A stretch of DNA of 64,000 nt, from positions 16,753,312 to 16,817,311 of the forward strand of contig NC_092675.1 in the NCBI RefSeq assembly GCF_964355755.1, in the 5' to 3' direction. The notes under the pieces were generated by a model. The model was given only the letters and a program-made list of their open reading frames with translations, had not been told where the DNA came from and ran no database searches. Source of the stretch: Antedon mediterranea. Taxonomy: Eukaryota; Echinodermata; Crinoidea; Comatulida; Antedonidae. Below, one piece after another: positions 1 through 64,000 of this stretch (position 1 is the stretch's first letter; each line of letters starts with the position of its first letter). Made by a program: the position numbers and the translations under genes.

Positions 1-21
1 TAAATAAAACAATAGAAAAAG

Positions 22-141
22 CTAATCCTAAATGACGTGAATTAACACGTGACATCTAAATGCTCTATAATTGGTTGCCTGTCACGGTACATATAAGTAG
101 AACAGTTGTTACGTACAATCGTTGTACGTATAGCCAGTCCC
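22..141 (+). repeat. Dispersed repeat, copy 1 (pair with 37591-37717)
   Basis: About 120 bp starting TAATCCTAAATGACGTGAAT and ending near GTACGTATAGCCAGTCC recurs in the same orientation at 37591-37717 with few changes. It includes a partly palindromic GTACGTATA region. The family is not recognised; no coding potential. Confidence 0.75.
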
Positions 142-220
142 TATCACATCATCATGTCCATATATGGGCACATCACATTTTTTTTCGCATAAAGTTTGAA
201 AGTGTAGACAGAGCTTTACT
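142..220 (+). mobile_element. MITE family A, single arm
   Basis: Contains the diagnostic core GGGCACATCACATTTTTTT followed by the terminal motif AGTGTAGACAGAGCTTTA. The opposite arm is missing. Full or partial relatives lie at 2051-2262, 11792-11921, 35535-35592, 49080-49271 and 53463-53760. Confidence 0.6.
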
Positions 221-1364
221 GAAAACATTGATATATAGTAATATTATAATAGTACGAATAGTATGTCTTAATGCAGTATATAACACAGATAAAAGGTTTG
301 ACATAAGCAGTGTCCTTTTTAATCATATATACCTGTACATATAGTATACCTAAATCAACAACAAAATGTGGGTTTTTGACAATGGTCTGATGCCGTGTGT
401 GCATATGTTTTGTAATTATCCTATAATATAACAGAAGCATGTTTATTAAAATATAAGAAGGAAATTTGCCTTCGGAAAAAAATTGTCCAAAATACTAAGT
501 TTCATCAAAAAGTGGGTTGAAATTTGCTGTCAAAAACTCCTGAGCTGTAGCTCAGGTTTGTTTTTTTATTGCAATATCACCCAAAATATTTAAAGAATTC
601 AATAATTACTCTAAATATACAGTATGTGCATTTTACTTCCAACTTTTACCACGTTTATGCAAACCATACTCATTTACTTCATTTAAATACATGTGAATGT
701 CTAGTTATTTTATTTGAATATCACCCATTGAATACTAGGACAGGTTGTGTGACTGTTGCATTCATTAATTACAGGTTTATTGGCGAGCGAGCTCTAGCAT
801 GACTATTTGAACCATGTATATAATGCATGAGTAATGCTACTGAATTCCACACCTTCAATGTCTAATATCCCATTCTATAAATATCGTAATCAGGTAGATA
901 CTTGTAATGTAATAAGGAAAGACAAATTTAAAGACAATATGCAACAAATTGTCACATAAATTATTTTAATATATATACATTCTCATTCTCAGCAAATTTT
1001 ATGAACAGAAGTAATGACTATATTTGCATTATTATGGAAATATAAAAAATATTAAATAGAAACTAAAATGTATTAAATCATTTTAATGGCAATCAGATAC
1101 TGTATATACATTATTATGAAATTCATTTCACTATGCCTCTAATTTTGCACTTTAATTTGAAAAAGATTGGTTTGAATTTTATCATTTCAAACATTGTTTA
1201 TACAAACATTACCTTGCAGAACAAACTAAAAATTTGGAATGAATGTGGGAGTTGAATCAGCTTGTAGAATTTTGTTTTGGATGGATTTTACTTTTGAAAT
1301 ATATTGTTTTGCATTTTATCATTTCAAACAATGCTTTATATATACAAACATTACTAATTTAATA

Positions 1365-1370
1365 TTTATT
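1365..1370 (-). terminator. Candidate DNAI3 poly(A) signal AATAAA
   Basis: AATAAA on the minus strand, about 80 nt beyond the DNAI3 stop codon; a plausible cleavage/polyadenylation signal by position only. Confidence 0.45.
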
Positions 1371-1448
1371 GTACAATCTCTTGAAATAAAAGCTACACAA
1401 TAATGTTTATAGGTTGACTTTCCCAATATTCTGTCAAGGCTTTGACAG

Positions 1449-4400
1449 CTAAGTGTCTGGTAATGGCTCTTCAGGCTCTTGCCAAAGACCAAGCTCTTGA
1501 AGGAACTTCTTCTCTTCCTCCTTGTAGTCTAAATACTCCATTCTCTGTCTGTTTTCTACCTCTTCATTCGAAGGTTCAATTGGCTTCACAAGCTAAAAAT
1601 AGAATTAATCACTTGTTTATTCAAATTACACTGAGAAGACAGAAACATGCAAAATTATAACAACAGAACACAGAGAAGGTTAAAATACCCACTTTCAATC
1701 ATAATATTAATAATTAAAAATCATAATTATATGGTAAGTATTAATAGAGCTGGTAATGCTTACATTAAAGTTTTTAATGAAACGATAAACATCTAGAGGT
1801 GTTATGCATTCTATTTGAAACCAGTAAGTTGACAATAAATACCTTCTTTTCTGCCTCTTCAGCATCTATCCTTCTCTTGTCCTGAATTCTAAATTCTTGC
1901 CGGGTCTGCACATACGCCAGCCGCTTAACTTCACGCTCTAAGTAGTTCAGTGTGCTATTCATCTGAAAATAAAAATAAGTATGGATATTATTTGCTGTGA
2001 ATACAGTTAGCGGTGATATTGGCATGCTGAAAACATTTGTCACTTTGAGTAAAGCTCTATCTAAACTTTATGTGACAAAAAAAATGTGATGTGCCCATAA
2101 TAATATGGTAGTAATATGCCCATATATATGATAGTAATATGACATTATCATGTCTATAATAATATGGTGGTAATATGCCCAAATATGATATTATCATGTC
2201 CATATATGAGCACATCACATTTTTTTGTCACATACAGTTTGATAGTGTAGACTTAGCTTTAAGGCTGATGTACCACAGTACTAATAGGGTACATACCTCT
2301 CCTGACGGAGCATGTCGTAATGTCCATGGTACTTCAAGGATGTGTAAAGTTCCTACACTGTCTGCAACACCAAGTAACTGTTGTTTGCCTAAAAAGCAAA
2401 AATGAAAATATGTTATCATCTACAAAAGATTAAGTAAATAAACATAATTTGCATTTTAGATACCACACAAGTTACGTGTTATATTGTATAGTGATAAGGT
2501 TATATAATTACTGTTAAACTAGAGAGAAAACTAGGCAACAGAAAATTCCTGCTAATTGGCAGGGATTTAAATTGAATGCACTATCTATCTGTTTAAAACC
2601 TTGTTGACAGAGATACAAGGTTCTCAACACAAGGGCAGCATGACTTGGGATATAATAATAAGAGTTGACATACTGTTGACAATCCATGGAAATATAGCTG
2701 TAATTGATGCTGCGGAGATGTTTTGTGACAGAGATGGTTCATGCGTTCTATCCAAAAGATCCCAAACATCAATGTTTCCATCAGCTCTGGCAATGTAGAA
2801 CACACAAGGTCTGGTTGGTGACCAATATCCTGCTGTCAGTTTCTTTGCATGAGCTGCTGAGCATAGCAATGGCTGACTCTGAAAAATATTGAAAAAGAAA
2901 TTTGAATCGGATATTTGTGTAATTTATTGCAATGTCTGTGGTATGTCACTATCAAAAATATTCTTCAATGTACAGTACAATTATTGTTAAAAATATAAAT
3001 AGTAAATTTCTTAAACTTGAAAGTTTCATCTTACTGTCTCTCCTTCTTTCCATATGGAGAAGTTCCATCCTCCTACAACAAGGAAATATTCCTTGAAAAA
3101 TGGTGACCTCTGGAGTGTAGTGATATTTTGGTCATGGAACAGTTTAGCAAAATCAGGCTTAGGGGCTGTAAACATAAAAGTAAATAAAGATAAGATATTT
3201 TAAAATTACTATAAACCTGGACTTTGACAAGTCACACGATCAGCTATTAGACAGATGAAGTTCAATATCGACAGTTTGGACACAAAAATGTGTGCAACAA
3301 GTCGCATTATCGAATAGTAAAAGTTACAAATACTCACGTTGGAGTCTTCCAGAATCTACATCTTTTTCCAACTTCCAGTCAGCATATACTAATTCTCCAT
3401 CCTATGAAATAACAATAATAAAACGTCATAGATGAACTTTTAAGAAGAGGCAAATAATGATTCAATGTTTTGATCTTTATTAGATCATCATCAGGAATGA
3501 CAATAATCAAATGTCTATTCAGATCTTAAAGTCTGTATACATTTGATTCAGTTATGGAATTCAATGTTAGTGATACTTTATCAAGTTTGGTGCAGAAACA
3601 ACAACAATTTTATAAAAATTGACTAAAAAACATTCTTCACTTTCTTTTAAATTGTATTGAGTGTTTGCAAACATGTTAATACTGTAAGATGTACCTCAGT
3701 GCCAATGAAAAATTTGGTTGTTACGCCCTCTAGTGGTTTCTTCTCTTTAGCTGATCCTCCTCTCATTGATGATCCAAGGCCACCAACACTCTCTCTCTTT
3801 TCTAAATCTTGCTTTGACTGCTTGTCCACTACCAAAACAAAGGAAATTACCATTCACATTTAAGAAACTGATATAAAATAAATATATCAGAGTTTGCTTT
3901 GAACAAGTCTGGTAGAGGTTTATGGTTATATCCAAGGAAGAGAAAAAATGTAACTTTACTATTCCCTGGTTATGAGTTAGATCATATGTTTGTCAGATCA
4001 TGCATAGAACATATGTGTGGTCTACATGACAGGGGTTCACTGTAGCTTCTTAAAAGTGGTGGTAACTTTATAATCATAATTTATATCATGAAGTAAAGTA
4101 CTTCATGTTTGTATACACACATTTGGCCATACCAGGTAAGTACCAGGTAATAGCAAGTTACATTTGTATATGTCGTGATTGTCTATGGTGACAAATAGTA
4201 TGGTAATAAAGTTGCTTACAAATAGTTCTGTCTCCCTGTCTCTCTTGAATACTGATGCATGTTACAGCATATTCACCATTCCCTTCAATGCGGCCTATTG
4301 GGATCTGTGTTTTCAATACAGAAGCAGCAATGACAACATTGAACAAATTATTTATTTTACAGTTTCATGTATCAAAAAAGAGAAGTCTTTTTTATATACT

Positions 4401-7400
4401 GATATTATATTTTGTGGCAGTACCATGAGTATACAGTATAATTTATACAATATTTATTTTGTTAACAATGTAACTAATTGTAGTAATATATTGAACAGTT
4501 AAACCTCCCCCCTATGTAATCTACGGACATTTATAAAAAAGCCTGTTTGTTAATACTATGCATTAGGTCTGTTTTCACACTGTGTGATTAAAGATGTTTA
4601 AAATGTATATTTTTAAACTACCTTAATAACAGGTTTCCATGTTAAATCAATGTGTTTGAATGTTGACGGAACACCAAGAGGTCCGTTTGATTTATTATCA
4701 TCAACAGATGGTGCTTGTCCCTTAGGTGGTCTTGTATCCCATACTGCAACGGTACTAAATTATAATAATAACAATCATTAATAATTAGACTGGGTGCCGA
4801 GAGAATTTATTCATGTGAAAATCCACAAAAGGTTTGATGGGCTGATTATGTAGATAGCTAAGATTCAATAATCAATATTGCTGCCGGGTCCTATCCTGTA
4901 AATTTAATAATAAATTAGTAAATAAAAAGCCACAGGAATAAAAGTTATTGGACATCGTCCCCATATGTGTATACAGTGTTAAAACAGCAATGATAGCAAC
5001 TTTATCCTGTAACCTGCCCAAGACAGTCGCCCAAGTGATGACCAAGAAATGGTGTTATTCATTCATGTCAATTCCTTTTGCATTGTAACTGTCACACATT
5101 GGCAGCAACTTTATCATGTAAGTTGGCCCAGACAGTGTCCCAAAAAATTCTGATTTGCCCCTTACAAGATTTAATAACCAAAGAGTCACACGGCTAGTTC
5201 ATTTAGCATTGTAATAATACCCTAGGCTTTGGGATATACGAACATACTCACGACCAACTTTATCTTGTTAGTTGCTCCAGACAGTAGCCCAAAAATGCCT
5301 GTTGGGCCCTACAAGGTTTAATCATGCGAAAACCATATGTCAAAATCCCTTTTACATTGTAATTAATACCCTTTGGGATATACCTAATACCATTGAAAGC
5401 AACTTTATCATGTAAGTTGCCCCAGACAGTATCCCAAAAATGTCCAATTCCGGGCCCCTACAAGATTTAATAAATCAAAGACAATGGCTAATTCTTTTTC
5501 TTAACTATTACACATTGAGGTGGAGGTCAGGACGTTCAAAGTCATGGGTTGACCGGGATAAAAACATTAATTGGACAACATAAAAGTATATCATCTAACT
5601 GAAGACCGACGTACTTGACGATCCATCATTGCATTTTCGAGGAGCCGTCAGACATGGCTGACATATATCGATATATTTTGCCAAGAAAAAATGTTTACCG
5701 TGCCTCATTTATGTCATGTAATGCTCCAAATCCTTAAATCTGGTATATTGCATGCAATTATTTTAAAATATCATTTTAATTGGCTTTCTATATACTGTAT
5801 AGATATAGTTGAAATCACTAGAACGTATATAAAAACCTATTAAATTAAAAGATACCTCGTTTTGTGCATTCAACACGACCACAAGGAACGTGAAGCAAAC
5901 ACTTGCTGCGAGTACGAGTTGGAATATTCAACTTAAACAAAGCAACAAGAGGATAATCATAAACGGAATTGAATGAGTTGTATAAAAAAACCATATCAAA
6001 AACAACTCTACGATTTTTAAGAGAAATAAGAGAAACATCAAAATTAGGACAAGTGCGAGTAAGGAATCTAATGGTATATGGCATATGGTATTAAGTTTTT
6101 TTACAGAGAATGTTACCTTCACTAAACGTTTCGAGAGTGAAAGAAAATGGTATAAATGAAATTGAGTGGTTTTTTTTATCGTGATCAAAATACCATTTTA
6201 AACTGAAAAATAAATGTATGATATACACTTGATCATATATAACTTTTATTCTTTTGATATTCAAATAGTCTTGAAAAGAAGCCCATATTATCTTGAAAAA
6301 AGCCCAGTGTGCTTCTTAATCAATCAATACTGTAGTTTCAAAATACAGAATACCTTTTAAAAACAAAAATAAACTAGAATTTAATAGTCACTTTGGAAGT
6401 CGTCCATTCACATGCTTAAATCTTTGTTATAGTAGATGTTTGGTTACTGTCTGGGGGAAAACATTGCTGCTGGCTCACATGTGTTTTTTATATCTCAATG
6501 GTATTTTCGTATATCCCAAGGGTAATAATTACAATGCAAGAAAAAAAAATAGCTGTGTGGTTAAATCTTGTAGTGGCTGAGGAATATAATTTGTAGGCTA
6601 CTCTCTTGGGCAACGTACAGAATAAAGTTGCCGTCAATGGTATTTTTGTATATCCACTGCAATGGAAAGTTATACAATATGCCATGTGGCTCGTCGAGTT
6701 ATTAAATTTTGTAGGGGTCGGAATCGGAAATTGTTGGCCTACTATCTGGGGCAACTTAGAGGATAAATAAAAAGGTATTCGAAATTAGCCTAAATCACAA
6801 ACAGCATTAAGACACACACAACAAATATATATATATTTTCCATGAGAAATCTTATGTAGGAGAATTTTACAGTAGGCGGAGATATGCACTCTCGGAGTGG
6901 CTTTCTAGTTTTACATGTATTACTGCAGTACATATTAGTATAAATTTTGTACCTTGCTATACCTACTGCAGTATGTACCTTGCCACTTTTATTATATATG
7001 TTTATCATTTAATTTATTTTTTTCACTTACCCATCTGTAGAAGCAGTGAGAATTTGGCAGCATGTCTGTTGTCTATTTTCACATATAACTCCCATTCTTG
7101 TAAACTACAGAATAAAAAATTACTCCTGATTGTGAACATGTTCTGTATTGTTTACCCAGTATATTTTTTAAAGATTTCTTAATTCTAACCAATTTGTAAC
7201 CAACAATTTCATATCTAGACATTTGTTGGTGCATATTCCTTTTGAATTTAGAGAACAATATTCTCTGTACTATATTCTAAATTGTTTCAGTTTCATTGTT
7301 CTCTAATCTCACCATATCTTTATTTTTATTTATTGCACATAAAAACCAAGTTACAATTTGAAACAGAAAAATAGAAATCATCACAAAGTCAAAAAAAAAA

Positions 7401-10400
7401 AAGGCAAAACAAACTGCAATAAACATTTTGAAGGCTGATTGAAGGAAAGATGGTCAAATGATAAAGATTTGATCATATGATAACAATTATCTGTCATTTG
7501 TACCTTTTTTGAGGCATGAAATATATGCAAACAACCAAATTTGTGCAAACATGGCACACCCAAATGTGCAATTCTGTAAAAATGTATAATCCACTAATGT
7601 GCCAACATCTTCAAATGTAAAAATGTTCAGGGCTCAACATACCTCAATATGATCTGGTACCCATTGAATATCTGCAACGGCTGTCTTGTGGCTATGTTCA
7701 ATAGCTGATACTGCACAATAACGAATAATAGGAGTTTTATCTGAATTTTCATCTTCAAAACCAGGCTACAAAATTATAAAAGTAATGATTATTAAAAATG
7801 TGTGTCTTAATTTTATCCATTTGAAAATCAAATCAGTGTGGTGCTGGGAAAATCCTCCCAACAATCCACTCACTAAACTTTAAAAGCCTACAATATGAGA
7901 CCATATGTTTGTAACTGTTTATAGTTTTCTTTTATAACAATACTTGTTTTAAGCCTCTATTAAATTCTAACTTTCTTGTAATCTGATGACCTACAGATTG
8001 GATGCAGGCTCTGATCTATACCTATCTCCATTTCGTATTTATTTACATTCTGTCTGCACTAATTGTTTCCCAAATAAAATAAATTATTTACCAAACTAGT
8101 CATCGTGTTCTTTTTGGGTTGCTTGCCTCGCTGACTGTTCTTGAGACGTTCTACATGCTTTGATATATCCCACATGACAACCTGACCATTTATACAACCT
8201 CCAGTAATCACATTCGGGTCAGATGGATTGAATTTGAAACAGAAAATGTCATCTGGAGCTTCCAATAAAATCTAGAAAACGAGTGAGTAATACAATGGTT
8301 AATTTATTGAATTGAATTTTATATTTATATTTATACTGGGTAACCTCTTCAGTCAAAGACTGGTCTCCCTGAGGGCCCAGTTGGTGATCAGTGGCTATGA
8401 TGTACTAATACACCGGGGTAACCCCCTACTCGTCTCGAAACATGTACTAGGTTCTTTAAAGTGCACACAAGCTAGATGTGTACACTGGACCTACGGTTTA
8501 TAGTCCTTATCCGAGAAGACTCGTTCTGCCACCAGAACCATGGAGTGAGTGAGATGTGATCATCTCTATGTATTCACCACAAACTTTCAAATACAAACTT
8601 TCCACATACCAGTTCAATTTGTGAAACAACAGGGTACACTATAAGTTTCTGTAATAGTATAAACTCAGAAAAGAGTGAGGCAAGCCATTAGGATTCCTAA
8701 ATTTCGAATTTAATTTGTTCATCTTGAACAGATAAAACTGATGAACAAATAAAGTGCCAAGATCAAGTCAGCTGCGATGAGGGTCAGGGCAGATACATTC
8801 AAGTATACCAACTATCTATTTATTATTGATAAAAATGGAGGATTGCTCACACCCGTTAAATAACGAATATGTAGTTAAAAAACCCGAATTAAAATGCAAT
8901 ACTACTCGATGTAGGAAATCATTTGTCCACAACTTAACACATGTCTCCGACTCAACATTTCAAAGATTATTATGTATTTTATCCCTCTAGTAACTATGTA
9001 ATTTTTATATAACTATTGTATTGATTTTTATTACTGCTATATTTTCTGTATAGTGTGTGTAATTAAGCATCAAGGAAAACAAATTTCATGTTTGTCTTGT
9101 TGTGGTCATGACAATCAAGATTTATCTTATCTTATTCTCTTTGATAAAACGTTTATTTTAAAGTGCACATAATGCTTTCTTTCTACAATTACCTGTGGGT
9201 GGATGGGATCACTAAAGCTCCAGATGAGGATTAATGAGGGCGCCATAAGCACCTTTGATGCATTATCGATACGTTCATCAAACAGCATTCTCTCGGCGCA
9301 TGCCACAGCTATCACACCTTTGAATGTTGGATGCCATTCAACTGATGTAATAGTCTTTTCTTTGCTGAACTGCATATCTGTAAAAGACTGGTATTCCTAA
9401 GAAAAAACAAAAATGCAACATTTAGTGATTGTTTCCTGCAGACTCAAGACTCCAACTTTGGCAAGAACAGTTTTCTAGAAAGTTTGCTAGTTTGCTGAGA
9501 AGGTAGGCTGTGCACCTTCTTGACAAACTAGTTTGCTGAGAAGGTAGGCTGTGCACCTTCTTGACAAACTAGTTTGCTGAGAAGGTAGGCTGTGCACCTT
9601 CTTGACAAACTAGTTTGCTGAGAAGGTAGGCTGTGCACCTTCTTGACAAACTAGTTTGCTGAGAAGGTAGGCTGTGCACCTTCTTGACAAACTAGTTTGC
9701 TGAGAAGGTAGGCTGTGCACCTTCTTGACAAGCTAGTTTGCTGAGAAGGTAGGCTGTGCACCTTCTTGACAAACTAGTTTGCTGAGAAGGTAGGCTGTGC
9801 ACCTTATTGACAAACTAGTTTGCTGAGAAGGTAGGCTGTGCACCTTCTTGACAAACTAGTTTGCTGAGAAGGTAGGCTGTGCACCTTCTTGACAAACTAG
9901 TTTGCTGAGAAGGTAGGCTGTGCACCTTCTTGACAAACTAGTTTGCTGAGAAGGTAGGCTGTGCACCTTATTGACAAACTAGTTTGCTGAGAAGGTAGGC
10001 TGTGCACCTTCTTGACAAACTAGTTTGCTGAGAAGGTAGGCTGTGCACCTTATTGACAAACTAGTTTGCTGAGAAGGTAGGCTGTGCACCTTATTGACAA
10101 ACTAGTTTGCTGAGAAGATAGGCTGTGCACCTTCTTGACAAACTAGTTTGCTGAGAAGGTAGGCTGTGCACCTTCTTGACAAACTAGTTTGCTGAGAAGG
10201 TATAGGCTGTGCACCTTATTGACAAACTAGTTTGCTGATAAGGTAGGCTGTGCATCTTCTTGACAAACTAGTTTGCTGAGAAGGTAGGCTGTGCATCTTC
10301 TTGACAAACTAGTTTGCTGAGAAGGTAGGCTGTGCACCTTATTGACAAACTAGTTTGCTGAGAAGGTATAGGCTGTGCACCTTCTTGACAAACTAGTTTG

Positions 10401-13400
10401 CTGAGAAGGCAGGCTGTGCACCTTCTGGATAAACTAGTTTGCTGAGAAGGTAGACTGTGCACCTTCTTGACAAACTAGTTTGCTGAGAAGGTAGGCTGTG
10501 CACCTTCTTGATAAACTAGTTTGCTGAGAGCTGTGCATCTTCTTGAAAAACTAGTTTGCTGAGAAGGTAGGCTGTGCACCTTCTTGACAAACTAGTTTGC
10601 TGAGAAGGTAGGCTGTGCACCTTATTGATAAATTAGTTTGCTGAGAAGGTAGGCTGTGCACCTTCTTGATAAACTAGTTTGCTGAGAAGGTAGGCTGTGC
10701 ACCTTATTGACAAACTAGTTTGCTGAGAAGGTAGGCTGTGCACCTTCTTGATAAACTAGTTTGCTGAGAAGGTAGGCTGTGCATCTTCTTGACAAACTAG
10801 TTTGCTGAGAAGGTAGGCTGTGCACCTTCTTGATAAACTAGTTTGCTGATAGCTGTGCATCTTCTTGAAAAACTAGTTTGCTGAGAAGGTAGGCTGTGCA
10901 CCTTCTTGACAAACTAGTTTGCTGAGAAGGTATAGGCTGTGCACCTTATTGACAAACTAGTTTGCTGAGAAGGTAGGCTGTGCATCTTCTTGACAAACTA
11001 GTTTGCTGAGAAGGTAGGCTGTGCACTTTCTTGACAAACTAGTTTGCTGCAGTTCAAAAACTTAATGAATCAAATAACAGCCATAGCTATGGAATTTGAA
11101 ATGGACGAACACTAACTTTCAAATGATTATCAGACTTGCTTCCAAACGAGCTGTCTTCATCGGCCAATGCTGTCCAGTCATCATAAAACACATCCATAAT
11201 CTCATTTTGCTGTAGTGCCAATTGAAATCTAAATATAAACATCCATGGCAGACAAATGATTTAGGAAGGTTCCATTGAATCAAAGGTAACATGATTGAGT
11301 GATGTGAAATTTAAATTTCTAGGCCAATGTTGCAACAACCTATTTTCCAGATGATTGTTGGTCTATGTTTCACAAATTTAATCAGCAGCTACTGAACAAA
11401 GCAAGCAGACTACTTACCTAGGAGTTGTATTCTCTATAAAATTCTTTAACTGTTGTGATTGCAGATGCTTGTTCTTTTCTTCTTCATTAAATTCTCTTGG
11501 TGCATATTGGGTAGACTTGTTACACGGATGTTTCCTGACAGCCAACAAATATAATAGAGAACTTATTCTAATATATCATACATCGGGAGAGGTTAGGCAA
11601 AGAGTTTTAGATACAGGAATAACAGAGTGACCAGGAGAATATTTTTTAAAAATGATTTGGTCCCTAACTTTTATTCAAAATAAATTAGGTTAATAGTTTA
11701 ATTTCTGTTGAATACAACATATTACATGTGTCCATTGATTAATTTTATAATTAAAAAAATATGCATTTTGCTTTAATATCACATAATTAAGCCTTGTCTA
11801 CACTATACAACTGTAATGTACCCATATATAGACATGATAATGACATATCATTACCATGTTTGGGCATATCACTTCCACACTTTTTTGTCAAACTAGTTTG
11901 ATAGTGTAGACAGAGCTTTATATATTATTGCCAATGTAATATAAGAAACTTAAATATGCTATTTTAGAATACTGTACTGTACATTTACCATTCAGTTTGA
12001 GATCCATTATCTGTTGTTTCACTAATCGCTTGAACAGATTTATTTAGTTCCATTCTCTTGACACTAAAGTTCTTGTCTTCATAAGCTACACATTCAATGT
12101 AACCATCCTTAGCATCATCAGGACCTCTGTCAGAGAATTGAACTGGTGCTCCAAATTCATGACGTACACGCTTAAGAGTGAAAGATATCTAAAAGAAATA
12201 GGAGATAAATCAGATGATGGAGATGATTACAGAAATTATAAGAAATAGTAGGAATCTGGTTATCAACATTTGAAGAGAAGAGGTAATAATATACACAATA
12301 AAAGAATGGTCGTAATATTTTCCAATTTTAGTTTTTTTGTCTACCTTTTTTCGTGTTTCTTCAATTGACTCCTCTTTAATTTCTTTTTCACTGCCCTGTG
12401 AGACCCATTCCTTAGGTTCTGGTGGCACATATGTGTAAACTGTTAAATCAACCTCTTCTTCCTCTGCTTGTCGTTGTCCTTCTTCCCTCTCTCCATCTTC
12501 ACCTTCAACCTGTTCTGCTGTCGGTGGCTATGAAAACAAAACACACATGCATTGACTTTAATAAATTACAAAAATAACATGTTGAAAGTTTGTGAAATTT
12601 GAATTTGATACAGTACATACTGTCCATATAGGGTTTGTTTACTAACCAAACTAATATACTGTCAAATCTCATCTTTTTTTTTCCAATTTTGAATTGCCTT
12701 TAGTATATACAGTATACTATATATATATAAACACAAGAGGCAAAGAACATTAATTCTAAACCGCCCGGTGATATACTGAAATTTAATTAATTAATTTGAA
12801 ACGATAAAGATGAGGAAATCTGTGAGAATGAGAAAAAGTCGCCCCAACCGCCTGCTTGATATGCAGATGTCCTAACCATTAGACCACTGGGGCTTTCATG
12901 GTATTGTTCGAACTCGATTGGATAACGACTCTTTAACATTCTCGGCGTGGTACGGCGGAACAGCACTAGTCCTCAGTTGTACGCACGCGCAACAGAGATC
13001 AAATTGATACGCCCTCATCTTTCAGTATTTTTATTCATGAGGCGGGATCTCCGAAGAGATACTTTTATATATATAAACACAAGAGGCAAAGAACCTTAAT
13101 TCTAAACCGCCCGTTGATATACTGAAATTTAATTAATTAATTTGAAACGATAAATATATATACAGTATACTGTATATTATACTATACTATGTAAATACTG
13201 TATATATACTGTATATATGTAAACTGTATATCTTTGATATTAACTTTCTTTTTTTCCAGTCCGTTACGCTAAAGGCAGCCCTTGTCTTTTTTTATATTCT
13301 CAACTTTGTCTAAGTAATCTCACTTATGTTGCCCAAAAGCGCTGCAAATTTTTCTGGCTGATTTACTTTATTGTATTGTTTTAGCTTTTTGCTTATTTTA

Positions 13401-16400
13401 TTTTGTATTTCTATTGAGATCCAGCCACTGATAAATGTCCTTTTTCAGTAATTTGCCTTTGGATTTGATATTAACTTACACGCATAAGCTTTTCTTTAGC
13501 TTCTTCTGTGAGTGCAATAATAAAGTTCTGTCCATGGACATAATCTGCATCATATACAACTAATAGTACATCTGCTGGATAGTCCTAAATGAAAAGATAA
13601 ATAATCTTATTTTAAGTCTCTAGGCTAAAGACAAAGGATTATCAATAATATATTAATCACTGTCCTATCAGATAGTTAGAAATCCCCATCCCCCTTCCAC
13701 CCTTCTGATAAAGGGGCTATTTTGTGAACCAGTTTACTGTAGTAACCTCATACTCATTTCGATTGATGAACTGGGTTTTTCAAAGTGCACACAGGCAAAA
13801 CGTGTACACCGGACCTATGGATTATAGTCCTTATCCGAGAAGACTTGTTTCATCCCCAGAACTAGGAGCAACTGTCGGCCTTGAATCCATGCCGGTATTG
13901 GTGTCTTTTGGTATAGTAAACGTCGCCCCTGCCTTAAGTGATTGGCCATTTGACTCCTTCATTAGATTTACTCCATTACTTACTTAAAATCTCAAAGTAA
14001 AAAATAAATCTTTCAATGGATAAACAAAAATACTACACAACCATCAACAACAATATCCATTCCTTCTTTATTTAAGTCTAGAGATATGAATGCCAGCCTA
14101 GTGATCTGGAGGTTAAAGGATTCCCATCTAAGAATTACTTAGTATTGCAAGTACAACTATATCAGAATAAATTACTTTTATAACTTACAATTATTTTTTG
14201 TTTTATTGGTGCAAAGTCACAAACACCAGCTCTCATCTTTAGATCTTGCAAGATTTCTTCTTTTGGAATCAATTTGAAGGGGTTTTCCATAGTAACATCC
14301 TCATCAGTGATACAGTGAAATATTTCTTGACTTTTAGATGAAAGAAAAAGTGGAATTGCATTTTCAGGAAGGCTGTCTGTTGATAAAATATAAGTGGTTT
14401 GTTAAAAAAATCATGGCATTAGCAGAATTTAAACTACTATATTACACAGTGTCACAGTCAAAAGTGTCGGGTAGTAAAAGTTAAACGAGAAGGGTAATTT
14501 GCATAGAACTATTCAGGTGTATTACCGTATATGAATTGCTGAGGAATGTATTAAGTACACCTCACATCAACCTTATAGAGAAGGGAGGTGTCACACCTCA
14601 GCTATAATACAGATTGACCATTTGCTGCCCAGTGGGGCTGAAGTTGGTACCAATACATAACTGTCTGAACACCATTTGAAGTAAACCAAGCCGAGTATAC
14701 ACATGAATGTTTATGTATGAAAAAGTGAAAAAGTCCATGAAGAAGTGACCGGCGGACAAAGAAATAAAGACATTCAGTTGCTAATATTACTGTATACTTT
14801 TAATTGCGTTCTGCAGTAGCCATATAATTAACTTCAATCTAGGCGTGTAACACATAGCTTATGAAAATATGTGAACGTGATTGGTTCAAACTGCATCATA
14901 TGACTACTGCTGCGAGGATCGTAAATCGTATATTTCCTCGAGTATGATGATATTGACTGAGTAATTTTAACGTGATTATCGTGTTACTGTCATTAAACAT
15001 ATAAAATCCAGTAAATTCTCGAGTATGATGATATTGACCGTCTAATTTTCGTGTGGGAACACTCGCGTGTGGCGATAAATAAACAAAAGTCATCTACTGA
15101 GACTTGAACTCGCGAAGATTAGTTCACATTATCACATGACAACGTTTTACCTGCTGCGCCACGCAACTTGCTTGAAGTAATTAATCAACTAAACTTTTCA
15201 AACTACCGTATGCATACATAGCCCCCTCATTGGTTATTCGTCCTCTATAGATATGATGAAAGAACATTTGTGATTGGTTAATACTTATGGTAGTAACCTG
15301 GTATGCGCGGCGAGCTGAACATCCGGTGATTCGGCTCAAAGAAGACGAATTATTATTTGGCCTACCTGATAATAATATTATTATTAATGTTGGCTTATTG
15401 ATGGAAATTCTTCTGTTAATTTAAATGACCTAGGCCCAAGTGAATATTTTATTGCCAAGAAATCATTAATTAGTAATTACATATCTGTTTATTATTCTTC
15501 GCAAGGTAAGGTGAATGCAACGCCTATCTAGGTAGGCTTATTACATAAAGGAGGCCTAGCTACACCTGACCCAGTTGATATTCTACTTGTTGTTGGCTAT
15601 AAAACAGATATTGCCTTTTATATCGGTAAAATATAAGATTTGACATTCCCTCGGGAATAATATTTTGTTCGAGGAAATATATTCCCTTGAACATAATATA
15701 ATCCCCTCTGGGATGTCAAATCTTATATTTAACCTCTATCTAACCAGGCAATATCTGTATAATATTGTTTTTTGGATAGGAATCCCATTATCAAATGTTA
15801 TGATTTAATTTTAAGTAGTATTTTTATTACAGTACCTAGTTTTGTTATGTAAAAAATTGGTAATGAAAAACTTAATTTTAGTAATAATTATAACCATTTT
15901 TCACTCTACCTTTATCCTCTGCTGCATCTGCTCCTGTTGCCGTTACATCATCTTCTCCTTTCTTTTTGCCTGAAAAAAAAACCCATTTATAAATAAAAAG
16001 TATATAAAAATATCTCTTGGTAAAATGTTTGGGCAAACTATCTAGAAAGTACACTTGTTAGGCATAAAATGAAGGTGAAAATTAAGGCGATATTTTACAC
16101 ATATCGCGCTACAACGTTTTTATTTATTCAAAACCATTCTTTTTACAAATTAAAATGAAATAAAAATATATTTAATGACATAAATATTATTATATTATAT
16201 TGTAGAACTTTCTATCAAACTTTGTGTTATTTTAAAATATTAAAATTTGGTTAATACTATTAACAACTAAAAACAAAATACCTTTGTTCTGTGATGTTTT
16301 CTTGCCTTTTGCTACCTTTGAAGGCTTTGAACTTCCCTGTCTAGAAGGACCATTTTCACTCACTTTTGACGCCGGCCTAGAATTGTTTTCCGGCTGTTTT

Positions 16401-16429
16401 ATTTCTGATTCAACTTCATTTGACGACAT
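1449..16429 (-). CDS. DNAI3: Dynein axonemal intermediate chain 3 (WDR63/DNAI3), complete, 21 exons
   Basis: WD40-repeat intermediate chain of the ciliary inner dynein arm (I1/f type, Chlamydomonas IC140 family). Exons on the minus strand: 16429-16282, 15969-15910, 14376-14189, 13584-13480, 12527-12345, 12188-11989, 11534-11418, 11228-11117, 9396-9193, 8271-8092, 7765-7643, 7104-7031, 4754-4622, 4304-4220, 3828-3695, 3401-3338, 3165-3035, 2878-2674, 2388-2297, 1962-1843, 1592-1449. All junctions are GT-AG, phases agree and the total is 2802 nt (933 aa), close to the roughly 890 aa of vertebrate WDR63. The N-terminus is Lys/Ser-rich and exon 5 is acidic. WD blades follow from exon 9, with motifs such as GQVVMWDIS, ILTASTDG, TVAVWDTR and GNIDVWDLL. 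The C-terminus is charged and probably coiled coil. Start ATG at 16429 begins MSSNEVESE. Introns are packed with repeats. Boundaries were read by eye; single-base errors are possible. Confidence 0.93.
2051..2262. mobile_element. MITE family A, full copy with both arms
   Basis: Inverted arms: AAGCTCTATCTAAACTTTATGTGAC at the left and GTTTGATAGTGTAGACTTAGCTTTAA at the right. Each is followed inwards by a copy of the ATGTGATGTGCCCAT core. The centre is AT-rich with ATAATATGGTAGTAATATG repeats. It lies in a DNAI3 intron (2389-2673 side excluded). Non-coding. Confidence 0.75.
4860..6780. mobile_element. Foldback-like element with repeated subterminal modules
   Basis: In the large DNAI3 intron 4755-7030. 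At least four degenerate modules of about 150-170 bp lie at 4985-5520, each with CAACTTTATC.TGTAAGTTG..CCAGACAGT..CCCAAAAA and a following CTACAAGATTTAAT. The same modules recur inverted at 6410-6780 (ACTGTCTGGGGG, TTTTGTAGGGG, CTATCTGGGGCAACTT). The central 5530-6400 is unique and has no convincing protein. Exact ends and target duplication were not resolved. Confidence 0.6.
8335..8545. repeat. Dispersed repeat family B, copy 1
   Basis: Shares AAAGTGCACACA..C..GTGTACAC.GGACCTA.GG and ATAGTCCTTATCCGAGAAGAC with 13775-13870. Both lie inside DNAI3 introns. The class is not recognised; a SINE-like repeat is possible. Confidence 0.6.
9488..11050. repeat. 41-bp satellite array, about 38 units, in a DNAI3 intron
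   Basis: Tandem units of 41 bp, including the segments CTAGTTTGCTGAGAAGG and GTGCACCTTCTTGACAAA. Each unit contains a perfect 12-bp palindrome CAAACTAGTTTG and a second inverted repeat AGAAGGT...ACCTTCT around a 9-nt loop. Variants alternate CTTCTTGA with CTTATTGA. Shortened units (GAGAGCTGTGCATC, GATAGCTGTGCATC) occur near 10525 and 10845, which suggests a higher-order duplication. No gene; short open frames here are artefacts. Confidence 0.95.
11792..11921. mobile_element. MITE family A, short full copy
   Basis: Left arm GCCTTGTCTACACTATACAA, right arm GTTTGATAGTGTAGACAGAGC, with TCAAACTAGTTTGA next to the right arm. About 130 bp, non-coding, in a DNAI3 intron. Confidence 0.75.
12731..13151. 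repeat. 75-bp direct repeats flanking a tRNA-like insert
   Basis: A segment beginning ACACAAGAGGCAAAGAAC and containing TTCTAAACCGCCC occurs at 12731-12805 and again at 13073-13150. The two copies are nearly identical. Between them lie a tRNA-like segment (12841-12893) and about 180 bp of unassigned sequence. A duplication around an insertion, or short terminal repeats, are both possible. Confidence 0.7.
12841..12893 (-). ncRNA. tRNA-like segment lacking a T-arm (SINE head or tRNA relic)
   Basis: On the minus strand, GCCCCA at one end pairs with TGGGGC at the other. Between them are a D-arm-like GTCTAATGGTTAGGAC and an anticodon-like hairpin TCTGC/GCAGG with loop ATATCAA. Length is only 53 nt, and no B-box/T-arm is visible. 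Its start resembles eukaryotic tRNA-Glu/Asp genes. Probably a SINE fragment rather than a working tRNA. Confidence 0.35.
13245..13472 (+). mobile_element. Penelope-like element 3' end fragment
   Basis: Shares GTTGCCC.AAAGC.CTGC, TTTCTGGCTG.TTTACTTTA, TTGAGATCCA.CCACTGATA and the terminal TTTGCCTTTGGATTT with 29260-29425 and 51280-51672. The ribozyme core seen in the other copies is decayed here. Lies in a DNAI3 intron. Confidence 0.65.
13775..13870. repeat. Dispersed repeat family B, copy 2
   Basis: Relative of 8335-8545 (AAAGTGCACACAGGCAAAAC, ATAGTCCTTATCCGAGAAGA). A 87-codon open frame across it is not supported as a gene. Confidence 0.6.
15098..15175 (-). mobile_element. tRNA-derived SINE head (candidate)
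   Basis: On the minus strand, an A-box-like TGGCGCAGCAGG is followed about 45 nt later by a B-box-like GAGTTCAAGTCTC. A similar arrangement lies at 30915-30975. Pol III promoter spacing fits, but no clear cloverleaf was drawn and the SINE body is not delimited. Confidence 0.4.
15598..15762. mobile_element. About 165-bp near-perfect hairpin (foldback MITE)
   Basis: Arms ACAGATATTGCC...AAATATAAGATTTGACAT and ATGTCAAATCTTATATTT...GGCAATATCTGT are reverse complements with few mismatches. The inner arms (CCCTCGGGAATAATATTTTG and TAATATAATCCCCTCTGGG) also pair imperfectly. In DNAI3 intron 2. Confidence 0.7.
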
Positions 16430-18055
16430 TGTGTAACCTTTTTTAAATTATTGTGAAAATATATTAAATGAGACATAGGCTAGGCTATAGGCCTCCTAGG
16501 CCCTAGCCACACAATGTAACACTTACTATTATACAGTAACACACACACACACACACTGAATCTATTATTATTTGCTTTTAAAATTGAAAATTGTTAACGG
16601 TAATTTTAAAATCTTTAAAAGTTTTATTTACTGTAGTATCATTAGATCATCATTTTGTTTTATATTGTAAGTCTTAAATTAAAGTTGCTATATGTTGTAC
16701 ATACCTGGTTTATCAAACAGTAGCAATATAAATTAGCTTCAATTCAATACTAAATTAGTCAGATTTTGATAATGGGAAAATTCAATTTTTATTGAAAAAA
16801 ATTGACATTTTTAAAGGCGAATGATAATAGTAATAACTGCAACATGCAACAATAATTACACCACCTATTTATGGACCTCGGTGCGATCATATTTTGAAAA
16901 AGGGTAGATGTTTTCCAAAGTTATTTTTAGCGTGCGGATTTTGGCTCACCGGCTTTTGTACATCATTTTTAACTCACGATTTCTATTAAAATATTTAATA
17001 AACAATATATATAAATAAACCCTTAAACAAGATCTTTCCAGACATATAATTTTATTCACATGGGTTCATAAGAAAGAGTATATTTTTAACTTCGAAATTT
17101 CACAAACGTGTTCAAATCGTGGTAATGAAAATCCGCTTTATGGGATACCTATTATAATAGTAAACTTTTTTACTTAAGTTTATTAATTTATCTGAATTTA
17201 AGAGCAATGTAAATAGTTAAATAATTGAAGATACATATTATACAGTATTAACTAGGGCCTATTAGACTTTCCTTTTTGTAATGTAGGCGTACTTTTAGTT
17301 ATTACTGTGTTAATCGCATGGACACGTTCCATACATATTGTTGTTGTTGACCATTTTGATGATGATAGAAAACAATTCATTTGATGCACAGTTGATCATG
17401 CCAAACTAAATACCATTATGAGGCCTAGCAAGTATTTCCCACTAGTAGGCCTATTACCTAGGAAAGGACTAGGCTAGCTAGGCCTAGGCTACATTGATCA
17501 TCAAGAACAAGGCAGACGAGACTGTGCCACTGTGTCTCGCTCGTCTCCGTCGACTCGGAGTCGGTTTGTCCATTCTTGCAAAAATAAATTTCTAGCATAA
17601 AACTAGGCCTATAATAATTGATAGTATGTTCTGAAACAAATATTCTAGACATATATGTACCTGGTGTCTGTATTGCAGCCCCTAGTTAGTATCTAGTCCT
17701 AGGCTAGCCTACACTCTAGCTTATTATGGCTTGATGCGTTGATGATGTTGCCATAGATAAGGGTCCCTAGGCCAGCAAAAAAAAGCTTTTACAATTTTGT
17801 TGGGAGAGGGCGCTTCTGCATATCATTTCAGACCACTTAGTTAGCTCTTTTGGGGTGTTATGTTGGAATAGACTGGTTTTGTTGTTAATAAATTACGTTC
17901 AAAATGCATAAAATATTTTAAAAACCCATCAAAAAAGGTTATTATATAGAACATAACATTTTAAATAATGCTTAAACCAACTAATTAATGAAATTTACAA
18001 TTACAGTCAGAAACTAGATTAAGTATATTCTTAAATTTAACTAAACTTCATGAAA
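16430..18055. promoter_or_regulatory. Spacer between DNAI3 and tRNA-Cys, including the DNAI3 5' region
   Basis: No gene is supported. Immediately upstream of the DNAI3 ATG are AT-rich sequence and CTAGGC tracts (16480-16510, 17400-17500, 17690-17770) plus a short CA run (16541-16556). A promoter must lie here by position, but no TATA box or conserved element could be assigned. Confidence 0.4.
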
Positions 18056-18127
18056 GGGGATATAGCTCAGTGGTAGAGCATTCGACTGCAGATCGAGAGG
18101 TCCCTGGTTCAAATCCGGGTGTCCCCT
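18056..18127 (+). tRNA. tRNA-Cys (GCA)
   Basis: Full cloverleaf by eye. Acceptor GGGGATA pairs with TGTCCCC, D-stem GCTC/GAGC, anticodon stem TTCGA/TCGAG with loop CTGCAGA (anticodon GCA), T-stem CCTGG/CCGGG with TTCAAAT, and discriminator T. Internal A box (TAGCTCAGTGG) and B box (GGTTCAAATCC) are intact. The genome happens to read CCA just after the discriminator. No intron. It should decode Cys UGC/UGU in the cytosol. Confidence 0.95.
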
Positions 18128-18131
18128 CCAA

Positions 18132-18140
18132 TTTTTTTTT
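18132..18140 (+). terminator. RNA polymerase III terminator
   Basis: A run of nine T residues, four bases after the tRNA discriminator; typical Pol III termination signal. Confidence 0.85.
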
Positions 18141-19006
18141 CTTTTAATTTTTTTTATGTGCTATTTCCTTTTATTTAAACTAGTACTAGTGTATACTTTT
18201 CTCATTTACATTTTTTATACACTTTTCAGATGCATACTTATAAAGATACGTTATTATAAGCTATTTAATATTTGACTAATTATTAAAAGTCAACCATACA
18301 CTTGCACAAGCATTACTGAGCAGGCCTATTTTAAATCCTTGCGACAGAAACATGTGCAAAATGAATAAAGTATGATTTATTTTAAACTTGCATTATTGTC
18401 TTTATTCAATCAGTGTCAACTTTATATACATGATAAATAAAAAAACAAAGCAAGTAAACAATTTTTTTTCTGGAAATATTGTTATTAATTATTACATTTT
18501 AATTGAGCAACACAGAAAAATATTAACTATATTGAAAACAATGTTTACACAGCACATAGTTTCTACAGCATAAATTTGAAGAGATTGTCAAGAATAGGTA
18601 GAGCATGTTTTTTTCTTAGAAGTTACAAAAAGGAGACAAAAAATGGAAAAGTTAATTAATAAGATGGAAAAACTAGCATAATCACATTTGATTATTAAGC
18701 TTAAGAAAACCCTGTTGACGCATTTTAGTGCAGAAAATTCAACTAATTAATAAATCTTGTCCTTTTTGTAATATGTACTAGAAATGCAAGATCAATTTAT
18801 TTATTCATTGTACAGTTAGCCCTTTGATCAGCAACACAAGAAATCATTATGTACTAATTTCAAAATAATTTATATTTTAGTTGTGTCACTATACAAAAGC
18901 TTTACAGTATACAAAATAGTATATATATAATTGTCAATTTGTCTTACAGAAATGAATTACTCTAAAATTTGTATCTCAAAAAGTCATTCTTAAATTTAAT
19001 GTATGA
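18141..19006. other. AT-rich spacer without a recognised gene
   Basis: Only short, AT-rich open frames (e.g. 18388-18573, Lys/Asn/Ile-rich) with no domain. Nothing else supported. Confidence 0.5.
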
Positions 19007-19195
19007 TTAAAGGAATGCAGTATTATTTCTTTTAAAATGTGTAGCATTGTAGATATAATTCATATAAAACGAAGTGCGGTAAAATTTGTTTGAAATTTAT
19101 TGTTGTTTAGAGTAAAATCGATTTTGAAGTGTAGATTTTTAAAAAAAACCGCGGATTCTCTATGAGCCGCCATGTTTAACACGAAACCGAGGTTG

Positions 19196-19267
19196 TGACG
19201 TCATTGGTTTGACAGAGAAAATCATCCAACTGTGAGACTGCCCGTAGAGCGTGGATGCCTATATATA
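19196..19267 (+). promoter_or_regulatory. CRE and TATA-like elements upstream of the ballast-domain ORF
   Basis: Palindrome TGACGTCA at 19196-19203 and TATATATA at 19260-19267, the latter only 18 nt before the ATG. The order CRE then TATA then ORF looks like a compact promoter inside the transposon. Motif match only. Confidence 0.35.
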
Positions 19268-19284
19268 CACAGAGCTAAATTAAG

Positions 19285-19822
19285 ATGAATCACGGATTAC
19301 AACCTTACCAATTAGAACCCAGAAGAAGAAGAAGAAGAGATGTGGAGGAAATAGAAGGTTTATATAATATTGTCGCACATGAAGGAGAAGATATAGAATG
19401 GAGGAAAGTAAACAAGGAGGAATGGTGCCAATGCAGACGGTGTGAGTTGATGGACACTCTGTGGAATGCCTTTGTTGTCGGGAAATTGAAAATGTACGAG
19501 CGAAGATGAACATAGGATCAGAAAACGAAATGGCATGCATTTTAGACCATTTTGAATTCGAATTTGTATGTTTACATCCTGCAGTAATTAGAACTGAACT
19601 TGTTGCCCAGACAGACATTAGGCGAGACAGCATCGTTGACCCGATCCCGAACGAAACATTTCGCCTTCAGGCGTACAGGCAGTTCACCTACTGTACTGCT
19701 GGGTGCATGACCGCCTCGGTAAAGCCGTACGACGAGTCATCCCAGCCTGCGTCGTAAACAAAATCAGAAAGGACTTTCCTAGCATTGATGGAAATTATGT
19801 TGGATTTAAAGAAGTCGAATAA
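19285..19822 (+). pseudogene. P2X7-receptor-like cytoplasmic 'ballast' (Zn-Cys) domain ORF, two frameshifts
   Basis: A stand-alone copy of the cysteine-rich intracellular domain that forms the C-terminus of vertebrate P2X7. There is no channel part and no membrane segment. The ORF starts MNHGLQPYQL with an Arg-rich stretch. Family hallmarks follow in order: WCQCRRC (frame of 19285), ECLCCREIE and CLHPAVIRT, AYRQFTYC (second frame), then RRVIPACVVNKIRKDFPS and GNYVGF (third frame), with a stop at 19820-19822. Human P2X7 ends with a closely similar RKEFP...GQY.GF pattern. Frame breaks fall near 19458 and 19690. Each is a single-base event, so either a young pseudogene or sequencing error is possible. 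In P2X7 the domain binds zinc and guanine nucleotide; whether this one does is unknown. It lies inside a Kolobok element and converges on its transposase. Confidence 0.8.
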
Positions 19823-20500
19823 ATCATAAATGATATCAAGATGTTAAATCATAACATTTAAATATCGAATGCATCAAATAATAACATTTTTTATAGCTAG
19901 GCTATGCCTACCTACCTAGGCCTAGTTAGGCTAAATAAAAGCCATTTCCTTGATTATAAATTTTGTAATAGACATTATTTAGTATACTGTAACAAAAAAG
20001 AAGGGCGATTTGTTTTAATTCACTTAACAAGGGTATGTAAATAAAAATTAAAAGCAACAAACAGTAACAAGTGTTTTCTGTTTATTATTTGTATGCAAGC
20101 ATTGTATTAAAAGCTGTTCCAAAACAGGGAAGAATCAAATCCAATCAATATGTAGTCATTATCTGGCCGGCCAAATGTGTGAAATATAATTAGACGTATT
20201 TTGCAGAAAGTTACTGAGCGTCATCTTACAGCAATTGCACAACAACACAATAATTATTATAATAAACATTTTTGCATCGGTAAAATTAGTTTATTCACTA
20301 TTTTCAGAGAATTTCCTTTAATGCCTTTTTTTTATTAATTCAACCAAAAACTATACACTAATAATTGCATCAAGAAAATATTTAAGAAATAGTATTTATA
20401 ATAATATAATATGTAAGGTTTCATCTTTAGCAGTTTAAAAAGATTTTTTTACAAAACAAAATAAGCATAAATTAGCTTTGTTGGTTTTAATGTAAACACA

Positions 20501-22129
20501 CTATGAAAGCAGAAACCTAGTTCTAAAATCTTCAATCGCATCTTCTTTCTCTGGTTTCTCAGAAGAAGCAATGTTTGTTGGAAGATCTGGTCTGTCTACA
20601 TAACGTTGACCTAGAACTATAGCGCTATCTTCACGTCGGTCACACACCATTTCCATCAGTCTCTTTCTAAATTCGAAGGTTTTGTCTACATAAATTTTCT
20701 TCAATACCCACTGCTTCTTGCGTTTGGGAAATGCCAGTCCAAATCGAAGAGTGCCTGTTAGGAAATGCACATAATTATTCCTCATTGTAAATATGTCTTT
20801 ATAGATTACTAATCAACAAATTAAAGAAGCTCTTATAAAACTACTTACCTTCCTCAGTAGTTGCTTGCTGTCTACCAACATTCTCATTGTGGTCCATAAT
20901 TGCCAATTGATGACGGGCTCTCATGCCTTCATAGCTGAAGCGTTCCCTCTTTGGACAATATTTTAACAACATCCCATGAAAAACCTGTAGCGATCCTGTA
21001 AGAAGATTAATTTTATTATAAAAATTGTTATATTATAGTGTTTATTATTGTATGTTAAAGAATGTAGTTAGTATAACAGGGCTTCTTTTGCCTTTAATTT
21101 ATTCGAATGATCCCACAGCAAAAATAGTACATTTCATATATCTTTTTACATACATACCTGTGTGTTTAAAAAGTGTCATCTTGTGCATATCTTTTAGTAA
21201 TTTAGTGTTCATAACAACACCCCGAAGTGCATCATGAGCATCGCTACCTGGTGTCAGCCATTCAATTTCATGCATGTCCTCCAATAGTGGGTTGTGACTG
21301 CACTTGTGGAATTTATCTGCACTAGCCCATTCATGGATGTTGCAGACGTGCTGTAGTAAAGAAAGCCACTTGTCCTTAAGGTCCTAAAATTCTGCATTCT
21401 CACTTTCCACTAAGTTCTCCAAGTTGATGGTCTTAAAAATAAAATAAGTACTAGGCTATATAAATAAACTAAAGATTTATATAACAAATTTAAATTGAGA
21501 TAAATGTGTAGGCCTACACTTTTTTTGCCTAGGCCCTAGGCCTAGTCTTGTTGTGTTTGGCCGTTCACCTCGGTAACCTACTTTCCTTGGCCTACTAGCT
21601 AGAGTAGTAGTAGTAGCCTACTATTTTAGTATTACAGTACTAACTAGGCCTAGCCTCTACTATCCTAGTCTAGCTAGCCTAGGAGCCTCTCACTCAATGT
21701 ATGGCCGAACATCAAAAAGCAGAATTTGGTATGTTACGTACCTTGTTTTTGGTCTTGGGCCATCGCTTTTGTGTCAGTAGTTTTTGTCGTTCCTGTCTTT
21801 GTTGGCTTGCTTGGCTAACCGCTTTACTGAAAACAAACTGTTTAGGTACAGCATTTGGCTTCAACCGCCTGGTAGGCCTAGACGTCGCACCAACAATACT
21901 GACTTTTTACGGAGTCATCCTCAAACATTTCTTTTTCAAAATGGTCACTACATACTCTGGAATAAATATTAATGTGCGGTTTTTCCAACTTCATGGCTGC
22001 AACCCAGTTCTTTAGCAAATCCTTATTGTTTAACGGCAATCGATGGAAACTAACATTGCGTATTCCTTTGGACTTCCTGCCTTTCTTATCCGATGCATTG
22101 CTGCATCCAAACGCCATACAAAACACCAT
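20501..22129 (-). pseudogene. THAP-domain Kolobok-like transposase, internally deleted and disrupted
   Basis: Pieces on the minus strand: 22129-21742, 21431-21158, 20995-20849 and 20754-20501, joined by GT-AG sites in agreeing phase. Exon 1 is a THAP C2CH DNA-binding domain: MVFCMAFGCSN, FHRLP, CSDHF, and after a one-base shift near 21900, RRLKPNAVP. Later exons match the C-terminal part of Kolobok-type transposases: WLSLLQHVCNIHE, WLTPGSDAHDAL, LLKDMHKM, HTGSLQVFHGMLLKYCPKR, FSYEGMRAR, QQATTEEG and LAFPKRKKQ. An in-frame TAG lies near 21385. The central DDE region is absent: only a 310-bp intron separates THAP from the C-terminus. So it is a relic, or at most a DNA-binding fragment able to bind the termini. 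Stop at 20501-20503. Confidence 0.8.
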
Positions 22130-22905
22130 TTTGTACTATTTTTTTTGTTTTGATAAATCACCAATAACTTCCAAGATAATTACAAACACAAATGAAATAG
22201 AGAAAGAATCTATACTACTCGAAAAAATCAATTTAATTAGGATAAACAAATCGTTGTTGTTTTCGATATTACAGCTAAACGCATACGAAACACATGTGCA
22301 CACAGTGCTACACAATTAAAAATACCCGGATGAAGGTACTTCCGTCCCACCAGCTCCCGCGGCTTCTGGGTAATATTTAAAAATGGTGGAACTCCATTGG
22401 CGACAACATTAATTGGCTTATAATTCAGAATGTGTAAATATATTAATATTTTTTATGACTTTATTTAACTCTTTGATATATAATTAATACATAGTATGTC
22501 GAAAATTAACTAATTCAGTATTCCTTTAATTAATGGATGTGCAATAATACACACTCATGCCAGTGGCAAACGTGTAAATACAATAAACCAATCTCTGGTA
22601 TTTTTTCATGATATAAAAAGTACTGTACATACTAAACATCAAGTTTACTATTATACTCCGCAGTGCAAAAGAAAGAATATGGTCTCAGCTGTAATTAGCA
22701 TGCATTTTTTATTATCATAAACCCTACATGGTGATAAAGAGCTTTAACTAGTATGACCCCCTGTATGGGTGCCCCGATGGGTGCTTTTAAAAAAATTCAA
22801 ATCAAAATAAATATTTTTGTTTTGTTTAATATACACCTCACAAGCACATGGTTTGCAATCTGTTAGCTTTTCCATGTAATATTATACAAATAATAAATGT
22901 TTGAG

Positions 22906-23010
22906 TGGAATAGTACAATAATGGCACGAGGTGAATGATGAAAGGCTATATATAGTAAAATATAACCTTTCATCAATCGCCGAATGACATTATTTATACC
23001 ATTCCACGAA
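22906..23010. repeat. About 105-bp imperfect palindrome
   Basis: TGGAATAGTACAATAATGGCA and GATGAAAGGCTATAT on the left are mirrored by ATATAACCTTTCATC and TGACATTATTTATACCATTCCA on the right. Foldback MITE-like; lies between the Kolobok element and ASF1. Confidence 0.6.
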
Positions 23011-23767
23011 TATAAAAAAGAAAAAGAAAAACTACCGTTTATTAATTTAATTCCTATGCTTAATGTTCTATTGTAATAATTTCCAGTATTTTTCTTTCAA
23101 AGTTACTATTTGTACAGCTATTTACAAGTATTCAAAAAAGAATATTAAAAAAGTTGACGTAAAAATTCAACGTATTAAATGTCGAGCAATTTGGTACTAT
23201 GACTATTCATTTGAGGAAAACATGAGATGGTATTTTAATGGTGAAATTCAATAACAATTAATATACACCTTAGCCTACAGTATTTATCTATCAAAGGTAT
23301 AATATATGCTTTTCTAAATACCATCTATGATCTTCGAACACATAACTTACAACAACATTCAATCAGGTTTGTGGAGCGCTCTTAGCAGAACCAAGACATA
23401 ATAACATAATTTCAACTTTGGGGGTTATTAGAAATGAACATTTAAAATAAGAATTTAAATGATCAAGTATGAAAATTGGAAAAAAACACTGATTCTTCCA
23501 TTTAATACAGAAGTACAGTATTGCATCTATAATATCCAGTATCATAGGCAAGTTCTGTGATACAGGATCACATATGATATTTGCTTTATGATAAGGATGT
23601 CACGTACGATAGAGATGTGCAGATACAGTACCAATAATCACTGCGGGTGGTAGTATTTAATGACAAACATACAAGACTTGTTGTTCACTACATTATTTGC
23701 GTGTTGAAGAATTTTGTGAGCATTTTTTTGTTTTGTTCGTGAGCGTAAATGCACTCTTATGCCATGA

Positions 23768-26700
23768 TCAATGCTGCATTGCATTAACATACTCTGGTAA
23801 ACTGCTGTTGCTATCAGCACTTATATCATGATTTAATTTTTCCATTATTACATCAGCAGCGGTTGTGGCTACTTGCGAATTCATTTGGGAGTTTGATGAG
23901 GAAGACGACTGTTGGTTGTCAGATGGTGGTGGGACGTTTTCACTGTCTGGGTTCTGTTCCCAGTCAATGGTAAATCTTGTAACTCTTGGGTTTGTCTCTA
24001 GAATGTTCCGAAGAATCTATAAACAAAAGTAAAAGTAACATAATTTATAACTTATTATCTAGTGAGGCCTTGTGCTGTGGTAATAATAAAACAGTACCAC
24101 TTCATGCCTTTAAATTATAAAAATTAATGCTGTTTGACAGGATCACATTTAGGCTTCACTAAGGATACATAAAAAAATTTCCTGTTTCAAAAAGTATATT
24201 ATTAATATTGTTGTGACGATAATCAGGTGTCGCATGCAAATGAATCAAGTCTCCTGTGGTCAAGTGGACGAATCAGAAGGGAGCGCGGTATTTTGGAAAG
24301 CTGTGTTGGGTATGTGAGACAAGAGAAAGACTCACTCACGAGACGGTACGGTAAGTCAGAGATGGTAGGCTTTCTGGATAAAAGATAAGACAGTGGATAT
24401 GGGACTGCCGACTGTAATAATGGAATAAAGACTTGCAGTGAACTGTGTTTCGAGACTGGAAGCGAGGCAGGACGCAAGGACAATAAGAATGGAAAAGTTG
24501 TGATTGAATGTACGGACGCCTAGGCAAACCAACCACTCGGTATCATTCGTATTGTTGTAGCATTATAGTTTTTTTGTTATGTAATGAATCGTGCAAGAAA
24601 ATTAAATGGAGCTCGTGCTTCTTGCATAGTACTTTGAGTGTTTGTTTGTTCCAAACCTCGTTGTTGTTATTTAGGTATTTCGGCCTAGGCTAAAAGTGGT
24701 CGTAACAATATTATTGGTTATTCACACTTGGCGGATAATCCCTTGTTATTGTCAGGATCTTTTTTTCTTTTCCTATTCTTCTTTCTTTCCACGAAATTTG
24801 TTCGCAGCATACAGTATCTCTATTTCTTGTCAACATCAGATTGAACTCTATATGTAGTTGTGCAAGAAACTTTGTTATATGAATTTAATTTCGCCTATTT
24901 AACATAGATCGAAAACCATATAACAATTTAAATTGAAATTTAGCAAAAGTGTAATTTATAAAAAATGTTCTTCCAGCCTTTTCTAGTAATTTTACCAACT
25001 TTCAAACAATTTCGACTTAAAATCATGTCATACAAGCACATCAAATTAGACAATTTGCATGCGTTTTGTGAAAATGATGACTTTTTTTATGATGACTTTT
25101 TTTAAATAGTCATAGATTCTAAATTACATAGTGAACTTTTTTTTAACTACATATTCTTGAAGTTGATATGTTATAGATCATAAATCAATATGGCTAACCG
25201 GACATTGTGACGTCATTGTATGGTCACTCAAATATAAAATTTGTGTCTCTTTCGTCATAGCTCACATTTAATAGAGCGCATCTCCACTTATCCGTATTCC
25301 ATTTTCCCCCATATTTTTATATTGTCTAGGTCAATCAATTATCTTTCGCATGATTTACCATTTTAAAATTGTGATGACGTCATCATGTGCAAAAGCGGGA
25401 ATAACTTTGGTCACTTATTTTCAACATTCCAATAAATTTCAATATGTTATAGCTCCTCAGAATGAACAGTGATACTCATGATTAAAACGTTTTCTGGAAG
25501 CTGTTGAATTGTAGATACAAATTCATGTACAAATTATGCACATCGGATGGTGTGACGTCATCATATGGCCAGTTGAATTATAAAAGTCGTATTTTCATAT
25601 TTTGCGTCATAGTTTATGACATTTAAAATAGCGCGCTTCCATATTAGACTGGCAGCCCAGAGACATTTGGTTAGATGAGCTAGGTACCAATATCTGACTA
25701 TTTGAGTGTGTTGCGGGTCACTTGAAGTCAATGAAAATGGGAGTCTGCCGGGTACCCCCTGCTGCGTCTAGACCGGGGGGACCCCGAAACGTGCTAAAAA
25801 ATCGGCCCAGGTTAGATGAGAGAGATACCACCTAATTTTACCACCATGGGATGCCCATTGGCATCCTTATACCAGTATCACAAACGACAGACTTTTTCTC
25901 TGCTGCAAAAGGCCCGCCAGACCCCCTGAGGGAGGGCCTAAAATGGGGTTAGCATAGATGAGTGAGGTACCACTCAAAATTAATTCCAAATGAAGAAGTT
26001 GTGTTCATACAATACTAAATGGATAACAACAGACTGATTGTCTGCTGCACCGCAAGTGCCAGACACCCTAAAGTTAGACTAGAGGCCCCCCTTCCCCCAA
26101 CTAGCCCAGCTTAGATATTGTAGATACCACCAGCAACCAATGTTATATGATTTAGCACATTGTAAGCAATACCAAATGACCTATTACAGACTATCTGTAC
26201 ACTGCCCTGGCCCTGGCAGACCCCTCTAAAGTTAGACTGGAGACCCCTCTTTCCCCAACTAGCCTAGCTTAGATATTGTAGATACCACCAGCAACCAATG
26301 TATATGATTTAGCACATTGTAAGAAATACCAAATGACCTTATTACAGACTATCTGTACACTGCCTTGGCCCTGGCAGACCTCTCTAAAGTTAGACTAGAG
26401 ACCCCCCCCCCCTATCCCCACCTATCCCCAACTTAGATATTGTATATACCGCCAGCAACCAATGTTATATGATTTAGCACATTGTAAACAATATCAAATG
26501 ACCTATTACAGACTATCTGTACACTGCCTTGGCCCTGGCAGACCCCTCTAAAGTTCGACTAGAGACCCCATTTACCCCAAGTATGGCCTACCTTAGATAT
26601 TGTAGATACCTCCAGCAGCAAAAAAAAACACCCAAAACAACATGTTTAATTGAATAAAGTTTAACTTTAATCGAACTAACACAAAACAATTGAAAATATA

Positions 26701-29700
26701 TCACATCAATGACGATAAAATGACCATTACCATTCTAAAGGGAAAAATAGTTTAAGAGTTTCAATTATTATATATTATAAGCCAAATATATATAAGTATG
26801 GATTCGGGTAAATTTAGCATTCCTTGCCTTTGGATGTCAAAGATACATCCGTCTGTAACTCTTGGACATATTTTAAGAGAAAGCTTAGTAATCACCCTAA
26901 TAAAATTCATGATTGTAGTAACTTAATCTAAAGTGATTTGATTAAATAATAGTGGGTAATTTTAAATGCTGTATATTATAATCTTAATCCTGTATTCATA
27001 TTTATATATATATATATATTTATATAGATGCGTTGAGGCTGCAAACGTGCTCAATTTGAATCAAGAGCGAATATATATTTTTATAAAGTAGATGGAACAC
27101 GGACGTTTATTCCAGATAGACTGAACAATACCGTATCTCGATCGAAAAAAATATTTTAAAACAAAAATTATAAATATATATAATTTTAATTTATTTTTAT
27201 GTACTTTATTTATGTAGATATGTAGTACTGTATCTATTAAAAAAAGGTATTTGAACAAAATTAGAGATCTCAATGAGATCCAAATTGGCAATTGCCGCAA
27301 AATCCTCACTGAGTTTGACGTTGAAATTCACTCTAGAACTAAGAAGTTGAAAAGAGAACTTCCTGCATCCTAGTTTTAAAAAAAACTCAGGATTATCGCC
27401 AATGACTACTGTCGTAAACAATCAACGGTAATGGCCCGAAGGGAACATCACAAATTTGGTCTACCTGCAGACTTGGTCATTTCAACACAAATGACTCTAC
27501 CTTCGGATGACTTCAGGGCTTTTAGGAAACCCTGCAGTAGGTTCGTTGGGACTTATAACAAGAATCAGAGCAACACCTCTGATTCAGTTGTTGAAATTAA
27601 TTGTTGACTTTCCGAAGGAGAGAAAAAACTTCTTTCCCGAGGACTTAAATTCTGCCCAAAACCAAGGCAGGTCGGCGCACAACAACTATCTTTGGATATA
27701 GAGTCTTCCTCTAGAATATTGCGATTACGTGAATATTTTGCTGATTCAGACAGCAGCACCACGCAAAACGAAGGCAACATTAACAAATTTAAACCAAAAA
27801 GTTCCTGGAATCCACCTAAAAATCGTTCAAAACTACGTCCCGAGTCCAGATAAATGTGACAATCTCTCAAAACAAGAGAGGCAGGCCATTGCCAAATTGC
27901 GTCAGCTATCATCATTAAACCCGCTGATAAAGGTTCTGCCACTGTTGCTATGGACATCAAATTTTATTAAGAGGAATCCTTCAGACAGCTTCATTATATA
28001 TCGTAAACTCACAACGGAACCCACCCCGGAAATTGTGGATAAGGTGGCCAAATCTGTTTCTGTGATGGTAAAAAAACACTCCATCGATCCTAAGATTTAC
28101 AGTTACCAAATCCACTAGTAGCGTTGATTTTATGGACACTATAGTGACCATAGAAAATGGTACTCTCAAAACTGACCTATTCCGTAAACCCACTGATAAA
28201 AATATGTACCTGCTCCCTAGCAGTTGTCATCCCCAACACTGTACTAAAAACATACCGAACAGTAAAGCATTACGTATCAGAGACGTATCTGTTCTTCAGA
28301 TTTAGATTTTCAGAATTGTACCGAAGAACTAATCGGACATCTCCGGAATAGAAATTACAAGAAGGAATACACCGAAACTACTATAAAGAAAGCAAAAGAT
28401 ATTCCTCGATGTCAAACACTGACGTACAAACCACGTCAGCAAAGTTCGACCAGAGTGCCATTGGTCACAACCTATCACCCTAGGTTGCCTCCATTACGGG
28501 CTATTAATTTATTGAGAAACATATGCCCATTCTACAGTCCACAGAACGTCTCAGGACTGTTTTTCCGGAACCATCCATTATTGCATTTCGTAGACCTCCC
28601 AACCTTCGTGATATATTAGTCAGATCCAAATTTAAGAGTGAAATTAACTCTCATGACAGTCAAAATTTGGGCAGTCACCTTTTACGGCAAATCTTGCAAA
28701 ACTTGTTCATTGGTTGATTCTACTGAAAAATTTAAGAGTAACCAAACTGGCCGCATTTTTCGGATAAGACAATCAATTAATTGTCTAACCAAAAACGTCA
28801 TTTATCTCATATACTGTAATATTTGTGGCAAACAGTACGTCGGAGAAACAAAATACACTCTCCGTATGAGAATGACACAACACAGATCAGCTATCAAAAC
28901 ATTAAAGCTTGATCAACCTCTAGCCGAACATTTTAATTCAGCTGGTCACTCGATTGCAAATTTCAGAAGGAAAACCACTGGGAATTACAACTTAAAACCA
29001 CAAAACCTTTTGTACTTAACATTAGAACATACTCCCAGGTTGGTAAAATTATTCCATTGTCTACCAAAATTTAAGTTTCAATATTAACCACCATTTAAGC
29101 TGTTTTTTAGTTTCATTCCAAAATGGTTTATACTGTATCTCTACCAAGCTACCTTCTTTGTTTTCTACTCTTATTCAGACTCCACCCTGTCTCCTTTTGT
29201 TGTATTTCTTTTATTCCTGTCCACCCAGGCAGCACTTGCCAGTTCTTATCCTTCACTTGCAATGATGAAGGGCTAGTGTTGCCCGAAAGCTCTGCAAACG
29301 TTTCTGGCTGTTTTACTTTATCCTTTTGATTTAGCTTTTCACTTTTTTTTTGTATCTTCATTGAGATTCACCCACTGATACCCACAGCATTGTCATTTTT
29401 TCAGTTATTTGCCTTTGGATTTATATATATAAATATATATAGAGGATTAAGATTATAATATACAGCATTTAAAATTACCAACTATTAATTAATCAAATCA
29501 CTTTTGATTAAGTTACTACAATCCTGAATTTGATTAAGGTGATTACTAAGCTTTCTCTTAAAAATAGGTCGCAAGCGTTACAGACGAATGTATCTTTGAC
29601 ATTCAAAGGCAAGGAATTCCAGATTCTCACAATTCTAGCAGGAATGCTAAATTTACCAGAATCCGTACTTATTTATATTTGGCTTATATAAGTTTTAACT

Positions 29701-32700
29701 ATTTTTCCCTTTAAAATGGTAATTTTATCGTCATTGATGTGATATATTTTCAATTGTTTTGTGTTAGTTCGATTAAAGTTAAACTTTATTCAATTAAATG
29801 TTTTAGGTGTTTTTTTTTTTGCTGCTGGTGGTATCTACAATATCTAAGCTAGGCCATACTTGGGGTAAATGGGGTCTTTAGTCGAACTTTAGAGGGGTCT
29901 GCCAGGGCCAAGGCAGTGTACAGATAGTCTGTAATAGGTCATTTGGTATTGCTTACAATGTGCTAAATCATATAACATTGGTTGCTGGTGGTATCTACAA
30001 TATCTAAGCTGGGATAGTTGGGGAAAGGGGGGTCTCTAGTCGAACTTTAGAGGGGTCTGCCAGGGCCAAGGCAGTGTACAGATAGTCTGTAATAGGTCAT
30101 TTGGTATTGCTTACAATGTGCTAAATCATATAACATTGGTTGCTGGTGGTATCTACAATATCTAAGCTGGGCTAGTTGGGGGAAGGGGGATCTCTAGTCT
30201 AACTTTAGGGTGTCTGGCACTTGCGGTGCAGCAGACAATTAGTCTGTTGTTATCCATTTAGTATTGTATGAACACAACTTGTTCATTTGGAATTAATTTT
30301 GAGTGGTACCTCACTCATCTATGCTAACCCCTTTTTAGGCCTTCCCTCGGGGGGTCTGGCGGGCCTTTTGCAGCAGAGAAAAAGTCTGTCGTTTGTGATA
30401 CTGGTATAAGGATGCCAATCGGCATCCCATGGTGGTAAAATTAGGTGGTATCTCTCTCATCTAACCTGGGCCGATTTTTTAGCACGTTTCGGGGTCCCCC
30501 CGGTCTAGACGCAGCAGGGGGTACCCGGCAGACTCCCATTTTCATTGACTTCAAGTGACCCCCAACACACTTAAATAGTCAGATATTGGTACCTAGCTCA
30601 TCTAACCAAATGTCTCTGGGCTGCCGGTCTATATTCTACGTATCCAAATTTCTTCAACACATTGATATGTTGTTGCTCAGATAATATTCCTTCCAAAATT
30701 GCTATCTACGTGTTTCTTTTTGATGACGTCATTAAAAGATTAAAAGATGGGTCTCGTAATTTCATCTATGCTACACTGTATATAACATATACAGTGTATT
30801 TTGTAAATGTGTTATAACACCACAATCATATAGGTACAATTCAGCACTGTAAACATATGTAATTCATGCCATAGGATGGCATGATAATTGTCGACGTTCA
30901 TATAGTTTAACGTGTGTGCATGTTGCGTGTCCGCGGATAACCCGACTCGTCAAAGTGACGAGTTCAAATCTAGTTGTCTTCTGTAATTGTACAAAAAACA
31001 CCAGGGAACATAATTATTTTTCTTCATGAAAGGTTAGGGATATTCTGATCTTGCTTCTAAAAACATGTCATTTCAAAATGTGTGTTGTGCTGTTACTAGT
31101 GCCACTGTTAAAATGAATCATTAAAATACAAAGCCACTACAATAAACCAAAATACATTAAGGAGCTACAACTTGATTTTCTAGTAAACACACTATAACTT
31201 ACCTTATCATACTGTGGTACTGGGGGTGGAGATTCATTCATTTCCTGGTCTGAATATTCATTATTGACATAATAACCGACTCGTACAAACTCTTGACCAC
31301 GATATGAGCATGTGACAAGTGTGACAGTGACACCTAGTAGGTCAGCAATTGGAATTTTATCAATTTTAGGTGCGTTTGCCTGTAAAAGTAACATAATGAT
31401 TAAAAATTGTACGGTTTTATCATTATTATTTTTTTTTATAATATTCTATTTTAATGGAGTTTCTGTAACCACATATTTACAGTGGTAGTCCAGTCAAAAA
31501 TCACCCTCACCATGGTATAAGAACGTACCCTAATAAAATTTCATCCGTAGGTTCTATGTATATAGGTAATAACATTTCTTGATGTTGCGTCTTGCAAAAC
31601 TTGGGATTTTACGAGAAAATTTGACTTTTATACCCAATTTATAACTACCTCATGTCGTATTATTGTGTACAGCGAATGCGACGAAGCGTGACTGAAATTA
31701 CGAGACGCCGTTTGCGCCCGTTGAAAAATGCATTAACAAAGCTAAAAACCTACAAAATTACCGTAGTTCCCCGGGTATAATCCCACCCCCCTTGTACGTG
31801 AAATTTGCCCGAATTTGGGAGGTGGGACTATACCCGGGGATTTCCCGCTGCATGAACTGAAAATGACGATATTTCTTCTGTCTACGATTTTGCTATCTAA
31901 AAGCTATATTCCGATGTAGGCCTAGCAATTAGACGGCCAGGCCATCTAGGCCTAGGCGGCCTAATTGGTCTTACCTGTGCTATGCCTACCGTATAGATTT
32001 TCCCCAAGATTTCTACTTAAAAAATACCCTAAAATGTGATCTAGGCCTAGCTTCCTAAATCGACATGAACTCGATCATACGAGTTCTCCACGTTCACCCA
32101 CACGCTCGAGCTCTCTGTGTAAATCGCATGTTGTTGCATGTGACACAAACTCTACTGCACAAGCCGATCGGTATAGAGGGCGGTGTTTTTTTTACGGTAA
32201 TCAAGCGTCAAGAAAGAATGTACACGACACGGCGAAAGGATGTACAGAACGTGACGATTGGAGCATGCTTGTATTCAACTTAACAATGTTTGATGAGTTT
32301 TAAGTCAGCCAAATTCAGAGAAATTACTCTATTTTTTGGGTGAGAAATTGACGTCGGCCTAGCTAGCTACAGTAGGCCTAGGCCCACCTATGGCCTAATG
32401 TTAAATTATACACTGGGACTTTGCCCGGGGATATGCTTGCGTGCGAAGGTAATCGTAAAGTCGGGGGTGGGATTATACCCGAGGTGGGATTATACCCGAG
32501 GAACTATGGTAATAGTTTATACAATAATTTAAATATAGTTTACAATAAATTGTATAATAAAATACATAACATATAAAGAAAACTCAAGTATAATCTCAAA
32601 TATTTACAGATATGTGTTTAAAAATGTACAAATCAAAATGGCCTTCCATAAAATAAAGTGCGCCCTCACTCGTCATACTTTTATCGGACTTGTATGGATG

Positions 32701-35700
32701 GTTATACAAGGCATTAATATTACGAAACCCGATGCGGTTTGTTAGTTATTGCCTCTGCAAGAGGCAGAATATTATATTTTCACAAATATATTTCTAGTTT
32801 TTATCATGGAAAAAAAGAATTGTATATATTTAAACATATTACTTACAACCTCCAGTCTACCATCATGGATGATGGATTAAGTGAAGCGCCGTATTGTATA
32901 TGCTATAGCGTCATGATCTTCTAGTTATCTGGTTATATTCTGGACATTCTTTTTTTCACAGCATTACTTGCGTGGATATCACAATGCATTTGTTTATTCG
33001 CGATTATAGTCAATATTAATTTGAGTAAGAATCATTTTTAAATGACAGTCCATTTCGCGTATACGATATAATAAAGATTTAAATTAATAAAGTACTCTGA
33101 AATATTTTCTCATTGGTTATCCGCAACAAAGAATCCTTGTGATTGTTAGTTTTGTTTAATTTTCTTTGAATTGTTTATTGGCATCCATATCGTATGATGT
33201 GTGAGACAATTTCGTGTTTTAGAAAATGTAATCCTGCCACCGAAGATTCTTTCTGTTCGAAGACTTCTGACGGATAACTGTGTTATTCTTTTACAATTAA
33301 TTAATTAATGTTCATCTTCACTTTTGGGAAAAATAGCCTACATCTTTTAAGTTTAAAACGTCATTTATAAGTATTTGAATAAGCCTACAAATTACTACTG
33401 TGTTCTCCCAAGCTTTTTAAATTTTCTAAATGCATTAAAATGCGTCGGACTCGGCGGATAACAATATTTGAAATAAATGCATATAAAACTTTTGTTCTGG
33501 ACTTTACTTTTTTGTCCCAAGTGAGAACTTTCAGGCCGTGGAGGTGAACCGATCGTTTACGACATGCTTTTGTGTATAAAATGTCCAATAATAATTGTAG
33601 GACTACTCTCAACCAAAACACTTTATATTAGAATGTATTTAATATACGTCACGTCTTAAAAAATTGGGAGAATTGGGTAATACAGTATGTCGTTTCTCGC
33701 GAATCTTACATCACACTCCAACATTCTCACTTTCTTTTATTTAGTGAAATGTGAACGGTGGAAAAACGGGAAAATACTTTAAATTTAGAATGCTTTGAAT
33801 TCTGGAAGACGACTTCGAACTTAAAGAATCGTCATGAATGACGTTTATTGGCTCAAACTTCACACATCGGTACGATGTGAAGGCCAGACGGATTCAGAGA
33901 GGATCAAACCGGCTCCTCCTCCCCATTGGCAGTGGGGGCATCGGCGGGTGAAAAGGAAAAATGATAAATGTTGATTCAGACGAATGCCAACCAGCCCCTT
34001 TGATACGCTCTTAATAATTGTTGGAAAGTGAAAGTAGGGCTACTTGAGGTAGGGGGCCTAGTATCTTTCGTATAGGCCTACACGAAATGGATTATCCTTA
34101 AATGATTGGTTCTTACTCTAATTAAGATCATAATCGCGAATGATAGTTCAAAATATGCAATGCATTGTGATATCCACGCAAGTAATGCTGTGAAAAAAAA
34201 AGAATGTCTAAAAATAAAACCAGCAAAACTAGTAGTAGTAGATCATTACGCTTCAGCAGATATACAAATATACACTTAATCCATCATGATGGTATACTGG
34301 AGGTTGTAATGTGTTTAAATATATACAATTCTTTTTTTCCATGATAAAAATTAGAAATATATTTGTGAAAATATAATATTCTGCCTCTTGCAGAGGCAAT
34401 AACTAACAAACCGCATCGTGTTTCATAATTAATGCCTTTTTTAACCATCCATACAAGTCCGATAAAAGTAAGACGAGTGAGGGCGCACTTTATTTTATGG
34501 AAGGCCATTTTGATTTGTACATTTTTAAACACATATCTGTAAATATTTGAGATTATACTTGGGTTTTCTTTATATGTTATGTATTTTATTATACAATTTA
34601 TTGTAAACTATATTTAAATTATTGTATAAACTATTAATTTTGTAGGTTTTTAGCTTTGTTAATGCATTTTTCAACGGGCGCTAACGGCGTCTCGTAATTT
34701 TAGTCACGCTTCGTCGAATTCGCTGTACACAATAATACGACATGAGGCGGTTATAAATTGGGTATAAAAGTCTAATTTTCTCGTAAAATCCCAAGTTTTG
34801 CAAGACGCAACATCAAGAAATGTTATTACCTATATACATAGAACCTACGGATGAAATTTGATTAGGGTAAGTTCTTATACCATGGTGAGGGTGATTTTTG
34901 ACTGGACTATGGTTTAAATGTGGTAAAACTACGCAACAATGAATTTGAGGCATGATGTTTCACCGGTGAACTAGCTACATACTAATAAATAAGTAAAAAC
35001 TAGACTAGACCTACGTTCAGCTAGTTGTTGATCATCATCTAATAAAAACCTTCTTTCGTTAGTTTATAAAATAACACTCGATTTCCGCTCGAGCTGCAAG
35101 ATGTACAGTTATAGGTGTACGAAAAGGGCAAAAAGAAACTACATGTTTTCTAGCTCGACTTCTGCATCGGCCGTTTTCACACAATGTTGTTTACGAATAG
35201 AAAATATCGCTCAACTCTCACTCGAGCTTGAAGACGTACTACTTTATTACTACTGTAGTGTAATGGACCACGTGTATTTCGCTCTTTACTACACAGTACA
35301 GTATCAGGCGTTTCCACAGCAGCACTATTTTCGGTGTAAACTCATGTATTTTTTGCGCTTCGTAGCAGTTTTTTGGGCGTTTCACAGCCCTCTTAGGAAG
35401 CGCATCTATTATTATCTGATCTCGCTTTCGGTACTTTAAAAAAAAGTTGGCACTCAAATTAACAAAAAACTAGAGACCAACTGGCCTTGCCCCTAAAATC
35501 CCCAAATTCGAGGCCTGTATTTGAGCAGATCACTTCTTACCATATTTGGGCACATCACACATTTTTTGTCAAACTAGTTTGATAGTGTACAGCTAGTAGA
35601 AAACACTTGGACAAGATGGAATTTTTAACTTTTTTATTTGGATGTACTAAAAATATATTAATTCTTACTTGAAAAACAAACATATTTTTGCCAGCAGGTA

Positions 35701-36900
35701 CTGGTCCAACCAGAACAGAATCAAGTACTTGGTCGTTCTCTTCACTTTCTGCTGATCCAACATATATAATTTTCCATTCTAAATCTGTAAAAGGCATAAA
35801 GAAATTAAAGCCTATACAATATTTCATCCTGAACTGATTTTAAAGGTGTATTGTCCCATAAACACACGAAAAATGAAGATTATTAAAATCAAATTTTTAA
35901 TAGGCCATTTTGTAGTTTTAATTAGTTAGGAAAAAAAAAGTTCACTTATAAAATGACAAAATAAATAAATTCAACCAAAAACCCATTGGCTGGCAGCCAA
36001 TTTGACTATTTTTTGCATTAAATTACTACTTAAATTATTTTTTTCAGGTAAATAATTTTTTTTCAATCCAATTTTGGTCAAAGTGGATAACTATTACTGT
36101 ATGGCATATTCAACAAAAAATATGCAAACAATTATTTTTCAGGGGGACAATAGATCTTTAATTGCATTTTTTGTCATTTTATTTATTAAATGTGATGAAA
36201 CATATAGGCCCTACATATCAAAAGTATTATATAATCTACCATCTGAATCTACAATCATATCATTCTGAGATGGGTTTACAATTCACACTTTAATTTAAAT
36301 CAAAATATGAATGGTTCATTACAAAAATAATATAAAATATAAGAACATCACACTATTTTATTTAAGATGCATTATCCCACAAATTATGAAAAATGAAGAT
36401 TAATTAAATCAGACTTTCAATAGCTTATTTTATACAGTAGTTTTAATAAAGTTATTCTGTAGAAAAAAGAGCCGAATGAAAATAATTAATTATTTATAAA
36501 ATGAACAAAATATTAAGTAAATATTAAATTGAACAAAAAAAACCCATTGGCCATACATTGGCCGGCAGCTAATTTGACTATTTTTACTACAAATTACAGT
36601 TTTTTCAGGTAAATAAATGTTTTTCTGATCCATTTTTTAAAATATCAAAATGGGTAACTATATGTGACATTAAAATGGCATATTCAACAATTTTAAGAAT
36701 TATTATACAGAGGAAAATACATCTTTAATAGAAACAAACATTTTTTTCTGGTTGTTGATAAAATAGAAAGATAATACAGACTTAATCTTACCCTCGGCCA
36801 AATCTTCTAAACATTCAAATGTAATTTCAAATTGAAATGGATTAAGGAAAGATGCAGGATTGTCCAGTACTCGCACGTTGGTTATTTGAACTTTAGACAT
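23768..36900 (-). CDS. ASF1: Histone H3-H4 chaperone ASF1, complete, 4 exons
   Basis: ASF1 binds the H3-H4 dimer and passes it to CAF-1 or HIRA during nucleosome assembly in the nucleus. Exons (minus): 36900-36792, 35784-35669, 31379-31203, 24016-23768; 651 nt, 216 aa, all GT-AG with matching phase. The Ig-like core is strongly conserved: [19 protein letters not shown] in exon 1, [16 protein letters not shown] and VLVGPVPAG in exon 2, [20 protein letters not shown] and YYVNNEY in exon 3, and [12 protein letters not shown] in exon 4. The C-terminal tail (about 60 aa, Ser/Asn/Gln-rich) is divergent, as in the family. Human ASF1A and ASF1B are 204 and 202 aa. Start is the only ATG fitting the family ([11 protein letters not shown]). 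The coding exons are 5% of a 13.1-kb locus swollen by transposons. One copy, so no A/B distinction is made. Confidence 0.97.
24209..24707. mobile_element. Solo LTR, about 499 bp
   Basis: Starts TGTTGTGACGAT and ends GGTCGTAACA, with short inverted ends TGTT/AACA. It is flanked by ATAT on both sides and contains AATAAAG near 24424. No internal retroviral domains lie next to it. In ASF1 intron 3. Confidence 0.55.
25195..25640. repeat. Degenerate repeat modules with TGACGTCA palindromes
   Basis: Three GTGACGTCAT or GATGACGTCATC sites near 25207, 25374 and 25554. Two modules share TTTCGTCATAGCTCAC / TTTGCGTCATAGTTTA followed by ATAGAGCGC / ATAGCGCGC. Old direct repeat, non-coding; part of ASF1 intron 3. 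Confidence 0.45.
28638..29087 (+). pseudogene. GIY-YIG endonuclease domain of a Penelope-like element
   Basis: 149-codon open frame. [18 protein letters not shown] is the GIY-YIG signature in its Penelope form (I-Y-L-I-Y ... Y-V-G-E-T). It is followed by RMTQHRSAI and the family-typical [14 protein letters not shown] cysteine-rich KSCKTC precedes the domain, as in canonical endonuclease-bearing Penelope elements. The upstream RT is broken, so this is a fragment of a dead copy, although this domain alone is still open to residue 149. Confidence 0.8.
29255..29300 (+). ncRNA. Decayed hammerhead-ribozyme-like motif in Penelope 3' end
   Basis: Stem II GGGC/GCCC and GAAA are present, but the CTGATGA box reads AATGATGA and the expected U at the cleavage site is A. 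Related intact-looking cores lie at 51285-51320 and 51378-51412. Confidence 0.35.
30915..30975 (+). mobile_element. tRNA-like SINE fragment (candidate)
   Basis: GTTGCGTGTCCGCGGATAAC followed by B-box-like GAGTTCAAATCTAG; resembles the minus-strand segment at 15098-15175. Weak. Confidence 0.3.
31488..34907. mobile_element. 3.4-kb foldback transposon with about 780-bp inverted arms and TA target site
   Basis: Termini GTCCAGTCAAAAATCACCCT in inverted orientation, each next to TA (31486-31487, 34908-34909). Left arm about 31488-33010 (interrupted by the element at 31761-32509), right arm about 34125-34907. Arms are highly similar, including CCTTCCATAAAATAAAGTGC and its inverse. The centre (about 33010-34125) has no recognisable transposase, so it is non-autonomous. 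TA and the CAGT-type end suggest a Tc1/mariner-mobilised element. In ASF1 intron 2. Confidence 0.75.
31761..32509. mobile_element. 749-bp TA-flanked transposon nested in the left arm
   Basis: Inverted ends CCGTAGTTCCCCGGGTATAA and the complement of TTATACCCGAGGAACTATGG, with the terminal GGGTATAATCCCACC motif repeated at the right end. TA sits on both sides. The uninterrupted sister arm (around 34640, inverted) reads straight through the site, so it shows the empty target. Contains CTAGGC tracts and no supported gene; a 72-codon frame (32065-32283) is not convincing. Confidence 0.8.
35535..35592 (+). mobile_element. MITE family A, right arm only
   Basis: GGGCACATCACACATTTTTT then GTCAAACTAGTTTGATAGTG; opposite arm not seen. 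In ASF1 intron 2, just beyond exon 2. Confidence 0.6.
35844..36700. repeat. About 290-bp imperfect direct duplication in ASF1 intron 1
   Basis: Two copies, about 35844-36130 and 36362-36700. They share GAAAAATGAAGATTA, AACCCATTGGC..GCAGC.AATTTGACTATTTTT, TTTTTTCAGGTAAATAA and AATGGCATATTCAAC. Related scraps occur at 57515-57560 and 59630-59700, so this is a dispersed family. Confidence 0.6.
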
Positions 36901-37590
36901 GTTTCCCTAAATTTCTCAACAATATTTATTATTATAAATATAAATAAGGATTGCAATAGATTTCGGACTGAATCTACTTGTAGTTGAACTTCACTTTATT
37001 TTTTTTTCCTGAAAGAAAAACAGTACAATACAATTTGTCAATAAAATTAATATTTTAAAACCATTACTAATATAGAGTTCTGCGGTGTGACTAGCTAGCT
37101 AACCAAAAAATAGGTTCAACGCTACTACATGTTGATCAACTATATAGATCTGTATTTCTATCAAATTATGTATCTTAGCTTTTTTTTTAAACTTAAACTG
37201 TAGTTGAAGAATAAATAGATTAATTATTAAAAACAAATATTTAGTGATCTTTTGAAATTTTAGGTTGCTTTTATTGAAAATTATTAAGTTTTAAAATGAC
37301 TACTTTAATAAATCTATTCCAAACCATTGGTGACCTTGGAGTCACTCAGGCAGGTTGAACGCATTTTTTGGTTGGCTAGCAACCACGCAGCGCCATCTAC
37401 CATGACATCAGCACCGCAAAACTCTATTGGCACAAATATTTAAAAAAAAGGATGAGGATATACGTAAAGCCGCTGGACGTATAACGTTTATTTTGTTATA
37501 CTGTACCATACAATAGCCTCAACACAAACCCACGTCACACAGGTGGCTTGCAGAAAAACCCTTTCCATAAATAAAAGAACGGAAAAAAGG

Positions 37591-37717
37591 TAATCCTAAA
37601 TGACGTGAATTAACACGGTGACATCTAAATGCTCTATAATTGGTTGCCTGTCGCGGTACGTATAAGTATAACAGTTGTTATACTGTAAGTACCGTCGCTG
37701 TACGTATAGCCAGTCCA
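37591..37717 (+). repeat. Dispersed repeat, copy 2 (pair with 22-141)
   Basis: Same 120-bp unit as 22-141, including TGCTCTATAATTGGTTGCCT and GTACGTATAGCCAGTCC. Separated by 37 kb, same orientation. Confidence 0.75.
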
Positions 37718-38759
37718 AAAAACAACAAAAAACTCATTATAATAAACTTCAGCAGCTTTATGAAAAAAAAAAAGAAACAAATGAACACTAAATCCTAAAC
37801 AATAAAATAATAATAATAAAACCCTGATTTATGTAAATTTAATAAATAATATTACTAGGCCTATTTGTTATTGTTGTATTCAATCTGAATTCTTATGAGC
37901 TTTTTTATAATTAGCAGCAGGCTTCACTTTTTCAAATTTGCACATTCTTTTTACCGCAAATGATACAGTAACCTCTAGTACTAGGGTGAACAGACGATCG
38001 AGGCCATCATGGAGACGATAGGGCTCATTTTTAATGTGCCCGATCGTCTTATACGTTGGCCCGTCTTATATAAGTGACCGAGTTTTACACAACAGACCTG
38101 TTTGAAAATATATTTTATTATCATCGACATCAGTTTACTGACTAGGCCTATAGTAGTAGAGGCCTAGCTAGGCCCTAGTCGCAAAAACGATTCCAGGCCA
38201 ACTTTAGGCCTGGTGTCTTTACTATGTGGATTTTTACGAAACTTTGTTGTCAGATTTATTTATAAAATGTCATACATTTTTAGATAGTGATTAACCTGTT
38301 TTTATATAGGCCTATCGATGCCGTGTAAGTAACGTTGACTTTGTTTGTTGATCTCACCGGGCCATATTTTCATATTTAAAATCGTATTATTAACTTTGAA
38401 AATCTATAATTAAATTGATCATGACTAACCATAGTCAATTTACTTTCTATACTACGTATTCACAATTATTGTGAGGAGTAAATGCGTTGGGTTTCTGAAA
38501 CAAAAATCGAATGACTAAAATTAAATTATTTTTATAGATTCTGTAAGTAAATGCGATGTTATCGTTGATTGATTGTACGATTTTGAGTTGTATTTTGTGC
38601 ACACTACCATTTCGTTGGGTCTTCCGTGCTTGGCTTTTGCGTGCAGTTTTCTCTCTGTTGTATGGTCTTAGCTTTAGAAGCATCCATCAATATTTTTTTT
38701 TAAAATAATATAAAAATTAGTTTTTCGGTATTTAGATTTTTTTTATTTTGTTTTATTTA

Positions 38760-39097
38760 TGCACTTGTCAATTGTATGACTCACTATACGACCCCCGGGA
38801 GAGGTGCGTCATGGGTGCGTCATTTACAAATAATTACTGACGCAGGGGTGCGTCAAAAAACCTAGATGGTACGTCACATCAATGATCAAGGTGTGTCAAT
38901 GTCCGTCACTTTACCACCCACCATATCATAAACAACATGGTCACAGTGCGTCAAAATGGGTGCGTCATGGTCACCTAAAGGTAAGTCACCTTTTTGACGC
39001 ACGGGTGCGTCATGGTATTCAAAAGTATGACGCACATCGGACAAATGACGCACCTCTCCCGGGGGTCGTATAGTGGGTCATACAATTGACAAGTGCA
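38760..39097. mobile_element. 338-bp MITE filled with TGACGCA motifs
   Basis: Inverted ends of at least 45 bp (TGCACTTGTCAATTGTATGA at the left, inverse at the right; inner part CCCGGGAGAGGTGCGTCAT). TTA lies on both sides (38757-38759, 39098-39100). The interior is mostly copies of GTGCGTCA/TGACGCAC in both orientations. A 63-codon frame over it is an artefact. Confidence 0.8.
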
Positions 39098-39856
39098 TTA
39101 GACTGACCCCTACCTACTACTAGTCTACTACTACCCCTAGCATATACCGCCAGGTTTCTGCAGCTCCTCCTACACACTTACTACACACAGTCACAGACAC
39201 ACTGCTGAGTGCTGCGATTGGTGGACTATTACTTCTACTTTGACAGAGCTTCTATCTATCTGCTAGGCTAGAGAGTAGATAGAGGCCTAGTATTTATACC
39301 GGATCCGTATTTTACCATACACATAACAGGCCTATAGCCTACATTAGTACATATATACAGGCCTAGCTAGACCTAATAGCCTAGCTAGCCTAGTGAATTA
39401 CTTCACTTATTTAATAAGAACAATATACACCACATACCTAAAAATATGTGTAAACAGCTAACAAAATATTTATACAACAATATATATAAAACAGTTAATT
39501 ATTCATTGCTGATAGTAGTAGAAATTTCACGTAAATTAATCAATGAAAATCAAATCTTTAGCTATCTGTAAATAATTCGCGCGAAGTACATTCGATTTAA
39601 CAAAACTAAAGGTCAAAGTACAAAATAATTACTTTGTATTCCCTATCATCAATAGCTTATTTTTAAAAAACTTTTCAATAGTAAGTAAAAAAAAATAGAT
39701 AAATTAATCGATATATTTTATAGAATTGTAAGTTAAGTTATTCTAGTAAATATATTTAAATGTGTTTATTTATTATTAAATGAGGTCATGAATTTAATGA
39801 CCTCAGAAAGTATGGGGTTTATCTTCTTCTACGTAAAGATCATAGCCTTGTCACCC

Positions 39857-40055
39857 TAAAGCTTGGTTCCCACTAGCGACGCAACGCAAGGACGTAGTGT
39901 AAACGCAACGCAAGCATTTTAACCAATGGCAAGCGAAGTTATAGACAGTTGTTAGCAATCACAAGCAAATAAGCCATCGCTTGTGATTGGTCAATTCGCT
40001 TTATTTGCGTTGCGTTTACGTCCTTGCGTTACGTTCAAGTGGGAACCACGCTTTA
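39857..40055. mobile_element. MITE family C, copy 1
   Basis: Inverted ends CTAAAGCTTGGTTCCCACT and AGTGGGAACCACGCTTTAG. Next inside come direct and inverted GACGCAACGCAAGGACGTA and AAACGCAACGCAAGC. The central part contains AATCACAAGC and GCTTGTGATTGG. A second copy is at 48573-48749. Confidence 0.8.
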
Positions 40056-40842
40056 GGCAAAATATTTAAATTAACTGTACTGTATACTTTCTTTGGTAAT
40101 ACCATAGAGAAAACTAATAACTCCACGATAATACTCGCACTGCTCTGTTTTTTCGTCATTTATAGGAATATATTTTATACCTTCATGTTTTAATGAAGCA
40201 AGGCTACAATACTAACATCATGTTCATGTACTTAAGTCCTGTATATCATCTTTTATTATCATGTATGTGATCATCCCTCGGTTCACTTTTTCCTATTAAA
40301 TAATCCTGGCTCATAGTCATAGGCGAAATGTTCAGAATCCGTAGCCATACAACCCTGGACTTTTGTGTATTCATTTTTTTTCACGACAATAATAATTAAT
40401 ATTTATTGTAGATTATGAGTAATGCTTTGATTTCATTAATGTCTTTAAAAATGTTCGAATCCTAACAATGGAATAGTCCCAAGCGCTGAAAGCATGGGAT
40501 GGATGATCGATCAATTATGCCTACAACAAAAGCACGTGGAATTTAAGGTTACATAAATAGACGTACATGTTTTAAACTGATAGAAATAGAAATGTTTTTT
40601 ATCTGAATTCTAAATTGTATTATGTCAATCATATCTAATGATAAGAGATTACGTGAAAAAATGTTCTTGCTCCGATCCACAGAGGGCGCAGATTTATCAA
40701 GGCAACCGTGCCGTAGAAGAAGTGACGTACAAACCGAATTTTACAGTCTTTTTGTGGTCTTTGTTTTGTTTTTAATTTTTAGTATTAGTTTGCCAAAAGG
40801 AAATTAACAATTGAAATCAATACACTCATATCTATCTGTACA

Positions 40843-43800
40843 ATGGAACCATCATTTACATTTTCGTGTTCACTCGTTGGTCATGAGGGAGATGTTCGTG
40901 CAATTTCTGCCGGTACTCATCCTTCTGAATCAAGTATTCTTACGGCTTCCCGCGACCGGACATCCCGGCTATGGGTGAAGTCAAGGTATGTCCGCCTAAG
41001 CCTAGGTCTACGTAGTACACGTCTACAGCGCCTACTACTATGACTGAAATACTCATTTGAAACATTGGATTAGGCCTAGGCTAGGCAGTAGTGATAGATG
41101 TTTGTTAATAAAATAATTTAATAATTTATAAAAAATGTATTTGTTATATATGCATGTTGTAACGACGCCTTTGGCGTGCCATAATTGTTCTCTCTCTTCT
41201 CTGAATAAATGTTGAGTTGTACACGCTGTGTTTAGAGCCCTTACTTTACATTATAATCTACTATATACAACATAAATTTTGGCGACGAGGATGAGCATGG
41301 CAGTTATAATAGGAAAGGTGGAAGAATTTGATTCATCTTTAGAAGCTTGGGATTCGTATACCGAACGGTTAGATCAATATTTTGTAGCCAACAAGGTCGA
41401 TGATGATCGGAAGGTACCGGCATTGCTTGCACTCATCGGACCGAAAACGTACACGCTACTAAAGAATTTGTGTTCACCGGAGAAACCAGCGACACTGTCT
41501 TACGCAGATTTAATTACAAAGCTCACGACACATCTTTGCCCAAAGCCATCGGAAATCGCGGAACGATTTTGGTTCTACAAAAGAGAACAGCATAGCGGGG
41601 AAAGCATTGCTTCATACATTGCTGAACTACGAAGGTTAGCCATTCATTGCAATTTCGGAAACACTTTGACCTCGACACTGCGAGACATTTTCGTCTGCGG
41701 GTTGCGTCAAGAGAACATTCAGAAACGTTTACTGGTGGTTCATGACCTTAAATTAGATGATGCAATTAAAACCGCTGTAGCTATGGAAACAGCAAGTCGT
41801 GATGCTACAGAATTTCAAAAAACAAGGACACCAAATACTACAGGTGAGAGCAATGTAAATAAGTTTACTACAAAAAATTACCAATCTAAAAGACACCAAG
41901 GTCATAAACAAAGTAAAGCATCTACACACTGTTACAGATGTGGTAATACAGGCCATAAAGCTGATCGCTGCAGGCACATACATACTGTTTGCAATTACTG
42001 TTCCAAGGAAGGACATCTAGAAAAAGTATGCATGAAGAAAAAGAAAGACAATAATGTGTCAAAGCCTAACACTGGTAACCTTAAAAAGAATGTACAGTAT
42101 GTACAGGGAGAGGAAGTCAACTATGAACCTATGCTATATGCAAATCATAAGTCAAAAGTGGAGCCAATTATAGTGGTTGCATCTATAAATGGAAAGAAAA
42201 TCCCTATGGAATTGGACACTGGATCATCAGTATCACTGATTCCAGAGTTGACCTACAAGAAAGCATTCCAGTCGTTACCATTACAGAAAACTACAATTAG
42301 GTTGAAAACATATTCTGGTGAGACTATTGTACCAATAGGCATGCTAAATACTAAAGTGTGTCTTAACAATCATGAAGAAATTGCAGAGTTATTGGTCGTT
42401 CCATTGAACGGACCAGCCTTATTCGGACGTGATTGGCTAAAGAAGTTTAAATTAGATTGGCATGAAATAAAAGCCATTGATGAGGCAAAAGCAACAACTA
42501 AAGGTCTGGATGAAATTTTAGAAAAACATAAAGCTGTTTTTAAAGATGAATTGGGGAAACTGGAGAATATTAAAGCTAGTATCTACATCACTGAAAACAG
42601 CAAACCACAGTTCCACAAGCCAAGAAATGTCCCATATTCAATGAGGGACAAGGTCGAAAAAGAGCTTGGACGACTACAAAATCAAGAGATTATTAGCCCT
42701 GTGAAATACAGCGAATGGGCAGCTCCCATTGTACCTGTACAGAAGAAGTCAGGGCAAGTTAGAATCTGTGGTGACTTTAAAGTTACAATTAATCCTGTGA
42801 TGAAAGTAGAACAGTACCCATTACCTAAAATAGAAGATATCTTTGCATCTCTAGCAGGAGGTCAGAAATTTACAAAAATTGACCTTAAACAAGCATATTT
42901 ACAGATGGAAGTGGAAGACACTTCAAAGGAACTGTTAACTATTAATACGCATAAAGGGTTATTTAGATATAACCGACTTCCATTTGGTGTAGCCTCAGCT
43001 CCTGCAATCTGGCAAAGAGCGATGGACCAGGTACTGCAAAATGTACCCTTTACATCTTGCATATTGGATGATATGATCATCAGCGGAAAAACAACTGAGG
43101 AACACTTAAAAAACTTGGACACAGTTTTAGAGAGATTAGAGAAATACAACTTAAGAGTAAATCGTGAGAAATGTGAGTTTTTCAAAGAAGACATCACATA
43201 CTGTGGTCATGTGATAACTGAAAAAGGGTTACAGAAATCCCCTGACAAGATACATGCAGTTATCAATGCGCCAAAACCTGACAACAAACAGCAAATGCGA
43301 TCATTCTTGGGTTTGATAAATTACTATCGTAGGTTTTTGCCAAACTTATCGTCCATAGTCGCACCCCTGAATGAACTCTTACAAAATGAAAAAACTTGGA
43401 AATGGACAAATTCATGTGATGAAGCTTTTAAAGCGGTCAAAGAACTTATAACTTCAGACCAAGTTCTATGCCACTATAATCCTGAACTAACAGTTAAACT
43501 AGCCTGTGATGCATTGCCATACGGCCTTGGTAGCGTTCTTTCACATATTATGCCAGATGGAAAGGAAAGACCAATTGCATTTGCTTCTCGCTCCTTAACA
43601 AAAGCTGAAAAGGGCTATGCCCAAATAGATAAGGAAGCATTAGGACTTTATTGGGGAATACAAAAGTTTCATACTTACCTGCATGGCCGACATTTTACTT
43701 TGGTTACAGATCATAAGCCGCTAGTAAGCATCTTGCATCCACAAAAGTCAATTCCAGCAATGACTGCTGCAAGACTACAAAGATATGCCCTTTACCTATC

Positions 43801-46800
43801 TGGACATACATATGATATCGAATATCGCAACACGCACGCTCATGGGAATGCTGATGGATTGAGTAGATTGCCTATACCTACAGATGTGATTGATTACGTC
43901 GATGAGGCATCTACATTCTACACCTCCCAGATTGAAAGGTTGCCGATATCAAGTACAGAAATACGGAAAGAAACACAGAAAGATCAGATTCTGTCACATG
44001 TATTAGATACTGTTTTAAAAGGGACTAACAAACTTCCTGACAAAGAAGCGTACACACCCTACAAGCGCCGTCTTACAGAACTTACTTGCCATCAAGGGTG
44101 TTTAATGTGGGGAAATCGAGTACTAATTCCAGATAGACTTCGTGCTGCTATTCTTAATGAAATACATGATGGACACATTGGGATTGTTAAGATGAAAAAC
44201 TTAGCTCGCTCTTACATCTGGTGGCCTAACATTGATTGCGAAATTGAACAAGTTTGTAAATCTTGTATCGGTTGCCAGCAAACAAGCAAAATGCCAAAAT
44301 CCGCACCAGTACACCCTTGGGAGTGGCCATCTGCCCCATGGGATCGCTTACATATAGATTTTGCAGGGCCATTCATGAACTCTATGTTTTTAATTGTTGT
44401 TGACGCCCATAGCAAATGGCCAGAAGTTTATCCAATGAGATCTACTACAGCACAACTGACTATTGAGAAATTGCGAATTATGTTTAGCCAATATGGTATT
44501 CCCAGACAAATTGTATCGGACAACGGTCCTCAATTTAAGTCGGAGGAATTTACAGATTTCATGAAAGCAAATGGTATTCGACATACCACATCATCCCCAT
44601 ATCACCCCAGAACAAATGGCCTAGCAGAGAGATTTGTGCAAACGTTTAAATTGGCCATTAAGCAAGCAAGAGGAAACAGTTGTCGTTCATTACAGCAACA
44701 TCTGAGTACATTTCTGTTTAAGTACAGAACAACTCCTCATACACTTACCAAGGAAACACCTGCAAAATTACTCTACGGACGCAATCTACGAACGCGTTTG
44801 GATCTTTTGAAACCGGATCTAACAGCTACTGTCTTGAAAGGTCAAGATCGTATGAAGTTTGCAAAACATTGTGGAACCAGTATCCGAGAGTTTCAACCCG
44901 GACAATCAGTAATGGTCCGTGATTATCGTAACACAAACCAGAAATGGATACCAGCTCAAATACAAGGAAAAACTGGTCCACTATCTTACACAGTTGACAC
45001 AGGACTTGGAACAGTATGGAGGCGTCATGCTGATCAACTACACCCAACTATGGTGAATGTCACTCCTACAGAAATATTCACCCAGGATGACCATGTTCCA
45101 GAAATACTAAATCCAACAGACGCTCCACAATCAGATAACCTTACTCGAAATGTTAACGCCGACACACCTGTTACAACTGGCAGCGCATCTCTTACACAAG
45201 AAACTGCACCCATACGTCGATATCCAAAAAGAAATAATATTCGCCCACCAAAGAGACTAGACTTGTAAATAGACATGAAACAAGAAGTTGATTTTAGTTG
45301 AACTTTATTATTCATTATTGCATTGAAAGATATTATACAGAAAACTTTGATTGAAACATTATAATTACGAATGATTACAGAACAGTACAGAACTCTAGAA
45401 TCTAGTCTTTACTATTCTTAAAATGGTAGGGAGGATGTGTTATATATGCATGTTGTAACGACGCCTTTGGCGTGCCATAATTGTTCTCTCTCTTCTCTGA
45501 ATAAATGTTGAGTTGTACACGCTGTGTTTAGAGCCCTTACTTTACATTATAATCTACTATATACAACAGTATTAATTTCTTTTAAATATTAATTATTATT
45601 ATTATTAATATTATAGTAATAGTATTATTATAATATTAATTTAATTATTTATAGATAGACAAGTAACATAGCCTTTTAAATAAGCCTAACATATAATTTA
45701 ATTAACGATGATCGATTGACACTCTTTCTCTTTTTATTGTTATCTTTAATAATATAGCCTAAATAATATTACAAAAATAACTGCCCATAAAACATAAAAT
45801 CACTACCATTTGGTTGAGTACACTACAACCACTTCTACAATACAAAACATTTCTTCTTATTTAATTTTTTATCCAAAATGGATAAAATTGCTAATATATT
45901 AATAATAGTTAATACAATATTTTAATTTGTTTCTTTTTCAGTGAGGGAGCCTCATACTTTGAAGGACTGAGTATGAGAGGTCATGAGAATTTTGTAAGCT
46001 CCCTTTGTGTACTACCGCCATCGGACAAGTACCCAACCGGCCTTATTATGACAGGTAGCAATGATTACAATATCAATGCTTATACATTGGACAGTGTTCT
46101 ACCAGTATATACACTTAAAGGCCATGTTAACACAGGTAAACAAGTTTATGGGTTTTGTTTCTTGTTGTGCATATTACTTGCAGGGCCTCCTTAATATCTT
46201 GAAAACCGCTACTAAAAAGTTTACATTTACATTGTTTAAGAAGAATTCGATCCAACTTGGCCCTAAACCGTCTCGGCCAAAGTCAAGTCGGCTCCTAGTC
46301 AAGTCGGCCCCACGTCAACTCGGCCTTAATTCAACTAGGCCTCAAGTCAACTCGGCCTCACATCAACTCGGCCAAAAACTAATCTGTCAACTCAGCCCCA
46401 ATAAAGTATGGAACGCAAAAAGCAAAGCGAAATGACAAAATAATAATATAATTTTAAATATATTATTTTTTATAAACATTTTTATTTTACTGTAATCTAA
46501 TAATTATCTATCTATATCTAAGAATATTTTGATTCATTCTGGGAAAATTCTTGTATGTATCAAAATAAGCTATATAGGCCTAGGCCTACATAGCAAACAC
46601 ATACTGAGACTAAACAATTACATCACAACTAATAATATTTAAATAAATACTACCTATCAATTAAACAAAAAACAACCAAGTGTGTTATAATTTATTTTGA
46701 ATTTTCCGTTTTATTTTGTCTAGGCCTATGTGTAGGCCTAACCTTATTAATCCTGCCATTATAATATTAACTATTAGCACTTTTTGCGTTCTATACTTTA

Positions 46801-49800
46801 ATGGGGCGGAATTGACCGAGTTGACGTGAGGCCAAGTTGGCTTAAAGGCGAGATGACGTGAGGCCGATTTGACTTGAGGCCGACGTGACTTGGGCCGAGT
46901 TGACCTTGGGCCGACTTTACTTTGACGATTTAGGGCCGATTTGACCTGCATCCTTTAAGAATGTGTCTACATTTTTACGACAATACTTCATTTAAAATGA
47001 TAAAATATAATAATGTTATTATAAAAATAATAAACCCTGGAGAATACATGTATATTTTATCATTAAACATCTTGTAATTATTTCAATTTTGTATGTTTAC
47101 AAATTAATTTCTCATGTTTGATATTGTTTATAGTGTGTTGCCTGGCAGCTGGTAAATTTGGCACATTACTAAGTGGATCTTGGGACACGACAGCTAAAGT
47201 CTGGTTGAATGAAAATAATGTAATGACATTGAAAGGGCACGAAGCTACAGTATGGGCAGTTGCAATCATTCCAGCCAATGGTATCATGTTAACAGGTTCA
47301 GCTGATAAAACTATAAAGGCATGGAGAGCTGGCAAATGTCAACAAACTCTTAAAGGTAAGATTGTTCTGTATGGGTAGTAAATATGTGATTTTTCTGTAT
47401 TTATTTGAGGCTGTTTCTCTTGGAAAAATGTAAGTAATTAAACAAGAATCGGATATGTTGTACATTAGGTGCAGTATGTTCCAATTTGGGACACGAGTGA
47501 CCCTGCCCTTGATGAGCTTTAGGATCTTCCTGGACAAGACCACCTGTTAAGGGACCCACTTTAGGCGAGACAACCTAATTTATATATTTTAAAGTAAAAT
47601 GAAAAAATGTATAGTAAATATACAGTATATAGGGCACATAAATTGCTGGTCTCACTATCACAATAATGGGGACAGTTACCAGAACAAGTAGCAAGTAAGT
47701 AAGCATGTCCAAGGATAAAAACAGTTTTACTATATATTATTGATTTTTGCAGGTCATACTGATTGTGTTCGTGCAATTGCCATTCTTTCTGAGACCCAGT
47801 TTCTTTCATCTAGTAATGACACTACTATACGGCGATGGACCATAAGCGGAGAATGCATGTTTGAATATAAAGGTCATACAGGGTTCGTGTACAGTATCGC
47901 CCTCTTGCCAAACGGTGAAGATTTTGTCTCATCAGGGGAAGATCGAACCGTGCGTGTGTGGCGGGATGGACAGTGTCACCAGACCATAACTCTACCTGCT
48001 CAGTCTGTGTGGTGTGTTACTTGTCTTCCCAATGGCGATATTGCTGCTGGATCTAGGTATATACAAGACAATCTAACAACAAGACACTGGGCTTGCTTTG
48101 CCAAGATATGAACTTGTAACAGTCCTTTGATCTTATGTCTGGCTGCGACAAATACCAACAGTACTGTACTATGTACATATTCTCCACAGCGAAGTTTCTG
48201 TTAAGGGGTGTGGAACTGATCGTGTCTTCTGAGCTCAGCATCCTGTTGTTAGATTGCCCTGATTTACATTTTCACTTTTCATTAATATTCTCTAAAATAA
48301 TGGTTAAAAGAGTAAAAAATCATCTTGTAAATCAATATTTCATTTTACAAATTGTTACCTCTAATTTTAAAAATGTTGGTACTCCTAAAAATCAATAAAA
48401 TGTAGTATGCAAGGGAGTTTATTTCATAAGATAATACAAAATTCAGTCCCTATAACGTGAACACCTTTAGGACCCAATAAAGTGTCCTCTTAATAGTGAT
48501 GTCCCATGAATAGAGGTTGGCTGTAGTGTTGAGATGTTTCTCCTTGTTCCTTTCATAACTAAGTGTCTCTTAAGCTTGGTTCCCACTAGAACGTAACGCA
48601 AGGACGTAAACGCAACGCAAGCGTTTTAACCAATGACAAGCGAAGTTATAGACAGTTAGCAATCACAGCGAATAAGCCATGGCTTGTGATTGCTCAATTC
48701 ACTTGCGTTGCGTTACGTCCTTGTGTTGCGTCGCTAGTGGGAACCACGCGTCAATGTGGGTGTCCCCTGAATAGGGGTCCCAAAGAGGGGTTCAACTGTA
48801 TTTACAAGCTTTGCCTATCTCAGTTTGTAAATTGATTACCTGTTATTATATACACAGTGATAACATGGCACGGGTGTTTACTAGAGATCATTCTAGGAAG
48901 GCTAGTGCAGATGAAGTGGAATTGTTCAACCAACAAGTAGCATCCTCGGCTATTCCTGTCCAATCAAGTGATCTTGGAGGCATTCGACCTGAGGACCTTC
49001 CTGGAAAAGAAGATCTTATTAATCCAGGTGAGTGAGTGCAGTGGATCCATGGGTCCTGTGTTCAATTCCTGTCAGATGTTAAGCTCTGTCTACACTTGTT
49101 TGACAAAAAAAGTGTGATGTGCCCTAATATGATAGTGATATGATCGTGTCCATATATGGGCACATGAAGTTTGATAGTATAGAAAGAGCTTAAGAAATGT
49201 GTTCAACAATATCTTTACCCATAGTATATCATTTTGCATGTTCGTCAGTTTGATAGTGTAGACAGAGCTTTCTGATTTCGACTTGGGTAGAGCATCTTGT
49301 TGACTTGGGTAGAGCATCTTGTTGACTTGGGTAGAGCATCTTGTTGACTTGGGTAGAGCATCTTGTTGACTTGGGTAGAGCATCTTGTTGACTTGGGTAG
49401 AGCATCTTGTTGACTTGGGTAGAGCATCTTGTTGACTTGGGTAGAGCATCTTGTTGACTTGGGTAGAGCATCTTGTTGACTTGGGTAGAGCATCTTGTTG
49501 ACTTGGGTAGAGCATCTTGTTGACTTGGGTAGAGCATCTTGTTGACTTGGGTAGAGCATCTTGTTGACTTGGGTAGACCATCTTGTTGACTTGGGTAGAG
49601 CATCTTGTTGACTTGGGTAGAGCATCTTGTTGACTTGGGTAGAGCATCTTGTTGACTTGGGTAGACCATCTTGTTGACTTGGGTAGAGCATCTTGTTGAC
49701 TTGGGTAGAGCATCTTGTTGACTTGGGTAGAGCATCTTGTTGACTTGGGTAGAGCATCTTGTTGACTTGGGTAGAGCATCTTGTTGACTTGGGTAGAGCA

Positions 49801-52800
49801 TCTTGTTGACTTGGGTAGACCATCTTGTTTTTTATTGTCGATCCTTTGAACTGGGATTGCCACCTCTCTGGACGACAGCGACTATCTCACTTGTTAAATA
49901 CTTTGGATGTGGCATAAAGAAAAAGGATGAAACTGAAATTTGTTATTATTTTATAAAGGGAAGAAAGATGGGCAAACTAAGTTGGTTAAAGTTGGGGATA
50001 ATGTTGAAGCATACTCTTGGAGTCAATCAGAATGCAAATGGACCAAGATAGGGGATGTAGTGGGCTCCAACGACGGCAAGCAAACAGCAGGTCAAAAGGT
50101 CATGTATGAAGGAAAAGTAAGTTACTTATTTTGGTTTTTTCAATACATTCTGAATTCTTGTATATGTAGCACTCTTTATATAAAATGACACAGACTGTTG
50201 TTAAATTCTCTCAAGGCATTTAATTATTAGGAGTTGACACCTTAGTGGTTACAGCCCAGGTCTATAGTCTACATTAGTTAAGTATGGAAAACCACATGAA
50301 TTTCAGGAGAGTGAGTGACCTGCTACATATACAAACAACTTTGAAAATATCAATTGATTGTTTGTTTCCTTTCCAGGAGTATGATTATGTGTTTTCAGTT
50401 GATATTGAAGAAGGTCGACCAGAGTTGAAGCTACCTTACAATGTAGCGGATGACCCGTGGCATGTAGCTCAACAGTTTATACACCAGCATGAACTTAGTC
50501 AAGCTTACTTAGAACAAGTCGCTAACTTTATTATCTCAAATACTGCTGGTATAACACTAGGATCGGCTGCACCAACTTATTCAGATCCATTCACAGGTTA
50601 ATAAAGCTTTTTCAAATACTAGTATAGTGAGTGAATGGCAGAGCGGTTAATACAGTGGTTCCGTAATCCATATTATTATTTTTTTTTTTTTATATGATTT
50701 TTCAAGTCTTTGGGAGAATTGACTGTATTATGATACTGAAACACCAGCAAGACTGAACCATTATTTATTTGATTTTGCCTTGTTCAGGAGGAGGACGATA
50801 TGTACCTGGAGGAGGAGCAGGTGTTCAGCAACCAACAGCTGGTGGAGACCCATTCACAGGTGGCTCTAGACACATACCTGCATCGTCTGTGCCTATGGAA
50901 ACTACATCAGCACCTCATAGAAATATATACTTCCCCAAAACAAGCTACATCACGTTTGACACTGCAAATTTGCAACAGATAATTGGTAGGAATTATTTTG
51001 TGTTGCTTAGAGGCATTTCACTCAATCAATAGAGATTTATTCACCATAAATTTAAAGCCAAGTAATTTAAATGACTTATTATTTAGGTGAGATTGCCAGA
51101 CACAGAAAGAAGTGACATTTGTTATTTTGATTCATTCTTTTTTGGAATTTTTTTATTTTGGTTGTAAGTCGTATTACGTGATTTATCAGACTTTGTAACC
51201 CAGATTGTGGCAATTTTAGAAACTTATATATAGCGCTTGTCTGATTATTGTACTATCTACTTTTTCCAAGTACGCTCACTTGCACTGATGAAGGGCTAAT
51301 GTTGCACGAAAGCTCTGCTAATTTTTCTGGCTGTTTTACTTTATTGTTTTGATTTAGCTTTTTGCTAAAGAAAGAGTAGCAGAGCTTTCGGGCAACACTA
51401 GCCCTTCATCAGGGCAAGTGAAATTACTTAGACCAAGTAGATAGTATTAAGCAGACAAGCTGCCTGAGTGGACTGGAATAAAGCAATAAAAACAAAGGAA
51501 GCACAAGTTGGTGAATAGAGGGTGGAGAGAGTAGGAGAAAACAAAAAAGCTTGGTATTTTACTTTATCGTTTTGATTTAGCTTTTCGGTTTTTTTTTTTT
51601 GTATCTCCATTGAGATCCAGCAACTGATACCCACAGCATTGTCATTTTTTCAGTAATTTGCCTTTGGATTTTTTTTATTATGATACTGTTTGAGGTATGT
51701 AGTATAGTTTCAATCATGTGTATGCAAACAAATGCAGTAGGCTATTTCAAAGGATGCTGCTCAATTCACCAAACAAAAGGATCTTCAATTTCTGGAGTTA
51801 CTCTTGAAATATGTGTATAAATTAATAATTTTAATTGTTGTATCAAGATTTTTAGGACTATCTTTACTGTAAACAATACATAGCTTTCGGGGTTTTGAAT
51901 AAGAAGATATGTCTTGTTCTTAATTACTGTATACATCTGCCTCTTTTACAGGAAAACTGACAGAGTTAAATGAGAGTATAGCAAATGAATATAAATTGGA
52001 ACAATCAGATATATCACAGTTAAAATTAATGGTAGAAAAGCTAGATGATGCCAACTCATCTCCAACTTTAGACCAGGTGAAAATACTACAAAAGGCTCTT
52101 AAATGGCCTCAAGGTAATTTATTTTGTTTAGGTACATTGCCAATTATCAAGAATGCTTTCACTGTCTGTGAATAGGTGTTTTGATGGTGAATAGGTGCCT
52201 TTGAGGGTGAATAGATATTTTTGATGGTGAATAGGTGTCTTCGGTGGTGAAGAGGTGTTTTTGAGGGTAAATAGGTGTCTTTGAGAGGGAATAGGTGTCT
52301 TCGGTGGTGAAGAGGTGTCTTTGAGAGGGAATAGGTGTCTTTGAGGATAAATAGGTGTCTTTGAGGGTGAATAGGTGTCTTTGAGGGTGAATATGTGTCT
52401 TTTAGGGTGAAAATGTGTCTTTTAGGGTGAAAAGGTGTCTTTGAGAGTGAAAAGTTCCAACATTCATCCAACATCCAACAGTGGCCTACAATGGTTTGGC
52501 CATTCTTTTATAAATAGCAAGACGTATCAAGAATTGAAATTACAAGAGTAAAACCAGTATCAGTACAAATGCCTACAAACCAGGAGTGTGTTGTGATAGC
52601 TTCCATCCCTGATCCAATTTCTAAATTTGTCATAGTAGAAGAATATAACATATTTAGTTTATAAACATGCACAGGTGTTGTTCAACAAATTCTTGCTTTT
52701 GGTATTAATTAAATTTAATTATTTTATTGTATTATTTTATTTCCAGATCAAGTTTTCCCAGTCCTAGACATTCTACGGTTGTGCATCCGTAACCAATTTG

Positions 52801-53315
52801 TCAACAAGTGTTTCTGTAATAAACAAGATGGTGCAGCCTTCATCTCTTACATTCAGCAAATTACGTCCATCAGTTGTAAAACAGCTAATAAAATGCTAGT
52901 ATTCAGAACACTATGCAATGCATTCCAATGCGATACTGGTTCTAACTTGCTTAAAAACAGCCGAGAAGAGATCACTACATTACTTATGGACTGTAAAAGT
53001 ATTAAAAATAAGAACTTACAAATAGCATTGTCATCCGTGCTACTGAATTACGCCGTACAACAACACAGTGAGCAGAATGCAGAGGCTAAGTTTGAACTGC
53101 TGTCTGCTGTAGAAACAGTGCTAGAAGTAGAACAAGAAGATGAAGCTAACTTTAGATTAGTGGTTGCTTTAGGTACATTAACACATAACGATCACGATTC
53201 AAAGTCACTTGCTAAGTCTTTAGAAATTGCTCAAACTATTAATCGATTACAAAGTAAAACTTCTGTACAAAAATTGATAGATTCTGCTAAGGGTTTATTA
53301 CAAATACTACAATAG
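40843..53315 (+). CDS. PLAA: PLAA (phospholipase A2-activating protein; Doa1/Ufd3), complete, 10 exons
   Basis: Ubiquitin-binding partner of p97/VCP (Cdc48), acting in ubiquitin turnover and endosomal/lysosomal sorting. Exons: 40843-40985, 45942-46135, 47134-47355, 47753-48056, 48858-49027, 49959-50116, 50377-50596, 50788-50985, 51952-52113, 52747-53315; 2340 nt, 779 aa (human about 795). All GT-AG with agreeing phases. Exons 1-5 encode a seven-blade WD40 propeller ([43 protein letters not shown]). Exons 6-7 encode the PFU ubiquitin-binding domain ([22 protein letters not shown]). Exon 8 is a Gly/Pro-rich linker with two DPFTGG motifs. Exons 9-10 encode the PUL armadillo-like p97-binding domain. 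Start MEPSFTFS is the only fit to the family. Intron 1 holds an intact LTR retrotransposon in the same orientation, making up about 90% of that intron. Confidence 0.97.
41142..41272 (+). repeat. 5' LTR (131 bp)
   Basis: Begins TGTTATATATGCATG and ends CTATATACAACA. Contains AATAAA (within TGAATAAATG) and a CTCTCTCTTCTCT pyrimidine tract. Very short for a Ty3/Gypsy LTR. Confidence 0.95.
41280..41290 (+). other. Primer-binding site complementary to tRNA-Ser(GCT) 3' end
   Basis: TGGCGACGAGG is the complement of CCTCGTCG plus CCA, the 3' end of animal tRNA-Ser(GCT), whose 5' end is GACGAGG. It sits 7 nt after the LTR and directly abuts the gag ATG. Confidence 0.75.
41291..45268 (+). CDS. Gag-Pol polyprotein of the Ty3/Gypsy element (about 1325 aa, one ORF)
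   Basis: Drives reverse transcription and integration of the element. The frame is open further upstream, but the first ATG is at 41291. Domains, approximate residues from that ATG: Gag capsid-like region 1-190; two CCHC zinc knuckles near 214 and 233 ([28 protein letters not shown]); aspartic protease near 309 ([11 protein letters not shown]); reverse transcriptase 440-680 with ILDDMI in place of the common Y-x-D-D; RNase H 735-850 ([17 protein letters not shown]); integrase from about 955 with an HHCC zinc motif and DDE residues near 1022 (HIDFAG), 1076 (SDNGPQF) and 1112 (NGLAERF). The C-terminal tail is polar. No stop or frameshift. Gag and Pol share one frame, as in Mag-lineage elements. 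Confidence 0.95.
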   Translation: MSMAVIIGKVEEFDSSLEAWDSYTERLDQYFVANKVDDDRKVPALLALIGPKTYTLLKNLCSPEKPATLSYADLITKLTTHLCPKPSEIAERFWFYKREQHSGESIASYIAELRRLAIHCNFGNTLTSTLRDIFVCGLRQENIQKRLLVVHDLKLDDAIKTAVAMETASRDATEFQKTRTPNTTGESNVNKFTTKNYQSKRHQGHKQSKASTHCYRCGNTGHKADRCRHIHTVCNYCSKEGHLEKVCMKKKKDNNVSKPNTGNLKKNVQYVQGEEVNYEPMLYANHKSKVEPIIVVASINGKKIPMELDTGSSVSLIPELTYKKAFQSLPLQKTTIRLKTYSGETIVPIGMLNTKVCLNNHEEIAELLVVPLNGPALFGRDWLKKFKLDWHEIKAIDEAKATTKGLDEILEKHKAVFKDELGKLENIKASIYITENSKPQFHKPRNVPYSMRDKVEKELGRLQNQEIISPVKYSEWAAPIVPVQKKSGQVRICGDFKVTINPVMKVEQYPLPKIEDIFASLAGGQKFTKIDLKQAYLQMEVEDTSKELLTINTHKGLFRYNRLPFGVASAPAIWQRAMDQVLQNVPFTSCILDDMIISGKTTEEHLKNLDTVLERLEKYNLRVNREKCEFFKEDITYCGHVITEKGLQKSPDKIHAVINAPKPDNKQQMRSFLGLINYYRRFLPNLSSIVAPLNELLQNEKTWKWTNSCDEAFKAVKELITSDQVLCHYNPELTVKLACDALPYGLGSVLSHIMPDGKERPIAFASRSLTKAEKGYAQIDKEALGLYWGIQKFHTYLHGRHFTLVTDHKPLVSILHPQKSIPAMTAARLQRYALYLSGHTYDIEYRNTHAHGNADGLSRLPIPTDVIDYVDEASTFYTSQIERLPISSTEIRKETQKDQILSHVLDTVLKGTNKLPDKEAYTPYKRRLTELTCHQGCLMWGNRVLIPDRLRAAILNEIHDGHIGIVKMKNLARSYIWWPNIDCEIEQVCKSCIGCQQTSKMPKSAPVHPWEWPSAPWDRLHIDFAGPFMNSMFLIVVDAHSKWPEVYPMRSTTAQLTIEKLRIMFSQYGIPRQIVSDNGPQFKSEEFTDFMKANGIRHTTSSPYHPRTNGLAERFVQTFKLAIKQARGNSCRSLQQHLSTFLFKYRTTPHTLTKETPAKLLYGRNLRTRLDLLKPDLTATVLKGQDRMKFAKHCGTSIREFQPGQSVMVRDYRNTNQKWIPAQIQGKTGPLSYTVDTGLGTVWRRHADQLHPTMVNVTPTEIFTQDDHVPEILNPTDAPQSDNLTRNVNADTPVTTGSASLTQETAPIRRYPKRNNIRPPKRLDL
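45419..45437 (+). other. Polypurine tract
   Basis: Purine-rich AAAATGGTAGGGAGGATG directly before the 3' LTR; the expected plus-strand primer. Confidence 0.6.
45438..45568 (+). repeat. 3' LTR (131 bp)
   Basis: Read base by base against the 5' LTR; no difference seen. Confidence 0.95.
46231..46950. mobile_element. Inverted-repeat element with TCAACTCGGCC tandem units
   Basis: Left arm: TTTAAGAAGAATTCGATCC..CTTGGCCCTAAACCGTC, then units AAGTCAACTCGGCC (46250-46395). Right arm is the inverse (46800-46945), ending ATTTAGGGCCGATTTGACC..CATCCTTTAAGAA. The centre is AT-rich. Non-autonomous DNA element in PLAA intron 2. Confidence 0.7.
48573..48749. mobile_element. MITE family C, copy 2
   Basis: Same ends as 39857-40055 (AGCTTGGTTCCCACTAG ... 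CTAGTGGGAACCACGC). It sits inside an older repeat: GAACACCTTTAGGACCCAA (48460) and GTGTCCCCTGAATAGGGG (48760) flank it, and a relative of that repeat lies at 62620-62730. In PLAA intron 4. Confidence 0.75.
49080..49271. mobile_element. MITE family A, copy plus extra right end
   Basis: Left AAGCTCTGTCTACACTTGTT, core AAGTGTGATGTGCCC, inverted core CATATATGGGCACAT, first right end GTTTGATAGTATAGAAAGAG (49167), and a second right end GTTTGATAGTGTAGACAGAG (49249). A 22-bp minisatellite begins directly after it. Confidence 0.7.
49277..49828. repeat. 22-bp minisatellite, about 25 units
   Basis: Unit CTTGTTGACTTGGGTAGAGC plus AT, almost perfectly conserved; four or so units carry ACC for AGC. In PLAA intron 5. 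Since 22 is not divisible by 3 and the complement has no stop, long open frames (up to 257 codons) arise on the minus strand, but they are repeat artefacts. Confidence 0.95.
51278..51330 (+). ncRNA. Hammerhead-ribozyme-like core in Penelope 3' end, copy 1
   Basis: CTGATGA at 51285-51291, a stem-II-like GGGC...GCAC (one mismatch), GAAA at 51308-51311, then GCTCTGC that can form a 2-bp stem III, followed by TA (51319-51320) at the cleavage position. Hammerhead motifs are known in Penelope-like elements. Stem I was not convincingly paired. Confidence 0.45.
51372..51420 (-). ncRNA. Hammerhead-ribozyme-like core, copy 2 (inverted)
   Basis: On the minus strand: CTGATGA (51412-51406), perfect stem II GGGC/GCCC around TAGTGTT, GAAA (51389-51386), GCTCTGC, then TA. 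Best-preserved core of the window. Lies opposite copy 1. Confidence 0.5.
52165..52455. repeat. 20-bp degenerate minisatellite, about 14 units
   Basis: Unit approximates TTGAGGGTGAATAGGTGTCT with many point changes. In PLAA intron 9. A 121-codon minus-strand frame over it (His/Ser/Pro-rich) is a repeat artefact. Confidence 0.85.
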
Positions 53316-53398
53316 AAACCTGGTAATTTGAGGCTAACAATTTTAGTCTATTAATAATTGTATCTGGGTGTCAGATCCATACTGTAATACATCTAATT

Positions 53399-53817
53399 CC
53401 TTGTTTATTGAAACATTTATAATGGTAAAATTATATTCAACCCTATTGATATTGTTAAATCATAAAGCTCTGTCTACACACTCAAACTTTATGTGACAAA
53501 AAAATGTGATGTGCCCATATATGAACATGATGATGTAATATCGCTACCATAATAAGAAGTATCTATAAAATAACTTGCCCAATTTACACATTGGAATTGA
53601 TTAAACTCCTTGTTTATTGAAACATTTATAATGGTAAAATTATATTCAACCCTATTGATATTGTTAATTCATAAAGCTCTGTCTACACACTCAAACTTTA
53701 TGTGACAAAAAAATGTGATGTGCCCATATATGAACATGATGATGTAATATCGCTACCATAATAAGAAGTATCTATAAAATAAATTGCCCAATTTACACAT
53801 TGGAATTGATTGAACAA
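53399..53817. repeat. 209-bp tandem duplication containing MITE A left arms
   Basis: Two adjacent, almost identical copies (53399-53607 and 53608-53817), each with CCTTGTTTATTGAAACATTT and the MITE arm AAGCTCTGTCTACACACTCA. In the PLAA 3' untranslated or flanking region. Confidence 0.85.
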
Positions 53818-56800
53818 CCCATCAAAGCCTACAAAAGCCCATTTTAAGTACAGTATATGTTTTTCGAGCGTAATCCATTTTAACGGAAACGAAAAAACAA
53901 AAAAAACATAACAAAAATAGGCTTTATCGTAAAAGCTATGACCTGCAATGTTATTGTAGTATTTTCAACTTTTCACGCTGCTGCTCTAGCCCGCTACGTC
54001 ACACGAGATGACTCTTTCATTAGATGAAATCAAGCAGCTTTATAGTACTACACTTTGACATTTTTGTTAAAATGGAAACTCCACTATAATTTATTGGTAC
54101 CACCTGTTGAATCCAAAAACGGCTGAGAAAAGAGTCTAACGACAAATCCCAAAGCATTCTGGTATTTATGAGTCCCATGATATAATTCGCTGTCAGATAA
54201 TCATTGAATTATTATCAAAACAGTCCATTGAAGTTTTTGTTTGTAATAGGATACTTGAAGTATCTAGGCGTGATGAAGTGACCCCCAGACTTGACCTTAG
54301 CAATAACAATAAGCGAGCAGCGTTTTTTGTAAGAAATATTCTTGTTTACTTCTTAAATGTACATTAAGCCAAGCCCATTGGACTTTATTTAAAAGTATGT
54401 ATGTATATGTTTTTTCCCCATAATGCGTACATTGTTTAAAAATATATTTGAATAATGCATTGGAATGGTATGCCATTTTCCTGAAAAAAAAACAATTACC
54501 AAAAATAAATGAATAAAATAAAAATACAGTATAAAAAATATTGGAAATAATTTGTAGTTTATACAGGTACTATGTTAACATTTTCAGCTTTGTTATAAAG
54601 AATTAAATTCAAATAAGGAAACAGTTGTTGTTTTATTGTATAATAAACAGAAACTACCAATTAATTAAAGATACGAAAATAAGCTCAAAACCAACAATAT
54701 TGTTACTCACTTTGCCAAAAAAAATTAAACACTCATATTGATGGTACACATTGTTCAATAATGATCATAATAAAAATTGTGATAATAAATGCAGTAATAA
54801 TGTATTAATCCTTAATAATAGACACTTCTATCTATTATAATTTGAATTGTACAAAAGACGATCTTTGATATGTAAAACACATGGGATGATGCAACTCATT
54901 GAAAACGGTGCGAGTGATGATGACATCGCTTGAAAGGGCAAAATATCGCAATAGTCTGGCAATTGTTGAATGTTTGGTTTTTATAACGACCAGTTGGCGA
55001 AAAAACACGTTGCTGCTGTGTCGTCAGAAGAGGATTGATTGACCATATTCTGGGGCTAATTTCACATTTATTCATTCACAACTTGATATATTCGGTATAT
55101 AAAGTAAGTGATGCTTGAAAAGAATACGGTGATTCTGTAAAATTTGATTTTTTTTTCTAATTACGGTATAAAAACCCAGTACTGTACATATTTATATGAA
55201 AGCTAGCCAGGAGGCCTAGGCCTAGGCCTAGTTAGTAGTAGGCTAGGTTTGGCCCTACCTAGACTAGGCCTTACATCCATTCGTAGAATTGAGGCGGTTC
55301 TGGTTGGTGGAGAGCTGATGGGCTAGGCTTAGCTAGGACGGCATGTTAGCTATTTTGATTTGTAGTTTTTTGAGGATTATATTATTATATTATAATAAAA
55401 CTTCTAGACTAGTAGGCTAGGCCTCTATCTAGGCCTAACAGTAGGCCCTAGTATTATTGTATTAGCCTAGGTATAGGCCTATAGGTTATTATATGCATTA
55501 TCATGCATATAATTTATTTTTTCCTTAGCACTATTTTGTCCGTCAATTATCTTGAGATTAATTTTATCCAGCCACATTTTTTTCATATGTATATTCCTTA
55601 TGGCCAGGAATCGATGTGGTTATGGTTTCACGGTGCGCAATAAAAAATTACGCGATCTACGCGCGATTTAACAAAACCACGCTTGGAACCATATCTTCAC
55701 AAGCATATATCATAGTTAAACCAAATTTGGTAACTAAATTTCTGGTCATATTTCATCATATGGCAATACAATTATGTGCGTAGCGCATATAACGCATGCG
55801 TACGCGCGCTTAACATTTTCAAAATTGTCAAAATTATTTTTCGATGAAATTAGAGTTCGTTTCAGGCAATTTTAATTTAAGTGTTTAAAAAATTGCCATG
55901 AGTGCACAGATTTTTTCATGCACACTGCGCGTTAAACACTAAACTTTATGACCAATTTCTGTTTTACAACCTTTCTTTAATAATTTCATCATATTATTTT
56001 ATTCACTTTTAACTCAAATATTGCGTTATAAAAAAAAGTGACAGGCTACGCACGTGTGACAAAATGGTGAAAATATGCAAAATTTTAAAATTAGTATAGA
56101 TCGTCCAAATGCTTGGGAACACCTATTTTGCATTTCATTTTCTTATAGTATGTACCTCCATATGTATGATTTATTATAAAATTAAGAGAAAAAAAGTTGA
56201 TTAAGTCATGATTAATTGCATATTAAATTTAAAAAAATTATTTTCGACAATCAATCAAACCATAGAGATATTAGTTCACTATAATATCTCTATGATCAAA
56301 CTATGACATTTTCTTAGGCCGAAATAACAAACTTAACAGTAACATTCTTCCTAAAGAAGTTCATATATTAAAGTTAAAAGTATATACAGTACTTTGACAA
56401 TGCATCCATTTTTAATATGTTTAAAGATGTCATCATAGTAAAAAATTATAATTCATTGTGGTATGTAAAATTCTATCTGCACCAGTGGTTACTGCATAGT
56501 AAATACACTGAACAGTTGTGTATGGCTCAGTGGTCTGTGCTCGTGTCTATAGCATTCAAGGTCCCGAGATCCTGTCTCACCTTGGGAAATGAAACAAAAA
56601 AAAAGATTTTTTTTTAATTATCCGTATTGCTTGTTCAATTTTATTTCTTAGTGTATAGATTACACATGATTTATAATGAAATCTAGATAAAAAGTAACTT
56701 ATGTCTTTATTATTATTATGCAACAAATGTGGTTTATGACATTATAGGCAGAGGGATCTTTGTATTGATAGGATTGTGATACCGGCTATTTGAGTTAGCA

Positions 56801-57374
56801 AGATCCTATCTTCATATATCATCAATAATAAAAATTGTATAATAATATAAAGATTCTTGACAAAATCAATCAATCAATATATCTTTTAAAAATCATTTAT
56901 CTTTATTTAAATCAATTTATCATAGTGATGAATTAAATCTAGTTTATTGTCTGCCTGCTGATGCTGTGGTGGAATTGATAACATTTAGAATTTAGGCCTG
57001 GAGTAAAGTAAAGTAACATTGCATTCCTGTTATCTGTTTAGCCTAGATCAAATTACTGGTCAGTTCAAGTCATGGATAAAGGCTAATTGATAATACAGTA
57101 ACAAATGATGAATACAAATATTGATAATAAAGGGTCTATACATTAAAATATCATTTAGGGACAAGATTGATTTAAATTGTTTTGTATTGCAATGACTGGT
57201 TTTTTTTTTGCTCATTCTGATGAGGAATCCATTCTGATGTTGCATTGATTGTTATTCATTTTATTTGTCTTATATCTTAAATATGGGACATTTTATAGTT
57301 ATTTTTAGACTTACATACACTGGTGTCATTTGTTATTTCATATCTTTTTTGGGATTACAGATTCACAATAGAAA
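53818..57374. other. PLAA-ELOF1 spacer
   Basis: No protein gene supported. AATAAA signals near 54503-54515 could end the PLAA transcript. CTAGGC-rich DNA lies at 55205-55480, a possible unlocated ELOF1 promoter or non-coding first exon somewhere after it, a short palindrome ATAGAGATATTAG..CTATAATATCTCTAT (56265-56296), and a tRNA-like SINE (56518-56610). Confidence 0.45.
56518..56610 (+). mobile_element. tRNA-derived SINE (candidate)
   Basis: GTGTATGGCTCAGTGGTCTG has an A-box-like TGGCTCAGTGG. GGTCCCGAGATCCTG follows as a B-box-like block, then a purine/A-rich end (GAAACAAAAAAAAAG). Short and unverified. Confidence 0.45.
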
Positions 57375-58204
57375 ATGGGACGCAGAAGATCCAAGAGAAA
57401 ACCACCAGCAAAGGCAAAGACTCTAGGCCTTGAATCTCAATTCACTTGCCCTTTTTGCAATCACGAAAGAGCATGTGAAGTTAAAATGTAAGAGTAATAG
57501 AATTTAATGTAAAGTGTTAAAGATGTATTTTAACAACGTGAAAAATGAAGATTAATGAATAATTATTTATGTTTTTCAGGGACCGTCAGCGTAATATAGG
57601 AATCATTACTTGTCGAGTTTGTTCAGAAGATTTCCAGACTAGTATAAATTGTATCCTTTGATTAAAAATGATGATGTAAAAATAGCAAAAAATATTAGGT
57701 ACAAAAAGCTAGCTAAAATGCACATCACTGACGAAACAATGATTTTATTTAGCCTAAGCATCATTGATGGTGATAGCCATCAATATTGGATGTTTGGGAG
57801 GTTGATAGAACCTCTGTAATCCTACTTGAGCCAAAATTTAGCCAAAAAAAACAGCAATGTTCGTCAATAGAATTCTTGATAAATTCTTTAAGCTTAGCCA
57901 AACTGATTACTTTGAATCTAAACGCTACCGTTTATTTGTTTATAATTCAATTCACGTATTTAATAGCAAGTTTGTAAGATCTCTTTAGATTCATTGGTGA
58001 TACGCTTTTTTTGTATTTTATTGTCTATTTGCATGTAAATCAAAATGTAAACCAACCAAATTTCATTTGTACCTAGTTGTTAAAATGATAATAAAAAAAT
58101 ATCGTATCGTATGTTCTTCTTTAACTTGTCAAATTGCAGATTTGTCTGAATCAGTTGATGTCTATAGTGATTGGATCGATGCCTGCGAGTCAGCAAATGC
58201 CTAG
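57375..58204 (+). CDS. ELOF1: Transcription elongation factor 1 homologue ELOF1, complete, 3 exons
   Basis: Small zinc-ribbon protein that travels with RNA polymerase II and takes part in elongation and transcription-coupled repair. Exons 57375-57487, 57580-57650, 58140-58204; 249 nt, 82 aa (human 83). It has a basic N-terminus [11 protein letters not shown] and four zinc ligands in two pairs, CPFC and CRVC. Conserved segments are [29 protein letters not shown] and IDACESANA. Phases agree: ATG split by intron 1, Tyr codon split by intron 2. Start is the conserved MGRR. Confidence 0.97.
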
Positions 58205-60769
58205 CATAGGATATCGTGCCATCCTGTTGATGGCACTGCCCTTAGCGTAGAACTTTGATGTCAACATAGCCTTGTTGTACCAGTTACTGCCTAACATATA
58301 ATGCCGGAACAGTCTTGTCTATGATTGGCAATTTGTAGAATATAAAGTGATGAAGTTTGTAAAATAATATATTGCATCTGATGGCAATAATTATGTATAA
58401 ACAGTATTTTTTTGTTTCCAAGCAGTTGAAGCTGTTTGTATAACTGTTGAAGTGTATGGAGTTATACTTATGAAAATGACAACAGACATGGATAGCCTCA
58501 AGAAATAGCTGTTAAGTGTCGCTAAAATTTTAAATAGAAAGAAATTATCTTGCTTAACTTAAATTGGTTAGCATGACTTTAATTTTGGTTATTACACTTG
58601 AGAAGAAAGAATATTAAATGGAATCAAGGTACAGTAATTATAATCAGTATTTTGAGGCAACAAATTGGTGCTCAATCAAATTACTTTCATTCCATTTCTA
58701 AGTGCCAGCTATTGTGGCCTTGTATTGCTATTTAATATTTTATTACTGGCTCAAGTGAGATTGTATACATATGCTGCAAATGAAGTCTAATAGGTGAGAT
58801 TGCTGTAGTCTGTATTTTACTCCTCTTAGAGTCTTATGTCTAAACTTGTATATAAAAATGGCATCGTTTTTCAATGTGAACACACCTAATCGCATAGATG
58901 TATTATAGTATAATAACTATAATAATCTCTATGCTAGTAGTCATCTATATATCATATATGTGTTTGCAATAGGGCACAATAGGCTTAACACACTACAAGT
59001 ACCGATTAATAGATATTATATGGTACGGCACAGAAAACTGAAAAGACCAGTTCGTTTTTAAGTACAGTAGCTCCATTAGCAATGTCTTTGTTTAAGGCAT
59101 TTTTGTCAATGTTACTGGAATAAGGAATTATGTCGGTTTACTGTAAAAGAATTGTGTAATGGAAGCCTGATTTATACAAACTATATGTTTAAGGCTGCCA
59201 CATTTTGTTATATTTTACATAACACACTAAAATAAAATTGGTTGTCAGCACTTCAGAAACCATATAGGCCCAAAATGTCAATTTTTTTAAGAAACCAACT
59301 TGTATTACATTTTAAGAGTTTGGGAATACAGTATGAGAAAATAGTTTTTATCTGAAGATGACTTTGTTTACTACTAAGGAATGTCATCCTTTCCATTTTT
59401 CAACATAGAAAATCTTTGTATAAAAAAGTAGTTATTTTTAAACAAGTGTGTTGAAATTTTATGTACTGTATTATTTGTAATAAAAAATGTTGAAAGCTGT
59501 GTGCTTAGTTTAAGGAGTAAATTAATGATTTATCGTTTGTGTGACTGTACTTAATTTTGACAAAGAATTGTCACTAATTCAAAAATTCAATTTTGGGAAA
59601 AGCTGTGTTTTTGGTTAAATATATATATATTTTTTTTAATATGCCATTTTAATGTTGCATAATTGTTGTTCACTTTGACCAAAAACTGAAATTTAAAGCA
59701 AGACAATAGTTTTTGGTTAAAACGTTGCTTTTTTTGTTATTTTTTTACAGAAGTAAATAACTTTATTAATACTGCAAAATGGCCTATTTCTCTATTTTTC
59801 ATGTTTCTGGGGTATAAAAACCAATCCAGCTTTGGAAAATGGTGGAATACAGAATAACACTTAAAACAAAAGTTTATTTAGAGATTTTTTACCACTTTAT
59901 GTTTGGTATATTAATGTATAACAAATGATTGTTAATAAAAGATGTACAGTACACAAATATTCATGTATTTTATTATCGATTTATAATTACAGTGAAATAC
60001 ATAATGTAATAGTTTGTAGTTTATTTTATACTTATACAGACAGGGATTTCAAGCAATACAAAGAAAAAGAATATTTCTAAAAATGATTATATAATAGCAG
60101 CTAGGTGCTATAGTATATAGTGCATATTGCACTGACTTATCTCAAAATACTATACATTATAAACTGGAATATTATACTTAACATTTTGTTTTCAATTTAA
60201 ATACAGTTTATTTTTGGAAACTAGAATGTCAATGAGTAACATACCCACCCAGAGCAGTTTTCAATTGTCATAGTTTAAAGTACAGGTGAATTTAATAAAG
60301 TTACTGTTGTGCTCAATATATACAAAATACCCTTCATTCAATACTATGAAACTTAAGTATTGCTGGAGTACTTCCATTTTCCAAAGAGTCAACAACACCT
60401 ATTCACTAACAATTACACTTTGGAAATAATTTTAAAATACAATGCGAGTTGTAATTTAAATACAGCCAACTTATTCTTACCTTAAAGGTTTCTTTATTTT
60501 AGCTATTCACACCACATGATTGTAAGACCCCAATTCTCTGTACTGTATCAATTCAAATTCTCTATGTTTAGTTAGGCTTACAGCCTGTGCTTATAGATAC
60601 AGTACAAAAAATAGGCTAGTTAGGAGTGTGAAAGGGGTATTTTACTATTTTGTAAATATTTTCAATTCATAATAACAAAAAATTAAAAGGAATATATTAA
60701 TGGTCCAATTTAATATTTAAAAAAGCAAAAATATTTCAAGCTACTACATTCAAGATGATGGTAAAGGCA
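58205..60769. other. ELOF1 and AP1M1 3' regions (convergent genes)
   Basis: No ORF of note. Probably both 3' untranslated regions lie here. AATAAAA near 59936 is a candidate ELOF1 poly(A) signal, but which signals are used cannot be told. A scrap of the 35844/36362 repeat family (GCCATTTTAATGTTGCATAA) lies near 59643. Confidence 0.45.
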
Positions 60770-60794
60770 TTACTGTACACGCACTTGATAATCT

Positions 60795-60825
<31 letters not shown>

Positions 60826-63800
60826 AAGCCTGGTAGCCACTCTTCTCAATAATCTTAAGGTATCGCACCTGAAAAAATTACATTATGTTTAGATTATAAA
60901 AATGCAAAAGAACCTCTATTAAAGGCCAATTTACAAAGATGAGTGGTAACTGTAAGCGGTAACAGTAAGGTGGTCCCATTTACATAGTGCATGCTAAATT
61001 CGCGAGTGGTGTGGTGGAAAATAGGTACGTATAGGTCTGAAGGCTAATGTATATTGTAGGCAGTGCCTAGACGTATTACGATGGTCAGTCCTAAATGTAT
61101 CTTTTCTTAACACTTTTTTTATACAATCAATCAGTCACGTCATATACTGTCAAGCCCAAAATGTATGCATGCCCTCTACTATGGGACTGGTATTGACATC
61201 TTGGCATTGACAGACGCACGTGTTGATAGATGATGTCACATCAATCATGTCGCTGATTGACCAGAATATAATCTGTTTCTATCCTGAGCAGACTTCTGCC
61301 CAACCGTTCGTGTTCTGTGTAAATGGTCCTAAGAAATGACATAGATTCTATATTTTTGTTTTCCGCTTACAGTCACCGTTCGTCTGTGTCAATTGGTATG
61401 TGTTTCCTGAACAGAGATTGGCATCATTTCAAAGGGAGGCTTCTACTGCATTACTTCTCTACCAAATTGTCATTGCACTGAATATTAGGTTTTATTTGTG
61501 AACTCGTAAACGTGGCTGTCAACTAGAGGTTACAAATATTGCACATGACATTAGCAAAAAATGTGGTTATACCAGCAAAATGATAGAAGAATACATACCT
61601 GGATACCTGATGTTGTAAAGTATGGAATCTCAAATTTAACACTAATTGGCGGCCTTCCTTCTGTACTCTCAGACTCTACACTAGGCAAGTTGAAGTGCGC
61701 CCTCATTAAGTACTCCTTTCCACCCTAACAAATTAAATTATGGAGGAGATTAGAACTGATATGATGTTTGTTTAATATACCTTTCACACCTGCATAAATT
61801 GTTACAACTTGTAACCAGGTTTGATCTCCCGATTTATTACACGTTTTCTTACACGAACTGTGAGAAATCTTGGGACAAAGCATAGTTGCACACAATTTGA
61901 TTAATATGATTACAGTTTAATACCAGAAATACCAGAGCAATACATGAAAGCACATTAACAACTCAGGATATCTCGGAACAAAAACACCTTTTAGGATAGT
62001 GAATGACTTTGCTTATCTTTGGAAAATTGACTAAATATAAAAGAAAAGTAAAGACATAGTCGGGGACAAATAAACAAATACTTACAGCAAAGGATTTAAT
62101 ATTCCAAATGATAGCATTACTTTCTGGGACATACTTGGCATATCCGACCGACGTTTTGAATTTGGGTGAGTCAGCATCACTTGGTACTGGAATGATTATC
62201 TCGACATTGTTTGCGGTTGAACGTCGTTTAAATTGAGACTTGGCCTTGATCATGTACTCCACACGGGAATGTGAATGTCTCTCTATTACGGATTCTATCC
62301 ATATCAAAGGTTTTACCTAAAAATAAACATATTTTAAGCTATGTAATGCTCATCAACCTAAATAATGTTCATAAAATAAACAAACATTAACTTGCAATAT
62401 TGTATGTACTGTATGTTCTATATATTAATTGTTAACAAACCTTTTCAGCTTCTGTGCTGCTTTTTGTTTTTAAATACCGTAATAAATAAACAAACAATAC
62501 TGTCATGTTTGACATAAGAAAATATTAAATTGTATTGTACACATACATTCTCTGAGAACCAACACTATATTAACCTTTTTCTTTAGATTTATCATGACAG
62601 ATGGCATGGTTTTTACACAGTACAAGCCATGTAAGGGAACACTTTCTGGACCCAACAAAATGTCCTCTGTATTTTAAAACATATATTGTACCTTGTTCAT
62701 TTCATAGGAAAGTGTCTTCTCCTTAATTTGTATTTTTTGTATTTTGTATTATTATTTGTCCTCAGTGAGGAAATTCGGATTAGGCCCTCCACGGACCCAC
62801 GGCAGCCAGCAGTGCAGCGCCTACCAGATTAGGCAATGAGAGTAAAGCATAGTATGGTACAGATAACCTCGAACCCATGCCTATCACATGCTAGTCCGAT
62901 ATTACCATTACACCATCACTCTCCACTTAATAGGGTTGTGTGTCCACAAACAATAATGATGGTAGTAGTCTTAAATAGCACCTAATTATACAATGTGCGC
63001 TTTACACACAAAAATGATCCATTAAATATCCTAAGATAATCCAAAAATGAAGAAGCAGGGGTTCCACTACTGTAGTCCTTTTTTCTGATAAGAACTAACT
63101 GTCAAATAGATATTTACATGTGTATTGAGTCTATATGACATCAGCTCAAATTCACCATCTGGAGGAATGAATGAAATGGTACGATCATTTTCAAATCTTG
63201 ACAACCTAACACACTGATGAAACTTCACATCTTCTAACTCTACCGATTTTGTCTTGCCTCCTGAGGATGAAATAACACAAGATTATCATTATATTAGTTA
63301 TAAGGGCTAAAATATGTTTATGTTGTCCAAGCCCTACTGACCCAAAGTTTTTTTTTATTGTAAATTTAGCATTAGCATTTATAGTAGAAATTGCATGAAT
63401 GAATTAATATATATAGCGCCCTCACTTTTTCAAATTCATATTTTCCCCAATAGTAGTTTTTAAATAGCTACATATTAATGTCATTAACACAAAATCACAT
63501 AAAAAAATGAATAAAAAATTCCAACTGACTTGGACTAGGAAAGAAACATAACTATCACACTTTTAGTTGAAGTAACGTCACAATTCAGTGATTATGAACA
63601 TAGCTGTTAATGTACACTTACTATTATTTTGTAGTGATAATCAAACTAAAACTATTTGAAAGCATCGACTGAATAAAAGTTGCAAACAAATATACAACTG
63701 TTAAACAAGGCAACAAATGCAGTACTCGTATCAAGCAAAATAATAAGAATAAAAACAACAATTAATTAACAGTAGTATTATGTTTTGGGCTAAAAAAATT

Positions 63801-64000
63801 TAGTAGTTAATAATGTAGATATCATTCAATAAAAAACACCACAAAAACTGTTAGAACATTTGCACATGCATAAATGACAATATGACACATACTAGCTGAA
63901 GGGACATGTTTAAAATTGACTGGAAACTCAGGTTGTTCTAAACCTAGACATAGCAAAGGAGCAATATAAAAGTATAATACAAGTGTCACAAGGATATTAC
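60770..64000 (-). CDS. AP1M1: AP-1 complex subunit mu (AP1M1), 3' part; 5' part beyond the window
   Basis: Medium chain of the clathrin adaptor AP-1, which sorts cargo between trans-Golgi and endosomes through YxxPhi signals. Exons seen (minus): 63260-63118, 62316-62086, 61724-61599, 60868-60770; about 199 codons of the mu homology domain, all GT-AG. Marks: [90 protein letters not shown] and, at the end, [19 protein letters not shown]. The Trp in PWVRYIT corresponds to a family residue lining the YxxPhi pocket. The sequence is AP-1 rather than AP-2 or AP-3 type. A candidate optional exon lies at 63943-63893. The upstream exons and the longin-like N-terminus are outside. Confidence 0.95.
60920..61405. 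repeat. Inverted-repeat element in the last AP1M1 intron
   Basis: Left CCAATTTACAAAGATGAGTG and GGTAACTGTAAGCGG mirror right CCGCTTACAGTCACC and GTCTGTGTCAATTGG. GTCCCATTTACATAG / CTGTGTAAATGGTCC pair further in. MITE-like; no gene. Confidence 0.55.
62780..62935 (-). mobile_element. tRNA-derived SINE (candidate)
   Basis: On the minus strand AGTGATGGTGTAATGGTAAT supplies an A-box-like block and GGGTTCGAGGTT a B-box-like block about 30 nt later. A unique tail follows. In an AP1M1 intron. Confidence 0.5.
63893..63943 (-). CDS. Candidate 51-bp cassette exon of AP1M1
   Basis: Bounded by CTAG (acceptor) and GTATGT (donor) on the minus strand. It is exactly 51 nt and open in the phase required by the next exon (phase 1). 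It would insert [16 protein letters not shown] plus one junction residue just before [10 protein letters not shown], the variable junction of the mu chain. Not part of the conserved mu sequence; could be a chance frame. Confidence 0.35.

Follow-up and report, generated by a model that had tools for sequence, protein, structure and literature searches.

The interval 19011-22525 of the window, by which we mean the whole 64-kb stretch of Antedon mediterranea DNA analysed here (C6:16753312-16817311), raises the question of why a gene resembling the ballast domain of the P2X7 receptor should lie between the ends of a DNA transposon. The data very probably identify the element as a dead, non-autonomous copy of a Kol0-type Kolobok transposon, hybrid in structure and equipped with the accessory gene KolX. 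Elements of this kind are cut out and pasted in at TTAA by a THAP-DDE transposase.

Ends and genes of the window element

TTAA target sites occupy 19007-19010, the same position as in five full copies and two further hybrid copies, and 22526-22529, where the site was read in the sequence. The element is thus the exact interval between them, 19011-22525, with a length of 3515 bases. The left inverted end (AGGAATGCAGTATTATTTCTTTTAAA, 19011-19036, plus strand), defined by end alignment and comparison with family-1 copies, is of family-1 type, while the right inverted end (22503-22525, minus strand), defined by end alignment, is of the type of a second family. The two ends match in 19 of 23 columns, the TTAA letters being counted, so the TTAA flanks and imperfect inverted termini of the preliminary description are borne out. 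The termini of the window element and of family 1 are AG..CT (AGGAAT-type in the window), the 5'-RR..YY-3' form of Kolobok elements, and the TTAA typical of the superfamily lies on both sides of the window copy, of all five family-1 copies and of both other hybrid copies. In a scan of the 64-kb window, a degenerate 14-base end motif is matched exactly at the element's two ends and nowhere else. At up to two mismatches there were nine occurrences in the window against a chance mean of 9.25, no excess, and the case for the element therefore rests on its other copies.

On the minus strand lie the remains of a transposase gene, whose exon edges are approximate and whose splice sites were recognised by eye. 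A THAP exon with linker (21742-22129) contains a frameshift near 21900, and is followed by an exon reading DLKDKW...LFKHTG (21159-21388) with a stop immediately upstream, by an exon beginning with HTGSLQVFH (20850-20995, edges by eye) and by the last exon (20501-20754, edges by eye). The THAP domain expected of a Kolobok transposase scores 51.3 bits (cut-off 23.9) at 21878-22135, and the minus-strand exons match the C-terminal part of Kolobok-type transposases, in agreement with the earlier reading of a THAP plus Kolobok-like transposase relic. The nearest transposase is P0009 from A. mediterranea (741 amino acids, its splicing being an NCBI prediction), to which the C-terminal part is identical at 203 of 208 residues and the THAP part at 69 of 94. 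The THAP exon and the last exons are kept. The residues equivalent to P0009 125-533 are gone and HTGSLEVFH reads Q for E, such that the window copy lacks a DDE catalytic core. The missing core and the E to Q change make this copy a deletion derivative and not an autonomous member.

Convergent with this relic, on the plus strand, is a KolX (ballast-domain) pseudogene at 19285-19822. Its nearest protein is P0001, annotated 'P2X purinoceptor 7-like [Antedon mediterranea]', with 171 of 176 residues identical on read-through. The P2X7 motifs previously quoted for a convergent ballast ORF are present, but they are spread over three frames and the ORF is broken. Frame by frame, the last frame scores 29.9 bits and the first 14.4 bits against Pfam P2RX7_C (cut-off 23.5), with no match in the middle frame, whereas the sequence joined with X at the frame changes scores 58.1 bits. 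All seven ballast cysteines, which in P2X7 act as zinc ligands, are kept in P0001 and, across the three frames, in the window copy. Both genes, transposase and KolX, are thus broken. KolX is predicted to have a P2X7-type ballast fold, and a second gene of this kind, which characterizes Kol0, is present here, although the window copy itself has no transposase core.

Full-length copies elsewhere in the genome

The assembly to which the window belongs (G000; 354,431,138 bases in 18 contigs) contains five full copies of the closest family, family 1, on C3, C5, C7, C8 and C9 (L021-L025). Four are 5307 bases long and one 5313; they have TTAA at both ends, unlike flanks and pairwise divergences of 0-9 substitutions. 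Each encodes the P0001 ballast ORF (178 of 178 residues), and tblastn pieces on the opposite strand cover residues 1-741 of P0009, the splicing again being predicted. P0009, pieces of which lie in these copies, contains GDGRSD, TTDRH, DIFH and HTGSLEVFH, in which we read the DDE core and the C/DxxH motif; from their conservation and from what is known of such transposases we take these to be the catalytic motifs. The C/DxxH rule for Kolobok transposases has been described (PMC9587614). The expectation that full copies would hold both genes between the same termini is therefore confirmed in five out of five copies of the closest family. The terminal and TTAA match likewise recurs at other loci, in all five family-1 copies (same left end) and in two of two further hybrids (both window ends). 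Copies without the ballast ORF and termini that fail elsewhere had been named beforehand as grounds for abandoning the proposal; both were looked at, and the proposal stands.

Hybrid structure of the window copy

Over its first 2383 bases, counted from TTAA, the window element shares 96.4% identity with family 1, with 10 gap runs and 31 substitutions across 2358 aligned bases. The remainder is 91-97% identical to L029, the second family, and in parts about 70-74% identical to family 1. Consistent with this, the left end is that of family 1 while the right end differs from it. The junction between the family-1-like left part and the L029-like right part falls at 21388-21389.

Initially the hybrid was viewed as a single recombination, an explanation that was dropped when a second search of the assembly, yielding 32 matches, revealed two more hybrid copies, L045 (C7:19714359-19718484) and L046 (C8:10789886-10794002). 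Both contain the window's two halves between the window's ends, with TTAA on either side and unlike flanks, the flanks being compared over about 40-66 bases per side. The hybrid thus represents a non-autonomous subfamily, of which three copies, the window's included, were found. In aligned blocks of 1354, 1143 and 898 columns the C7 hybrid is 99.9%, 99.7% and 97.9% identical to the window, respectively, and the second KolX break is common to the two. It is without bases 887-1029 of the window element, while about 735 of its bases at the join are absent from the window, whose copy has lost this additional segment. In both the C7 and the C8 hybrid, no transposase residues between about 125 and 453 were seen. 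As the subfamily appears to have moved after its genes broke, it presumably moved in trans.

Pairing of ballast gene and transposase

The P2RX7_C ballast family has at least 70 matches (E<=0.001) in the A. mediterranea assembly, a lower bound as the window's own copy is absent from the list, and none in 14 control genomes. These matches are exons, and the loci are therefore fewer than 70. Among viral contigs, 45 pattern matches included no relative. We examined 23 loci, all selected by their KolX (P2RX7_C) match. For 20 of them, 17 from the 18 highest scores plus three copies of a group at 44.8 bits, the surrounding 10 kb was analysed, and for three from weaker groups the surrounding 4 kb. At 22 of the 23 loci Kolobok transposase sequence on the other strand converges with the ballast gene, comprising 16 loci in the first comparison, three with the last exon alone (L035-L037) and the three from weaker groups. 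DDE-core sequence is present at 17 loci, THAP or end exons only at five (L029, L035-L037, L044), and L031 is the one locus of the 23 with no transposase sequence.

By our own grouping these loci form about nine families: family 1 (L021-L025), 2 (L029), A (L026-L028), D (L030), E (L031-L034), F/I (L035-L037 and L043), G (L038-L040), H (L042) and J (L044). TTAA with purine ends was found in three of three copies of family G, two of which are 99.98% identical over 4745 columns, in three of four copies of family E, L031 being cut short, and in family F at both ends of L035 and L036 and one end of L037. The element ends of families A and D were sought and not found. Family F elements are about 3.1 kb long (L035, L036), have the ends TTAAAGATCATGGAACATGG and contain a stop-free ballast exon, while of the transposase gene they retain the last exon alone; 14 of the 15 family-F-type KolX matches listed in the assembly (106-184 or 109-184) are without internal stop. 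L043 looks like a fuller relative of family F in which the transposase core is present.

The joint presence of transposase and KolX within one pair of termini in all five full copies, the TTAA at other loci and the recurring convergent pairing support the proposal that the domain travels inside the transposon, as an accessory gene.

Proposed explanation and its alternatives

Complete relatives of the window element carry two convergent genes, one for a THAP-DDE transposase and one for KolX, a small seven-cysteine protein of predicted ballast fold. The window copy combines the left end and ballast side of one family with the THAP side and right end of another. Its subfamily multiplied in this hybrid form, most likely mobilised in trans by an intact family, for which L021-L025 are an example, and the window copy afterwards lost more of the transposase core. 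The company that KolX keeps and its conservation between families suggest that it may aid transposition as a structural cofactor built around zinc, for instance by helping the transposase complex to assemble or to be delivered, a role that we would place just short of probable. KolX might instead be a regulator or repressor that limits transposition and is kept since over-active elements harm the host. Its conservation and pairing are as expected for either role, and nothing here separates the two; non-autonomous copies with an open KolX are numerous in one group (the 14 of 15 listed matches above). Both roles are weakened in that the KolX exon of non-autonomous family F displays no purifying selection (pooled pN/pS 1.22 in six copies with few changes). 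Between two family-A copies KolX shows four changes in all, of which one is silent. We consider repression unlikely.

Capture of an ordinary animal gene, once and by one Kolobok, would make the ballast gene mere host cargo outside the transposon's machinery. This would accord with the broken ORF in the window and with the wide occurrence in animals of stand-alone ballast proteins, which Rump et al. (PMC7016195) took to be host genes. A single capture is difficult to reconcile with a convergent Kolobok transposase at 22 of 23 loci in some nine groups, with the conservation of KolX between families and with the KolX genes published for Kol0 elements of other animals (PMC9587614); host cargo is thus largely refuted already, and very improbable. 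The sharp join between halves that match two different families could also arise from a one-off recombination or an assembly join, with no transposing unit behind it. Unless they are segmental duplicates, however, the two copies on other contigs, with the same halves, the same ends, TTAA and unlike flanks, argue against such an origin, to which we attach even less credence. Least credible of all is a piggyBac-type element with a KolX-like protein. PiggyBac elements also target TTAA, and a few of their families with a KolX-like end have been reported (PMC9587614), but the termini here are purine-purine AG..CT and not of CC type, the exons match Kolobok-type THAP transposases and the transposase in the five full copies is of Kolobok type. 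In addition, all seven cysteines are present, whereas the piggyBac versions described are without most of them (PMC9587614), and a scan of eight ORFs and two joined proteins from the window gave no piggyBac match. The accessory gene of a Kol0-type Kolobok remains the preferred reading of the ballast ORF.

Relation to P2X7

A ballast tree of Kolobok copies and P2X7, suggested in the preliminary description, was built. Trees join P2X7 with families D, A and E and two amphioxus proteins (support 90/88, in a tree built with family A minus its first exon, or 77/84) on long branches; the placement is weak and the AU test was undecided between groups. P2X7 beside the window's family was not rejected (p 0.147) and P2X7 with A and D was not demonstrated (p 0.382), both groups having been chosen after the first tree. 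Families D, A and E read PSCCxWxIR, other KolX PACVVxxIR or similar, and in the 41 sequences compared only mammalian P2X7, D and A combine a CC-x3-P-x2-C loop with the PSCCxWxIR helix, P0070 of lungfish having the loop alone. The three highest scores against a profile of three mammalian P2X7 ballasts, among 103 KolX-like sequences of which many are fragments, belong to D (68.5 bits), A (64.4) and E (62.2); P0001 scores 34.8. With the C-terminal half of the profile A and E lead 58 sequences, followed by L029, with P0001 tenth (D was excluded by the length filter). With the N-terminal half, in which 41 were ranked, the sea-urchin proteins P0058, P0057 and P0054 are three of the top four, and A is fifth, E seventh and D eleventh.

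It is possible, if doubtful, that the donor of the P2X7 ballast was a Kol0 sublineage still represented in A. mediterranea by families D and A and possibly by E. This lead is weakened by the AU result, by the N-terminal half, which favours sea urchin, and by uneven sampling, since D, A and E were sampled by direct genome search and other animals by word search, in which similar KolX may be missed. It is further weakened in that KolX in A, D and E is split in a way that suggests introns, while the ballast of P2X7 is one exon (PMC7016195). The window's own family, tentatively, does not hold the KolX most like P2X7.

The near-identical full copies and the counts within one genome bear out the view of the ballast domain, part of a drug-target receptor, as an accessory protein of transposons. 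With its several KolX families, the A. mediterranea genome is suited to testing both the function of KolX and the identity of the closest living relative of the P2X7 donor.

Other features of the window

A 1330-amino-acid frame without internal stop (41276-45268, plus strand) encodes aspartyl protease, reverse transcriptase, RNase H and integrase, in that order, and is a polyprotein of LTR-retrotransposon type. A GIY-YIG domain at 28620-29087 on the plus strand (23.6 bits, cut-off 22.6) lies in a fragment that is presumably a Penelope-type element, between tandem arrays of a 158-bp unit (26060-26617 and 29823-30216) that are, by eye, in opposite orientation. Exons at 47719-48111 and 52719-53315 on the plus strand encode WD40 and PUL domains of what we take to be the host gene PLAA. 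Further tandem arrays occupy 9487-11049 (41-bp unit, 38.3 copies, 94% matches) and 49280-49829 (22-bp unit, 25 copies, 99% matches), the latter open in three minus-strand frames.

Comparison with known systems

KolobokP shares with the present elements the Kolobok superfamily, TTAA and occurrence in animals including echinoderms, but is described as having long terminal direct repeats and a His-Me finger nuclease (PMC9587614); no long terminal direct repeats were found here, the longest direct repeat at 18501-23000 being 23 nt. XKol of Xenopus is alike in its TTAA target, AG ends and THAP plus DDE transposase (PMC6004289), whereas KolX is not mentioned in that paper. The stand-alone ballast/ZCD and Nanor-like proteins of Rump et al. 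(2020; PMC7016195) are, like KolX, short domain proteins with no channel. They were treated as host genes, the word start 'transpos' being absent from the main text, while the genes described here lie in transposons. Rump et al. reported two conserved markers neighbouring ballast genes across invertebrates, taken as ancestral synteny, and Ixodes ballast proteins with an N-terminal TolA or 'TAHP' domain (PMC7016195); the markers next to ballast genes might be the Kolobok transposase itself.

The C-terminal ballast of P2X7 (exon 13) has the fold predicted for KolX, and the two share seven cysteines and the Pfam P2RX7_C match; the P2X channel part is absent from the KolX described here, and two of the five GDP-contact residues of P2X7 (the equivalents of R546 and R578; residue list from PMC7016195) are kept in P0001. 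Kojima & Bao (2022; PMC9587614) described the KolX of the Kol0 lineage as similar to residues 476-595 of human P2X7, with a ballast fold and seven cysteines, proposed that P2X7 arose by fusion of a P2X4-like gene with KolX, and regarded Nanor as a likely domesticated KolX. The transposon-accessory reading is thus already in print, P2X7 fusion included. The fusion route put forward in the preliminary description is sound but had been proposed in that work, and a transposon source for the P2X7 domain stays conjectural here. As the central idea was published in 2022, the gain here is one of detail.

Hydractinia Kolobok-like transposases and KolX proteins pair as P0014/P0066 and P0030/P0065, each pair having equal longest contigs (32043467 and 39956072 bases), consistent with co-location. 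The closest known system is Kol0 itself (Kolobok-1_XT, PMC9587614), which is alike in its transposase and KolX genes, seven cysteines, TTAA target and RR..YY ends. The Kol0 hosts described there are vertebrates, annelids, cnidarians and sponges, echinoderms being named for KolobokP, and the host here is a crinoid. In contrast to the published Kol0, the elements here include a hybrid non-autonomous subfamily, of which the window copy is a broken member. New here are a crinoid host with several KolX families, the hybrid elements and, tentatively, the lead that connects families D, A and E with mammalian P2X7.
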